Below, piece by piece: positions 1 to 64,000 of a stretch of DNA of 64,000 nucleotides. Within the stretch, counting starts at the first letter, position 1; each line of letters begins with the position of its first letter. Both the position numbers and the translations under genes were made by a program. The notes under the pieces were generated by a model that did not search any database, was not told where the DNA came from, and saw only the letters and a list, made by a program, of their open reading frames with translations. This stretch comes from Meandrina meandrites (lineage: Eukaryota; Cnidaria; Anthozoa; Scleractinia; Meandrinidae): NCBI GenBank assembly GCA_963693305.1, contig OY855910.1:20366362-20430361 (forward strand), read 5' to 3'.

Positions 1-540
1 AGATCCTGCATTATTCATGCTAAAGCGCAAGTTTAATATTAGGCTAACAGCTTTTTGCAGTCAATTTTTCACTCAGTGGCTTCACCATTCCTTCTAAAAA
101 TTCCGTTCAAGTCCAAAGCAATAAGAAAAGAAAATGGTAATGTATTATTGTACATTACCATTTTCCAGTCTGAAGTATTCAGAAGCTGCATTAAGTTGTG
201 ATCAAGTCCATGAATTGTAGTCAAAAACAAATTGGTAGTGCCGTGCATGTCACAAGGTATTCTTGGCCGCGGAATGAAAAATACATTTCTCACCGGAACG
301 GTTCAGAACAAAAAAAATACCTTCCTTTAGTTTACAAAAGCCTAGATGATGAGTGATGCATGAAAATAACGCTTCGGGATAAGGAAGTGTTGACACATTC
401 CTATTGAGTGACATTTTTATTGTCCACAGAAAAAATATTCCCTTGAGAAATTAAAACAGTCACTTGAAAATTTGCAGGAATTTTGTAAGGGAGTGCCTTC
501 CTTTTCCACTATTCTTACTATTTTACTTTAGCAAGCAGAA
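1..540. other. Non-coding stretch, nothing recognised
   Basis: This AT-rich sequence has only short open frames with no recognisable family. It lies directly upstream of the decayed polymerase relic and could be its 5' part or unrelated flank. Confidence 0.4.
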
Positions 541-2295
541 TGGTTGAAAAAACTGTATATCAGTACCTCAGTTGCTACTGGCATGTGGCTGCTCGAGGTG
601 GTACCCAAAAACATTGTGAGAAAATTATCTTCCACAATGACACAACAGACAAAGGTCGGTATCAAGAGGCTTTAGCATGTACATGAGCCCCAAGAAAGGC
701 TAGAAGCCAAGTTTCCAAGCTGCAAGAATCAAAGAAGCTGCCCTTGAGCAATTTCCATGATTTGAAGCGTATCGAGACAAGAGTCAATGTAGGGCACAAA
801 CGGATGCGCTGACTTTCAAAAACAAACATGTGTCAATTTCAGCGATCATTGGTGGTACTTTGGAGTGGGAACCTACACATATTTGTGAACAAGATGCCGC
901 AGAGCTAATCCACAAGTTTGTGAAAGAGCTGGAGTGGTGAGGGGCAGAAATCAGGAAAAGTGTCCGAGCAGAGCACATGCCAGAAGACTTAAAGGGGCAG
1001 TCTCATCAAGGTTTAGCCCTACTTGAAAGTCTAATGAAGGTGATGGTATTAATTTGAAATCCACTAATATTTGCCAACCTTGCTAAAACGCACTGTACAC
1101 ATGTACTACTCACGAAAGTTGTTTAAAACTGGAGTAGCTCCGGACGGGTATGAAAGAAATGGTCTAAAACTTGAAAACGTCGAGCCGACGTTTTCAAGTT
1201 TGACAGTGTTATTTGGAGGAAAATTACTAAAAAACCGTTGATTATGGTTTATGCACATTCTTAGATAGTGCATTCATGACCTTTTGGCATTTAAAGGTTA
1301 TCTTGTTGATCAATGAGTGCCGCTTTATAAATTCAGCATAGTTTGCACAAAAACTTAGAAGAATTCTCGTAATACTACCCCTTTAAAGCTGATTCCAAAA
1401 AAGCAACACATAAAGATCAAAAAATGATGCGACCAAGTGCCTGTTCTCAGTTTCGACTCTGAACCTCATCAAAGAATACTTTGCAGACTGACTAACTGAC
1501 ACAACAAACAAGATGTGTCAGTTAGAGTGGAAAAAAGGTAGCACAACCATGTTCATGCTGACCCTGCACTTCTGTTTCCTTGACATTATAGACTACATTG
1601 GCCCAGGGATTAGCTACAATGCCTGGACAAACACTTACGGGTGTTCCTCTAAGAAATTGTGGTTCCCAGATTAACCAGCCTGCCATTCAAGAAAAAGGGT
1701 GAATACCTTCTCACACTAACAGAATGGTGGGCTTGTAACCAGCTGTTCAAAGGGCAGAAAAAGAGAAGTTTGCAGACTGGCTACATTGTTTTTACTACAA
1801 TCTTAGCACCTGGTAGTTAGCACCTGGACTGGAAGCCTTGGAAAAAATGAGATGTTTCTACAAGGACTCTGAAAAGGGGATAGATATCTTAGAAGACACT
1901 GTCAGTGTCCGTGGAGTTAGTTTGCATTACCTTCTCAAAGGAACAATTAACTGCGGTGCAAATCTCTACAGCCCTAGTGAAGAAGCTTGTGAAATGTTGA
2001 AAGAAGTTGTTGTTGGAGTGCCAAGGGTACCATGAGGCCGGGGTCACCAAGCTGTGGCCGCACCATGTTGAGCAAAGTGAAGAAAAACTTTGGCTTTGCA
2101 GATGGATCCTTGATTATGATGTCAATGCCCTTTATCTGTCCACCACACTGAGGAAAAGGCCCGGCTTGTCCACTACCATGATTTCATGCAAGCGGCACAG
2201 TGGAATAGGCTGTTTTCAGGCAGTTGCAAGGTATATATTACACACCTTATTCCAAAATGGCAGCAAATACATTATTATTTTGCCTATATGTTAAT
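541..2295 (+). pseudogene. Decayed family B DNA polymerase (protein-primed type), second lineage
   Basis: Forward-strand fragments in shifting frames resemble a family B DNA polymerase that recurs as a repeat in cnidarian genomes. Around 800-990 there is a segment reading like KNKHVSISAIIGG followed by EPTHICE. Around 1560-1640 comes LDIIDYIGPGISYNAW, which fits the exonuclease-side region. Two open frames follow at 1838-2035 (ending near LLKGTINCGANLYSP) and 2007-2294 (YHEAGVTK, then YDVNALYLS, which matches polymerase motif A). Several stops and frame changes make it non-functional, and motif C was not seen. Its sequence differs clearly from the intact Polinton polymerase at 14.5-18.2 kb, so it belongs to another lineage. 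A 390-bp TTAA MITE interrupts it. Assignment rests on recalled motif patterns. Confidence 0.55.
993..1382. mobile_element. 390-bp TTAA MITE inside the polymerase relic
   Basis: The ends are inverted: the left starts AGGGGCAGTCTCATC and the right, read backwards, starts AGGGGTAGTATTACG. Both are flanked by TTAA (989-992 and 1383-1386), the target duplication typical of piggyBac and Kolobok-like elements. There is no ORF. Polymerase-like sequence continues on both sides, so the MITE landed in an existing relic. A related right-end fragment occurs near 22290-22380. Confidence 0.65.
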
Positions 2296-2299
2296 TGTT

Positions 2300-3270
2300 A
2301 ATTTGTGTTTTACAGCAGCTTTGAGCTGTGATCACTCCTGAAGTGGCTGTTGGTATAATATTACACAGGAATTTTATATCTTTCAACATCTGTCAGCACA
2401 ATTTATGGGGCATAATAAGTTTGATTTTGTCTTCCTCAATCTATTGTTGTATAAAATTTAGCATTGAATAAATTTATTTTGAAATCTGCTGCATTGTCTT
2501 TGACTTTTGTGGCACACAGTGTGACACTGATAATTTTCTGTTAGCAAGCAATATTTTAGAGAAACTTCGCTTTCAACTTTTATTAGACTGTCACATGCAA
2601 ACTTTACAATTCTTAGTAAATGGTTTGAACCCAGAAGTATCAGTAGTTTGTATAGTGTGATCGTCCAGGTGAGAGTAGTTCTGAAAAGAACTGTTGGTGG
2701 TGACTAATGTTTCGACACCCTGTGCTGAAGTCATATATATTCAGAGCCACCTTAAATTTTTGGAAATTTACGGTGGCTCTGAAACTGCTCTGGAGAATTT
2801 TTTTTAACTTTGCAAAGAGTTGCCTCTCAACATGCCAATCATTATTCAATAATAAAAAATAGGGGTCACCGGACTTGTTCTTGAGTTATAAGCACTTAGA
2901 GGGAAAATTAAGGGTGTTTTAAACAGGTTAAACTGTTGCTACGGTAACCAGTGATGTCATAAAATGACCACAACTTGTTCAGCAATGATTGGGAATTTGT
3001 TTGATATCATTATTATAGCAGCAACTGAAAGAGATTTGCAGTACTGGACCATGAAAGTTTAAGAGCTGGAAAGTACTGGAAACCATTGCGAGCCTCCTCA
3101 AGGTCATTCCTCCGAAATACAACTAAACACATGATTTTTGTCAAACTTTCACAATTTGTTATTTATCGTGCAATAAGTCGAAATATAAAATAAAAAAGAT
3201 AGGTCACCAGCTCCGTTAACGAGATATTATGAAACCAAGTTACCCCAAAATTGTAATTTCGCCGAACAAA
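2300..3270. repeat. Non-coding; one arm of a foldback repeat family
   Basis: No gene is seen. A short inverted repeat is centred near 2765, where CAGAGCCACC pairs with GGTGGCTCTG. The sequence from about 2850 to 3100, including GGTAACCAGTGATGTCA and AAGAGCTGGAAAGTACTGG, matches the arms of the larger foldback at 32060-32700. Confidence 0.45.
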
Positions 3271-3428
3271 AGCATGCTTATTTGATCAGTATACGCTACT
3301 TTCCATGGGAATAGGAAGCACATAACTAAAGTAAGCCATTAGATAACGTAGCATGCTTATTTGATCAGTGTACGCTACTTTCCATGGGAACAGGAAGCAC
3401 ATAACTAAAGTAAGCCATTAGATAACAT
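3271..3428. repeat. 79-bp tandem duplication (two copies)
   Basis: A 79-bp unit beginning AGCATGCTTATTTGATCAG occurs at 3271-3349 and again at 3350-3428 with only a few substitutions. It is a young local duplication in non-coding DNA. Confidence 0.9.
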
Positions 3429-4004
3429 AGTAGTCATATTATATCGACGTTAAGGAACAATACATTTTTAATGGAAAATAAGCGTAGTGTTACAGGAAAT
3501 TGGCTAAAATATTTCCTCGCCTGCGTGTTCTCGAGGCCATTATTTTATCTCCGTGAATAACACATTAATAGCAATAAGTCGGTTTTAAAACACATGATTT
3601 TTTTCAAACTGTTCAAACAAAAAGATAATGAATGGTAGGTCAAAATTACTCAGAAAAAAAGATAGGTCACTGTGCTTGTTTAAGAGCAAATAAGCATTCT
3701 TTTCCCTGCTGAGCTTAGCCTCATAGGGAATCTAGTACTTTGATGTGCGCGCGCTGTGAGCGCGCGCTTATGACGCAATAATTCGTGCGCAGTAAGGATG
3801 TGCAATGCAAAACAGAGGAATGACCTTAAATCATTCTGTTTGTGGTCTGTTCATTGGTTTTGTTTATGTTGTGAACAAGTCGTTTGTAAGGTGGCGGAAG
3901 TTGTTGACATCTAGATCTGTTGGAAATAGGCGTTTGTTCCAAGTTTTGTGTACCAGCTTTCTAGATCGAATCAATTGTCGGAAATAGTTAATTCCTGTCT
4001 TTAA
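3429..4004. other. Non-coding stretch
   Basis: Only short, unsupported open frames are present. Around 3650-3720 the sequence again resembles the foldback family seen at 2850 and 32450. An alternating GC tract with an inverted repeat (GCGCGCGC, then GAGCGCGCGC) lies near 3745-3770. Confidence 0.4.
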
Positions 4005-4385
4005 AGGGGCTTTGTCACGGATTTTAACAGATTTTTGAACAGCCAAAATTTATATTTGTGTTGAAGGAAACCAAATAATAATAGTCCATTTTTATTACCA
4101 ATTGCTATATTAGAGCACCGAAATTGTTAACAACCGTCTTTAGCTGCAGATGGCTCCGATGGAAATGGATTACAACTTGAAAAGTTTAGCTAAGCTTTTC
4201 AATTTATTTCCGCACGTCTACAAAAAATCTATTTAAATAGCCGTAGTTAGATTTCTATCCACATATTAAGGTAATATCTTCCTTTAGATGTTCAAAGGTA
4301 ATGATTTTCATGGGTTAAGTTGCCTTCCACTAATTTTAGAACAGCTTAGACCAAAAATCTGCGAAATCCCCGTGACAGAGCTCCT
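4005..4385. mobile_element. 381-bp TTAA MITE
   Basis: Left end AGGGGCTTTGTCACGG and right end (reverse complement) AGGAGCTCTGTCACGG form terminal inverted repeats. TTAA flanks both sides (4001-4004 and 4386-4389). There is no coding capacity. A matching right end occurs at about 25470-25500. Confidence 0.7.
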
Positions 4386-4389
4386 TTAA

Positions 4390-5898
4390 CGTTGGTCAAT
4401 TAATGTTGTAATGTAGCTGTAGGCTTGTGAGCTACACAGATAATTATTGTAGGGTAGTAGAATCCAAGCAATAGTCCCAGAAGTGCCTTTGTCGTAGGGT
4501 ATATTCACTGTAGTAACAGACATTGAGTTCTTGTTAGTTTCTGTGGTTTCAGTAGTTCGGTGAGTGATGATTGATGGTGACTGATGGTTTTCTTCTTGGA
4601 TAGAAACAACATTAACCTGTTTTAAGGTGGCTCCATAGCGTAATAACATAGATGTCGCGCGCTACGGTTATATTTCGAAATCTGGTTTTTGTATCTGTTT
4701 TCAGTTTGGTCAAACTTATCAAATACAATAAGCTAAGGTTGAAATAGTGTTCTACAACCATTTATGTTAAAATATTGGGTTTAAGTCGTGAATTAATATT
4801 ACCCAAACAAATGCGGGTGAAATCGGTGAAATCTTGTAAAATTTTCACAGTACATGGATACTACTTGGAAAATAATTTTAAACAGAAAAAAGAAGGTGGT
4901 TGTAAAGGGAGCTTCTTTGTTATGTGCAAATTTGTGTTTTTCCCCTCTGCGTAAAAACTGGTCTTATAGATTTTAGCAAAACAATTATAGCCTCTCTGCA
5001 AACTTTTACGAAATTTCACCGAAGGAAATGCGAGAAAAATTAGATGAAAGTTGCCATTTTTGCCCCCCAAATTTGTAACTATTGGGTAACAGAATAGAAA
5101 TTCCCCAAGATCGCTATTTGAGCATGCATCAACATGGAAACCACTAGGCTCGCTTACAGTGTTTACTGTGCGTTTAATGCAATTCCATGATGAAAAATCT
5201 ACAACCTCATAATATTTGGAAGTTTAAACAGCATTGTCTGTTCTTAAAATTCTACTGAGGACAAAGATATTTCCTTTGAAACGTTTAACTGAAATCCGTG
5301 GTTAAACATTTTTGCCTGAGCTAAGCCATAATCCTTGGGCTGGAGTAAGTGCCCCTTCTGCCAAGAGGACAAAGGCAAGAAACTTGTGTCTCCAGCAGAC
5401 TTATTTGCTTTATAGCATTAGTGTACTGAGTTTCATGCTTTTATCATAAAGTGCACAATTACCCCCAAAAATAGCACTTATCCACTGGACTAAGAGGAAA
5501 AAGGAACCTGTTAATTTGAAGTTAAAATATTTTAAACTGGTAATGCAGTGGCGTACAAATATTGTGAGATATCTGTACTTCACAATAACCAAACTACAAA
5601 TATACCTAATTGAAGAAATGTTGGCCGCATGAAAAACATCAACCATGAATGCATTGGTGAGCTTACTTATGTTTCTTTTATTGATAATCAAGATATTTCT
5701 TTCTTTGAGAGCCTTTAGAGCATGATTTATGAACTGGTCTTATTATCATTTTTATTCTGTCAGAGATGACAATTATTGTTTCCGATTTCCCAGTAAACAT
5801 TTGGTTTCCAACGTTAAATACATCTTATTAGACATTAAAATTTTTAGTGCATAGTATCACTGTATACAGCTATTTCAATTAATGTTGTCAGAATTTTT
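4390..5898. other. Non-coding stretch
   Basis: No gene, clear repeat or RNA gene was recognised. The open frames are short (under 95 codons) and match no family I know. Confidence 0.4.
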
Positions 5899-5959
5899 GT
5901 GACCTTTCACGCGAAAATGTACACTAACGGTTTTCCGTTAAACGGCTGAAACGAACGGC

Positions 5960-6440
5960 TATCGAACGGTCTACGAACGGTTTTTCAAGCCGTTCGAAAC
6001 GGTTTCATCAAACGGGTGAACGGGTTACTAAGTATTCCGAACGGGCAAGCTAACCGTTCGAAAGGTTCATGAAATTTCTCGAACGGTTTGGCAAAACGTT
6101 CGAACGGTTTATGAAATTTTCCGAACGGTTTGTGAAAACGTTCGAACGATTTATGAAAATTACCGAACGGTTTGCCAAAACGTTCGAACGGTTTATGAAA
6201 TTTTCCGAACGGTTTGTGAAAACGTTCGAACGGTTTATGAAAATTACCGAACGGTTCATGAAGTTTCCAATTGAAGTCATATTTTCAAGGGAGCTTTCAG
6301 TTGTTCATGGCGTATCTGTTTGGAAAATTGACAAGGCCGTTCGAAGGCTGCTCAGTCACTTGCTATTTACACTTGTCGTTCGAACGGTATGACGAACCGT
6401 TTGATAAAATTCATAAACCCTTCGAACGTTTTGTCGAACC
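5960..6440. repeat. 42-bp array of CCGTTCGAACGG-type palindromes
   Basis: The unit is about 42 bp and alternates a TTCGAA-centred palindrome with ATGAAATTTTCC or GTGAAAACG spacers. Because 42 is a multiple of three, frames stay open on both strands, giving artefactual repetitive peptides. It is part of the transposon starting at 5899. Confidence 0.8.
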
Positions 6441-7430
6441 GAAGTGGCTATGTATTCTGTAGTTACTCCACACGTAGTTTTATTTCAGCAATTTGTTTTT
6501 GTTTTAAGCAGCCACACAAACAAAGTATTCAGTTTTTAAAAAACATGCAAACACGCACGTCGCGTAGATCTTGCCAAATTTGCATCGTTCCACACGCCTC
6601 ACACTAAGGGGAGGGGTAGAATGTTTATTTGTCGCTTGCACGCGTAATCTGACCGCGGTGTTTGATAACGGCCTTATGATCGCCGACGTTGCGCCACATC
6701 CTCTGACGATGGCGTATTCTTGTCGAATGTGAAAATTCGCGGCGGCTGTTTAGGTCGTTAGAACCGAGCGATTGCAATGATTTTTGGCCCAAGGCTTGGT
6801 AATTTATCGAACTATATTTGCCCGAGGCTGGATGGCGAAGCGACGCGTGAAAATTTGAGAAATTGGAAAATTCGGGGCTGTGTCGGGATTTGGCGGCGTT
6901 GGAAGCTGCATGCCTTGTCTCTTTCTTTGGTATTAGTAAAGGGCGTCAGTGGCAAGTGAGGAATTAATCGTCCCAAAACCACACTAAAGCTATAGACAAT
7001 CAACATTAGGCAAGTGATCTTTATTTATCTGGCTTACAGTTTATTGTAATTTAGGAACAAAAGATCTCAAATTCAGCGATTTATGGGGCATTACAATCGT
7101 TTGAGTCAAACCGAGAACGACCGTTGCATATCATTAACAAGGCCATCGCTTGGTCTGCCTGTGACTTGGGTGTAAAAAAACAAACAAACAAGCGTGCAAT
7201 TTATCAGCTAAAACAAATCGACTGTGGTTCTGAAATAAATGAGCAGTTAAAGTTATATTTCTTAACCACAGAGAGCAAACTGAAGATAAAAGGTACGGTT
7301 TGGCGCAGTGAGTCTAAGGGAGATTGGGACAGATAAATGAACAAGCAGTCAGGTTTTTATTTAGTACAGAGGAACTTTAAACAGATAAATAATTTTAGCA
7401 TACGAATGACTGGGACTATACAGGACTACG

Positions 7431-7435
7431 TATAC
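7431..7435. repeat. Left target-site duplication of the Polinton (tatac)
   Basis: The five bases tatac lie directly outside the left end, and the same five follow the right end at 18430-18434. Polintons usually give 6 bp. The sixth base would be g on the left and t on the right, so this is either a 5-bp duplication or a 6-bp one with a mismatch. Confidence 0.75.
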
Positions 7436-10400
7436 AGTAGGTATGTTTTGGGAGTTCTGGCTCATTCTCCCAATTTCCTCGATGAATTCGAGGATTTTCT
7501 CGGAAAACATACTTTTGAGACACTCGAGGATTTTCTCGATTTATCTCCATTGATTTTTCATGTGTATCATCCTCTCAAAGATTTATGAGAAAATGAAATA
7601 TTAGCTTAAAAAGAATAAATTGAATACTAAATGGATTCTAACAATCAACCAATACCGGAGGTTAATATCCCGATTCCAGCTCCATCAAGAGTATCACAGA
7701 TAAAGAATCTTGCCACTGATTTGGCAGCACCCGTAAAGAGTGTAATAAACAGGTTTACAGGATGGTTATTAAATTATATCCCTGAACCTATCAAAAGAGC
7801 TGTGAATGAGAGAGTCGAGAACCTGAAGGAGAGAGTAAACAGTATATTCGGAAGGCGGGAAGAAGTAGGTCAACCTGTAGATGATGTAAATTCACCAGAA
7901 GAGGATAATCTCACACCCAGAGAGTACAAGACAGCTATAAAGGGTTATTTTAAAACGTTTAGAGTTAACGGTATAGACGGTATGGATGAGAAGACGTTTA
8001 TGAATAGCGTCAAACCGAGGGTTATAGATCTCATAAAGAGTAAGGGATCTATCAAAGTCAAGTTAATTCTCACCGTAAAGTTTACCAAAGAGAATCCCGC
8101 CACAGGTAACATCGACATTAATGTATACTCTTTCGCATCAAAAATGGAGATTGTGACAGAGGCAACTGATCTCTCTAAATTATTCGATCATATGGTAGAT
8201 AAAATCTTTGAATTGATACAGAATTTTAATAACAGAGGTTCCGGTTGGCAATTCGATCGAGTTGAACACCTTGACATAAACATTAACCCATTCAATCCTC
8301 TGTCTGCTTCATCATATATTGAGTTACCAAGTAGTTTATACATGAAAAAGGCGATAATAAACGTCAAGAATGAGAATGATAATGAGTGTTTTAAGTGGGC
8401 AGTAACCTCAGCAGTGTTTCCTCAAAAGAAAAATGCAGAGAGACTAAGCAAACGGATGAGAGAAGATTCAGAAAAGTTTGACTGGGCAGGTATCGAGTTT
8501 CCTGTCTCACTTAAACAGATAGATAAGTTTGAGAATAATAACCCTTACGCAATAAATGTATTTGGTTATGAAAGGGTTGTTTACCCTTTAAGAATAAGCA
8601 AAAAGAATGAACAGAATTGTGAACAGGTGATAAACCTTCTACTTATCGCTAATGAAGAGACCAATCACTTCTGCTGGATCAAAAACATGTCGAGACTTTT
8701 ATCTTCTGATGTTAGTAAGCACCACGGTAAGCGACATTTCTGCTACAGATGCTTAAACTCGTTTCATTCAGAGAAATCACTGGAAAATCATAAAGAGTAC
8801 TGTCAGAATAACGAGGCTGTCAAGATTGAGATGCCGATCAGAGTAGACGATGAAGGAAACACTTTTCCCGTCTATATAAAATTCAATCATTTTCATAAGA
8901 AGATGAGAGTTCCCTTTGTTGTCTATGCAGATTTTGAATGCTTCACAGAGAAGATAGACACATGTCAACCCAACGATAACAAAAGCTTCACCAACCGATA
9001 TCAAAAGCATAAACCCTCAGGTTTCAGATATCTTATCAAATGCTTTGATGATAACCTTTTATCACCGAAACTCGTTCACTACACAGCTGAATCTCTAGTT
9101 GATGATATTCCTCAGTTATTCATTGAGTCTTTGGAGAAGGATATCAAGGAGATCTATAACAGGTTTAAAATACCGAAGAAGATGGTGATGACACCAGAGG
9201 ATGAGATCGACTATGAAAAGGCAACTCACTGTCACATCTGTGAGGGTAAATTAAAAAACACTGATGATAAAAAAGAAAAAAAGGTTCGCGACCATTGTCA
9301 CCTCACCGGTAAGTTTAGAGGAGCAGCCCATAACAAATGTAATTTAAAGTTTAAAATACCCAAGTTCTATCCTGTCATATTTCACAATCTCTCAGGTTAC
9401 GACAGTCATCTCTTTATCAAAAACCTCGGTAAATCAGAGGGAAAGATAAACTGCATACCCAATAACGAGGAGAAGTACATCTCATTTACAAAGCAGATAA
9501 TTGTTGATAAATTCACTGATGAGGAAGGAAAAATCTTTGAGGTAAAGCGTGACATAAGATTCATCGACTCTTTTAAATTCATGGCGACTAGCCTAGACAG
9601 TTTGGTAAAGAACCTTCCTAAAGAGTCTTTTAAAAACCTTACAGAATTTTATGAAGGTGATGAGTTAAACCTTCTATTAAGAAAGGGTGTCTTTCCCTAC
9701 GATTGGTTCGATAACTTTGACAGACTCTCTGCTGATAACCTTCCTCTCAAAGAGTCATTCCACTCAATATTGAATGATAGCGGAATATCAGAAGAGGATT
9801 ATCAACACGCACAGAATGTGTGGGAAACATTCAAGATGAAGACCATGAGAGATTACCATGACCTCTATCTAAAGAGTGATGTTCTCCTTCTCTCAGACGT
9901 CTTTGAAAACTTCAGGGATGTTTGCCTTGATAATTACCGTCTCGACCCGATATTCTATTACACAGCTCCCGGACTCGCTTGGGATGCATGTTTAAAAATC
10001 ACCAAGGTCGAACTGGAACTTTTGGAAGACTATGAGATGTTGATGATGGTTGAGAAAGGAATTCGAGGAGGAGTCTCTATGATCTCTACGAGATACGGAA
10101 AGGCAAACAACCCTTACATGAAAGATTACGATCCCGATCAACCGAACAAGTTTATCTCTTATCTCGATGCTAATAATCTCTACGGTTGGGCAATGTGTAA
10201 ACCTCTGCCGACTAAAGGTTTTAGATGGATGACAAAAGAAGAGTTGAAAGATTGGAAGAGTATGCCGTGCATACTTGAGGTAGACCTTACCTATCCAGAG
10301 AAACTTCACGACCTGCATAACGACTATCCGTTAGCACCGGAGAGACTCATCGTGAATAAGGTAGAGAAATTAATTCCTAATCTAAACGATAAAAAGAATT

Positions 10401-10762
10401 ACGTTATTCATCACGAAACTTTGAAACTCTATCTATCTCTAGGTCTTAAACTAACCAAGATTCACAGAGGGATCACATTCGAAGAGTCAGCGTGGTTAAA
10501 GCCGTACATCGATCTTAACACGAATCTCAGGTCGAAGGCAACCAATGATTTTGAGAAAGACTTTTTCAAGTTGATGAATAACTCCGTATTCGGAAAGACT
10601 ATGGAGAACATCAGAAACAGAGTCGACATAAGATTGGTCACTCGAGAGAGTCAGGCGAAGAAGTTAACATGTAAACCGAATTATCAACATCACACAATAT
10701 TCTGTGAGAATCTCACCGCTGTTCATATGAAGAAGGTCAGTCTAAAATTCAATAAACCCGTC
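7436..10762. repeat. Left 3,327-bp terminal inverted repeat
   Basis: The reverse complement of 15103-18429 matches this segment over its whole length. The two polymerase translations are identical for residues 1-1044, antisense shadow frames have the same lengths and sequences, and the 195 bp of non-coding sequence before the gene match base for base as read. Homology ends at AATAAACCCGTC, after which the arms diverge. Confidence 0.92.
7488..7538. repeat. Subterminal 15-bp direct repeats
   Basis: TCGAGGATTTTCTCG occurs at 7488-7502 and 7524-7538, 36 bp apart and 53-103 bp from the element end. Each copy is itself a small inverted repeat (CGAG...CTCG). The mirrored pair lies in the right arm at about 18327-18377. 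They could be origin, integrase or promoter binding sites; function is not shown. Confidence 0.6.
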
Positions 10763-10822
10763 GTACTCGAATGCCAAACCTTTACCTTTGGGAGTGACTA
10801 TGTCAGGGTTATAGCCGTCTAA
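7631..10822 (+). pseudogene. polB: Truncated duplicate of Polinton DNA polymerase B (no motif C)
   Basis: This frame is identical to the right-arm polymerase for its first 1,044 residues, then runs 19 unrelated codons past the arm boundary and stops. Seen in order: a C2H2 finger (about 371-391), an endonuclease-VII-like zinc segment (CHIC at about 534, DHCHLTGKFRGAAH from 554), exonuclease motifs I (YADFECF, about 432), II (FHNLSGYDSH, about 584) and III (near 741), polymerase motif A (YLDANNLYG, about 844) and motif B (NNSVFGKT, about 983). Motif C (TDTDS) would lie just past the breakpoint and is missing, so polymerization should be impossible. The exonuclease and N-terminal regions remain intact. 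The start is the same ATG as the complete copy. Its 3' end overlaps the nuclease stub tail to tail. Confidence 0.9.
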
Positions 10823-10942
10823 CTCGAGGTTCTGATAAGTCCAAGGATTCTTTAACCAATCGGGTCTTACCGATCTGAACTCTTTTTTAAATAGGTCTTG
10901 AAATATCTTTCTGCACTTCTCTTCATATACTCCGAATGACAT
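10742..10942 (-). pseudogene. 5' stub of a PD-(D/E)XK-like nuclease gene cut by the arm junction
   Basis: This is a 66-codon frame. Residues 1-61 come from the unique region and the last five from the repeat arm. The segment contains NLELDGYNPDI followed by LAFEYD, a pattern I know from small nuclease-like proteins of large DNA viruses and Polintons, where the E-D-Y and F-E-Y residues belong to the active-site core. The gene stops exactly where the inverted arm begins (10762), so the rest of the nuclease has been lost. It begins at an ATG preceded by an AT-rich stretch and belongs to the leftward block with the 168-aa protein, ATPase and capsid genes. Nuclease identity is moderate confidence; truncation at the junction is directly visible. 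Confidence 0.6.
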
Positions 10943-10998
10943 TTTAATTAACTATTAAGAAATGTTTAAGTTAAGCTTAACAGTCTTTACCAAGTCTA

Positions 10999-11505
10999 TT
11001 AAGAGTCTTCTTCATTCTCTTGATTTTTGTTAGAATTCTCCTCACTCGGTCTTAACTTTACGTGCTTAGCGACCTTAAAGAGTCCGCTAGCTAACGCTAC
11101 CAATCTTCCTCCCTTGAGTACCAAGAGACCTGCAAAGTTACTCAGTTCACGTTTAACAAGATCATCGTTCTTCAAGTCTTCATTCAGTGCCTCCACATCA
11201 TCCACGGGAATGACGTAAGAGATAAGAACACTCGCTGCGGAGATGGCTGACTCCACCAATCCGGTCGATACCTTCTTTCCCATTACGGTCTTGTATCGAT
11301 TAAAGTATTTTTTCACCTGTTTCGGTGATAGTCTCTTAATATCTCCGAGGGACATCGCTTTACCGAGAAACTCCTCTGTCGATCCTAGGGAAGCGAGTAT
11401 CGCGAGTGATTCTCTCTGAGTATCGAGATCATCATCATCATCATCGGGGGTCTTATCCTCTTTAACCTCGGGTATATCTTCAATATAATCTTCAACGTTC
11501 GCCAT
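10999..11505 (-). CDS. Polinton protein of unknown function, 168 aa
   Basis: I do not recognise this protein. It starts with an acidic region that includes a run of six aspartates (about 21-26). A charged middle follows, then two hydrophobic stretches (about 82-101 and 124-147, the latter rich in Gly, Leu and Ala), and a charged tail rich in Glu, Asn and Ser. Hydrophobic segments in a small Polinton protein could mean a membrane-active or minor virion protein, but that is inference. It lies 56 bp downstream of the nuclease stub's start and 50 bp downstream of the ATPase stop, all on the same strand, so it is probably part of the late-type leftward gene block. Confidence 0.75.
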   Translation of the reverse strand: MANVEDYIEDIPEVKEDKTPDDDDDDLDTQRESLAILASLGSTEEFLGKAMSLGDIKRLSPKQVKKYFNRYKTVMGKKVSTGLVESAISAASVLISYVIPVDDVEALNEDLKNDDLVKRELSNFAGLLVLKGGRLVALASGLFKVAKHVKLRPSEENSNKNQENEEDS

Positions 11506-11555
11506 CTCTGTCTGTTGATATGATTGGTGAAACCTTTAAATTACTAAGTCTTCTT

Positions 11556-12176
11556 TTAAACCGGTATCTCGAGATAACACTCAAAAGGATATCTGAGGCA
11601 GAGACAGAGTCGAGAGTATCTCTCTGTTTTTAAAAGTTTCATGAATTTTTTTCGAGTCTCCGTGTCAAGATCTCCTCCGTAATCATCGAACAGGGTCTTC
11701 ATACCGATCGGTGAGGGATTGTGAAAAGTTACCACGCAGGAGACGTTCTCTCGGAAGGGTTTCGCTATCGATGTCAACTGCTGTGTTACCACCCATACAC
11801 TCAATCCGTGGTGCCTTCCCGAGAAAGCGAGGTCGATAAATTTATTGGAGCGTTGCTTAAGGTCTTTGGAGACGGCGCAGTCATCGAGAATGATCAGGGT
11901 GTTCGTCCCGGAGAAGAGAAGTGATACGTCTGTAAGAAGAGAATCGATCTCATCAGAGTTACTCGAATCCGGTGAGAGGATTAAGAATCGTTTATCACCT
12001 TGGGCAAACCCTCGGTAGGTCCTGTTCTTCGCATAGGTCGGACAGATAAGAACAATGTACTCAAATACCTTTCGGAAGGGTCCTCGGAGCTGTTCGATAA
12101 TGTACTCTGTCTTCCCGCAGTTCGTCGGCCCGGTTATGATCATGTTAAAGGGAATCTTATCTCGTAACTCATTCAT
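11556..12176 (-). CDS. Packaging ATPase, A32/FtsK-HerA type
   Basis: This 206-aa P-loop ATPase is expected to pump element DNA into capsids. Walker A is GPTNCGKT at residues 16-23. Walker B is LIILDD at 94-99, with the hydrophobic run then two acidic residues typical of this family. VVTQQ at 129-133 fits the sensor glutamine of FtsK-HerA proteins. Its length suits the compact Polinton and adintovirus-type ATPases. It sits between the 168-aa protein and the capsid gene on the same strand, the usual association of packaging and structural genes. The start ATG at 12176 is preceded by AT-rich sequence. No frame damage is visible. Confidence 0.85.
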   Translation of the reverse strand: MNELRDKIPFNMIITGPTNCGKTEYIIEQLRGPFRKVFEYIVLICPTYAKNRTYRGFAQGDKRFLILSPDSSNSDEIDSLLTDVSLLFSGTNTLIILDDCAVSKDLKQRSNKFIDLAFSGRHHGLSVWVVTQQLTSIAKPFRENVSCVVTFHNPSPIGMKTLFDDYGGDLDTETRKKFMKLLKTERYSRLCLCLRYPFECYLEIPV

Positions 12177-12259
12177 TTATTTATTAAGCGAGGGATTTTT
12201 TTAATATAGATTTACAAAAATATTTTTAGTCTGTTAAAAATATTTTCAAAAAAACTTTA

Positions 12260-13495
12260 TCAGTATAGGATCGACTTCAACTCTGTGTTCATTATCTCCA
12301 TAAATGCGTCAGCGACCACGAACATGTAACAGTTGATTTTTCCCGTTCCACCGACCTTCCTCTTGATCTCAAGTTTCACACCGTCTCGTGTTGTGTTTAT
12401 GTGAAGGCCTCCTCCGTGAATACCGTTGTCAGGAAAGGTTCTCAAATCGATCCAGAGAGCGAACTTGTCTGTGTAGAAATCCTCTTCCTTCACCTTACCA
12501 GAACCGCCCATTCGTCTCTTTATCGATTCCCAAAAGTCAGACGGAATCATACCCTTTGAGAAGAGTCGGTTAGGCATGCCATCGATGTTGATGTTGATCG
12601 ATTTAATGTCAGGATTGACAAACTTCTCAGAGTCTCGTTCTCCCTCTTTATAATCCTCTTCAAACAGACAGAGTATACCCGTCATCGACTTTCTCGGAAG
12701 ATTGATGTGCTCGTTAATTACACTATCGTTCGGCTTTGAGATGGGAAAACTTTTGTGAAGTATTACATTCTCGTAGTAGAATCCTTTGCCGACCTTATAA
12801 CTCGTCATCGCCTCACTTGAAAGGTCTTCACTTGTGATGCAACGATACTCCAACTCAAGGTTGTGAATATTATACGTTGGTGTTTTCTCCTTCTCTTTTT
12901 TATCATGATTTACTATCTGATCGACCTTCGAAAGAGTGATCTCAAACAACAGAGGATGAGGAAGAGCCTTCGGATAGAGGGCTCCGTGATCACTGAGAAC
13001 GGGATGGTCAAGAGGTATAACGTATTTGGTGTTGTGAATTGTGGCGAGGGCGACCTCTTTTGCGTCAGTTGTACTCTTATCCCCTGCAGGTGTACGAAGT
13101 TTTCTCATATTCTCGGATGAGATTCCCTGCCTCAATCTGTCATCTCGATCCTCGAGAAAGAGATCATGGTAGGTCTGAAAGAGATCGTATCTCTCTGTGG
13201 TCTGAAGTGTCTCACCGCCGAAAGAGACCTTGAGTTGGCAGACAAGGTTTCGACCGACGTTATTTACGAGAGTATTGTTTGCATGACCACCGACTTTCAG
13301 GTCGAAGAGAAGTTTAACGCTTCCCGGTACGATGACCACGTTATCAGAGAGTTTGGGAATGTAAATACTGATCGTCTCTCCGGGATTCGCTGATGAGGGA
13401 TTAAATGTGATCCTGTTGAGAGATGACTCCGCCTTAAGACCGAACGGTTCTCTCGGTACTCGGTTCGGATTGATAATCTCTGCGATAGCGGACAT
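12260..13495 (-). CDS. Probable major capsid protein (double jelly-roll)
   Basis: This 411-aa protein is, by position, length and pattern, the likely major capsid protein. The N-terminal third contains IPKLSDNVVIVPGSVKL followed by NTLVNNVGRNLV and VSFGGETLQ, which resembles the first jelly-roll of Polinton and adintovirus capsid proteins as I recall them. The rest is beta-rich with few cysteines and no transmembrane segment or signal peptide. It ends 83 bp before the ATPase on the same strand. Its ATG is only 27 bp from the divergent integrase ATG, so the two genes must share a very short promoter. A structure prediction would settle the fold; sequence alone supports it moderately. Confidence 0.72.
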   Translation of the reverse strand: MSAIAEIINPNRVPREPFGLKAESSLNRITFNPSSANPGETISIYIPKLSDNVVIVPGSVKLLFDLKVGGHANNTLVNNVGRNLVCQLKVSFGGETLQTTERYDLFQTYHDLFLEDRDDRLRQGISSENMRKLRTPAGDKSTTDAKEVALATIHNTKYVIPLDHPVLSDHGALYPKALPHPLLFEITLSKVDQIVNHDKKEKEKTPTYNIHNLELEYRCITSEDLSSEAMTSYKVGKGFYYENVILHKSFPISKPNDSVINEHINLPRKSMTGILCLFEEDYKEGERDSEKFVNPDIKSININIDGMPNRLFSKGMIPSDFWESIKRRMGGSGKVKEEDFYTDKFALWIDLRTFPDNGIHGGGLHINTTRDGVKLEIKRKVGGTGKINCYMFVVADAFMEIMNTELKSILY

Positions 13496-13522
13496 TTTAA
13501 AAGAGAGAAAGATTATTTTTAA
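13496..13522. promoter_or_regulatory. 27-bp divergent intergenic region between capsid and integrase
   Basis: Only 27 bp separate the two divergent start codons. The sequence is AT-rich, with TTTTAAA-like stretches on both sides (TTTTAAAAGAG and TTATTTTTAAATG). Transcription of both genes must start here or inside the neighbouring gene, and 5' leaders must be very short. Confidence 0.4.
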
Positions 13523-14530
13523 ATGAGTAACGAGAAAACTAACATTAAAAACCTTATGAGAAAAATATACTATAGTCCGGAGGGTTATTGGAAAGGGTAC
13601 TCTGCGGTATCTAAATTATCGAACGCGGCAAATGTCAGTGAGGATGAGTCGAGAGATTGGTTGGAGAGACAGGCACTTTGGCAGATCTATTTACCACCGC
13701 CGAAGTATTTACCGAGACCACATTGGAGTGTGAGTAGACCGAATGAGATTCACCAAGCGGATCTTCTCTTTCTTCCTCACGATAAGGTGGGAAGAAAGAC
13801 TTATAGATACGCTTTGGTTGTGATCGATGTTGCCTCGAGATATAAAGATGCGGAAGCGTTAACATCGAAAGAGAGTCAAGAGGTAGCGAAAGCCTTTGAG
13901 AAGATCTACTCTCGAAAGCTTAAGAGACCTTCTCTTAAGTGGCCAAAGAGAATAATGGTCGATCCCGGTAAAGAGTTTATGGGTTATGTGACGAAGTTGA
14001 TGGAGAGACATAATGTGAAGATACAGAGAAGCGAAGCGGGTAACCATCGAGCTCAGGCATTTGTTGAGAGAGCGAACAGAACTTTGGGAGAGAGATTATT
14101 TAGCCATCAGTATGCACAGGAGATGGTTACCGAAGGGAGATCGAGAGTCTGGGTGAATAGATTGCCCGCCGTTATGAAAGCGTTAAACTCTCAGGTGATC
14201 AGGATCACAGGAAAGGAACCTGATAAAGCCCTCGGTTTAAAAGAGGTTGATATTAAACAGGTTAATTACAAAAGACCTGTCGGATTAAAAGAGAAGAGAT
14301 TACCCTCGGGTGTTCAGGTAAGGTATCTTCTCTCTCCCGGAGAGGATGAGGGAGGAGAGAGAAGGAGAGCGACTGATCCGATCTGGAGTATCGAGATTTA
14401 TAATATAAATCGTGTGGTGATCTCTCCTGAACAGCCTGTTTTATATTATCTTCTCGACGGACCGAAGAGATCGTTTGTGAGAGAGGAGCTTCAAGTCGTG
14501 CCGTTGGGTACTGAATTACCTCCTTTATAA
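13523..14530 (+). CDS. int: Polinton DDE integrase (retroviral-like)
   Basis: This 335-aa integrase inserts the element into chromosomes. The catalytic triad is visible: D80 in HQADLLFLP, D147 in MVDPGKEF and E182 in AFVERANRTL. The second and third residues are 35 positions apart, as in retroviral and Polinton integrases. The N-terminal 60 residues are helical and lack an obvious HHCC zinc motif. The C-terminal part, including DPIWSIEIYNI and YYLLDGPKRSFVREEL, fits a small SH3-like or chromo-like DNA-binding domain. The last 40 bp overlap the end of the right polymerase gene on the other strand. No neighbouring reverse transcriptase exists, which rules out an LTR retrotransposon. The frame is intact. 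Confidence 0.92.
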   Translation: MSNEKTNIKNLMRKIYYSPEGYWKGYSAVSKLSNAANVSEDESRDWLERQALWQIYLPPPKYLPRPHWSVSRPNEIHQADLLFLPHDKVGRKTYRYALVVIDVASRYKDAEALTSKESQEVAKAFEKIYSRKLKRPSLKWPKRIMVDPGKEFMGYVTKLMERHNVKIQRSEAGNHRAQAFVERANRTLGERLFSHQYAQEMVTEGRSRVWVNRLPAVMKALNSQVIRITGKEPDKALGLKEVDIKQVNYKRPVGLKEKRLPSGVQVRYLLSPGEDEGGERRRATDPIWSIEIYNINRVVISPEQPVLYYLLDGPKRSFVREELQVVPLGTELPPL

Positions 14531-17500
14531 TGACCGCGAGCGAAGGTGTGAATGTTATCCTCCCGTATGATCCTCTTATCATCGAACGGAGAGAGAGCGA
14601 TCTTGTTAACCGTCTCGGTGTACATGGTGTGTAGATGACTTCTGATCACATTCATCTTTCTCATAGCGGGTTTATTATCGAAGAGGCAGTCTTTGTAATC
14701 GTTGAAGGTGATGGTCTTCTTTATCACCGCCTTCTTCACTCCCTTACACTTCTTCTCCTCGCAAGCGTCGCTGACTCTATATGAGTAGAGTTTAGCTCTC
14801 AAGCCGACAAACTCTGCGATCTGCTTCCCTGAGGCCTCGTCTTTGAACATGCCGATGACCTTCTTGTTTACACCAGTGAGAATGCCGCTTGGATGATCCT
14901 TCGGGTAATTACTCGTATCGAACTTTGATTTCACATCGGAGGAGATGTCTCTATAAAAATCTTCTGTCTGTATCTCATAGGCGAGGCTGTCCGTGTCTGT
15001 GAATAAGAGCTTCGCATTCTCTCCGTACTTGGGTTTGATGTAATTATAATGAAAATCGTACATCAAAGTCTTACTCAGATCGAGGATTGACATACCGAGG
15101 TAGACGGGTTTATTGAATTTTAGACTGACCTTCTTCATATGAACAGCGGTGAGATTCTCACAGAATATTGTGTGATGTTGATAATTCGGTTTACATGTTA
15201 ACTTCTTCGCCTGACTCTCTCGAGTGACCAATCTTATGTCGACTCTGTTTCTGATGTTCTCCATAGTCTTTCCGAATACGGAGTTATTCATCAACTTGAA
15301 AAAGTCTTTCTCAAAATCATTGGTTGCCTTCGACCTGAGATTCGTGTTAAGATCGATGTACGGCTTTAACCACGCTGACTCTTCGAATGTGATCCCTCTG
15401 TGAATCTTGGTTAGTTTAAGACCTAGAGATAGATAGAGTTTCAAAGTTTCGTGATGAATAACGTAATTCTTTTTATCGTTTAGATTAGGAATTAATTTCT
15501 CTACCTTATTCACGATGAGTCTCTCCGGTGCTAACGGATAGTCGTTATGCAGGTCGTGAAGTTTCTCTGGATAGGTAAGGTCTACCTCAAGTATGCACGG
15601 CATACTCTTCCAATCTTTCAACTCTTCTTTTGTCATCCATCTAAAACCTTTAGTCGGCAGAGGTTTACACATTGCCCAACCGTAGAGATTATTAGCATCG
15701 AGATAAGAGATAAACTTGTTCGGTTGATCGGGATCGTAATCTTTCATGTAAGGGTTGTTTGCCTTTCCGTATCTCGTAGAGATCATAGAGACTCCTCCTC
15801 GAATTCCTTTCTCAACCATCATCAACATCTCATAGTCTTCCAAAAGTTCCAGTTCGACCTTGGTGATTTTTAAACATGCATCCCAAGCGAGTCCGGGAGC
15901 TGTGTAATAGAATATCGGGTCGAGACGGTAATTATCAAGGCAAACATCCCTGAAGTTTTCAAAGACGTCTGAGAGAAGGAGAACATCACTCTTTAGATAG
16001 AGGTCATGGTAATCTCTCATGGTCTTCATCTTGAATGTTTCCCACACATTCTGTGCGTGTTGATAATCCTCTTCTGATATTCCGCTATCATTCAATATTG
16101 AGTGGAATGACTCTTTGAGAGGAAGGTTATCAGCAGAGAGTCTGTCAAAGTTATCGAACCAATCGTAGGGAAAGACACCCTTTCTTAATAGAAGGTTTAA
16201 CTCATCACCTTCATAAAATTCTGTAAGGTTTTTAAAAGACTCTTTAGGAAGGTTCTTTACCAAACTGTCTAGGCTAGTCGCCATGAATTTAAAAGAGTCG
16301 ATGAATCTTATGTCACGCTTTACCTCAAAGATTTTTCCTTCCTCATCAGTGAATTTATCAACAATTATCTGCTTTGTAAATGAGATGTACTTCTCCTCGT
16401 TATTGGGTATGCAGTTTATCTTTCCCTCTGATTTACCGAGGTTTTTGATAAAGAGATGACTGTCGTAACCTGAGAGATTGTGAAATATGACAGGATAGAA
16501 CTTGGGTATTTTAAACTTTAAATTACATTTGTTATGGGCTGCTCCTCTAAACTTACCGGTGAGGTGACAATGGTCGCGAACCTTTTTTTCTTTTTTATCA
16601 TCAGTGTTTTTTAATTTACCCTCACAGATGTGACAGTGAGTTGCCTTTTCATAGTCGATCTCATCCTCTGGTGTCATCACCATCTTCTTCGGTATTTTAA
16701 ACCTGTTATAGATCTCCTTGATATCCTTCTCCAAAGACTCAATGAATAACTGAGGAATATCATCAACTAGAGATTCAGCTGTGTAGTGAACGAGTTTCGG
16801 TGATAAAAGGTTATCATCAAAGCATTTGATAAGATATCTGAAACCTGAGGGTTTATGCTTTTGATATCGGTTGGTGAAGCTTTTGTTATCGTTGGGTTGA
16901 CATGTGTCTATCTTCTCTGTGAAGCATTCAAAATCTGCATAGACAACAAAGGGAACTCTCATCTTCTTATGAAAATGATTGAATTTTATATAGACGGGAA
17001 AAGTGTTTCCTTCATCGTCTACTCTGATCGGCATCTCAATCTTGACAGCCTCGTTATTCTGACAGTACTCTTTATGATTTTCCAGTGATTTCTCTGAATG
17101 AAACGAGTTTAAGCATCTGTAGCAGAAATGTCGCTTACCGTGGTGCTTACTAACATCAGAAGATAAAAGTCTCGACATGTTTTTGATCCAGCAGAAGTGA
17201 TTGGTCTCTTCATTAGCGATAAGTAGAAGGTTTATCACCTGTTCACAATTCTGTTCATTCTTTTTGCTTATTCTTAAAGGGTAAACAACCCTTTCATAAC
17301 CAAATACATTTATTGCGTAAGGGTTATTATTCTCAAACTTATCTATCTGTTTAAGTGAGACAGGAAACTCGATACCTGCCCAGTCAAACTTTTCTGAATC
17401 TTCTCTCATCCGTTTGCTTAGTCTCTCTGCATTTTTCTTTTGAGGAAACACTGCTGAGGTTACTGCCCACTTAAAACACTCATTATCATTCTCATTCTTG

Positions 17501-18234
17501 ACGTTTATTATCGCCTTTTTCATGTATAAACTACTTGGTAACTCAATATATGATGAAGCAGACAGAGGATTGAATGGGTTAATGTTTATGTCAAGGTGTT
17601 CAACTCGATCGAATTGCCAACCGGAACCTCTGTTATTAAAATTCTGTATCAATTCAAAGATTTTATCTACCATATGATCGAATAATTTAGAGAGATCAGT
17701 TGCCTCTGTCACAATCTCCATTTTTGATGCGAAAGAGTATACATTAATGTCGATGTTACCTGTGGCGGGATTCTCTTTGGTAAACTTTACGGTGAGAATT
17801 AACTTGACTTTGATAGATCCCTTACTCTTTATGAGATCTATAACCCTCGGTTTGACGCTATTCATAAACGTCTTCTCATCCATACCGTCTATACCGTTAA
17901 CTCTAAACGTTTTAAAATAACCCTTTATAGCTGTCTTGTACTCTCTGGGTGTGAGATTATCCTCTTCTGGTGAATTTACATCATCTACAGGTTGACCTAC
18001 TTCTTCCCGCCTTCCGAATATACTGTTTACTCTCTCCTTCAGGTTCTCGACTCTCTCATTCACAGCTCTTTTGATAGGTTCAGGGATATAATTTAATAAC
18101 CATCCTGTAAACCTGTTTATTACACTCTTTACGGGTGCTGCCAAATCAGTGGCAAGATTCTTTATCTGTGATACTCTTGATGGAGCTGGAATCGGGATAT
18201 TAACCTCCGGTATTGGTTGATTGTTAGAATCCAT
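14491..18234 (-). CDS. polB: Protein-primed family B DNA polymerase, full length
   Basis: This 1,247-aa polymerase should replicate the linear element from its termini. Its N-terminal about 70 residues are basic and amphipathic, followed by a poorly conserved region that may hold the terminal-protein function. Then come a C2H2 finger (371-391), exonuclease motif I (D434, E436), an inserted endonuclease-VII-like zinc segment (534-575), exonuclease II (N586, Y590, D591), exonuclease III (near 741-757), and polymerase motifs A (D846), B (NNSVFGKT, about 983) and C (TDTDS, 1079-1083). All catalytic aspartates are present, so it is probably active. The first 1,044 codons lie in the inverted repeat and are duplicated in the left arm. 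Its 3' end overlaps the integrase gene by 40 bp. Confidence 0.93.
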   Translation of the reverse strand: MDSNNQPIPEVNIPIPAPSRVSQIKNLATDLAAPVKSVINRFTGWLLNYIPEPIKRAVNERVENLKERVNSIFGRREEVGQPVDDVNSPEEDNLTPREYKTAIKGYFKTFRVNGIDGMDEKTFMNSVKPRVIDLIKSKGSIKVKLILTVKFTKENPATGNIDINVYSFASKMEIVTEATDLSKLFDHMVDKIFELIQNFNNRGSGWQFDRVEHLDININPFNPLSASSYIELPSSLYMKKAIINVKNENDNECFKWAVTSAVFPQKKNAERLSKRMREDSEKFDWAGIEFPVSLKQIDKFENNNPYAINVFGYERVVYPLRISKKNEQNCEQVINLLLIANEETNHFCWIKNMSRLLSSDVSKHHGKRHFCYRCLNSFHSEKSLENHKEYCQNNEAVKIEMPIRVDDEGNTFPVYIKFNHFHKKMRVPFVVYADFECFTEKIDTCQPNDNKSFTNRYQKHKPSGFRYLIKCFDDNLLSPKLVHYTAESLVDDIPQLFIESLEKDIKEIYNRFKIPKKMVMTPEDEIDYEKATHCHICEGKLKNTDDKKEKKVRDHCHLTGKFRGAAHNKCNLKFKIPKFYPVIFHNLSGYDSHLFIKNLGKSEGKINCIPNNEEKYISFTKQIIVDKFTDEEGKIFEVKRDIRFIDSFKFMATSLDSLVKNLPKESFKNLTEFYEGDELNLLLRKGVFPYDWFDNFDRLSADNLPLKESFHSILNDSGISEEDYQHAQNVWETFKMKTMRDYHDLYLKSDVLLLSDVFENFRDVCLDNYRLDPIFYYTAPGLAWDACLKITKVELELLEDYEMLMMVEKGIRGGVSMISTRYGKANNPYMKDYDPDQPNKFISYLDANNLYGWAMCKPLPTKGFRWMTKEELKDWKSMPCILEVDLTYPEKLHDLHNDYPLAPERLIVNKVEKLIPNLNDKKNYVIHHETLKLYLSLGLKLTKIHRGITFEESAWLKPYIDLNTNLRSKATNDFEKDFFKLMNNSVFGKTMENIRNRVDIRLVTRESQAKKLTCKPNYQHHTIFCENLTAVHMKKVSLKFNKPVYLGMSILDLSKTLMYDFHYNYIKPKYGENAKLLFTDTDSLAYEIQTEDFYRDISSDVKSKFDTSNYPKDHPSGILTGVNKKVIGMFKDEASGKQIAEFVGLRAKLYSYRVSDACEEKKCKGVKKAVIKKTITFNDYKDCLFDNKPAMRKMNVIRSHLHTMYTETVNKIALSPFDDKRIIREDNIHTFARGHYKGGNSVPNGTT

Positions 18235-18429
18235 TTAGTATTCAATTTATTCTTTTTAAGCTAATATTTCATTTTCTCATAAATCTTTGAGAGGATGATA
18301 CACATGAAAAATCAATGGAGATAAATCGAGAAAATCCTCGAGTGTCTCAAAAGTATGTTTTCCGAGAAAATCCTCGAATTCATCGAGGAAATTGGGAGAA
18401 TGAGCCAGAACTCCCAAAACATACCTACT
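15103..18429. repeat. Right 3,327-bp terminal inverted repeat
   Basis: This is the mirror of 7436-10762, of equal length. The inner edge falls inside the polymerase gene, between motifs B and C, so only this side continues into the C-terminal 203 codons. That makes the right side the ancestral arrangement and the left side the copy. Confidence 0.92.
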
Positions 18430-18434
18430 TATAC
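18430..18434. repeat. Right target-site duplication of the Polinton (tatac)
   Basis: tatac follows the right end and matches 7431-7435. Removing the element and one repeat gives CTACGTATACGTAG, a perfect 14-bp palindrome. Confidence 0.75.
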
Positions 18435-18815
18435 GTAGCAAACGGGTTGCTGAACTGATAGAATGGTTATTTTAGGTAGGTGATTTAATTGAACGACTGT
18501 CCAAGCCAGAGGGAGTTCGAAAGGATTGCTGACTTTTCGTTTACAAAAAGTTGACCCAGCCGTGCCGTTCAAATCGATTGACGTTTTTAACGAATGGTTG
18601 ACCAAGCCGTTCTAATGGCAATTGACTTTTAATCGAACGGTTGACCAAACCGTTCGAACGGATCGAGAAATTTTGCGAACGGTTCATTAAACCGTTCGAA
18701 TGGCCTGAGAAATTTAGCGAACGGTTGACCAAACCGTTCGAACGGACTGAGAAATTTAGCGAACGGTTAACGAAACCATTCGAACGGATTGAGAAATTTA
18801 GCGAACGGTTTCCCA
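18435..18815 (-). mobile_element. Right portion of the split CCGTTCGAACGG-array transposon (copy 1)
   Basis: From about 18590 the sequence is the reverse complement of the first array of the complete copy (about 48900-49165): a unit of AACGGTTGACCAAACCGTTCG followed by a GAGAAATTTAGCG spacer, 42-bp period. It stops abruptly at about 18815 without the outer terminal repeat, so this end is truncated. The order array, middle, array matches the complete copy read backwards, with the Polinton placed in the middle. Confidence 0.6.
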
Positions 18816-19379
18816 AAGTGTGTATTTTTGCACGTGGAGTATTTGTTTTCCTTGCTGTGAGACCTTTCTTATATCTTTTCTTTTGCTTTTACGTGGTTTG
18901 GATTACTCTTTTAAAAGAAAATTCGGCGAAAAAGGATCTTTTCTTCACATGTCAGAAGAAAAAGAAAATGCAAAAAGTCTTGTTTGCTATATCGCTATAT
19001 CTCATTAGTATTCAGCACGCGTGGAACACTCTACCTTCGTCCACACTACCTTTGGGTCTTGTCTTTAAGCTTTAAGCTTCAATCCGACAAGGTTGATTGA
19101 AATAGCTGTATCCTGGCAAGCCCAAAGGGAAAGTCACAATACAAATAATGACAAGTACAAATGTACAGTGATACTACAAATTAAAATGTCTTATAAAAGA
19201 TTTATTACCCAACATTTTCTTTTCTCCACCAAACTTTTCAACCTTTTGCATGGCCAAAAGGAACAAGGGGCTACAAGAAATCTGTCAAGCCAGTTTTGTG
19301 TAGTACAGTGTACAGATATCTCAGGATATTTGTCCTCCACAATGATTTCGGAAAATTATTTCATGTTATTGCACTGTAC
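18816..19379. other. Intron or 3' flank of PWP2, nothing recognised
   Basis: Only short unsupported frames are present. The region lies downstream of the fourth PWP2 exon and upstream of any further exon, which would have to lie left of the window. Confidence 0.4.
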
Positions 19380-19528
19380 CTGTTGAGATCAAATGCTCTT
19401 ACTGTGCCATCCAAAGAGCAGCTTAGCACTACTTGACTGTTTGGAGTAAATACAACGCTTGTAACAGCACAGCTGTGTTCATTAAACGTTACAAAGCAGA
19501 AACCTGACATCATGTTCCACAGTTTAAC
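19380..19528 (-). CDS. PWP2: PWP2 exon: WD40 segment (VKLWN...AFDLNR)
   Basis: PWP2 (UTP1) is a WD40 scaffold of the UTP-B subcomplex in the nucleolar small-subunit processome, needed for early 18S rRNA processing. This 149-bp exon encodes VKLWNMMSGFCF, then VTSVVFTP, then SLDGTVRAFDLNR, closely matching PWP2 as I recall it. It has a good acceptor (TTTTCAG) and a donor (CAG|GTACAG). It continues directly from the exon at 27022-27229, whose last residues are GGEDGK, so the WD repeat is completed across a 7.5-kb intron. It is the last exon seen; the next should lie beyond the Polinton to the left, outside this window. Confidence 0.85.
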
Positions 19529-21330
19529 CTGAAAATTAATAAACAAATAAAGAAGGCTAAGCAATGTTTTATACTGTCATAAACTACGACGGGCATTTGA
19601 AAACACAAGGGAAATGTAGAAAACATGAGCTGCAGGTGAATGTTTTCTACAATTCTCGAGGTTCTCAAATGCCCAGACTGTTTTATGACCGTGTAAAACA
19701 TGGCTTAGGCCTCTTTCTTTGCTTTATGATATAGATTTTAGATGCCGCGAGTGAAAAGTTAAATTAAAAGTACTTGTAAATGTACAACAAGAGTGACTAA
19801 ACGGAGATGAAAAGCAGCAAATAGTTTACGGGAAGACCAGAAAGCTGCACAATTTCATTCAGTGTTCAACATAAAATAAGGCTCAGCACTTCAAGTAAGT
19901 TAATTTGTTACCTTTCAATCTTGATCTTGTCTTTTTGAACTTCAATAAACTTCACCAACACTGAGTGTAATTTTGTCTCAGCATGATAAAGTAGTCTCGA
20001 TGACAGCCATCCCCTTTCTTTGCTCGACTTGCACAAGGCGTATAATTTCTAGAAAAGCTTTTGCTTTGGATCTTCCCGTAAACTTTATTTGTTGTCACAA
20101 TTTTCAAGCATGAACAGACGATTTAAGAGGAGATTGTCAAGGCAAATTTTCGAAAGAAACTCTCGCGCTCACTTTCCTTGCGTGTTTCATTCAACTCAAG
20201 GAGTGAACACCAAGCCACAATTTTTCCCGCCTCCTCATACTATCACTTCGTTTACATCGAAATGTCCAGTGGATTTATACTTCAGTAAAAAGCAATTTAA
20301 TAAAACAAATATTTCATTTGCCCTTGTTGGATACGAGTGGTTATAGCCAACGAGGAGCGAAGCCCTCCAAGAAAGCTGACGAAAAACAATAAAACATGAT
20401 TTTTCTATGTTTTATACTCTGATAAGACATAGGTTTTTAGCCAATCAGAGTGCACGCAGACTCCTATCTATATTATAAAGTTAAATAAAATCATAACTTG
20501 CAATAAAATAAGCATGCAGTAAAGGCTCTGCACTCAAATAGACTTATTACATGGCCAGCAAGCCATGTAATCGAACTTCGACAGTCTGAGTGGGCATGAA
20601 CATCCATAACTCAAGACTCCTATATAATGCTGTGTGTGCATCCATAAAATGACAAAATTTTATCACGAAATTGGACAATAATAGTGAAGGTCTTCCCCAC
20701 TTTTATCTTGGATAGAGTTTTTGCCCCCTCAGGTGGCTCAGTAGTTATTCTTGCTGCACTCATCCATGACAAACTTTGCATAATAGTGGAGCTCCCATGT
20801 GCGTTCACAGCGAATTATCGCCCTGTGCCTTGAGATATTTCATTTTCCTGTGAGCAAATTTCTTGTACCATAAGATATTCTGATTAACCGTGAGTGATTA
20901 GAATTTAACTTGAACCTACCCTTACCAAAATTGAAGTGCAGATTGTATAGTTTCTGTATTCAAAGAGTATACACATTTTGTAGTACACCAGTTGTGTGTA
21001 TATATTTAGCATAAATCAAATATACATCAAGCCAAAATTTACTTTGCTATTTCACAATTGATGTGTATGTATACATCAAGGCTGTGTGTATACAACTACT
21101 GGAAAACCTAAATTAACACTTACTGTGGTGTATACATCGAGTTTTCATTAACACCTAAACAAACCATGCCAGCTTGTGTTCATATACTTCATCATGTTAC
21201 TTTTACAAATAATGCATAGGAGCAGAGTATTTTTGGTCAGCATTCAAGAGATAGTTATTCTGTCCACCATATTTGAAAGTCAGTTGATGCTGCATATGCA
21301 AATGTGTTGACCAGCATGAAATTGCCTCTC
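19529..21330. other. PWP2 intron sequence
   Basis: No gene is seen. Imperfect short inverted repeats occur near 19570-19690 (ATGTTTTATACTGTCATAA against TTATGACCGTGTAAAACAT) and near 20395-20450 (CTATGTTTTATACTCTGAT). These look like MITE or satellite-type intron repeats. Confidence 0.35.
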
Positions 21331-21339
21331 AAAGGATGT

Positions 21340-21520
21340 CCGAATGTTAGAAATAACCAGTTCCAGAAAATATCTATACCCACCCCAATTGGAAGGTCAA
21401 TGGAAATTCTGAGGGGGTCACTGAGGGGTCTGAAAAGCCAAAATTTTAAAAGGAAAGTATGGGGCTTAACTGGAAATTCAAGTCCGTCACTCTAACCACT
21501 TGGCCACAAGGCCTTCTTTC
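21340..21520 (-). mobile_element. tRNA-derived SINE fragment
   Basis: On the minus strand, GTGGCCAAGTGGTTAGAGTG followed by ACGGACTTGAA resembles the A-box and anticodon arm of a Ser/Leu-type tRNA, without a full cloverleaf. The downstream body (to about 21340) shares TTCCAGAAAATA and GAAATTCTGAGGGGGT patterns with 22405-22480. It is read as a SINE head plus body rather than a functional tRNA gene. Confidence 0.45.
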
Positions 21521-22289
21521 TTTACAGGGGAAATCGTTTTATTTCTGCACTAAGTGGAGGGTCGTTAGTCTAGGACAGCTTTTGGGACTTGAAAAATGCA
21601 TGGTGGAAAGTGGGAGTACTGTACTGCAGCTTCAATAGTTATTAGAAAAAGCCATAATGGTTTTGATATTGAATGGACTGGGACATGTTACGTTGAGATA
21701 TCATAATAACTGATTCTAATTATACATTTTTATACAGAAGAACTGAGAGAAAAGGGAAGGAATAAAGCAGCATTTTGTCAAAAATTTAAGTTTTATTTTA
21801 CCCATGCTTTTTACATGTTAATTACCAAGGTCATCTAGTATTAGGTCTATTTTTTTGTTTGAAAGATACACCTGTTATGTTATGTTGTAATCAATTGCTC
21901 CTTGTGAAAATGCTGATATTGATGTATGCAAATGAAGATAAGGATAGTGCCTCATTTGAAATGATTAAGTCAGAATACGCTTTTCCTTTGGTCAACACCA
22001 AGAACACAAACTTTGGCCAGAGTCGATTTTTGGAGCATGCGCATAGTACGTTTGTGTGTTTCTAAGCCAATCAGGATTGAGCAATCAAACTCTGAGTCTG
22101 TGCAAAACGACCGGAAGTCTGCCTATCGCAGCCTTTGTCAACAGACTTGGCAAAAGTCTGCATTCTTGGTTTTGACCAAAAGAAAAGCGGGCTCCCTGGA
22201 TGAGATTGGTGAGACTATTGTGTTTCTTGTACAAAAATCACTAGAAAACAGTTTATTGTGGTTTGTTCAAATCTCTGAGATTGAATTTA

Positions 22290-22580
22290 TACCTTTTTGT
22301 TGTTCAAAGGTTATTTTGTTGATTAGTGAGTGCACCTTTATAATTCTAGCATGGTTTGCACAAAAACTTTGAAGTAATTACAGTGTCTATCAAGGTGTCA
22401 AGGTGTGGTTCCAGAAAATACTCTTGCCCATGTTATTATAATAAGGTAATTTGAAATTCTTAGGGGGTGGGGGTTTCAAATGTAAATATAGCTATTTGAA
22501 AGGAGAACAGGAAGCTAAATGATTTTTTTTCCTATGGTTGAGAGAACTGGAGGTATAGATATTTTCTCTGTTGTGAGACC
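22290..22580. repeat. MITE right-end fragment and SINE-body fragment
   Basis: Positions 22300-22375 (GGTTATTTTGTTGATTAGTG, then GGTTTGCACAAAAACTT) match the right half of the MITE at 993-1382. The next sequence (22405-22480) resembles the body of the SINE at 21340-21520. Both are incomplete. Confidence 0.4.
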
Positions 22581-24047
22581 GGCCTGTACATGTATCTATG
22601 TCATCCAATTCTGTCTGTAATCATACTCCTGATTAAAAAAGTTGGACCCCGCTACATGGTCATCAGTTTTCTGATTTTGTTAATCACTCGTATGATTACA
22701 CAACAAATTGGACCCCACACACAGTCCTATTACCATTATTAACCCAGTGACCATTCTATTAAACAAAGAATATCAATAAAACTGAGTACACGCTTCAACA
22801 CACCATCTATCAATCAATAGACAGCACCTGTGCAGCCAATCGGATTGTGCAATTACCTAATAGATGGTCAGTGGGTTAGGCTAATTATAGACAGCTAGAG
22901 ATAACTGACAGGCTTAGTTCAAATTGCCCAACTGGGAATTGTGTTTAAAAAAAAATGTTTGCTCCGCAAGTTACAGCTGTTTTAATTTTGAAGCCTGATT
23001 CCTGTTGTAATATGAACTTGTGAGGACCCTTCTAGTGTTTAATTTTAACGTATGGGGACCCCTCTGGAGTCGCTGACTTTTCTGTTGGGCCGCCCCACTT
23101 CTCATGAACATGTGAGTTGATTTATGGCGGACTTCGTGTTTGCAGTGTTTATCGTTGAGTTGAGTTTAATCAAGTCTCAGAGCAATTACAACAATTCCCA
23201 CTTTGGCCATTTGAACTAAGCCTGTAAATAATTTATCTCAGTCCATTGGTAAGCAGTCGACTATGGAGCAATCGTGGTCTGTTTCTTTGAAACAGAGGTG
23301 GTATTCCTTCATTTTATATGGCAAAATGAAAACTGGAACTTGGCAACTTGCACAAGGAAATTTGAATTACCAGTAAAAGTTGCAAGTTGTTTAGATCAAA
23401 CAGTCAGTCGAAATTGGAACTTTGTGCCAGACTATAGAGTTCACATCAAAAGAACATCTGATTTGACTGTAATACCATATATGTATCATTGTATGACATT
23501 ATTATATGGCCATGTCTCACAAGGACTGGGAACTACCAAATTCGCGATAACCACAGTCTAGATTTTCCCATCTAGACCGGCATCTAGACCGGTTGTACTT
23601 ACGTTGTGAAGTTAACAAACAAAAATGCAAAAACGTTGACTTGTTTCTGCTAATAAATAATAAATGGAAGAACCAAAAGCTTAACACAAAAAAAGGTATC
23701 AAGGATGAGCAAACTTTGGCAAATTTTTGTTCAGTTCACAGGCACAAAATCAAAACACCAGCTAGAAACGAATTTGCGAGGTAATTGCAAGGTGAGAAGT
23801 TTAAAGCACTGAACATGATTTAAAGCGACTAAAATACACATAAGAATATTCTATCAGTCCATTAAAGAGGCTAGAGACGTTGAAAATATACCTGCAAATG
23901 ATATTGACCTTTTCTTGTTCTAATTTTTCCATGATCGCCATTCACTAGCAAAATGTCAGCGAGTATGGCGAACCGAAAGCGAATTTTTAAGCTGGAAAGT
24001 AATCTTGTTTGGCCATATAATAAGCATTTTAGTCACCGAGCTTAGTC
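22580..24047. other. PWP2 intron, no gene recognised
   Basis: TATTATATGGCCA near 23500 and its reverse complement TGGCCATATAATA near 24010 could be the ends of a small element of about 520 bp, but no target duplication was confirmed. No coding frame is convincing. Confidence 0.3.
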
Positions 24048-24144
24048 GGCCTGTATGGGAGAATCTTGACCTCGGTTGTGAGTACAGACCTCACTGCGTT
24101 TGGCCTGTACTCACAACCTCGGTCAAGATTCTCCCATACAGACC
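24048..24144. repeat. Near-perfect 43-bp-arm inverted repeat (hairpin)
   Basis: Arms 24048-24090 and 24102-24144 pair over 43 bp with about three mismatches around an 11-bp loop. The outer end is GGCCTGTATGGGAGAATC and its complement. It could form a strong cruciform or RNA stem. Confidence 0.85.
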
Positions 24145-25400
24145 TCCTGCTCAGTTAATAAGAGCTAAGTATAAAAAATATAAAAGATAGTAAAGTGGGG
24201 CATATGTCACATCCAGCCACATTTTTGTTTTGTAAGAATAAAATTACCACACTGGTGATGCAGTCAAACATAATTTTATGCCCTTTCCAAAACAAAAAAT
24301 ATATGTATTTGCAGTCTCACTGATTCATCTCTTATATGGAACCAACAAACATTGATCTTAAGCATGCATTTCATGAAAATAATATATATCATTATTTTTA
24401 TGACATCTCGATTTGCATTTAATATCGTACAGGACGTGCAGAATCTGTGCCTGAGAATGCTCTTAGCTTGGTCCTTACAGTTTATCAATTTGTAAATGTC
24501 ACATCTTATTATCGGTGCTGGATAATGGTCTTTCAGGGTAGAGTGTACACTGCATACAACTTGTTATCTCTTTCCATGCCTCTTCTTTCAGTGCCAAAGT
24601 TTCGACTTGATTGCTGCTGTCTATGAAATTTGTTTCAAAACTCCTTAATACTAATTTATAAACAAAATACAAAAGAAATTAATGTTTAAAGAGTGTCTTT
24701 ATATCTGATAAGGACACGGCTAAACTTTACATCCAATTTTCTACGCCAAAATAACCCCAAATCTAAATAAAAGTGCAAGAATGAGTAGATCTACATCAGA
24801 ATATTTTGAAGCCATCCAATAAATTCACAGTTCGTCTTTTATCAAGTCTATAATAAACACTAGGCTGCACCTCGTATTAAAAAATACATTGTACACCATA
24901 GTGTATTAATGGTTATATGTCAAAGACAACTGACACACGGTTGATCTCAGCTCCAAACACATGTTTATAGGTAAAATATGAAGGAACAATTATTTGAGTT
25001 TATACACAAAAACAACCTGTAAGAGCTTACCTGAACAATGTAGGAACAGATACTATCGCTGAGAAAAAAATATCGCTGATCGCCGCTTGAATAGTCCATT
25101 GCTGAGCGTTTTGCTAAAGCCTACAGCCAGTGCCAGCTGAAGCTTTAAAAATCGACTGTCCACACGTCGAAACTGATCCACGAATAAGAAAACACAGCAA
25201 CTAAAACGAGTTAACTATGGTTATTTATTTGGTTATCGCTGTGAACAAACTTCTTGAGACTGCAATAATCATTCAATATTCAGCGGTTCAATGTAGCCAA
25301 GCAATGAAATGCCCGGATGTTATGGGAAGCGGAAATAGAGCGAGCAAGCAAATGTTTGCCCCTGACTGCCACAACCTGTTCATTGCTATGCAATTTCACG
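24145..25400. other. PWP2 intron, no gene recognised
   Basis: AT-rich sequence with no supported feature. Confidence 0.35.
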
Positions 25401-25429
25401 AGTTAAAAATCTGTCGTCTACACTTAAAG

Positions 25430-25500
25430 TTGCCTACCACAAATTTCAGAACAGTTAAGACCAACAATCTGAAAAAACCCCGTGACAGAGCTCCTTTAAG
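25430..25500. mobile_element. Right end of the 4005-4385 MITE family
   Basis: CCCCGTGACAGAGCTCCTTTAA, with preceding sequence AGACCAACAATCTG, matches the right end of the MITE at 4005-4385, including the closing TTAA. A left end was not found nearby, so this is a fragment or a diverged copy. Confidence 0.5.
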
Positions 25501-27021
25501 TGACATCACCATGATCAATGTGGGCCATGTGCATTACATGAACGAGTTGAGTTGTGAGTTTTCGAGAGCATTGTAGTGGAGAAGTAGATACACATAACCA
25601 GCAAGTGAGTTGTTCTGTGACAGTCCCATCTTGGCATGATAGTAATTGGGAAATCTTTATTTTGTTACAGTCAACGGCCACTCCGATTGGCAAGGTCATC
25701 ATTGCATGAGCTTGGACCATTTCCTAGTGCAAGGCTTTGACACTCAGCATCCATCCCACCCAAGGAGTGGAATTGGTTTCATGTTCACCATTTGTCAATA
25801 GATCATTCTCACATGATGTCAACAGGTACTAAAATTCAAAACTAAAGAGACACCAAAGTTTACATCTGCATCAGGCTTAAGAGGAACCAAAAGTTTATCT
25901 GTTTGCAACGTTTCAGCTCAGTAACATCCTTCATTTGGAAACCAGCCCACTTTGAATTTCAGAATTATGGTGGTGTGTGACATATAGGTACAGTTAAGAC
26001 CATGTTTGTCAAAAATATACATTTACCTTGTGATTTTTTGCCATTTGAGAAGTTAAAGTAGCAGGAAATGTGTTTATGTAAAATATTTGTTTGTCCAGTA
26101 CAGATAATCAGTGGCCGAGATAACCATTGCAAAGTTAGTTTCAGATGCTTACAGTTTTTTCTGGCTGCCTTATTGGTGCACCACAGAAGTGCAACAATAT
26201 GGCAGATCCATACTGGGCTCTGTAAATTTGTACAAAACATTTTGATGAATATCTGAAGTTTGGGATAATGCACAGACCTAAAACTTGGAGAAATGACTTA
26301 TTTGCTTATTAATTTTCGGCAATTCCAATTATATCCCCATTTTGTTGACTTCATTCAATGATCATTGCATGACAGTGAAAATGACCTATAAATTTGTTGA
26401 ACCAGTATCTTAAAATTAACAATCACTTTTTAACAGGAAAAGTGTAATCACCTCATAAAGTAAGAAAAACTGTGGCAATATAAATAGCCAGTTCAACCTC
26501 ATGTCCATTCCTGCAACATGCTGTCTGAAATTCTTCCAAAGTTTGGATTTGGACAACCCATCATGCAATTTTGAGACCCAATTAGAACATGTTTCTGTGT
26601 CACGTGTTTCCACTTAGATGCAAGTGACTGTAATAGCCAGGTTTGTGCATTTGATATTCCAGTCAATGACAGTCCCTTGCCACAAACTGAATTCATGTTT
26701 GTCACATAATGTACAGCCACAGATGAGTTGCAGTGAGCAAGGAAACATGCTTTTTAGCAGTCTCCCTTCCAGGATTTCCATTCTATAGAATAGTGGAAAG
26801 GGGTGCAAACAATAAATTTTTACAAGTTCATTAACTGTTATGTTCATTAAAAACATTTTTTAAGTGGCATGCCTAAAAAGCTTCAGCCATCTCAAAGCCA
26901 TGTACATGACCAACATTTACAAGTAGACACAATTTACAAAGAGCCTACACTTTCCAGCTCAAGCTGCAATTCGTAAGAGTATTTTGTAACACATAATGCT
27001 ATAATTATCTGTCAGACAAAC
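25501..27021. other. PWP2 intron, no gene recognised
   Basis: The open frames are short and unrelated to known families. Nothing else was seen. Confidence 0.35.
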
Positions 27022-27229
27022 CTTGCCATCCTCACCACCAGTTGCAATATAATGTCCATCTTGAGAGTAACATAGAGTATTCATACTGTAGTAGTGACCT
27101 TGCTGTTTGAGTATGTATGTTTCACTTTGCCACTCCCACACCAACAACTGCCCTGTGTTACTGCATCCAAATGCCAGCCACTCTCCACTGGGATTAACAG
27201 CCACTGTCCTAATACTCTGTTGTGATATA
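27022..27229 (-). CDS. PWP2: PWP2 exon: WD40 segment (GEWLAFGCS...GGEDGK)
   Basis: This 208-bp exon encodes ISQQSIRTVAVNPSGEWLAF, then GQLLVWEWQSE, LKQQGHYYSMN and YIATGGEDGK. The VWEWQSE and LKQQGH strings are hallmarks of PWP2. The acceptor is CTGTACAG and the donor is AAG|GTTTGT. The first base completes a serine codon split with the exon at 33757-33897, and the end joins in frame to 19380-19528. Together the three exons give an uninterrupted WD40 stretch, so the gene looks intact here despite introns of 6.5 and 7.5 kb. Confidence 0.9.
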
Positions 27230-28074
27230 CTGTACAGAAAAAAAAAATTGGTACTCTTTAACACACCACACTACAGTTCACTTTAGCATTTTACCATGCC
27301 ATGTTTTTAATTTGTGGTCACAAAACACCAGTAATAGCAGTAAAACCTGGTTATAAGAATTTAAGCAGCTGTCTCTGTAAAAGCCACCCACTTAAATTTG
27401 CGACAAAACTAATTTTACTTGAAAGTCTGCTAACTGAAAGACTTTGCAGAGGCTAGAACTAAAACATGTTTTGTTTTGTGCAAAATGATTTTCTTGCTGT
27501 ATTAGGGCCATCAAATTTTTTGCCTTTTCTGAGCCTGATGCCTCAAAAAATTAGAAATAGGATTTTTTCATTCGCATCGTCTACAAACCGTGTTTTATAT
27601 CAATTTGTTCATAAACATTTCTAGATTTCAAAAGAGGCAGCAAATGTTCACTCATATGTCTGGAAATGTAAAATCAAGCATATTAAGACCACAACTAACC
27701 GGCATCAAACAAAAGCTAAAAATGACCTTGATTTAAAAGCAAAAATACTTCAAAGTTCGGACCTAGTTGATGACACGACCGTACACAGCTGAAAAGTGTA
27801 ATCTTTTATTAGCCAAACTATACAAAAAACATGACTCTACATTTTCAGTATTTTTATAGTTATGACTGTTTGTATAAGCACATGTATAAGTATTTACGAT
27901 TCTCTGAAAGATCAAGTACTGATTGATGCTGCTTTCACAGAGGTCTACACAAAAGAGGAGACAACTGATTGTATGCCCAACAAGATTGCTGATGCAAATA
28001 ATACTTTTTATCCCATTATGATGGCAAACTGCTAAACACTATTTCATTCACTGGCTCTGATCCTAAAATATAAA
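27230..28074. other. PWP2 intron, no gene recognised
   Basis: Nothing beyond short unsupported frames. Confidence 0.35.
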
Positions 28075-28200
28075 ACATAGGCACGCTAAGCATGCAGGAG
28101 TTATTTTTTCAATTGATTGGGTGGCTTGGGGTAAGACTGGGTGTTAGTCCTATTGGGATGGTTTATTTCATGGGTTGAGCTATTTGTGCATGGTGCATCA
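28075..28200 (+). repeat. Dispersed 125-bp repeat, inverted copy at 36575-36705
   Basis: The segment containing GGCACGCTAAGCATGCAGG and GATTGGGTGGCTTGGGGTAA is nearly the reverse complement of 36575-36705. It is probably the end of an unclassified transposon. Confidence 0.6.
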
Positions 28201-28319
28201 CTAACTACATAGCCCCTTACTACGACTACGACGAATTTGCGTTGTGCATTATAACAGGCGAGCGTTTCAAATCTGGGGTTAATTCACAACTCACCAATTC
28301 CGCCTCCTACAAATCTTAA

Positions 28320-30053
28320 AGGTCAAATGAACCAAAATTTCGAATTTTCTTTTTTTTAGGCCAACTTGTTGATTAAGAACCAAATAAACATATTCCGAAA
28401 TTTCAAAGTAATTGGACTTTGCAAAACAGAGAAATTTCAAGTTGAAAAATGCTTATTTTAGGCTTTCATAATCATATAGTGCTCGGGAAAATTGTCGAGA
28501 AATTTTCGGAACTTAAAACTGTGACGTCATTATTGGTGTGCTGTCAAATTGCGGGAAATTCAAAGTCTTTCAGTGATGAAGCTCGCAAGAATGGGACATC
28601 ATGGTGTTTTGTGCGGCACCAAACTGCTTGAACAATTCTAAGTCGAAAGTAAATACGTTTAAGTTTCCAGCAAATTCAAAGCTCAGGAAACAATGGCTTT
28701 TGAAAATGAAAAGAAAAGAATTTAAGCCAGACAAGAACTCTCGCATTTGTGCGGTTCATTTTACCGAAGACTGCTTCAGAGAAAATCTGGTGATACGTAG
28801 ATTTTTGGTTCTGATTGCCTCCCAAAGCACAAAGGTCCCCCTGTTCGTTCAGCTTTTGCTAAACGAAAGAAGTTAGAGGTATGCATTTTGCACCTTTCTT
28901 ATTCTACCTAGAGCTAGATAGAGTATTTGTTATGATTATTACCACTTTTACTTTGTTGGTTTGGCTGGTCATGATCAAGTATTAGAATTTGAATTCGTTA
29001 GTTCAATATCCTCGCCAAATAATTTGCTTCCATGCATGTGCACGTGCTTTTTGACGCGTATAAAATTATGCTTCAAAGGTTGTCTTTAGGTTGGGTTTAC
29101 AACCGTTAATTTCGAGCACTAAATAACAGGCACCGGTTAAATAAATATGGACCAAAAAACAGCTAATACAAACAGAACTCACAGTGTCCACAGGAACAGT
29201 GTGTAAACACTCTGTACTTATTTCAACATTAAATTTTCCCCCAGTTGAAAAATAAAACGACACGAATTTATTCATTGAAAGTTTTACCCTGCGTGATGCT
29301 TTTACGGTTTCGAATTTGCATTGAGAAATATCCTTACATTCAAGTTAAATTTTTGAGTACAAATTTATTTTTGTGTTTTGTGTGACTCTCGAGTACGGAA
29401 AAGAAACAGTGAATTCAATCTTAGATATGGCTTTTGGCCAAATCCTATGCAAGCCGCACACGTCCTGATAAGAATTACCGTGCAAATCCAAAAATACTGC
29501 ATTTCACTTGGGGTATATAACAAAATTAATTGTTCTATACCAAGCTGATCTAAGCAGACTGATGATTTTTATACGCCATCCAGTGTTTGAAAACCTCCCA
29601 TATCGTACAATGCTTACAATTTTACTCAGTGCTTTGATAATTATTAATCTTTGAAACTGGATTCCAATGTAGTAAAATATATAACAACAATGTTTAAAAA
29701 AAAGCTTAGATCCTTTCAGAATTATTTGAATTACTCAGACTGATTCAAACTCTCAAACTTTACATTATTCGCTCTTTAAACGACGATCGTCTCGTCGATC
29801 GCAAAGCCGTAAAATAAAACTATTATGTCACAAAATTCAAAGCTCGATCCATTCCTTCCATTTCAGTGCACGATCATTTTGGAAACGTTTTCGTGATGTC
29901 TTCGGAAATCTTCGTAGTTTTTGCTATAGTTCGCACTTTAAGGCTCAGAAAGCAAAATTTCGCCTTAAGTTTACTTAATAATGAATTCTTCCAGCGTTTG
30001 GTTGCTTTAAAATCGCTAAAGAAAGAATGTCGAAATTTTGGTTCATTTGACCT
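28320..30053 (+). mobile_element. Kolobok-like TTAA element with THAP ORF, copy 1
   Basis: The terminal inverted repeats begin AGGTCAAATGAACCAAAATT and are flanked by TTAA (28316-28319 and 30054-30057). A TTAA duplication together with a THAP domain points to the Kolobok superfamily. At 1,734 bp, with only a THAP-encoding frame and no transposase catalytic region recognised, it is probably non-autonomous. A second copy, in opposite orientation, lies at 54630-56454. Confidence 0.75.
28601..28876 (+). CDS. THAP-type zinc finger ORF of the TTAA element (copy 1)
   Basis: The N-terminal about 70 residues form a THAP C2CH DNA-binding domain: C4 and C9, W32, then C50 and H53 in ICAVHF. Such domains bind transposon ends. 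After about residue 72 the frame departs from the expected THAP tail, and the neighbouring frame continues with basic residues to a possible splice donor (GAG|GTATGC at about 28878), so a one-base frameshift is likely. No transposase domain follows. Read as a mobile-element exon or remnant, not a host gene. Confidence 0.65.
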   Translation: MVFCAAPNCLNNSKSKVNTFKFPANSKLRKQWLLKMKRKEFKPDKNSRICAVHFTEDCFRENLVIRRFLVLIASQSTKVPLFVQLLLNERS

Positions 30054-30099
30054 TTAAATCTTTGAATGAAATCACTTGCTTACAACTGTGTCAGATTAC

Positions 30100-30830
30100 T
30101 TTCCCTCACACTGTCAGAATCTCTGACTTCATCTTTAATGCTGAACTCTTTGAGGTGAGGTAGTTTGCATTGGTTCTGATGCATCTTCCAAACAACAATT
30201 CTGCTGGGCTAACCCCAGATGCAGAATGTGAGGTACTACATACATTAAGGAGTTGTCCATCTCTGATTTACAGTTGCAAACCTCTGCAGGCATTTCAGCA
30301 TAGTGCAGTTTTGTTTTTTTCACTTTCACTGTGGCCTGTGGCCTTAAGGGTGTGTAGTGGTTCTCCTGTGGTCAATGCCATTCTCCTCCAAGTATTTCTT
30401 GTAATGGTCACTGAGAAACTGTGGCCCGCTGTCGGCCTTTACGCACAAAGGAAGGCCATGAGTGATGAAATCTTGGACAGCATTGATACAATCTTCAGAG
30501 GTAGTAGATTTGGTAAATTGAAGGATCAGCTGTAATAGTCCACCATGACAAAGATGTAATTGCTAAAAGGCAGTAGGCTGCTAAATTTTGTCATGGTGCA
30601 GAGAGTAGCTCGGTGTGTGTCATCGGCTCAGGTTTAGATGGTTGTGAATCTAACCGACAGCCATGACAGGTCTTACAAGCTCTGTCCCCCTCTTTGTTGA
30701 TGCGTGGCCAACACACTTTGGTTCATTGCCACAATCCCAGGATGATCGACCTTCATGTGCCACCTTTACCCATTTTTAGCCCATGAAGAGCTATCGTGAT
30801 GGCTGGGGATTCAGGATGTCAGGCGTAAAC
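30100..30830 (-). pseudogene. Ty3/gypsy-type integrase relic
   Basis: Minus-strand translation in several frames gives an H2C2-like stretch (WPRINKEGDRACKTCHGC), core-like DSGPQFLSDHYKKYLEENGI, and a C-terminal SASGVSPAELLFGRCIRT, all characteristic of LTR-retrotransposon integrases. Stops and frame changes are frequent. No reverse transcriptase or LTR was recognised beside it, and the left edge abuts the TTAA element, so it is a decayed fragment. Confidence 0.7.
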
Positions 30831-30839
30831 AATAGAATT

Positions 30840-32050
30840 TGTCAGGCATAAACTGATCATCTCAAGTTTGGCAGGGGCACTCATGAATTTAGCTACCAAT
30901 GAGAGATGTTCAGCATGTCATGTGGTATTTCGGTGTTCGGTTTGTTTTCGGCAAATCAGCACATGTGCTTGATCACGTAGCCATTTTGTAATTTATAGAG
31001 GAAAAGCATTGCAGGGTTATCATACAGGGAAGAAGAGTTTTAGTCAGCCACCGAACATCGTAAAAGGAGTGTAACATCCAAATTACGATAACATAGCATG
31101 CAAGAAAAATAAAATTATGCTTTAACATACCAACAACTGCTACAGTGTCACAATTTACTCCTTTGAAAAAAAAAGCAAATTCCAATTTATTTTGCAGACA
31201 GATGTTCTTTTAGATCGTCATGCAATCTTTCCTCCAAAAGGTTGCAGAACTTTATTTCATCCTGTTGCCATTAATACTTCAAAGTACAATAGTATGTACG
31301 CACTGATATTCAATTGTGCAATACAGTTGCGTTTACAAAGCAATGTACCTTAGATTACAGTTATTGTTGATAAACTATTACTTGGTATTACAGTCTTTCT
31401 TGAAGAAACACTCTGTAATCAATGAACAACAGTCAAATACAACAACAACAACAAATGAATGAAATCGTTCAACAGCAAATTGCATTACACTGTATTTGCA
31501 ACCACTCTATACGCTTCATAACTCGCAATATCAGGTACCTGACCGGTATCTTACTTACTTCATGAGCTCACCACAGGATATGCCTTTGATTTACAACTCA
31601 AATTATGCTTTTGACAACTAGGCAAAGTAGGAAGACATTTTGTTTTGCTCCAAGGTGAATAGCAAAGAATATCAGGAGTTTGAGTAGCCAATCAGAGTGT
31701 GCAGACAGTGCTAAACACTGCAGGTTTGCAGTGACTTTGAAGTGACTTATTTATATATCAGGTCCTCTAAGTTACAGTTTAAAACTAAAGAAAAATATGG
31801 CAAGGATGGCGAGCCTTTGACTTGACTTAAGTGACATTTGCCCGTCTCAGTTGTTGTTAAAAACCTTTTCAGAAAAATCTTCATTAAATTAGAAGTATTT
31901 ACATGTATAGGTAAATTCAAGTATAGGTAAATTTCTCAAAGGCTTACAAGTGCTTATTTATCCCAAATTGCACAAGAAAAATCATGTGATTAAGTCTTAA
32001 ATCAGGACCAATTTTCAAAACTGTTTTTTGTTCCAAACATTAATATATAC
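30840..32050. other. PWP2 intron, no gene recognised
   Basis: AT-rich sequence with no supported feature. Confidence 0.35.
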
Positions 32051-32059
32051 TTCCAGTAG

Positions 32060-32702
32060 TGAATTTCTGCCAGGTGGCTGGTAATGGTTTCCAGCACGTT
32101 CCAGCTCTTACACTTTGAAGGGATAGTACAACATTTTTTTATCAGTTGTTGCTACAGTAATGGTATCAAATAAATGCCCAATGATTGCTGAGTATGTTTC
32201 AGTTACTTTCTTGACCTCACTGGTTTCCATAGCAACAGTATAACCTGTTAAAAACACCCTTAATTTTAGCTTTAAGTGCTTATGAATCAAAAACGAGCTC
32301 AGTGACCCCCATTTTTTATCATTGGACATTGATTAGCATGTTAAGATACAACTTTTTGCAAAATTAAAATTCTACAGAGCGGTTTCGGAGCCACCTTAAA
32401 TTTTTGGCTCTGAAACCGCTCCGTAACATACATATAATCAATGTTCGATAATAAAAAATGAGGGTCAACGAGCTTGTTTTTTAGTTATAAGCACTTAAAG
32501 CCAAAATTAAGGGTGCTTTTAACAGGTTATCCTGTTGCTATGGTAACCAGTGACGTCAAGAAAATGACCATAACATATTAACTTGTCATTGGGCATTTAT
32601 TTCATACCATTATTGTAGCATCAACTGATAAAGATTTCTAGTACAGACCCGTCAAAGGGTAAGAGCTGGAAAATGCTGGAAACCGATACCAGCCACCTTA
32701 AT
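32060..32702. mobile_element. Foldback element with arms of about 300 bp
   Basis: The two halves are reverse complements. The outer ends are AGGTGGCTGGTAATGG and CCAGCCACCT, and the centre at about 32395 pairs GGAGCCACCTTAAATTTTT with GGCTCTGAAACCGCTCC. Divergence between arms is moderate. There is no ORF. Related arm sequence lies at 2850-3100. Confidence 0.7.
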
Positions 32703-33249
32703 ATGTCTTTCAAAGAATAGACAAAAGCCATTAGTTTGACATTGTAGGCAGATACAGTGCAGCCCCCAAAAAACATGCACAACAGTACAAGTGCTGCAAG
32801 CAACAAGCAGGAGGTTGAAAAAAGTTAAGAGCAGGCTTCCATAAATATCGCCTGGAGGACTGCAATTTGAAAAAAATCCAAAAATTCTCAAACTTGGCCA
32901 GAATATAGGTCTAGTGGAACTATTAATAAAAAAATACTTCAAGTTCAATCAAATCAACACATGACTTAACAAATTATCAAAAATGAACAAAAAGGCACAG
33001 TCAAACAATTAATACATCATTCCAGCAAAGCAAAAAGTGGCAAAATTGAGAGCGGAAAAACTTAACTTGGTACATGAGCCGGTGCTGTAAAAATATATCC
33101 CAACAAAAGAGCAACATTTCGTCTTCTAATATATGCAATAATATTTTGGGGCTACTCAAACAACAAAATTTGACCGCGCAAAATGCAAGTGGTATCGAGC
33201 TCAGAAATCGCTATTTCGTGTCACAGTATCTCCATCAATAAAATGGCAA

Positions 33250-33602
33250 AATTGACAGTTAAAATCGCACTTTGGTTCTTCATCTAGTGTTATAAAAATA
33301 TAACCCAATGAATTAAGAGCAACGTTTCTTCTTGAAATAAATGTAAAAACATTTTTGGGCTACTTAAACAACAAACTTTGAGAGCACTGTACACAAGTGG
33401 CACTGAGCTCAAAAATCCTTTAATTTAAAATTGTGTGACATCTAAGTGATGGCCAAGATACTGAGCTCTGAAGCACTTGCCTATAGCACTCTCAAAGTTC
33501 GTTGTTTAAATATCCAAAAACAATTTTACATCTTTCGTTGGGTTATATTTTCAGAACACTAGATGAAGAACCAAAGTGCGATTTTTAACTGTCAATTTTG
33601 AC
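33250..33602. repeat. Imperfect inverted repeat (foldback)
   Basis: AATTGACAGTTAAAATCGCA near 33250 pairs with TGCGATTTTTAACTGTCAAT near 33580; the arms extend about 100 bp inward. A diverged copy of part of the left arm (CAACAAAAGAGCAACATTTC) lies at 33100-33180. Confidence 0.55.
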
Positions 33603-33756
33603 ACCACTTGGCACCTGTATAAAAAAGTACATTTTGGACCCTGTCTGTATGTGTCATTTCAATTATCATTGTCAACAACTAAAAACTGTTAGTGATCAAC
33701 TACAACTATTATCGTACTCCGTATGATATAAATTCCTTTATTTATTTAGAAACTAC

Positions 33757-33897
33757 CTTAAAGTGTGGATGAGAATAAAATCTGGTACTTCATGCAGTGT
33801 GAACAGACCAGTTGAAAATCCAGCAATCAGAAGGTGTGATGGCTTGTAGAATGCAGTGGTTGTTAGTTCAGCAAAGCCATCTTGGTTGTAGAAGTGC
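33757..33897 (-). CDS. PWP2: PWP2 exon: segment HFYNQDGF...HEVPDFILIHTL
   Basis: This 141-bp exon encodes HFYNQDGFAELTTTAF, then KPSHLLIAGFSTGLFTLHE and VPDFILIHTL, closely resembling the PWP2 region that precedes the exon at 27.1 kb. The acceptor is TTATTGTAG and the donor is AAG|GTAGTT. The final two bases are completed to a serine codon by the next exon. The exon joining it to the one at 62.3 kb should lie within the 28-kb interval between them; I did not find it. Confidence 0.85.
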
Positions 33898-33984
33898 CTA
33901 CAATAAAGAAACAGTGTTTTCTTCAGAACTTCCAAGACCTTATCAACAGCAAATATGAGGAGCACTGCAAGAAGTCGGAGGGTT

Positions 33985-34220
33985 GTCCAATATTTACAAC
34001 CTGAATGGTATCAGTCAACTAGTATGAGTTGTAAGGGTCGCGAAACATTGTTTACGAGTCGTACAATTGGTGAATTGCATATAATTAGTGAGACTTAGGG
34101 TGTACTGCAAGTGGTACGAGTCGTAAGGGTCATGAAAGAATGGTTGATAAGTCATACAAGTGGTGAATTGCATATCATTAGTGGGACTAAGGGTATATTA
34201 GAAGTTGTACGAGTCGTACA
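33985..34220. repeat. Minisatellite, left part
   Basis: Units of roughly 105-120 bp contain GTACGAGTCGTA, GTGAATTGCATATCATTAGTG and TTAGGGTGTA. The same units resume at 36720-37160, so an insertion of about 2.5 kb separates the two parts. Confidence 0.7.
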
Positions 34221-34229
34221 GGGGTGAAT

Positions 34230-36570
34230 TTAATAAAACATTTACAGGTTTAGCTATTGTTTTAGAGGCTGTAAACAATAGCTACACTTGTAAATTACAC
34301 TTCTAAATGTTTTATTGAGTTATTTTTTTCAAAAAAATAACTCTTAGTCGGCGTGAAGACGTATTTGGCTATTAAGTGGGTGGATGGTTGGGTGGATCAT
34401 TCATGTATGTATTTCACACCAATCAGATTTGGGATTCTATCAAGGACCAATCAAATTGCGACTTGTATATATGGATCGTTTTTATGAATGTTTGTTTTGG
34501 GTTCAAGGTACGGCCATCTTTGTTTTGCTATAGATTCGACCTTATTGGGCCGTGTTGGTCTGAAGTCTCTATTCCAGTTCTTGATTTTTATGTAGCTTTG
34601 GGTGAGAACATTGTGTGTGGGTTCTTAAACTGAAAAGTGTTTGGAAATTTCATGGTGGTGAAGGTGATTCTCTTGGTTTACGGAATCAACTAGTTCAGTT
34701 GACGACAGAATATGGGTATAGTATTTGTTGACCACTTTATTTAAAATTTATGATGTTTTTGAGTAGAATAAATATGTATATTGAGAATAAATTAAATGTT
34801 GTGACTTCCATTTTTAATGTCAGTGTTGTGTGTTCGCTCAACGTTTTGTTTTGGTCCCCAAATGAGAACAAACTGACGCACTGTGGGTTGTTTGTAAGGG
34901 CGAATGTTAAAGAAATTAAACGAGAAATCTTTGAGATTCTAACCACGCGGTGTTTAAACTGTTTTCTCTCGGTTAAAAGTATAGCATTAGTAGGAGCTTT
35001 GGCTAAGTAACAACACGAGCGACCATAAATCTCTCAAGGTTTTTCCACCAAAGAATAACGTAGTTGTAATAGGTTGAGGCATGTGGGTTTATTTGGGTTC
35101 GAGAGTTGCCAAATAATAGGTATTTTCGTGAGGTTGGAATGTGGTCGGAGAAGGTTTGACGTTTCCTGCTTAAAAATAGTAGGACTTCACATGAGCGGTC
35201 ATGAGTTATTTATTGTACGATCGTTTGAAAAGCTCATAATGTGATGATGTTACAAGGGCACGTTTTGTCTGCTCGGCAAATATTAAATTTCCCCTCAGCT
35301 GTTGTGACAACGTAGTTGGATATGACATGGAAAGAGAAAATCATTATTTGTGCCGCGAGTGAGGGCCGTAGCAAGGTATAGTAGTCATTGTGCGAGTCTC
35401 GCATTTCAAGCTTCGCCTCCGATTGTTGACGGCTATCTTTAGTAGTACGGCAGTGCAATACGGTTATTTCCGTACCAATGACGTAATGCTTGCAAGTGTC
35501 GTCAGCCTAATTTATTTTCTTCAGATCTCTGAACTCGCTTCGATGAAACAGCCAAAAGATTCACTTCAACTGGCTAAACTGACAAGAAATAGTCGCAAAA
35601 TTGCAAACAAATTAACGACCGTCGCTTCTGGTGAAATAAACATGCAGAGTAAACATAATCTTGTTTTTCACGTTGCGAAAGTGAAAGCTTCAACGTCAGC
35701 GCATTCCATGGCTGACGCAATACCTTTTTAGTGTATTAAATATTCCCTTGAAAGAAATAAAAAAGACAGCCAGCTTTTTGGTAGTCTCCTTTGCAGCCAT
35801 TGTTTGGGCTCGTCACGCAAAAAACAACGGCTGAAAAGAAAACTAGCTTTTTGGGTGTGCAGTCAAGCGTGTCTCACAACTTCATCGACAGCTATTTTTA
35901 GCACGGCCGTGGGAATATCGGTACTGAGGATGTTATGCTTACAAGTTAGGGCACGTTTCTGCTTCCGGTTGCGAAATTATTATTGTACCAGTCCAATCAA
36001 AATTGTCACGTGGTTTGGCCGAAATGCACTGGTTACTAGAGTTGTTTGTTTCTCGCGTATGTGGAAAGGAACTCGTTCTTGCTTGCAGAAAGGTTTCTGT
36101 TTTATATTGATGATGAAAATAATGTAGCCATTTCAGAAACCCGAGAATACTTTGTTCTTGTTCCATCTGGCCATTCCTTTGCAATTTCTGGGTCAATTTG
36201 GCTTTCTTAGTGAGCGTGTTTGCGATTTTGTGATCATGTTTACGATAAATCAGGGTAAATGTTGTCAACAATTTTCAATCCATGTTCTGATGTACTTAGC
36301 GGTTTTCTTTCGGATTGGAATGAAAGGGGATGGATAGTTAAACATCAAGGTAACCTTAAAAGTGACTACCAGATATTTTTTCTGTTTATTTTTGAAGAAA
36401 TTACTGACGTATTTTTTGTCTTCAACAGTATGGTTCGATCGATCGGTTGCACACCATAGTCATATTTACAAGGGAAGCGGCCTAATGTTTAGAACATTTG
36501 CACAATTTCTTTTTAAATTGTTTTTGAGTTATTTTTCCAAAAGTAGCTCTTAGTCGGCGCGATGGACCGT
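34230..36570. other. Segment inserted in the minisatellite, with terminal direct repeats
   Basis: GAGTTATTTTTTTCAAAAAAATAACTCTTAGTCGGCG near 34316 and a similar stretch near 36527 are direct repeats at the two edges. Inside, 35425-35500 and 35880-35945 are related to each other. No ORF of known family is seen. It may be an unclassified element about 2.2 kb long. Confidence 0.35.
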
Positions 36571-36574
36571 GCAC

Positions 36575-36705
36575 ATACACCATGCACAAATAGCTCAACC
36601 CATGAAATAAACCATCCCAACAGGACTAACACCCAGTTCTACCCCAAGCCACCCAATCAATTGAAAAAATAACTCCTGCACGCTTAGCGTGCCTATGTTT
36701 AAGTT
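36575..36705 (-). repeat. Inverted copy of the repeat at 28075-28200
   Basis: CACCATGCACAAATAGCTCA through GCACGCTTAGCGTGCC is the reverse complement of the 28075 copy with few differences. Confidence 0.6.
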
Positions 36706-36719
36706 AACCCAAGGTCGTG

Positions 36720-37165
36720 AAACCTTGGTTTACAAGTCCTGAATTACATATCAGTGAGAATTAGGGGGTAATATTGCAAGTGGTACCCTGTATGACTTGT
36801 ACGAGTCATACGAGAAGTACGAGCCATACAGGTCATGAAACAATGGTTTATGAGTCGACAAGTGGTGAATTGCACATCATTAGTGAGACTTGGGGTGTAT
36901 TGCAAGTGGTACGATTTGTGTGAGTTGAGAAACAATGGTTATTAAGTCATACAGCTGGTGAATTGCATATCATTAGTGATTCGACTCATACAAGTCTTAC
37001 AGGTCGTGAAACAATGGTTTCCGAGTCGTACAGCTGGTAAATTGTATATCATTAGAAAGACTTAGGGTGTATTACAAGTGGTCCAACTCATGCCAGTCAT
37101 ACGGGTAGTGAAACAACAGTTCATGGCATGCAATTGGTGAACTGCATATCATTCATATCACTCGT
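36720..37165. repeat. Minisatellite, right part
   Basis: Four or so imperfect units carrying AACAATGGTTTA, GGTGAATTGCATATCATTAG and CTTAGGGTGTATT continue the array that begins at 33985. Confidence 0.75.
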
Positions 37166-37367
37166 TCATTAAATCAGCTATTAGTCAAGGTCGTGACTTT
37201 ACCGTCGCAGACTTAATGGAGCAGTGGCACAAACTGAAATCGCCTAGTGATGAGTACAGTGACAAGGTATCAGGTCCACCTCGTAAGAAAAAAAGGTTGG
37301 ATTCTAAGGCCAACAAAAAAAATGTAGATGAAACACAGAAGAGAAAAAATAAAGACAAGACACTGCA

Positions 37368-38060
37368 GTGAGTATCGATACCTCTTCTATGTTAGCAGCA
37401 CAGGAGATCGTTACATTAACACAATACAATGATGTTTTCCCTGTCATAAGTGCAACACTGCAAGGTCACCCACAGGAGCAGCAGCAGCAGCTACAACAGA
37501 ATCAGCAGCAGCGAATGGCGCAACCTGAGCTACAACAGCAGCAACAACAAATGCCGCAACAGCTACAATTGCAACAGCAAATGCCTCAACAGCTGCAATT
37601 GCAGCAGCAGCAAATGTCGCAACAGCTACAATTGCAACAGCAAATGCCTCAACAGCTGCAATTGCAGCAGAAGCAAATGCCGCAACAGCTACAATTGCAA
37701 CAGCGGATGCCTCCACAGCTGCAATTGCAGCAGCAGCAAATGCCGCAACAGCTACAATTGCAACAGCAGATGCCTCAACAGCTGCAATTGCAGCAGAAGC
37801 AAATGCCGCAACAGCTACAATTGCAACAGCAAATGCCTCAACAGCTACAATTGCAGCAGCAGTAAATGCCACAACAGCTACAATTGCAACAGCAGCAAAT
37901 GCCGCGAGAGCGTCAGCAGCAACAACAACAACAACAGAAGCAAAAACTGCCACAACAGCGGAAGCAACAACAACGCAAGCAACCTCATCAGAAACAGCCG
38001 CCTCAACAGCCTCAGCCACAGTCACGATTGATCCAAAACCCCTCATGGGAAAAGCACTGA
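37368..38060 (+). pseudogene. Glutamine-rich repeat ORF with an internal stop
   Basis: A 63-bp-type repeat encodes QQMPQQLQLQQ units from about 37540 to 37900, interrupted by one TAA at about 37863, after which the same frame continues to 38060. Upstream (37200-37365, another frame) is a basic segment, PPRKKKRLDSKANKK. The protein family is unknown. It could be a low-complexity tract of a mobile-element or host gene remnant; its repeat structure alone can keep frames open. Confidence 0.4.
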
Positions 38061-38219
38061 AGCCAGGAAGATCTTCTACCGTTCCATACTCCACAACGTG
38101 TTCTGGCACCGCTGTCAAGTCTGAATCAACTTATTGAAGAGCGACAACAGAGGCAGCAAATGTATGACCAATCGGAAAGTCCCCTGAATCGAGATGAGGC
38201 TAGTGGTTTAGGAAACACA

Positions 38220-38430
38220 CGATCGGCAATTTTAAAGTATATTTCCTCAAGAACCTTCTTGGGGAGGATTCTCATTCTCTTCAACGCTCCAACCTTCTGC
38301 GTGAAGTGTTTCTTTATTGAGTCAATGTGTGATTTTAACTCCAAGGCAAGTGGTAAAGTTAACCAGGTCAATATGGCCAGTGTTGAAGTAGAGGGGAGGT
38401 ATAGGCCCAACAAAAGAGGTTTTTCGTCAA
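38220..38430 (-). pseudogene. LINE reverse transcriptase fragment (C-terminal side)
   Basis: The minus-strand frame reads HIDSIKKHFTQKVGALKRMR followed by ILPKKVLEEIYFK, the pattern that follows the reverse transcriptase palm in non-LTR retrotransposons. It is short and isolated. Confidence 0.55.
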
Positions 38431-38439
38431 AAACAACTC

Positions 38440-41400
38440 CAAACCTCGCATGCAAGTACTGTCCTGTACTTCATTTCGCTGGTTTTGCCTTCGTTTCCTT
38501 AAAATGACACATGCAAAAAGACAAGATTTTTGCTAGCGGCATTTTAAGCAGTTTTCTTTGACAAACGATAAACAAAGGAAACCTTTTGTTCCTCAAAACA
38601 ATGAAACCAGCGAACGTTTTAGGGATTAGACTATAACTCTTATAACCTTAAACCTAAGGTTAGGGGTAACATTCCAAGTTAGGGTTTAGCGGCTTAACCC
38701 TAGGGCAAAAGCGAACCCCGATCCCATTTCCGCGAGCTGGTGTTTTCACTTCATAATAGTCTTGCTTTCAGTTAAGTGCTGCTTGCTCTCACTTCTATCT
38801 CCACTCCTTACATCATCACACATCTCAGCACAAAATCCCGCAAAATCAAGACATAGACTTCTTTGGTTTTCGTTCGCACGAATCCATTGACTCGGATGAA
38901 TATTTAACGAGGCACAGAAAAACCAGCTCACTTCTCGGCAACTCTGTTGCCGCAACACCCAAGCGGATAATGCAAAACTCAGGCTGACAAAGTTTCCGAC
39001 AAGAAAACTGTTTTAGACTTTCCACTTGGATCGATCTGGCTTTTGTAAGACAACGTTCACTCGAGCGCCAAAACAGCGCTATTGTGCAAAACAAAAGTCA
39101 GAACAGCCCTCAGTTCTTCAGGAGTTGCTCTTGATTTGCAGGCATCTGGACTTAATAATGTCCTTCAGCCACCAAGCAGCCGCACTTGTGCTCAAACAAT
39201 CGATATGCAAGCAGATTCGTTTTCACAAGCGAAATGCCATCTTTTTCTGTCTTTCCTGACACGTAACCACAACGTCACAATGCATTTTCCAGTCTATAAA
39301 AGGAAATCGATAAGCAAACATGGCCGCGAATGAAGACAGGTCTTTGAAATGGTTTCTCGCCTGCTGTAGACGCTTGCAAAACCGTACAAGGAAAGATTTG
39401 CACGCGATGTGTTGGAAAACTCATGCAGCTTGCCGACTGTGAAGAACGTAAGCTTGCAAAACGCCGTTTTTTGCATGTATAATTTCTGCAAAAGAAATTT
39501 AAGGCCAGCGAATTGAAATACAGGATAGTGTTTAACACATGTAAACAAACCCACATGTATGCGAATTTTGGAGTTGTTTTTGGCAATGTTCAATTTAGCT
39601 ACTAACGTAACGTGCGCTTCTTCTATCAGAGGAGTGTGCCGAACGGCTGCCAATGTGTCGCATACAGGTAAACAAGCCACTATTTTCGATTCCTCTGATC
39701 AGTCCAAGTGAAAATTCCGGGTTTCCGGGTTTCCGGGATTCCCCGACTTTTTTGTGGTTCTCTAATGTAAATTGAAACAAAATGCCGTGTAAGAACACAC
39801 GAAAGTGACTCTGAAGTTACTGTTCACCAATTACACAATAATTCAAAGGATTTTTTCTGCTCAATCAGGAGCCACCATTCGCACAAAGGCTTGGAAATGG
39901 TCTGGAGAGACTCGTTTCCCAGGGGCTCTTTTACTTTTACAAAAAACTTTCGCCACTGCGATTTCTGCCCAGTTTACTTCGTTTCGCCCCAACTGCCCCT
40001 GGGTCTCCGAGGATGCGCAAACGAGGAACCTGCCCAGTCATGTGGACAAGGTATTAGCTGTTTCAGCAAGCAGGAAACAAAGGACATAAAGAAACCATTA
40101 GACAGCATAAAATCCCAAGTCTTAAAAGGTAGGACTTCTAATCACTATGGTTGTTTTCATGCAGATGACTGGAGTTACATTTGCAAACTTAAAAACGGTC
40201 CATGTTATTTTCCGAGAAGAATGTTGAGCAATGTCAGTTTAAATTGTCTGTCCAACCAAACTGCTTCATTTCGATAGCTACACCACTTAACTTTTGCAAA
40301 AACTTTGTAGAAGAGAACAGAATTTGGCCCCTTTTCTGAAAACTAAATTTGTCCGTCCCTGAAAGAAAGAAAAAAAAGTGGTTGTGGCTAATCCACGGCG
40401 TTTTATTTTATTTTGCTGATTTGTAATCGATTCCCAAAAACTAACTCCCGGGCTTACTGACTGCTAAATTTAATGAAAAATAACTCTTGCAACGTTTGAT
40501 AACTTGACATAATTCCAAACGGGGTCTAGGTCGTCTATATTGATTTTTATTTGTCAAGTTAATCAGTTTATTACAAGAATCATTTGCCAGATGGGCACAA
40601 ATTATAAATTAGTCTCCTGCCAGTTCGACATCGTGAGTCACGTACATGACCTTCAAACTTCTTGTCATGCTAGCCGTTTCCAAGCACATTGCCGTTGCAT
40701 CATACTGAGCGAACGCAGGAACAGTCTTAAAAAGTGGCCCTTCATTCTGAACATTCTGTTAGTTAAGCCCAAATTGAAGTCATTTTTTCGTTTATTTGTT
40801 TTTCAGAGTACTTGTTGTCATTTTGCCAAGCAAACAACAGAGAATGCCCGCGGCCAAAACAGGTCAACGAAGTATTCACGCAGCAAATAAGCTACGTACG
40901 AAGAAAACTAAAGAGGGAAAAGGGGAAACTTGAAAGGATCGAAAACACAGTACAGGACCATCCTTGAAGGTGTAAGCTTTTCGTGACTCTAGATTCTTGT
41001 CATACAGCTGTAATGCAAACAAAATTTCTTAGTGGAAAAATAGCGTGCATGAAGCAAAGTTTGTTTGCCGTGTTAATTGTGATTGAGCTCGCGGCTAGAT
41101 GATGATGTTCCTGTATTGTGTAGTTATTTGAAACCGCCAGGCTTTTGTCAAGGAATATATTATCCAAAATAACCATGTATAAATTTATTTTGAAGCTTTC
41201 TGCAAAGTAAACAATGTTCATGTTGACATTTTTGGAAGCACAATATATACAAACCCTTCCGTTCTTCGTGGAAAAGCTTGCTTACATGTAAAAGGTCGTG
41301 ATAAGTTGTCACTGGCAGGTCAAGTTTTTGTACGAAACAGCCTAAGACTAATGTCAAATCACTGGCGTGTTTGTCGCAATTCCGGAGTTTAATGCTAAAC

Positions 41401-41950
41401 AATTAATCTGAAGATGTGGATTTCAATGACGAGGCGGACAAATACTGAAGGGAATGAGACCAACGACAAAAGAGGTCACTTGAAACTGTATGTAAATTGT
41501 ACTTCACTACTTGTATTTTACTGGGATTTAGATTAAATTGTGTTCTTGATTGTTGCCAATATTTTACAAACACTAAGCCTTTGGTTTAAATTTCATGTAT
41601 AAAACAGCTATTACCGTTTTAAATAACAACTTTCTTATTGTGACTATGATGTAAATTGTTATTAAATTGTTATTGGAGAATAAAGTATGCAGTGTTTTTG
41701 CTTACGGACTGCCGTATTGATGGCGATGTGACAAATTTTATCACAATATATTTTTTTTCCAGTATTAATTTCGCTTCCGTAGCTGCCATAATATCGCCGA
41801 GAATAAGGCCATCCAAACGTCATGGCAGTATCGCTTTCTTCTTGTCGATCAGGCTCAATATCGCCTGTTGGCGTTAATTTTTTATGGCCTGAATATGGCT
41901 GGATTCTCACTAAGCGAAGCAATCCAAATGTCACGGCATTACAAATGTCT
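38440..41950. other. Non-coding, possible small inverted repeat
   Basis: No gene is recognised. CCTGTACTTCATTTCGCTGG near 38462 is roughly inverted at about 39505-39525 (CCAGCGAATTGAAATACAGG), suggesting a degenerate element of about 1.05 kb. The rest holds nothing I can support. Confidence 0.3.
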
Positions 41951-41959
41951 CGCTCTACT

Positions 41960-43345
41960 ATCGCTCAATGAAGATCAATGAGATGAAGGATTTCTAAATG
42001 CTCTATATAGCAATTAAATTGTTCCTCTGTCACATCTACTTTAGATGAATAAAGATTCTTGTAATAGTCTTCTATCTCTAGCAAAATTTTGCTCTTCATT
42101 CTTTATAATCACGCCATCTTCGTCTTCTAATTCAGATCACCTTCCTGCTGTAATTCCTTTTTTCAAGATTGAAGAAATATTTGGTTGGTTTTTCGCCTTT
42201 TTCAATCGACAAACATTTTGATCCAAACATTGCTGCTTCACCTTTATTTTGATATAATTGCTGAAGTTCCTTCTTCAGATTGTCACATTGCTTCAACTCC
42301 TGGGTAATGTTTGTTACATGTAAATCGGCATTGCTACAGATGTGATTGCGTCTGTCCAGTTCATCCTTGATTATAAGTTCACGTTTATTAGTTTCCTTAA
42401 CTTTTTCTTTGGCATACGAGATAGTCTAAGACCTAATTTCCATCTTAAGAAGTTCCCAAAACATTTTTTTATCTTGAATATGTCTATACTTTTCCCGAAA
42501 TTCCGGATAGATTCTACGCATTTGTTCTATATAATTATCATCTTTCAATAAGGCATTGTTAAACTTCCAAAAGCCAGCCCCCTGGGGATTCCTTTGTCCA
42601 GTGCAATGATAAGCAAACTATCTAATGATCGGGTGCTATCGAAGATTGAATGTCAACCTTTTTAACATATCTGGTAAAATTTTTAGCTATAAGAAAAAAT
42701 CTATTCTTGATCTCATTTTTAGGGCTTTTGATCGCATGATTCATAAGAGTATTTGTTTATATTTGGCTGTTTTTCTCGTTGTATGCCAACAAGATCGAAA
42801 ATATCCATTGTAATTGAGATTAAATAATTTTCAGAAGCCAGTTGGTCTCCAGGGCAAACCACCCTTTTTGTCTTTCTTAGTCAGAGTACAATTCCAGTCA
42901 CCTCCTACATGTACAATGAGTGTTGTTAGTTCAGATTGGTCTATCAGGAGGTTGTTTAGCTCTTCAATAAATCGCAACTGATCAGCATGATCATTTGGCC
43001 CATACTGGTATATATTACAGAGTGATAATTCCATACATTTGTAAATAAGATTAATAAAACAATTCTTCCTGAGTTGTTGCTTAGGGAATTTTTTATTTTG
43101 TTTTCTTAAATGGATGGATTTAATAATATGCAAGCTCCTTTACTGTGGCGAGTGCCATGGGAAAAGAAAATTTCGCCTCCCCATTTGTTCTTCCAGAATG
43201 ACTCATCACACGGTTCAGAATACGCTTCCTGTAGTAAAAGGTAGCATCTTGATCTTTAAGATAAGTAAATATGCTTCTCCTCTTTACTGAATTTCTAATA
43301 CCTCGAACATTTAGGGAAATGATATTACATTTTGTTTGCTAGACA
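41960..43345 (-). pseudogene. LINE ORF2, endonuclease and linker region
   Basis: Minus-strand fragments read ISLNVRGIRNSVKRRSIF (start of an APE-type endonuclease, about 43310), then ELNNLLIDQSELTTL and GGDWNCTLTKKDKKGG (42850-42960), then the linker QCDNLKKELQQLYQNKG and GEKPTKYFFNLEKRNY (about 42150-42290). This fits a Tx1/L1-like LINE. Several frameshifts and stops are present. The frame ends near 41960, before the reverse transcriptase palm, so the 3' half is missing. Confidence 0.7.
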
Positions 43346-44099
43346 TCACTTTTCCAAACAATAACGTTCTAAGACAAAATAGGCTTTAAAAAAATACACT
43401 CAAAACTTTTCAAACAAAAACACACAACACTTAAACTCCGAATTAGGTACTAACCTTTATAAAGTCCCCACCCTTTTCCCTCCTCCCAGACTTACTCAGC
43501 AAAGAAGTTAAGACGGAATCCGCCAGGACTTCGAGTAGTTATTGGACAAAATTATGTACCAAAATTATTTACACCTTATATGCAAGTTTTTGTGTCACTG
43601 CTTCAAATATCTTATCAAAAGAAATCTTTTCTAACAACACCAAACATCGAAAACCAATTTCGAAGTTCCGCTGAATTCCACTAAATCGCTTAAAAGACGT
43701 GAGCTTTTGCCTATAGCTTGTTAACTTTGAATTTCATTTTGTCAGTCTCTGATAAGAAGTTGTTGTACTAAAATTATTTGCACCTTATTGCAAACTTTTG
43801 TGTTACTGCTTCAAATATCTTATCAAAAGAAATCTTTTCTAACAACACCAAACGCCGAAAACAAATTTCGAAGTTCCCCTGAATTCCACTGAATCGCTTA
43901 AAGACGATTTTACAAAATGGCTGCACATGAGAATTTTCCTATAGCTTGTGAACTTTGAAATTCATTTTCTGAGACTCTGATGAGAAATTGTTGTTGATGT
44001 TATCAGGGATTATTACTTACATCTTTACCTTTTATTTAGGGTAGAAAATAACGCAATGAGATTTAAATTATTCTGGTACTCGATTTTTGTCCAACTTAA

Positions 44100-45903
44100 G
44101 GTAGTTGCACTGGCAAATTTAGTGCATTTTTGACAATACTAGAAACATGGATATTTTCATCCAAAATTCTTCAAACCTGCCAAACACAGTCATTGTTATC
44201 TGGTGAATGAGTTGTCAACATTTTTTTTGACACAATGACACCTTTTCATGTTAATAATTAACTTTATTACCAACAGCATATCTTAACATTTTAAAGTTTT
44301 TCCTGCAGCCTTTTAGTTATTTGGCAATCATTTAAGTTTATTTCGATTCCTCATCAAATAACACAAAAATCTGTGCTTGCAAAATCGGATATTCAAATTT
44401 GTCAAAAAGATATCAACAATTGGTTTTACCTTGAACATCTACGGCCACCATACGGACAGTTTTGATGCTTGCTCGTGTGCCAAGCACATGATTGTAGTCT
44501 TTCACTAGTACGAACTACATGCCAAATTTCATTCGAAAATGTTTGATCATTCCGGAATAAAATGTGATTTTGTGAAACCCTGCTTAGCAAGAAACTCAAA
44601 TTAGGAGTAACTGCAGAATACCCCGCCACATCGAGTCCTTTACTGAAAATGGCTGGCTACACGGTACGCGGTGAGTGATATATGCAAGGGTGGAAGTTCT
44701 CTTGTTAGCTGGCTACGCGGTACGCGGTACGCAGTGAGTAATATGTGCAAGGGTGGAAGTTCTCTTTTTAGCTGGCTACGTGGTACGCGGTATGCAGTGA
44801 GTAATATGTGCAAGGGTGGAAGTTCTCTTTTTAGCTGGCTACGTGGTATGCGGTATACAGTGAGTAATATGTGCAAGGGTGGAAGTTCTCTTTTTAGCTG
44901 GCTACGCGGTACGCGGTACGCAGAGAGAAATGAATCTGAATGAATGCAAGACTAGAAGTTATCTTAGTCGCTGGCTCATGGATTAAAGAACGAGGTATAT
45001 TCATGTGTGGCACGCTTGTTTCGGCTCAAGGATGCGTGATTTTCGGTATTTCTTTTTGTTTCACGTTTTTAGAACGAGAAATTTTATAGAGCTTTTTCCC
45101 ACCGCGTACCGCGTAGCCAGCACATAACATTGCTTGAACTTGAATTAATTAGTTTCTGCGTACCGCGTAGCCAGCTACGTGGAATTTAGTCAGTAAGGCA
45201 CTACCTCTCTGGAACCTGTATTTTCATTCGCCGGCGGTTAACACTACTGCTATTGTTATTCAGGGCTAGGGGCATTGTTTTGACCTGTTATCTATTGTGT
45301 TAAAAACCAATGAAGTAAGTCGTTCCGAGAGGTAGTGGGCGACCCAATTTAGTTCAAGTGGCGGGGTATTCTGCAGTTAAGCCTCAAATTAAATTCCATT
45401 GTGGCGAAGATTCCGCGAAAAATCCGGCAAAATCTATGTTATCGAAGAGTTCGAAGCGCTTTGTGTTCAATGCCGCCATTTTGGATGGAATTTCCGCTGT
45501 TTAAAAGGTCTGCAGACCTCAAAACCTTTGTTTGTTTATCCATTGCTGGGTGCGGCACTCGTCCCAGACTTCCGGTTTCTCGAACATTGACTTTTGAGGA
45601 CCAGGGACAAGTTTCAAATCCAATATGGCGTATGGAAAGCAAATGGTGCTCGAACAATCAAAACAACGTCCTAAAGCAGCTATCGGATAGGAAATGTCGT
45701 CGAGAAAAGCCAAGAAATGGACAAAGAGCCTAACAACCGACCCAGTTCCTCACTCGGAAATACTATTTAACTTCACCGTTCTCACATCCTCGTGCGTATT
45801 TTGTCACAAAATCGATATATCTATAAAATAGGAGCATTAAGGAACATGATAAGAAAGAAAATTGGGGAAAACAAAAGTACGAAATTTTGCCGGTGCAACT
45901 ACC
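44100..45903. mobile_element. TTAA element B nested in element A
   Basis: The terminal repeats GGTAGTTGCACTGGCAAATT and its inverted partner (GGTAGTTGCACCGGCAAAAT) are flanked by TTAA at 44096-44099 and 45904-45907. Length is 1,804 bp with no transposase. It contains a 63-bp minisatellite and inverted short copies of it. Confidence 0.75.
44652..44930. repeat. 63-bp tandem repeat, about four copies
   Basis: The unit includes GGCTACGCGGTACGCGGTAC and GTGCAAGGGTGGAAGTTCTC. A 63-bp period (21 codons) leaves frames open on both strands. Inverted partial copies (GTACCGCGTAGCCAGC) occur at about 45105-45180. Confidence 0.85.
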
Positions 45904-45984
45904 TTAAGTAAATATTACTCGACTTCCTGGTGGATTCCGTCTTAATACATTGTTATCAGACTAAGGAGTAAGGTCACTTACAGA

Positions 45985-46755
45985 TTATCCAAATCATAGT
46001 CACTGAAGGTTCGAACAGGGTTTCCACTCAACAATGTTTTCAAAAAGATTTTTCCATCGACTGTCCAAAAGCCCATCTCTTTTCATTTTACTTACTCTCA
46101 ATACAAGTCCTCGATCTATAATCCGTCAGGTTTTCAATGAGAAAGCTACGAGGTTCTTCTGCTCTCACCACATTGGAATAACTGGGAAACATATCTGACA
46201 CTTAGACATTTCTTAGTTTAACTCTTTCTTTATATAAACTCATTTTAACTTTATGACTTATAAATTTGACAACAATTGGGCTCGAATTATTGCCTCGCCG
46301 TTTGATTTTATGTGATTTTATGTGATTTTATGTCACTGGGATTAACATTAACATTTAACACACTTGCCAATTTAATACTACCTCTTCCGTTGTTGAATAA
46401 CAATCATCTGGTATCCCATGAATTTCTAGACTGTTTTTCCTAGTGTACTGTTCCAGGTCAGCTAGAGTTGTGTACAGATTGCCTGCCTCTTCCACTTGGT
46501 TCTAAAGTTTCTCTTTAGTTCGTTCAAGTTCGATCTTCAATAACTCATTTGCTTTCTACACCTTTCCCAGCGATGTTTTCGAAGCGCTCATTTCTCTCTC
46601 CTTGGACTGAAGGGATGATTTTAATTGCGTTATTTCATCTCTGAGAAAAGCATTTTCCTTCAAGATATAGCGTCGGTTCACCTGTTGGTTCTGCATTCAA
46701 GGCTGCATCAGTTTCCTTGCCCGCCATGTTACTGCTATCTTCTTTGTGACCATTT
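45985..46755 (-). pseudogene. LINE ORF1 relic
   Basis: The minus strand reads from about 46755 a methionine-led segment, then a coiled-coil stretch, then DLEQYTRKNSLEIHGIP (about 46400-46450), a hallmark of LINE ORF1 RNA-binding proteins. The C-terminal part includes FISHKVKMSLYKERVKL and ENLTDYRS. Stops and shifts show decay. It belongs with ORF2 at 41960-43345, separated by inserted element A. Confidence 0.7.
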
Positions 46756-46799
46756 GGTTCTTTAGTTGGCCATTTTGCTACATTTATTCCTCCTCTATC

Positions 46800-47655
46800 G
46801 AGCCACAATCTCCCCGTTTGTTTTTCTTGCTCGTCATCAGCCTGTTAACCAAAGATTCTTCACCAAAAGAGCAGAGGGAAGACACTGCTCAACAACCAGG
46901 TCTGCTCATGCGGGCTTCACGCATACTAATCCAGACGAATAAGTAATTGCACAGAGCACAAAATCAAGACCTAGAGTTAACAGCAGTTGTTATTGTATTT
47001 ATTAGGCTCACCAATCTACCTGGCCAATTTCTTCGTTCTTGATATTATAAAAGCCATCTTGTTCACTCGACGAGTCAGATTCACCCGAAAAATGGATTAA
47101 ATTCATTGCCCTATATCTGTGGTTGGAACTGATATGGCTGTATTTGGACATTTTAAAAACTTGAATGAAGGCCTTCATCGGTTTGAACCAACGGTTAGTC
47201 CGTAAACTCTGGAAATCCATCGAACAAACCCAAGGATTCTGAAGGAATTGCAAAGAAATTTGTGGTTCAAGTAAACATATGAAAACAAGCACGCCACATG
47301 TGACGTCACAAATACCTATATTCATTACCATTCCAAGCCCGGCCATTTCTGGTTCATTTTTGTAAAGCTGTCAGAAATCATCAGATTTTCATCTCTTGAG
47401 TGCCACAATTTGCACAAAAAACATTTCTGAGAGTTGGTTGTGATTAGTGTAGCCATAAAGGACAGGTTTTTGGACAAAAGAAAATTTGCCCAATTTCGTT
47501 GCATTTCACCTTAATTGGACCTTAACTGGACCCCACTTTTTTAACAAAATCGCATCCAGTAAAAAAATTTGCTGATAGGTTTTTGCTAAATTTGTGGAAT
47601 CAGCTTATATTGACTTAATACATTCCATAGCTAAGTTTCACTCAATTGAAAGAAG
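46800..47655. other. Non-coding, nothing recognised
   Basis: A 112-codon minus-strand frame at 47008-47346 has no family resemblance I can name. Confidence 0.35.
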
Positions 47656-47659
47656 TTAA

Positions 47660-48200
47660 CATAGAAGTTCTCAAAAAAGAGGACCTACAATAGATAGTGA
47701 AGAGGCATTGCAACTCCTGACCGTAAAAGGAGGAGTTGGGACTCAGTGTAGGACAAAAACTAAAGAGGTTGAACCATTGGGAGCAAGCAAACCCGAGCCA
47801 GAAGAGGTCACTGACCCAGTCACCAGCTACAAAGTCCTTAGCAAATGATGGCTGGCTAGAGGAAATCTTGAAGAAAATTGAAGGAGCTGGCTCCCTAGAG
47901 GACTCTCTTCTGGCCATCGGATCGACAGATTTATTCCCAGGAAAACGGGGAAATCTAACCTGGAACAAATCACCCTTTCTATGTGGGTAGCTGCAAACTC
48001 GCGAATTATGCATGAGCTCCTTAGAAAAAGAAAACTGTTGGCAACCACTTCTGATATCGTGGATTGCTTAGCCTACAACAAAGCCCCTGTTTGTGGCCAG
48101 TTCAATTCCATGAAGGGATGTCAGTGGCCCAATTGCCGCTTTCAGGACATCTATTTGGTGCTCAATTGTAACCAGGGGCAGCGTGAGCATCTCACAATCT
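47660..48200 (+). pseudogene. DIRS/Ngaro-like gag relic
   Basis: Fragments in at least two frames read as a helical region, then VCGQFNSMKGCQWPNCRF (about 48090-48140), a CCCH-like pattern common near the end of DIRS/Ngaro gag proteins. It lies directly upstream of matching reverse transcriptase sequence. Confidence 0.55.
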
Positions 48201-48439
48201 CTCCTGCATGACGTTAAATCTGCTCACTGGCTATTAACTCTCCCCTTAACAAACAGGCCTGGATACGGAACCTTGAAAATAACCCTGACAAGGACTTTAT
48301 CATTGATGAAATCAAAAACAGTCTTGGAGAAAGCGGAAGCTTGGAATTACAAATCCGCCACTGCAAGACACTTCCGCAGTTAAGTAGAGTAACAGACTCA
48401 AGAAGAAAACAGCAAAGGCAATTATGTAGTAACACAAGT

Positions 48440-48744
48440 GAAAGCTACTATTGTTAGCACTCTCAGGACCATCCCCAAGCCACAAACTGACAAAATCTGA
48501 CTCATATATGACTGTAGCAGACCACGGCATTCCAGTTTTAACTCCTATGCCACAACACAGCACTTTTCTTACATGACTGTAGAAGAAGCTGTATCAAAGA
48601 TTAAACCCAATGCCTATCTTGCAAAACTTGACCAAGAGAGTGCTTATCACCATGTCCCAATACACCCTTTGAACTATTCTGCAACTGGATTTGCATGGCA
48701 GTTTCAGGTGGAAAACCATATTACATATCTGTATGACAACAAAT
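48440..48744 (+). pseudogene. DIRS/Ngaro-like reverse transcriptase, N-terminal part
   Basis: Frames read TIPKPQTDKI then IYDCSRPRHSSFN, then VSKIKPNAYLAKLDQESAYH and VPIHPLNYSATGFAW. LAKLDQESAYH is the first catalytic-aspartate region. The coding sequence is interrupted at 48744 by the palindromic-array transposon and resumes at 50116. Frameshifts are present on both sides. Confidence 0.75.
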
Positions 48745-50115
48745 GTGACCTTTCACGCGAAAACGTACACTAACGGTTTTCCGTTTCCGAACGGTTTTCC
48801 GTTTCCAGACCGTTCAGAAGCCGTTCAAAATAAATTTGCATCCGTTCAAACGGCTTGGCTATACCGTTCCAAAAAATTTGCATCCGTTCGAATGGCTTGG
48901 TCAGCCGTTCGCTAAAATCGTCAATCCGTTCAAACGGTTTGGGAAACCGTTCGCTAAATTTCTCAATCCGTTTGAACGGTTTCGTTAACCGTTCGCTAAA
49001 TTTCTCAGTCCGTTCGAACGGTTTGGTCAACCGTTCGCTAAATTTCTCAGACCGTTCGAACGGTTTAATCAACCGTTCGCAAAATTTCTCAATCCGTTCA
49101 AACGGTTTGGTCAACCGTTCGATTAAAAAGTCAATTGCCGTTAGAACGGCTTGGTACAGTTTGGTGATTAGACCGGCAAAATGATCTTTTGATCTTTCCT
49201 TTGAAAATTAAACAAAACTCTTATTTTAGGAAGACGAAGTTTTGGGTTTCGGCACGCGTCGGCTTTTTGTTTTGAAACCGCTGCAAAGGTACAGCGGAGA
49301 AAAAAGATAATTTTACTTTTGTTTGGCACACTTTGGTGGTTCGACCAGTGAAATAGTTCTCATTTAAAGAAGAGTATTTTACTGAAGTTATGTTCTTGCG
49401 CCACTTACCAAGAAAAGTCTTATCTTAGAAGACAAAGTTTTGTGTTTTGCACGCGTGTTGCGTTACAGAGCTGTCAAAACTTATGCAAATTTGGCAAGAT
49501 CTACGCAACGTGCGTAATACTTTGATTGTGTGGCTGTTTAAAACAAAAACAAATTGCTGAAATAAAACTGCATGTGGAGCAACTACAGAATACATAGCCA
49601 CTTCGGTTCGACAAAGCGTTCGAAGGGTTTATGAATTTTATCAAACGGTTCGTCACACCGTTCGAACGACAAGTGTAAATAACAAGTGACTTCGAACGGC
49701 TTGGTCAATATTCCAAACAGATAGCCATGAACAACTGAAAGCTCCCTTGAAAAAATGATTTCAAATGGAAACTTCATAAACCGTTCGAACGCTTTGACAA
49801 ACCGTTCGCAAAATTTCATAAACCGTTCGAACGTTTTAGCAAACCGTTCCGTAAATTTCATAAACCGTTCGAACGTTTTGGTAAACCGTTCAGAAAATTT
49901 CATAAACCGTTCGAACGTTTTGGCAAACCGTTCAGAAAATTTGATAAACCGTTCGAACGGTTAGCTTGCCCGTTTGGAATACTTAATAACCCGTTTAGCC
50001 GTTCGATGAAACCGTTTCGAACGGCTTGGTAAACCATTCGTAGGCCATTCGATAGCCGTTCGTTTCAGCCGTTTAACGGAAAACCGTTAGTGTACGTTTT
50101 CGTGTGAAAGGTCAC
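48745..50115 (+). mobile_element. Complete CCGTTCGAACGG-array transposon (copy 2)
   Basis: This 1,371-bp element has terminal inverted repeats of about 41 bp that differ at one base; they begin GTGACCTTTCACGCGAAAA. AAAT flanks both sides (48741-48744 and 50116-50119) as a 4-bp target duplication. Two 42-bp arrays (about 48780-49165 and 49600-50010) surround a unique middle of about 430 bp. No transposase is encoded; the long open frames are products of the 42-bp period. Superfamily is unknown. Confidence 0.8.
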
Positions 50116-50456
50116 AAATTACCCTTGAAGCTTCAAAAGTGCCGGAAATCTTCAACCGATTAACTCAAGCAGTCACCCCCATGATGGCTGCACAAGGATT
50201 CCACACAATACTAGCATACCTTGAGGATTTCCTTATTATTGGCAATAGCAAACATGAGTGCAAATTAGCTTACCGAGAATTTATCCGCCTTTTGAGCGAA
50301 CTTAGTTTTAACATCAACTGGGAGAAAGCAGTTGCTCCTACTCAGCAATTAACATTTCTAGGAATACAGATTGACACAGTGCTTAGGCAGATTTGTTCGC
50401 CCAAAAGCAAGCCATGCAAACTGCAACAATTATTAAGTGATACATTGATTAAGTGA
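50116..50456 (+). pseudogene. DIRS/Ngaro-like reverse transcriptase, C-terminal part
   Basis: The frame reads VPEIFNRLTQAVTPMMAAQG, then ILAYLEDFLIIGNS, where YLEDF stands in place of the usual Y-D-D-type active site (YLDDF), then KAVAPTQQLTFLGIQID. The altered residue agrees with decay. It continues the part before 48744. Confidence 0.75.
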
Positions 50457-50729
50457 TCAGTCACAAAGCGAGATCTAGAGCCTTGCTGGCAATGAATCAA
50501 TGAATCAATCAATTCTCTATTTAAGTGCACAACACCTAGGAGCGCAAGTGCTCGTTAAAACGTGTGCATGAACTCAAAATTGTAAAAAAAAAAATAAGTA
50601 AAGTTAAACTTTGCGGTGCAGGTGGTTTTCAGAGGCCACACATTCTTGCTGCAGATAATTGATGTTATGAACAGTTTATCGAGACCTCACCACCACATCT
50701 GTATTAACAAACAATTAAGGGCTGATTTA

Positions 50730-51180
50730 TTGTGGTGGTGGTGGGGGGGCTCCTGAGTGCTTTTAATGGCAAAACATTTCTCATGGATTCAGCACCAGTT
50801 TCTTGCAAAGAATTCTCCACCAGTGCGTGTCCTATCGATGGTGGCAGGTTCTTCCGTGGCGACTGGTTCTACACTAGCTGGGCAATTGATCATGCTGATC
50901 TAGCAGACGTGCACATCAATCTCAAAGAAACCTTTACAGTTTTGCTTGCATTGTGCTGCTGGAAATATCAGTTGCGTGATGTAGTACACCCAGATAACTG
51001 CACAACAATCATGTAGCGCTCTCAACAAAGGAACATGCCACAACACACAAGTCATGCAATGGCTTCGCTCCACATTTTGGCTTTCAGCCACTTACAATTT
51101 TCATATCACTGCACGTTACATACCATCCAAGTCTAACAACTCGCAGATGCCATCTTGTGCCTTCATGACCCTTCATTCTG
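50730..51180 (+). pseudogene. DIRS/Ngaro-like RNase H region
   Basis: The segment reads FSTSACPIDGG, then FFRGDWFYTSWAIDHADLAD, then INLKETFTVLLAL and DNCTTIM, after which the frame breaks. This is the pattern of the RNase H domain following reverse transcriptase in DIRS-like elements. Confidence 0.65.
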
Positions 51181-51229
51181 TCATGCGTTAAATGGACACT
51201 TCTGCAGAGTACTGTTAGCAAATAACAGC

Positions 51230-51620
51230 AGTCAGGCTCACTTTTCACAACTGGCATCCTCTTCTTTCCCACGGCAGGTGCAGTCCATGCTCAAGAGAAA
51301 GTACCGTAGCCATGCCTTTGCAAGTCGCAATTATGAGCATACCTTCACTTCTGTATCTTCTTTGGCTACACGCTGGTTCCCTGCTGCGCCATACACCTTC
51401 TCCGGTACATCGTGTTCCATGCTTGAACTGTGTCTTTTAACAGCATCCCTAATTATCTCAACGTCGTATGCCTATTGTATCTGCAGGATGGATATCCCAA
51501 CCCCCTTGAAGAACTGCTTTTCAAACATCAGAAAACTCTACTCATGAGAGGTATAAAGCGCCTACAAGGAGCACCTGTGTCGCAAAAACTCACTATCACA
51601 CCTGACTTTCTTTAAAGGCA
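51230..51620 (+). pseudogene. DIRS/Ngaro-like tyrosine recombinase, N-terminal fragment
   Basis: Fragments in two frames (51270-51540 and 51430-51615) include RKYRSHAFASRNYEHTFTS and DGYPNPLEELL, then IKRLQGAPVSQKLTITPDFL, as in the N-terminal core-binding domain of DIRS/Ngaro tyrosine recombinases. The catalytic domain with R-H-R-Y was not seen downstream, so the relic is 3'-truncated or too decayed. Confidence 0.6.
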
Positions 51621-51659
51621 TCCCTCCAATCCATACTAAGCTCTCTTATTTTAGCGATT

Positions 51660-53985
51660 TTGAAAAGTGTACCATGCCTGGTAAACTTACTATTGTTTGG
51701 ATGCTCTTTCAGATGATGGGCCCCATTTTTCAATGTAATGGTTTTTTAATATTAGTACCCAGTCCCCTGCTTGTTTAGAAAATGACCAATTATGCTAAAA
51801 TATGGTGGTGTTCACGTGTGACACAGATCCTGTGAGCAAAATGTTTACTCAAACGTAACCTGTAATAAATAGGCTCTGAAAATAGATATCCTTGTTTCAA
51901 TTATTTTTTCAAAAAAGAAAAATGTAGCAACTCTTGATCATAAGAAATTGGAACTAACATTTGTAAAACACATAAAGCGTGGAATGCAATTACCATAATT
52001 ACTATTCCCGACAATTTTGTGTCCAAGAATTCATCGCGGATTTAGAACTTCATGAGCTAGCATTGCAGATAGGTATGCCAGGGATACTGTAGTGTGTCAT
52101 GACAGAAGCAGAATTCTAAAATGGGGCTTTTAAAAAAAGATAGAAGGTGTTAAATTAATTTGCACATTTAAACAATGTTTACTTACTGGCAAAGTTTAAA
52201 TTAAAAAATCCGCCTCTCTGTCATGAGACAATAGAGGTCTTGACTCATCTGTTTTTGATAAAATCACAATGTGCTGTCTTCTACTCGATCCGCAAACTTG
52301 GGACACAAAATCATGGAACATCAGCAGCATTGTATCTTTGTTTTTCTCCCAAACATTGTAACATGATACTTTTGTTTTTCACTTTAAAGTTTGTCACATG
52401 ACACTTTCGTTTTTCTTGCGAACATATTTTTTCCACTATTTTGTTATTACTCGTTATTTTAACTAATGAATTATTGTTGGACCAAGAAACCAGAAAACTT
52501 GAATCGCTGTGAAATCAAACTTCAGCAGGTTAAAATTCAGTTTCCTAAACACACACTTTTGAATGCCTCGAAATCCCAAGCTGGTTCTGGTTGTCTGAGC
52601 TGTCACACTTTTGACCAATCAGCGCAATCTATAATAGGCTGTCTCATTTTTCCGCTTGACTGAGTTTTAACACGATGTACAATGCTTCAATTAAATGTCA
52701 CGAAAGTCATTTCTCAAAAAGTACTAGACCGATCAAATCAAAAATCATATCTTTCGGAAGGGTTTTCAAAGCGCAGCACAGAAATCCTGGTACAAGTTTT
52801 TGCACATTTAATTACGAAGGCACTATGTCTGATATTTTCAAGAGCTCTGTAGTGAGAAACTGTTGTTGATTGTTTTGTTTTTCGAACACTGCGAGTTCCG
52901 TACTAAAACCAGTTAAAACACTGATGTTATAAATTAATAAATGGAAAGGTTTTTCTGCTGGGTTCATGAAGAATAAATAGTTTTTCACAGAAAGCACTGC
53001 AACACCATGAAGTCTAATTTAATTAACTGCGGTTTTAACTTGGCACCACAGAGTCTACAACAATCATACCGCAGAGAAAGGCATGTAATGTTCGTGAGAG
53101 TTCAAGACTGTAACCCAGACTAATCATCTGCGTATGCGCTTATCACAACGTTCCCTGTTTTTGGAAGAATAGTACAATATGGACAGCGTAGGGCTTTCAG
53201 AAACAAATATATAGTCTTTGTGCTTCATATAAGAGTAATGCAGAGACACTCTGCATTTTACCTAGTGCATGCAGTCAGGTACTCCCCTCCCTTACCCCCT
53301 CGATAAGAATAATTAATGAGTTAATTAATTTATTGATTGATATTACTTAATCAGCTATCAAAATTTACACCTTAGCGGATTAGTGGACGACTGCCCACAT
53401 AAGCATCACAATAGTGCATTCTGCACTAAAAACGACATTCATAAACTTCCATCATTCTTTTATGTATCTTAAAAGATTCAGCTCAATCGTAACCAAAACA
53501 GCCAAGATTTAAGAGTTTAAAAAGATGTAGGACAAGCAAAATTGTGCTTCATGAATTTATTTATGACCAGGTGTCACCTGCGACCTTTGTTAAAAAGTCA
53601 ATGAATACCATAGAGTCAGTCTTAAGTTTCTTGTTTATGTAAGCATAAACACATAGGCTAAAGCACATAGGCTTAAATTGATTGAACGCACCTGTCCAGG
53701 CACCAAAAAAAAACACTCGTACACTCGTACACTCGTAAATTCCTGCAACAAGTTTTTATCACTACAGAGATTAAGGTGGACAAAATAATCAAAACCCAGA
53801 AAAATAGATGGTGTGTGTATTTTTGCCCATTTGTTTACAACAACTTCTTACCGTTTTATTTTTCAAAATGTCTTGTTAGAGCGGTCCAAATAATGTTTAC
53901 TGTTGTATCGCGCAAAAGAAATGCTAAAAACTTCTATTGTGCTTTTCAGAAACATGCAACCTCAGTACATTTTTTGGCTGTAGTC
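51660..53985. other. Non-coding, nothing recognised
   Basis: Only short frames and a small simple repeat (ACACTCGT x3 near 53712-53737) are present. Confidence 0.35.
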
Positions 53986-54629
53986 TATCATCCAATTGGA
54001 CCTCTTAGGAAACAGCCTAGCACACGCATTCAATTACAATATGAAAAGGCTTTTTTCTGCTTTTTGCTTGCCAGACTTTTTTTTGGGAGACCAAAAAAAG
54101 TGTGTCAATTGCACTCTAACTGCAACATGTGCGTGCCTTTCGACTCAAAATATTTTCGACTGCATCAGTTAGGGACTTTTTCTTTAAGTTTGTAAATAGA
54201 TGGCACAGAGCATGCAACCAATAAAACAACAACTTAAATTTCCATAAGTTGGCACATTGCATGCAATTGCACTATGAATAGGCTTTTCCGTCTTTCGTTA
54301 GACAAACTTTTAAAATGCGTGCTGTAGAAAAAATGTACATGTGCCTCGCAGGTGCTTAAAAAGCTGCACATATAAAACTGTTAAGCTGACTGGGACTGAA
54401 ATTACGTTTTTTACCACCGAAGTTTTGAGTTTACGGCACGCGACCAAGTAAACAATTAATTAAATTTCCATAAGTTTGCACATCGCATGTAATTACAATA
54501 TGAATAGGCTTTTCAGCTTTTTGCTCAACAAACTTTTTTAATTGCACACGCCAGACAAAAAAAGAACAAACAAACAAAATTGTGCCTCTCACGTGTTTTA
54601 AAATGCTGCAAATAAAGAAAAGCTTTTAA

Positions 54630-56454
54630 AGGTCAAATCAGAGTCTCCCTCTATTAACTCTGGTCAAATGAACCAAAATTTCGACATTCTTTCTTTAGCG
54701 ATTTTAAAGCAACCAAACGCTAGAAGAATTCATTATTAAGTAAACGAAATTTTGCTGAGCCTTAAAGTGCAAACTATAGCAAAAACTAAGAAGATTTCTT
54801 AAGACTTCACAAAAACGTTACCAAAATGACCGTGCACTGGAATGGAAGGAATGGATCGAGCTTTGACTTTTGTGACGTGATATTTTTTTACGGGTTTGCG
54901 ATCGAAGAGTCGATCGTCGTTTAAAGAGCGAATAATGTAAAGTTTGAGAGTTTGAGCCAGTCTGAGTAATTCAAGTAATTCTAAAATGATGTAGTAAGTT
55001 TTTTTTTTAAACATGGTAGTTATATTTTTTACTACATTGGAATCCAGTTTCAAAGATCACTATTTATTAAAGCACTGAGTAAAATTGTAAGCATTGTATT
55101 ATAAAAATAGGAGGTTTTCAAACACTGGATGGCGTAAAAAAATCATCAGTCTGCTCAGCTTGGTAAAGAACAATTAGTTTTGTTATATACCCGAAGTGAA
55201 ATGCAGTTTTTTTGGATTTGCATGCAATTATAATCAGGACGTGTGCGGCTTGAAACCCGGATAGGTATGCAGCGCAAAGTTATCCTAGGATTGAATTCAC
55301 TGTTTTCTTTTTCGTACTCGAGAGTCACACAAAACACAAAAATAAATTTGTACACAAAAATTTAACTTGAATGAAAGGATATTTCTCATTGCAAATTCGA
55401 AACCGCAAAGCATCACGCAGGGTAAAACTTTCAATGAATAAATTCGTGTCGTTTTCAGCTGAAGGAAAATTCAGTGTTGAAATAAATACAGAGTGTTTAC
55501 ACACTGTCCCCGCGAACACTGTGAGTTCTGTTTGCATTAGCTGTTTTTGGTCCATATTTATTTAGCCGGTACATGTTATTTAGTGCTCGAAATTAACGGT
55601 TGTAAACCCAACATAAATACAACCTTTGAAGCTTAATTTTATACGCGTCAAAAAGCATGTGCATGTGCATGGAAGCAAGTTATTTGGCGAGGATATTGAA
55701 CTAACAAATTCAAATTCTAATACTTGATCATGACCAGCCAAACCAACACACTAAAAGTGCTAATAATCATAAAAAATACTCTTTCTAGCTCTAGGTAGAA
55801 TAACAAAGGTGCAGAATGCTTACTTCCTACGTCCTTCGTTTAGCAAAAGCCGAACGGACAGGGGGGTCTTTGTGCTTCGGAAGGCATTCTTCCCCGTGAT
55901 TCCTTTCCTGAACAAAAAAAAATATTCGGCACAGCATCCTCTTTGAGGTTTGAAATCAGAACCCAGAAACCTATGTATCGCCAGATTTTCTCTGAAGCAG
56001 TCTTCAGTAAAATGAACCGCACAAATGCAAAAGTTCTTGTCTGGCTTAAATTCTTTTCTTTTCATTTTCAAAAGCCATTGTTTCCTGAGCTTTGAATTTG
56101 CTGGAAACTTAAACGTACTTACTTTCGACTTAAAATTATTTGAGCAGTTTTTTGCCACACAAAACACCATGATGTTCCATTCTTGTGAGCTTCATCACTG
56201 AAAGACTTTGAATTTCCCCTTATTTCAGAGCACACCAATAATGACATCACAATTTTTAGTACCGAAATTTCCCGACAATTTTCCCGAGCACTCTACGATT
56301 ATGAAGGCCAAAAATAAGCATTTTTCAACTTGAAATTTCTCTGTTTGCAAAGTCCAATTACTTTGAAACTTCGGAATATGTTTATTTGGTTCTTAATCAA
56401 CAAGTTGGCCTAAAAAAAAGAAAATTCGAAATTTTGGTTCATTCAGTTTGACCT
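54630..56454 (-). mobile_element. Kolobok-like TTAA element with THAP ORF, copy 2
   Basis: This is the same family as 28320-30053 but in opposite orientation. TTAA flanks lie at 54626-54629 and 56455-56458. Small insertions disturb both ends: about 30 bp after GGTCAAAT on the left and CAGT on the right. Internal sequence, including the THAP frame, aligns along most of its length. Confidence 0.7.
55820..56170 (-). CDS. THAP-type zinc finger ORF of the TTAA element (copy 2)
   Basis: This 116-codon frame has the THAP pattern C4, C9, W32, C50 and H53, with nearly the same first 68 residues as copy 1. It continues further (SDFKPQRGC, then LFRKGITGK), including a segment absent from copy 1. No transposase domain follows. 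The THAP part is better kept than the surrounding DNA appears to be. Confidence 0.65.
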   Translation of the reverse strand: MVFCVAKNCSNNFKSKVSTFKFPANSKLRKQWLLKMKRKEFKPDKNFCICAVHFTEDCFRENLAIHRFLGSDFKPQRGCCAEYFFLFRKGITGKNAFRSTKTPLSVRLLLNEGRRK

Positions 56455-56694
56455 TTAAGATAACTTCGACTGAAGTAATCATTTTTTTGATGAGTTCACG
56501 GCACATGACCAGGTAAACAACTAATTTAATTTCCATAAGTTGTAATTACCATATATGAATAGGCTTTTTGCTCAACAAACTTTTTTAATTGCGCACACTA
56601 GACAAAAGGATGCACTTCAAACTATTAAATTTTGTGATCAAGCAATAGATTTTTTTCAACCAATAGTAAGATGGTTTGATCCTGCTAAATGGCT

Positions 56695-57505
56695 TGAGTG
56701 GCTATAAAAGGCTTGAAAATTAAGGACATTCACAGTCACTCATCGTTTTCAATTCGAAGAGTAACCAACAACATTGACGGCTCGCTAGAGGTGAATGTTT
56801 TCAGAAAGAAAGCACACACCAACAAGTACTTGTACCTTGACTACAATTCACACAATACCCTCCAGCACAAAGAAGCAGTAGTGAGAGCGCTACTCAACAG
56901 AGCTCACATTTTACCATCAAATGCAAACCTCAGAAACACAGAGACGAAACATGTTGCTAAAGACCTAAGGGCAAACCCAGACAGGCTTTTGTAAAAGTGC
57001 CTCACAGTCAACTCTGAATGTGCGCAAGAAAGACCCATGAACTTTGCCAGCATACCATACGTGCGTGGTGCCTCAGACAGGGTTGGTCGCGTGCTTCGAA
57101 AGTTTAACATTCGTACAGCTTTCAAACCATGCCAAACGCTAAGTCAGATCTTCAAGAAACCAAAAGATCGGCCACAAGACCACCAAAGAAGAGGAATAGT
57201 TTACAGAGTCTGATGTAATGACTGCAGTGCGCGTGCACTTACATGGGAGAAAGTAAACGCTCCTGGAGCTCACGCGGAGCTGAACACGATCCTGGCCGCC
57301 CTTGTAATGACGCGTCAGCAATTAAACGACACGTGGAACCAACCGAGCATGACATCCACCCAAGAAATGCCACGATCCTTGAACGAGGAATCTCAAGTTA
57401 CACCAAGAGACTGTTCCTAGAGTTGTGGCACTCTACAGTGGATTCCAAACGCAATGAAAGAAAACCCCTTCCACCCGCTTACACTCCACTGTTGAGCAAT
57501 TAAAG
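56695..57505 (+). pseudogene. Penelope-like element relic (RT C-terminus and GIY-YIG-type end)
   Basis: The first frame (56698-56994) reads NIDGSLEVNVFRKKAHTNKYLYLDYNSHN, then LQHKEAVVRALLNRAH and KHVAKDLRANP, matching the C-terminal side of Penelope-like reverse transcriptases. After a frame break, 57030-57220 gives PYVRGASDRVGRVLRKFNI and RGIVYRV. The last frame (57243-57503) gives GESKRSWSSRGAEH and SAIKRHVEPTEHDIH, fitting a GIY-YIG endonuclease-like end. A stop and a frameshift make it inactive. Confidence 0.7.
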
Positions 57506-57685
57506 ATTGGATGGCGAATTCAAGCATCCTAGCACGTGCTAATCTTTTAACAAATGCAATTTTTTTCTACTGTGATGAAGGTGGACCCACCGAAAATTAA
57601 GTGTTAAAAACTTAGATAGGATGCATCATTCTAGCGAAATTACGTCTACCAATCACCACAGACAAAGTGAAAGTGAACTTCACTT

Positions 57686-57778
57686 CAACGATATCTCGTT
57701 AAAGTGAACTTTGTTTCAACCATATACACTGTATCACTACATGTACGTTATATTGTTTCACTTTACGAGATATCGTTG
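57686..57778. repeat. 24-bp-arm hairpin
   Basis: CAACGATATCTCGTTAAAGT (57686 on) pairs with ACTTTACGAGATATCGTTG (ending at 57778), with one indel and a loop of about 45 bp. Confidence 0.7.
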
Positions 57779-57990
57779 CAGCAATTTCTCGCTAGAACGA
57801 TATCACAGTGATATATCGCGAAGACCGCTCCGACTTATCACTGATTTATCGTTTTGACACTCGCAAATTCCGGTGATATTTTGCAGATTTATCGGCGATA
57901 AATTGCGAGAACAAAGCGCAATATTCAGCAATTATCGCTTGCATTACTTTTGGACAATACTGTAGCAAATGGCTTATTAGCTCGCCAAGA

Positions 57991-58045
57991 GTCTCTCATA
58001 GCTCAGTTGTTAGAGCGCCAACCAGTAAGTACCTGGGAGGCCATG
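57991..58045 (+). repeat. tRNA-like A-box sequence, probable SINE head
   Basis: CATAGCTCAGTTGTTAGAGCG resembles a tRNA D-arm and A-box, and GTACCTGGGAGGCCATG follows, but no B-box or acceptor stem closes the molecule. It is not a functional tRNA gene as far as can be read. Confidence 0.4.
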
Positions 58046-58049
58046 ATAA

Positions 58050-61000
58050 TGCTCCTTGTCCTATGCTTGTGACAAATGAACATTTCATCTTTCTCATAAT
58101 TATATTATACATGTTACAAGTATATAACTCCAACATTTTTAGGATGAATAATAAGTGTATTATGGCAAGTTGTGTTTTTTTTTAACTAGGTGATGTAACA
58201 TAACATTATTTAACACATGCACCTTGAGAAAATTCTGACCTGGAGTGCTTTTTCCACTCAATGGAATTTTCATTTTCTGCAAAATAATACAAAAACACAT
58301 ACCAATTTAATGACCTATGTATGTCATAAAGCATGATCCTTCTACATGTACTATAAGAATATGAAGTAACAAATCTGGGCAATTGAGGCTCACGCTGGCA
58401 AAATCAAAAGTACATGATTTGCTATTGTCAAATTTGCATATCACTATTTAATTTTACTGGCTGTGCCTAAAAGTGGAATGGGGACATGAGGACTGGGGTG
58501 CAGGACTAGGGCTCAAGACGAACAGTAGCCAACTAGCCACAGACTAGTAAACTTGTATTTTGGCTAGTAGGTTTTGGGCTTTTACTAGCCATTTTGGCAA
58601 GGCAAAATTTCAGGTATCTATGGCAGGGCCCTAGGCAGGGGGGTGTGAAGGGTGCATCCGCACACCCTCACAAACTCATTGAATTGATGCGTACAGTTTT
58701 TCGGGAAAAAAGCATTAATAAGGAATTTTTAAAATTTTCTGTTCAGTGGGCTAAATTATATCCTAAGTACTCAAAACAGCATAAAGTTAATTGCATTCGA
58801 TGTTATTTTTTGCTTGGGCATGCACAGAAATAAAAATTTTGAACGAGAAAGTGTCCTAACTTTAACAACTTTCCATTCTTGTTGGGTTTTTTTGTTCAGA
58901 CATGGCCGTGGTTTGCTGCCCATTCAAAATCCCATTAATTGATTTCATTTCACAAACAAATTAGATGCTACAGTGTGTATTTCCTGCCAATTTATAGCCT
59001 TTCATTCAAGAGTTGGCTAAATGAGCAGCCAAAACCTATACTAACTGATTCTCATGAGAACAATAATATTAGTGATATCATCATGGCATACAATGAAATG
59101 ACAAATAATAATTACCATATCTTTCAGTCAGACACATGTATAAAATATACAAAAATTGTTATAATAATGCATTTGGACTAATACTCTTCAATATTGACTT
59201 GTTATGACCATGTTCAAACAATACCTTGTCTGGGATCTGAATCAGCAAGTTGCACATCTTGAAGGTGTACATTACACTTCCAGCAAAACAGTGCACCATC
59301 ACAACTCACGGTGTACATCTAATTGAATACGGTCAAGTTGGAAATAATTATACTTTCCATCACACCATCTATTTAACAATTAAAGTGATAAAAAAAGTTA
59401 TATGGATGTTTATCAGACTGTGGGACATCTACAATCTTTGTCAAAAGTTGTTGGTACACCCGCCCCCATTCCCCGTTCAATGTTGGATAGCGCAATCTAT
59501 CCATGGGAACTTGTGCAGCACTTTGCAGTTTGTAAGCAACATTGAGAGGTGGGAGCGGGACGTGGGCTTGGCGAATGCATCAGAGTACCAACATTTTGAC
59601 ACTGATTGTCTGAACGTGATTTGGTCACGAAATCCAACAGTACGAATAATCACGAAAATGACTGGAATTTTCGTGGGGAAGAGGGGTGTTACCGCCTATC
59701 AAGGAACATTTTTACTTTGCAAATGAGGGTATAAAAGAAATCACGGAGAACACTTTGACTATTGCAAACGATCAATTCAAAATTTTGAAAGTAAAAAAAC
59801 ATACGTGTAAGGACGTCGACATTTCCCACGTAGAAAGTTTTATCAGTTTTTAATCCAGACAAGTCTAGACGAAGTGGCACCAGATACCTTTTTCACTTTT
59901 TAATCGTGACAAAGTGGCACGTCCTTTAAGTGCCTGGATAAATTGCGATGAGGTCATGTCATCGCTTAATGTTGGCATCCGATGGGGGTTCTGTGTTACG
60001 ATTATCCAGCAAATCAAACCTAAGAGCACTGGGAACAAGGCAAATGAAAAAGCCCTGTTTACGATCCACCATTTTGGCTGTGACAATTTTGCAGCTGGCA
60101 AACTTAAAGTCTTGTAGCCCGTGAGGTATACCACCTTAGTTATGGGGATTCTGCAGCTCTTGAAGAGTGCTAGGAATGAAGCAAATGGGTAAGACTATGT
60201 GAAGAAGCCCGTAAGATTATTTGCGATTCGCCATGAAGCTTGAAGCCCACGAGGTCTTCTCAGAGAACACAGACTGTGATCCACTTTATTGTTTGTGGTG
60301 ATTTTGCAGCTCTTGAAGTCTTGAAAGTCTTGATTTGTAGAGATTTGTAGTCGTTAATTTTTCCATTCACTTACCAACACATACAGGACTCATCGTACAC
60401 ACATACAAAATCGGCATACATGCTTACGCGATAGCTCAGTATCATGTTCAATGAGTATCACTAGAAAATTATTACTTTTGATTACTTTGTGGATGTTTTG
60501 GTTTTCAAGATTTTTTCGATTTCTCGCATGGCATTTTGACTAAAAGATTTTCACTTAGATTTATTTTGTGCGTTTTTTTTTTATTTCTCGAGAGATGTTT
60601 TATAATTCAAAAAGAATTTGCTGAATAGAACACAAAGCAAAATATTCCCGGGTAGTTAGAAAGGACTAATACACGGTATAAATGAAAGAGACAAATTATA
60701 TTTGATGAGTTCTATCAGATTTAGTTAACAGAAATCTCTGCATTTCATACCCAAAGGCCCAGCTATGCCAGTGTAAACAAGACAGCATTAATTTTTTTTA
60801 CTTTACTCACAAGAATCATATATTGTTTATTGGATGTCACACTACAATATCGCAACATCTCTTGAACAACAACAATGGAAAGTCTAGAAATCTAATATAA
60901 AATAAAATAAACTATTACTGTTGTTCAATAACAGCAAATCTATGAAATCAGATTCACATCTTTGTGACTTCATAACTATCATATCACATTACAAATTTGA

Positions 61001-61285
61001 ATTTTAACAGATCCTCACAATGCTAATTTATGCAATTACTAACATTGATTCTTATTCAGTTGCTAGTGTTTTGCTCATCCCTATTGAACCGAACATTACT
61101 TGTGCCAATTCTCTTCATTGTCCAAAGTTACAATCACTTAAAACACAAATTGTACGCTACTCTTATTTATGCTAATTTTATGACAAATTCCTGAAAGTTA
61201 TCTAAGACTCCCATTGTCATCAATTCTGCAAACATTGCATTGCTGTTTATTTTGTTTTGCAGGCGGCTTTCATTATAAGTATCAA
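58050..61285. other. PWP2 intron, no gene recognised
   Basis: Short frames only. AAGTGGCAC recurs within 59870-59920, and TTTTGCAGCT with TTGAAG recurs at 60090-60320, suggesting old degenerate repeats. Confidence 0.35.
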
Positions 61286-61289
61286 AACG

Positions 61290-61990
61290 AACACTCATGT
61301 ATATGTTTTGATTTGATACGCTGAATCCTTCCAGCCACCAATCATGCCAGAATTCCTGTCATGAATCTTGCTGAGGACAGAAATTCTCAGTAACCAAAAA
61401 TCTTGCCAGGATTCTTGCCATGAATCTTGTCAAGATTTTGGCCACCGTGGAATTTCTCTTCCCACCAGGATCCTTGGCAAGATTCCTGGCAAGATTATGG
61501 ATGCCAGGAATTTTGCTTCCTGTCGAGAATCTTGGCAAGATTCCCAGCAAGTTTACACACTCATGTATATGTTTTGATTTGTTCCAGCCATGAATCTTGT
61601 CAGAATTCCTGTCATGAATCCCGCTGAGAACAGAAATTCTCAGTAACCAAAAATCTTGCCAGGATTCTTGCCATGAATCTCGTCAAGATTTTGGCCACCA
61701 GGAATTTTTCTTCCTCCCCCGATCCTTGGCAAGATTCATGGCAAGATTATGGCCACCAGGAATTTTGCTTCCTGTTGAGAATCTTGGCGAGATTTCTGGC
61801 AAAATTACGGCCACTAGGAATTTTGCTTCTTGTCGACAACCTTGGCAAGATTCCCAGCAAGATTATGGCCACCTGGAATTTCACTTCCCGCCACGAATCC
61901 CGGTAAGATAATGGCTGCCAGGATTTTCATTCCCGCTGAGAATGCCGCCAAGAACGAAAATCCTGGCAGCTATAATCCCACCAGGATCCC
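61290..61990. repeat. Complex minisatellite
   Basis: A higher-order unit of about 266 bp beginning ACTCATGTATATGTTTTGATTTG repeats at about 61294 and 61560. Within it, units of about 50-60 bp carry CTTGGCAAGATTC and GGCCACCAGGAATTT. It is non-coding. Confidence 0.8.
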
Positions 61991-62286
61991 GCCAAGATTC
62001 TGGGGTGTTTTTACAATGGCCACACTTAAGTTACATGACTTTCCAGGACTGAAAAATGAAATTCTAACATTTTAAGATTTTCCATGACCTGTACAAACCC
62101 TATACACTAAACATACTCCTGTATGGAGCCTGTTCAAAGGCTGGAACATAGCAAGACAGAAATACAAAACCAAAACAAGTTCAATGAATGGCTGTGCCTA
62201 GACTACTTGGAAGGTGGGAGTTACACCAAATTACCACTCCCATTACTACATGTACAAATCTCATTTATACTTATTAAAAAAGATAC

Positions 62287-62422
62287 ATCCAATGATTTTT
62301 CTTCAAAGTAACAACCCTTCAAAGTGTTTCGGTGGCCAGACAATGTGACTGGAGTGAAACTGGGCACTGGGAATAATGAAAAGATGCGACTTGTCATGTC
62401 TCTGCTGCCCACCACAAAATAT
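62287..62422 (-). CDS. PWP2: PWP2 exon: WD40 segment (YFVVGSRDM...YFEEKSLD)
   Basis: This 136-bp exon encodes YFVVGSRDMTSRIFSL, then VTLSGHRNTLKGCYFEEKSLD, matching an early WD40 repeat of PWP2. The acceptor is ATGAACAG and the donor is GAT|GTATCT. It is the most upstream PWP2 exon seen; earlier exons and the start codon lie to the right of the window. The region that should follow it (an acidic linker in PWP2 proteins) was not located before the exon at 33.8 kb. Confidence 0.82.
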
Positions 62423-63048
62423 CTGTTCATAAAAAAAGAACTAATGTAAGAAGAATTCTTAACACATTTGCACCAAATATACATTTTTCTTGTTAAATGT
62501 ATGTATGGTATATTATTGCATTTATTATTGTCATTATTGTCAATCAAAAAGGTACATGTAAATAAGCCATTATAATTATTCTGAGAATGAGGTCAATATT
62601 GTTTCCAAAAAAAATTCTTTATATTTAACCCAATGACTCCTGAGTGTCTTGCATGATTTTCCACATAAATGATTATCAAATTTCTCCTTCAACAACAGGA
62701 TGACAGCGCCAATTGCAAATGAGTAAAACAAATTAAATCAGACCACCTCTGAAACAAAGTGGTAATATGAAATCATTGAGCAATCAATCCAGGGAGGTCT
62801 TGAAAGCAAAGTAGCAGGATTTGGCAGCATATGATTTATAAATTAATAATTCATTTTAGGCTTCTGAGGTTTAAAGCTAGAATACAAATGATTATACTCC
62901 CCACAATGCTCAGACAAAATCAGTGTGTTCTGAGTGAAATGGAGGGAATCTAGGCAAACTTTTCACAGCACACATTCTGTATTGTTGGCAATAGCCTTTA
63001 ACTAATGCAAAATTATCTGCAATGAGCAGCAACGTATTTACATTATTC
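62423..63048. other. PWP2 intron, nothing recognised
   Basis: No supported feature. Confidence 0.35.
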
Positions 63049-63522
63049 TTACATGGGTGAATGAAAGCCATCATTGACCTTCACAAAAAAGTCAAAAATG
63101 TTTGGGGACTTCAATGTTTTATTTGTGCTGAGATACTTTATACATGTGACTTAAGTGATTCTGATGCACATAAAATTTGGATAAATAGAACTTACAAGTG
63201 AAGAAAATCTTCCACTGCTGTATTTACATTGATGTCATATGATAAAGCTCCGAAAATGTTCCCAAGATATGACTTTGGTACCTTTTTTTCAATTATATAT
63301 TAATCGTTATCCATAGAAGGATGATTATTTCGCTACTTGGTGCAGTTTTTGTGTTAAGGTAAGACAAATAAATGGCTTTTGTGTTTCAGTGAATTTTGAT
63401 GAAATAGCCAGAAATCGCTAAGTCACGTGTATAAAGTACCTCAGCACGAACAAAATATTGAAGTCCCCAAACATTTACTGACTTTTTTGTGAAGGTTAAT
63501 GATGGCTTTCATCACCCATGTA
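63049..63522. mobile_element. 474-bp element with inverted repeats of about 100 bp
   Basis: ACATGGGTGAATGAAAGCCA and the following about 100 bp are mirrored at 63422-63520 (ending TGGCTTTCATCACCCATGT). There is no ORF, and a target duplication could not be fixed. It is a MITE or foldback element. Confidence 0.75.
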
Positions 63523-63774
63523 AAGGGCTGTTTAAACAGGTGATTTTTGTCGCACAACTCAATGCAGTTTTTGTCGCGCCAAAGTTACGTTGCATCAAGA
63601 TTTGAACATGTTCAAAACTTGATGAAACTTCAGTGCCACAAAAATTGCATTGGCATTAAATAATGTTTAGAATATGGCCGCTGTATGGTGTAGTGTTTGT
63701 TCCTTCAGATCAGCACATGCACGCCAAACTGTTTTTTTAAATATTATTTGCATTTCTATGCTATATTGCCGGCG

Positions 63775-63950
63775 TGCCGAATCGATAAATCGATCATCGG
63801 AAATCAATCGAAATAATCGATAATTGATAAAGATCAATCAAGTAATATCAATTGGTCTCACCAATCAATGAAAATCGATACTCGCAATCTCAAGTCCTCT
63901 TAATTGTATCGATTTTTATCGATTTTATCGATTATTATCAGTTTTAATAA
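63775..63950. repeat. ATCGAT-rich inverted region
   Basis: Many copies of ATCGAT and AATCGATAA occur in both orientations (63780-63830 and 63875-63945), consistent with degenerate terminal inverted repeats of a short element. No boundary was defined. Confidence 0.45.
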
Positions 63951-64000
63951 ATGAACCATTTAATTATTACAACATCTTGTAAGCCCCTGGTGTAAGCAGA

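What the first reader, a model, noticed from the sequence alone, without database searches (positions are those of the whole stretch)
7436..18429. Polinton whose left arm is an inverted copy of its right arm
Seen: 3,327-bp inverted arms that read as identical, each including the polymerase gene up to codon 1044, with only 4,340 bp of unique DNA between them. The right copy continues to a full polymerase; the left runs into an unrelated frame and cuts a nuclease-like gene. Known: Polintons normally have one polymerase and far shorter termini, and protein-primed linear genomes (adenoviruses) can duplicate an end. Inference: the left end was lost or recombined away and rebuilt from the right end, giving a palindromic, self-complementary element. 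Snap-back of displaced single strands of such a genome could give a long panhandle, a possible replication aid or defective-interfering form.
Basis: partly seen in the sequence, partly recalled or inferred. Interest (0 to 1): 0.88.

Follow-up and report, generated by a model that had tools for sequence, protein, structure and literature searches.

The report
Polinton with a copied-back end
A virus-like mobile element in a eukaryotic genome has lost one end and carries in its place a perfect mirror copy of its other end, most likely a fossil of a copying error made while the element replicated as linear DNA; a second element in the same genome shows the opposite end copied.

Summary
The right arm runs on into a 1,247-aa polymerase; the left copy stops after codon 1044. 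Ordinary relatives in the same 551-Mb genome are 14.3-21.4 kb, with terminal repeats of about 208-412 bp and a different left arm. The junction lies on a 5-bp microhomology, CCGTC, and occurs once in the genome. A perfect 5-bp duplication, TATAC, bounds the palindrome, as in 10 of 11 measurable relatives. A second, mirror-image case, C8:23017459-23028589, has an inverted copy of its LEFT end (1,265 bp, 98.6%) in place of the right end, joined at a 3-bp microhomology. I read both as copy-back products of linear replication, then integrated. Repair inside the chromosome predicts the same sequences and is not excluded. No reads were seen; no replication aid or interference was shown. New variant of a known kind.

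The parts
7431..7435 (.). left target-site duplication TATAC
   Evidence: same 5-bp size as relatives
7436..10762 (+). left arm: inverted copy of the right end (3,327 bp)
   Evidence: 0 mismatches
7436..7644 (.). stretch matching the 209-211-bp TIR of close relatives, left copy
7631..10822 (+). truncated polymerase ORF: 1,044 codons identical to the full gene plus 19 others; lacks the TDTDS motif
10758..10762 (+). CCGTC microhomology, last five bases of the left arm (GACGG at 15103-15107 in the right arm)
   Evidence: relatives read ACACCGTC|GTACTCG, polymerase reads AACCCGTC|TACCTC
   Evidence: 128-aa gene in L012
10999..11505 (-). 168-aa protein also present in L012, function unknown
11556..12176 (-). 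A32-type packaging ATPase
   Evidence: PF04665 E 2.5e-11
12260..13495 (-). major capsid protein, double-jelly-roll type
   Evidence: PF16903 below cut-off; structure comparison of both halves
13523..14530 (+). integrase with rve core
   Evidence: PF00665 E 6.8e-9
14491..18234 (-). full-length polymerase (1,247 aa) with an endonuclease VII-like segment
15103..18429 (-). right arm, the donor end (3,327 bp)
18221..18429 (.). stretch matching the 209-211-bp TIR of close relatives, right copy
18430..18434 (.). right target-site duplication TATAC

Best explanation
This is an integrated copy-back derivative of a roughly 14-16-kb Polinton-like element. Inferred events: a new strand started at the right end and copied leftward as far as the cut gene at 10763; its 3' end, ending in GACGG, left the template, annealed to the matching five bases in polymerase codons 1043-1044 on the already displaced (or its own) strand, and copied back to the right terminus. 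That one step drops the left arm (about 6.8 kb in relative C7a) and supplies a second, 3,327-bp right end: a panhandle with a 4,340-nt loop, then a palindromic duplex. Both ends carried a terminus the integrase could use, and the molecule was inserted with a 5-bp TATAC duplication. The element at C8:23.0 Mb would be the same error made by a strand started at the left end. Shown: arms, microhomologies, replaced arms, termini, duplications. Inferred: protein-primed replication, the switch before integration, dependence on helper functions.
For: Arms identical over 3,327 bp. In 16 of 20 fetched neighbour pieces homology to the window begins at 10758, taking in just the CCGTC of the arm, and beyond it they carry another left arm; 0 of 20 hold an inverted polymerase. 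5-bp microhomology. Perfect 5-bp TATAC duplication; 10 of 11 measurable ordinary relatives have a perfect 5-bp duplication, the eleventh matches at 4 of 5. A second palindrome of opposite polarity: C8:23017459-23028589, arms 1,265 bp with 18 mismatches, right side made of inverted left-arm sequence joined to integrase sequence at CGT, duplication TGGCC/TGACC (4 of 5). Terminal repeats of relatives vary (about 208-211, 216, 220, about 343, 412 bp), two have an older 73-79% inverted block further in, and left-end genes start with a diverged copy of the polymerase start (67-74% aa).
Against: Nothing in the sequence separates a switch before integration from repair after it. No polymerase family matched and its structure model failed (pLDDT 31), so protein priming rests on recalled motifs. 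Each junction was found once, so neither form is shown to have spread. Eight relatives differ between their terminal repeats at 11 of 1,897 positions, predicting 19 differences in 3,327 bp against 0 seen (17 if C11, 0 of 209, is added): the window arms must be very young or homogenised. In the second palindrome the outer 662 bp hold 4 mismatches and the inner 603 hold 14 (p 0.015), which a single copying event does not explain.
Confidence: 0.57

Rival explanations
1. Repair in the chromosome: a normal element inserted at TATAC; a later break in its left arm was repaired by the left terminal repeat invading the right one, copying 3.3 kb inward and joining to the cut gene at CCGTC. The C8:23.0 Mb element arose the same way from the other end.
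For: Relatives carry near-identical terminal repeats that could serve as homology; microhomology joins are typical of end joining; target duplications are kept in this model too. C7a and C7b, copies of one insertion in a 99.8% duplicated segment, differ at an end, which suggests that ends can change inside a chromosome.
Against: Needs a gap of several kb plus one-sided repair, twice, in both polarities. Nothing decisive.
Confidence: 0.32
2. Assembly artefact: the true left arm was replaced in the assembly by right-arm sequence.
For: Arms perfectly identical and this junction unique; no reads were available.
Against: The junction shares only 5 bp, far below an assembler's overlap; arms stop exactly at a matching 5-bp duplication and the window has no N; a second, mirror-image case has arms that differ at 18 of 1,265 positions, which a duplicated-sequence artefact would not give; the left flank beyond its repeat matched only here among the 40 of 362 candidates scored.
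Confidence: 0.08
3. Two head-to-head insertions with an internal deletion.
For: Neighbouring copies in one orientation do occur (L017).
Against: One matching 5-bp duplication at the outer ends and 0 differences between arms, when other copies differ from the window's polymerase start by 5-12%.
Confidence: 0.03

Closest known systems
Polinton/Maverick elements (vertebrate set, PMC8097293, passages seen)
   Same: rve integrase, packaging ATPase, double-jelly-roll capsid protein, terminal inverted repeats, ends beginning AGTAG
   Different: 5-bp rather than 6-bp target duplication; 3,327-bp arms against 46-1,447 bp (mean 402); second, truncated polymerase copy; left arm missing; no protease found
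Copy-back defective genomes of negative-strand RNA viruses (paper listing; mechanism recalled)
   Same: complementary ends derived from one terminus, unique loop, loss of genes, short homology at the junction
   Different: DNA, and integrated in a chromosome; defectiveness and interference untested
Adenovirus incomplete-particle DNA (Daniell 1976, seen only as a reference in PMC12090768; inverted end duplication recalled)
   Same: linear protein-primed DNA virus whose defective forms carry duplicated ends
   Different: no integrase; in the window element the donor is the polymerase end
Hairpin or palindromic derivatives of the yeast linear killer plasmid pGKL1 (recalled, no call)
   Same: palindromic form of a terminal-protein linear DNA
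   Different: cytoplasmic plasmid; no unique centre of capsid and integrase genes

Membership tests
Polinton/Maverick | rve-type integrase | tested here: met
   PF00665 E 6.8e-9, above cut-off
Polinton/Maverick | A32/FtsK-HerA packaging ATPase | tested here: met
   PF04665 E 2.5e-11
Polinton/Maverick | double-jelly-roll major capsid protein | tested here: met
[quoted passage not shown]
   No Pfam polymerase hit; PDB sequence search empty or chance level; model failed; PF03175 genome search did not complete. Motifs YADFEC, DANNLYG, NNSVFGK, TDTDS present, their meaning recalled
Polinton/Maverick | adenain-like protease | tested here: inconclusive
   No protease hit in 6 window ORFs or 8 left-arm ORFs of L012
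Polinton/Maverick | 6-bp target-site duplication | tested here: not met
   5 bp here and in 10 of 11 measurable relatives; 6 bp is the vertebrate Maverick figure. Hence filed as Polinton-like
Polinton/Maverick | terminal inverted repeats | tested here: met
copy-back defective genome | both ends from one terminus, unique loop between | tested here: met
copy-back defective genome | junction at a short microhomology | tested here: met
   CCGTC; CGT in the second case
copy-back defective genome | loss of genes carried by the full-length form | tested here: met
   left arm of relatives absent from the window element
copy-back defective genome | replicates with helper, interferes | not testable with these tools
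   needs living material

The most novel reading that the evidence does not exclude
Polinton-like elements replicate as linear DNAs whose ends are repeatedly rebuilt by copy-back switches from either end, so that terminal-repeat length (about 208-412 bp in ordinary relatives, 1,265 and 3,327 bp in the two palindromes) records the last switch; the window element is an integrated DNA copy-back genome, a direct fossil of extrachromosomal protein-primed replication.
Probability: 0.36. Interest if true: 0.78.

Novelty: new variant of a known kind. Interest (0 to 1): 0.64.

Why it matters
How Polintons copy themselves has mostly been inferred from gene content (recalled). Two palindromic copies of opposite polarity, each bounded by a 5-bp target duplication (one perfect, one at 4 of 5) and each with a microhomology junction, against many ordinary relatives in one genome, would be structural evidence for a linear replicating form that makes copy-back errors. 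It would also suggest why terminal-repeat length varies between copies. If the changes took place in the chromosome instead, they document how terminal repeats expand by repair.

Tried and rejected
Chimeric truncated polymerases elsewhere: only 120 of 7,980 homologues were listed. Of these 120, 12 ended early or had tails; tails of 10 aa or more were compared with the fetched copies: P0121 matched sequence just downstream of the gene, P0189, P0223 and P0240 other-frame polymerase sequence, P0213 and P0230 nothing; shorter tails were not searched. No palindromic junction was seen. IMG/VR scans with polymerase and capsid protein found no relative. Polymerase structure model: unusable. Empty site: the left flank contains a dispersed repeat (6608-7163); beyond it no second copy among the 40 of 362 candidates scored. 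PDB sequence searches: no hit or chance level. Phage tblastn with the polymerase: no match. Censuses with L012:500-1400 and L008:1700-2300 did not complete. Papers not held: Daniell 1976 and a coral polintovirus paper seen in a reference list. Searches for a palindromic or copy-back Polinton in print: listings only; none by title. They cover the held open-access library alone.

Dropped before counts: the terminal-repeat clock uses 8 elements; left out are C2:41.0M and L003 (gapped), C7b (duplicate of C7a), C11 (measured later, 0 of 209) and C8:23.0M (palindrome). In L003 and L004 the alignment ran one base past the AGTAG terminus, and I reset the end by eye before reading the duplication. C7b is not counted among the 11 relatives.
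Full report
WHAT IS THERE. The window lies at G000:C8:20366362-20430361 in a 551-Mb assembly of 56 contigs. The arms 7436-10762 and 15103-18429 are exact reverse complements over 3,327 bp, with 4,340 bp between them. The core encodes an rve integrase, an A32-type ATPase, a double-jelly-roll capsid protein and a 168-aa protein. The right arm carries the 5' part of a 1,247-aa polymerase; the left arm carries the same 1,044 codons and then leaves the frame. The truncated copy keeps the exonuclease-like and the DANNLYG and NNSVFGK motifs but not TDTDS (motif meanings recalled).

WHAT THE NORMAL FORM LOOKS LIKE. A search with the first 195 bp gave 21 places, all 21 candidates scored. They are the two ends of the window element, the two ends of nine others, and one extra end at C7b. 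Eight of the nine are ordinary in layout: 14.3-16.1 kb for seven (C7b 14.3 or 15.0 kb by which end is used) and 21.4 kb for one. The ninth, at C8:23.0 Mb, is described below. Terminal repeats stop after 208-211 bp in the close relatives; four other copies show 216, 220, about 343 and 412 bp. Twenty 10-kb pieces next to other polymerase copies were fetched. Sixteen align to the window down to 10758, that is, as far as the last five bases of the arm; three stop earlier (10850, 10966, 10969); the twentieth, L017, holds a second element in the same orientation. None of the 20 holds an inverted polymerase. Beyond the boundary L012 has ten non-overlapping ORFs of 70 aa or more, picked by me from the 16 listed, among them the 128-aa cut gene (which straddles the boundary), a 144-aa Rho_N protein and a 318-aa protein with weak, below-cut-off similarity to a phage tail-fibre domain.

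THE JUNCTION. Relatives read ...ACACCGTC|GTACTCGAATGCC; the polymerase reads ...AACCCGTC|TACCTCG; the window reads ...AACCCGTC|GTACTCGAATGCC. The shared stretch is CCGTC. With 0 mismatches the 20-base junction pattern occurs only here, with 1 mismatch nowhere; at up to 3 mismatches there are 130 matches (76 forward, 54 reverse) against 25 for the reversed-pattern control, and those listed are nearly all the ordinary sequence of the relatives (the list is cut). A 280-bp junction query gave 1 full and 39 partial matches (40 scored of 456 candidates).

CENSUS OF PALINDROMES. A 1-kb polymerase-start query gave 40 places (of 300 candidates) with one inverted pair within 60 kb, the window itself. 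A 600-bp left-end query gave 40 main places (of 278 candidates) with one inverted pair, C8:23.0 Mb. Palindromes among unscored, more distant copies are possible.

A SECOND, MIRROR-IMAGE CASE. The element at C8:23017459-23028589 (11,131 bp) has inverted arms of 1,265 bp with 18 mismatches. Inside its left arm lies left-arm sequence of relatives. On its right side the first 400 bases of L053 match the integrase region of the window and of relatives, and from base 398 on it is inverted left-arm sequence. So here the right end, polymerase start included, is replaced by a copy of the left end, and the integrase gene is cut. The join shares CGT with both parents. The flanking five bases are TGGCC and TGACC. 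The mismatches are uneven (4 in the outer 662 bp, 14 in the inner 603; p 0.015), which I cannot explain.

THE OUTER ENDS. The window element is flanked by TATAC on both sides. Of 11 ordinary relatives that could be measured, 10 have perfect 5-bp duplications (C12, C7a, C2, C7c, C4, C10; C11; L003, L004, L008) and L002 matches at 4 of 5. So the whole palindrome has the outer anatomy of one insertion event. The site without the element would read CTACGTATACGTAG, itself a palindrome, which I take as chance.

AGE. Eight relatives differ between their two terminal repeats at 11 of 1,897 positions. At that mean rate 19 differences would be expected in 3,327 bp; 0 are seen. The window arms were made or homogenised recently. 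The second palindrome, at 1.4%, is older. Both leading models allow this.

MECHANISM. The simplest single event is copy-back: a strand started at the right end copies leftward to 10763, its 3' end GACGG pairs with the same bases complemented in codons 1043-1044 of the polymerase on the displaced or its own strand, and copying returns to the right terminus. The stretch it must pair with has by then been displaced, so the geometry works. A strand started at the left end gives the second case. The rival is one-sided repair in the chromosome using the short terminal repeat as homology; it too keeps the target duplication. I lean to copy-back because the event recurred with opposite polarity, because the second element has a cut integrase and no polymerase at its ends yet sits in a family-type duplication, and because other signs of end copying exist: variable terminal-repeat lengths, older 73-79% inverted blocks inside the present repeats (L002, L004), and left-end genes whose first 60-70 codons are diverged copies of the polymerase start (67-74% identity). 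All of these are indirect and also fit chromosomal exchange.

MEMBERSHIP AND NOVELTY. It is Polinton-like: integrase, ATPase, capsid and terminal repeats are met; the polymerase family and the protease are unsettled; the 6-bp duplication is not met. Vertebrate Mavericks have terminal repeats of 46-1,447 bp, mean 402 (PMC8097293, passages); a dinoflagellate set has 232-858 bp (PMC12721341, passages). Arms of 3,327 bp containing most of the polymerase lie outside both. No palindromic or copy-back Polinton appeared by title (listings). The kind of event is known for other linear genomes (recalled), hence new variant of a known kind.

LIMITS. No reads, no second individual, only the best-scoring copies listed, one assembly.

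Noticed in passing
G000:C8:23017459-23028589 (ends in L042, L043, L051-L054): Second palindromic element, of opposite polarity: right end replaced by a 1,265-bp inverted copy of the left end, integrase cut, 3-bp microhomology, 4-of-5 target duplication.
   Followed up: partly
G000:C7:538,699-553,700 (L006, L013, L033) against C7:368,555-382,872 (L005, L012, L029): Two copies of one insertion in a 99.8% duplicated segment; in one, the right terminus is followed by an inverted 686-bp copy of the left end joined exactly at the terminal base, then the same flank CGGCG. It looks like an integrase-type end-to-interior join, perhaps later lost from the other copy by recombination between direct repeats.
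   Followed up: partly
L012:57-491, L013, L030: The left-end gene of these relatives begins with a diverged copy of the polymerase N-terminus (Rho_N domain in L012), inverted relative to the polymerase: perhaps an older end duplication.
   Followed up: partly
L017: A second element in the same orientation lies directly beside a truncated one, probably a nested insertion.
   Followed up: no
window 6608-7163: Dispersed repeat, 51 matches listed (40 of 362 candidates scored), many in closely spaced inverted pairs, perhaps a fold-back element.
   Followed up: no
window 5896-6585, 18565-18817, 48863-50118: Diverged 42-bp tandem repeats rich in CCGTTCGAACGG lie on both sides of the element and recur inverted 30-44 kb away.
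   Followed up: no
window 55820-56170, with inverted similarity 28073-29951 / 54752-56443: ORF with a THAP domain inside a set of diverged inverted repeats, perhaps a transposase relative.
   Followed up: no
P0189, P0213, P0223, P0225, P0230 and others: Some polymerase homologues end early; the tails of P0189, P0223 and P0240 are other-frame polymerase sequence, so frameshifts; P0213 and P0230 tails matched nothing.
   Followed up: partly
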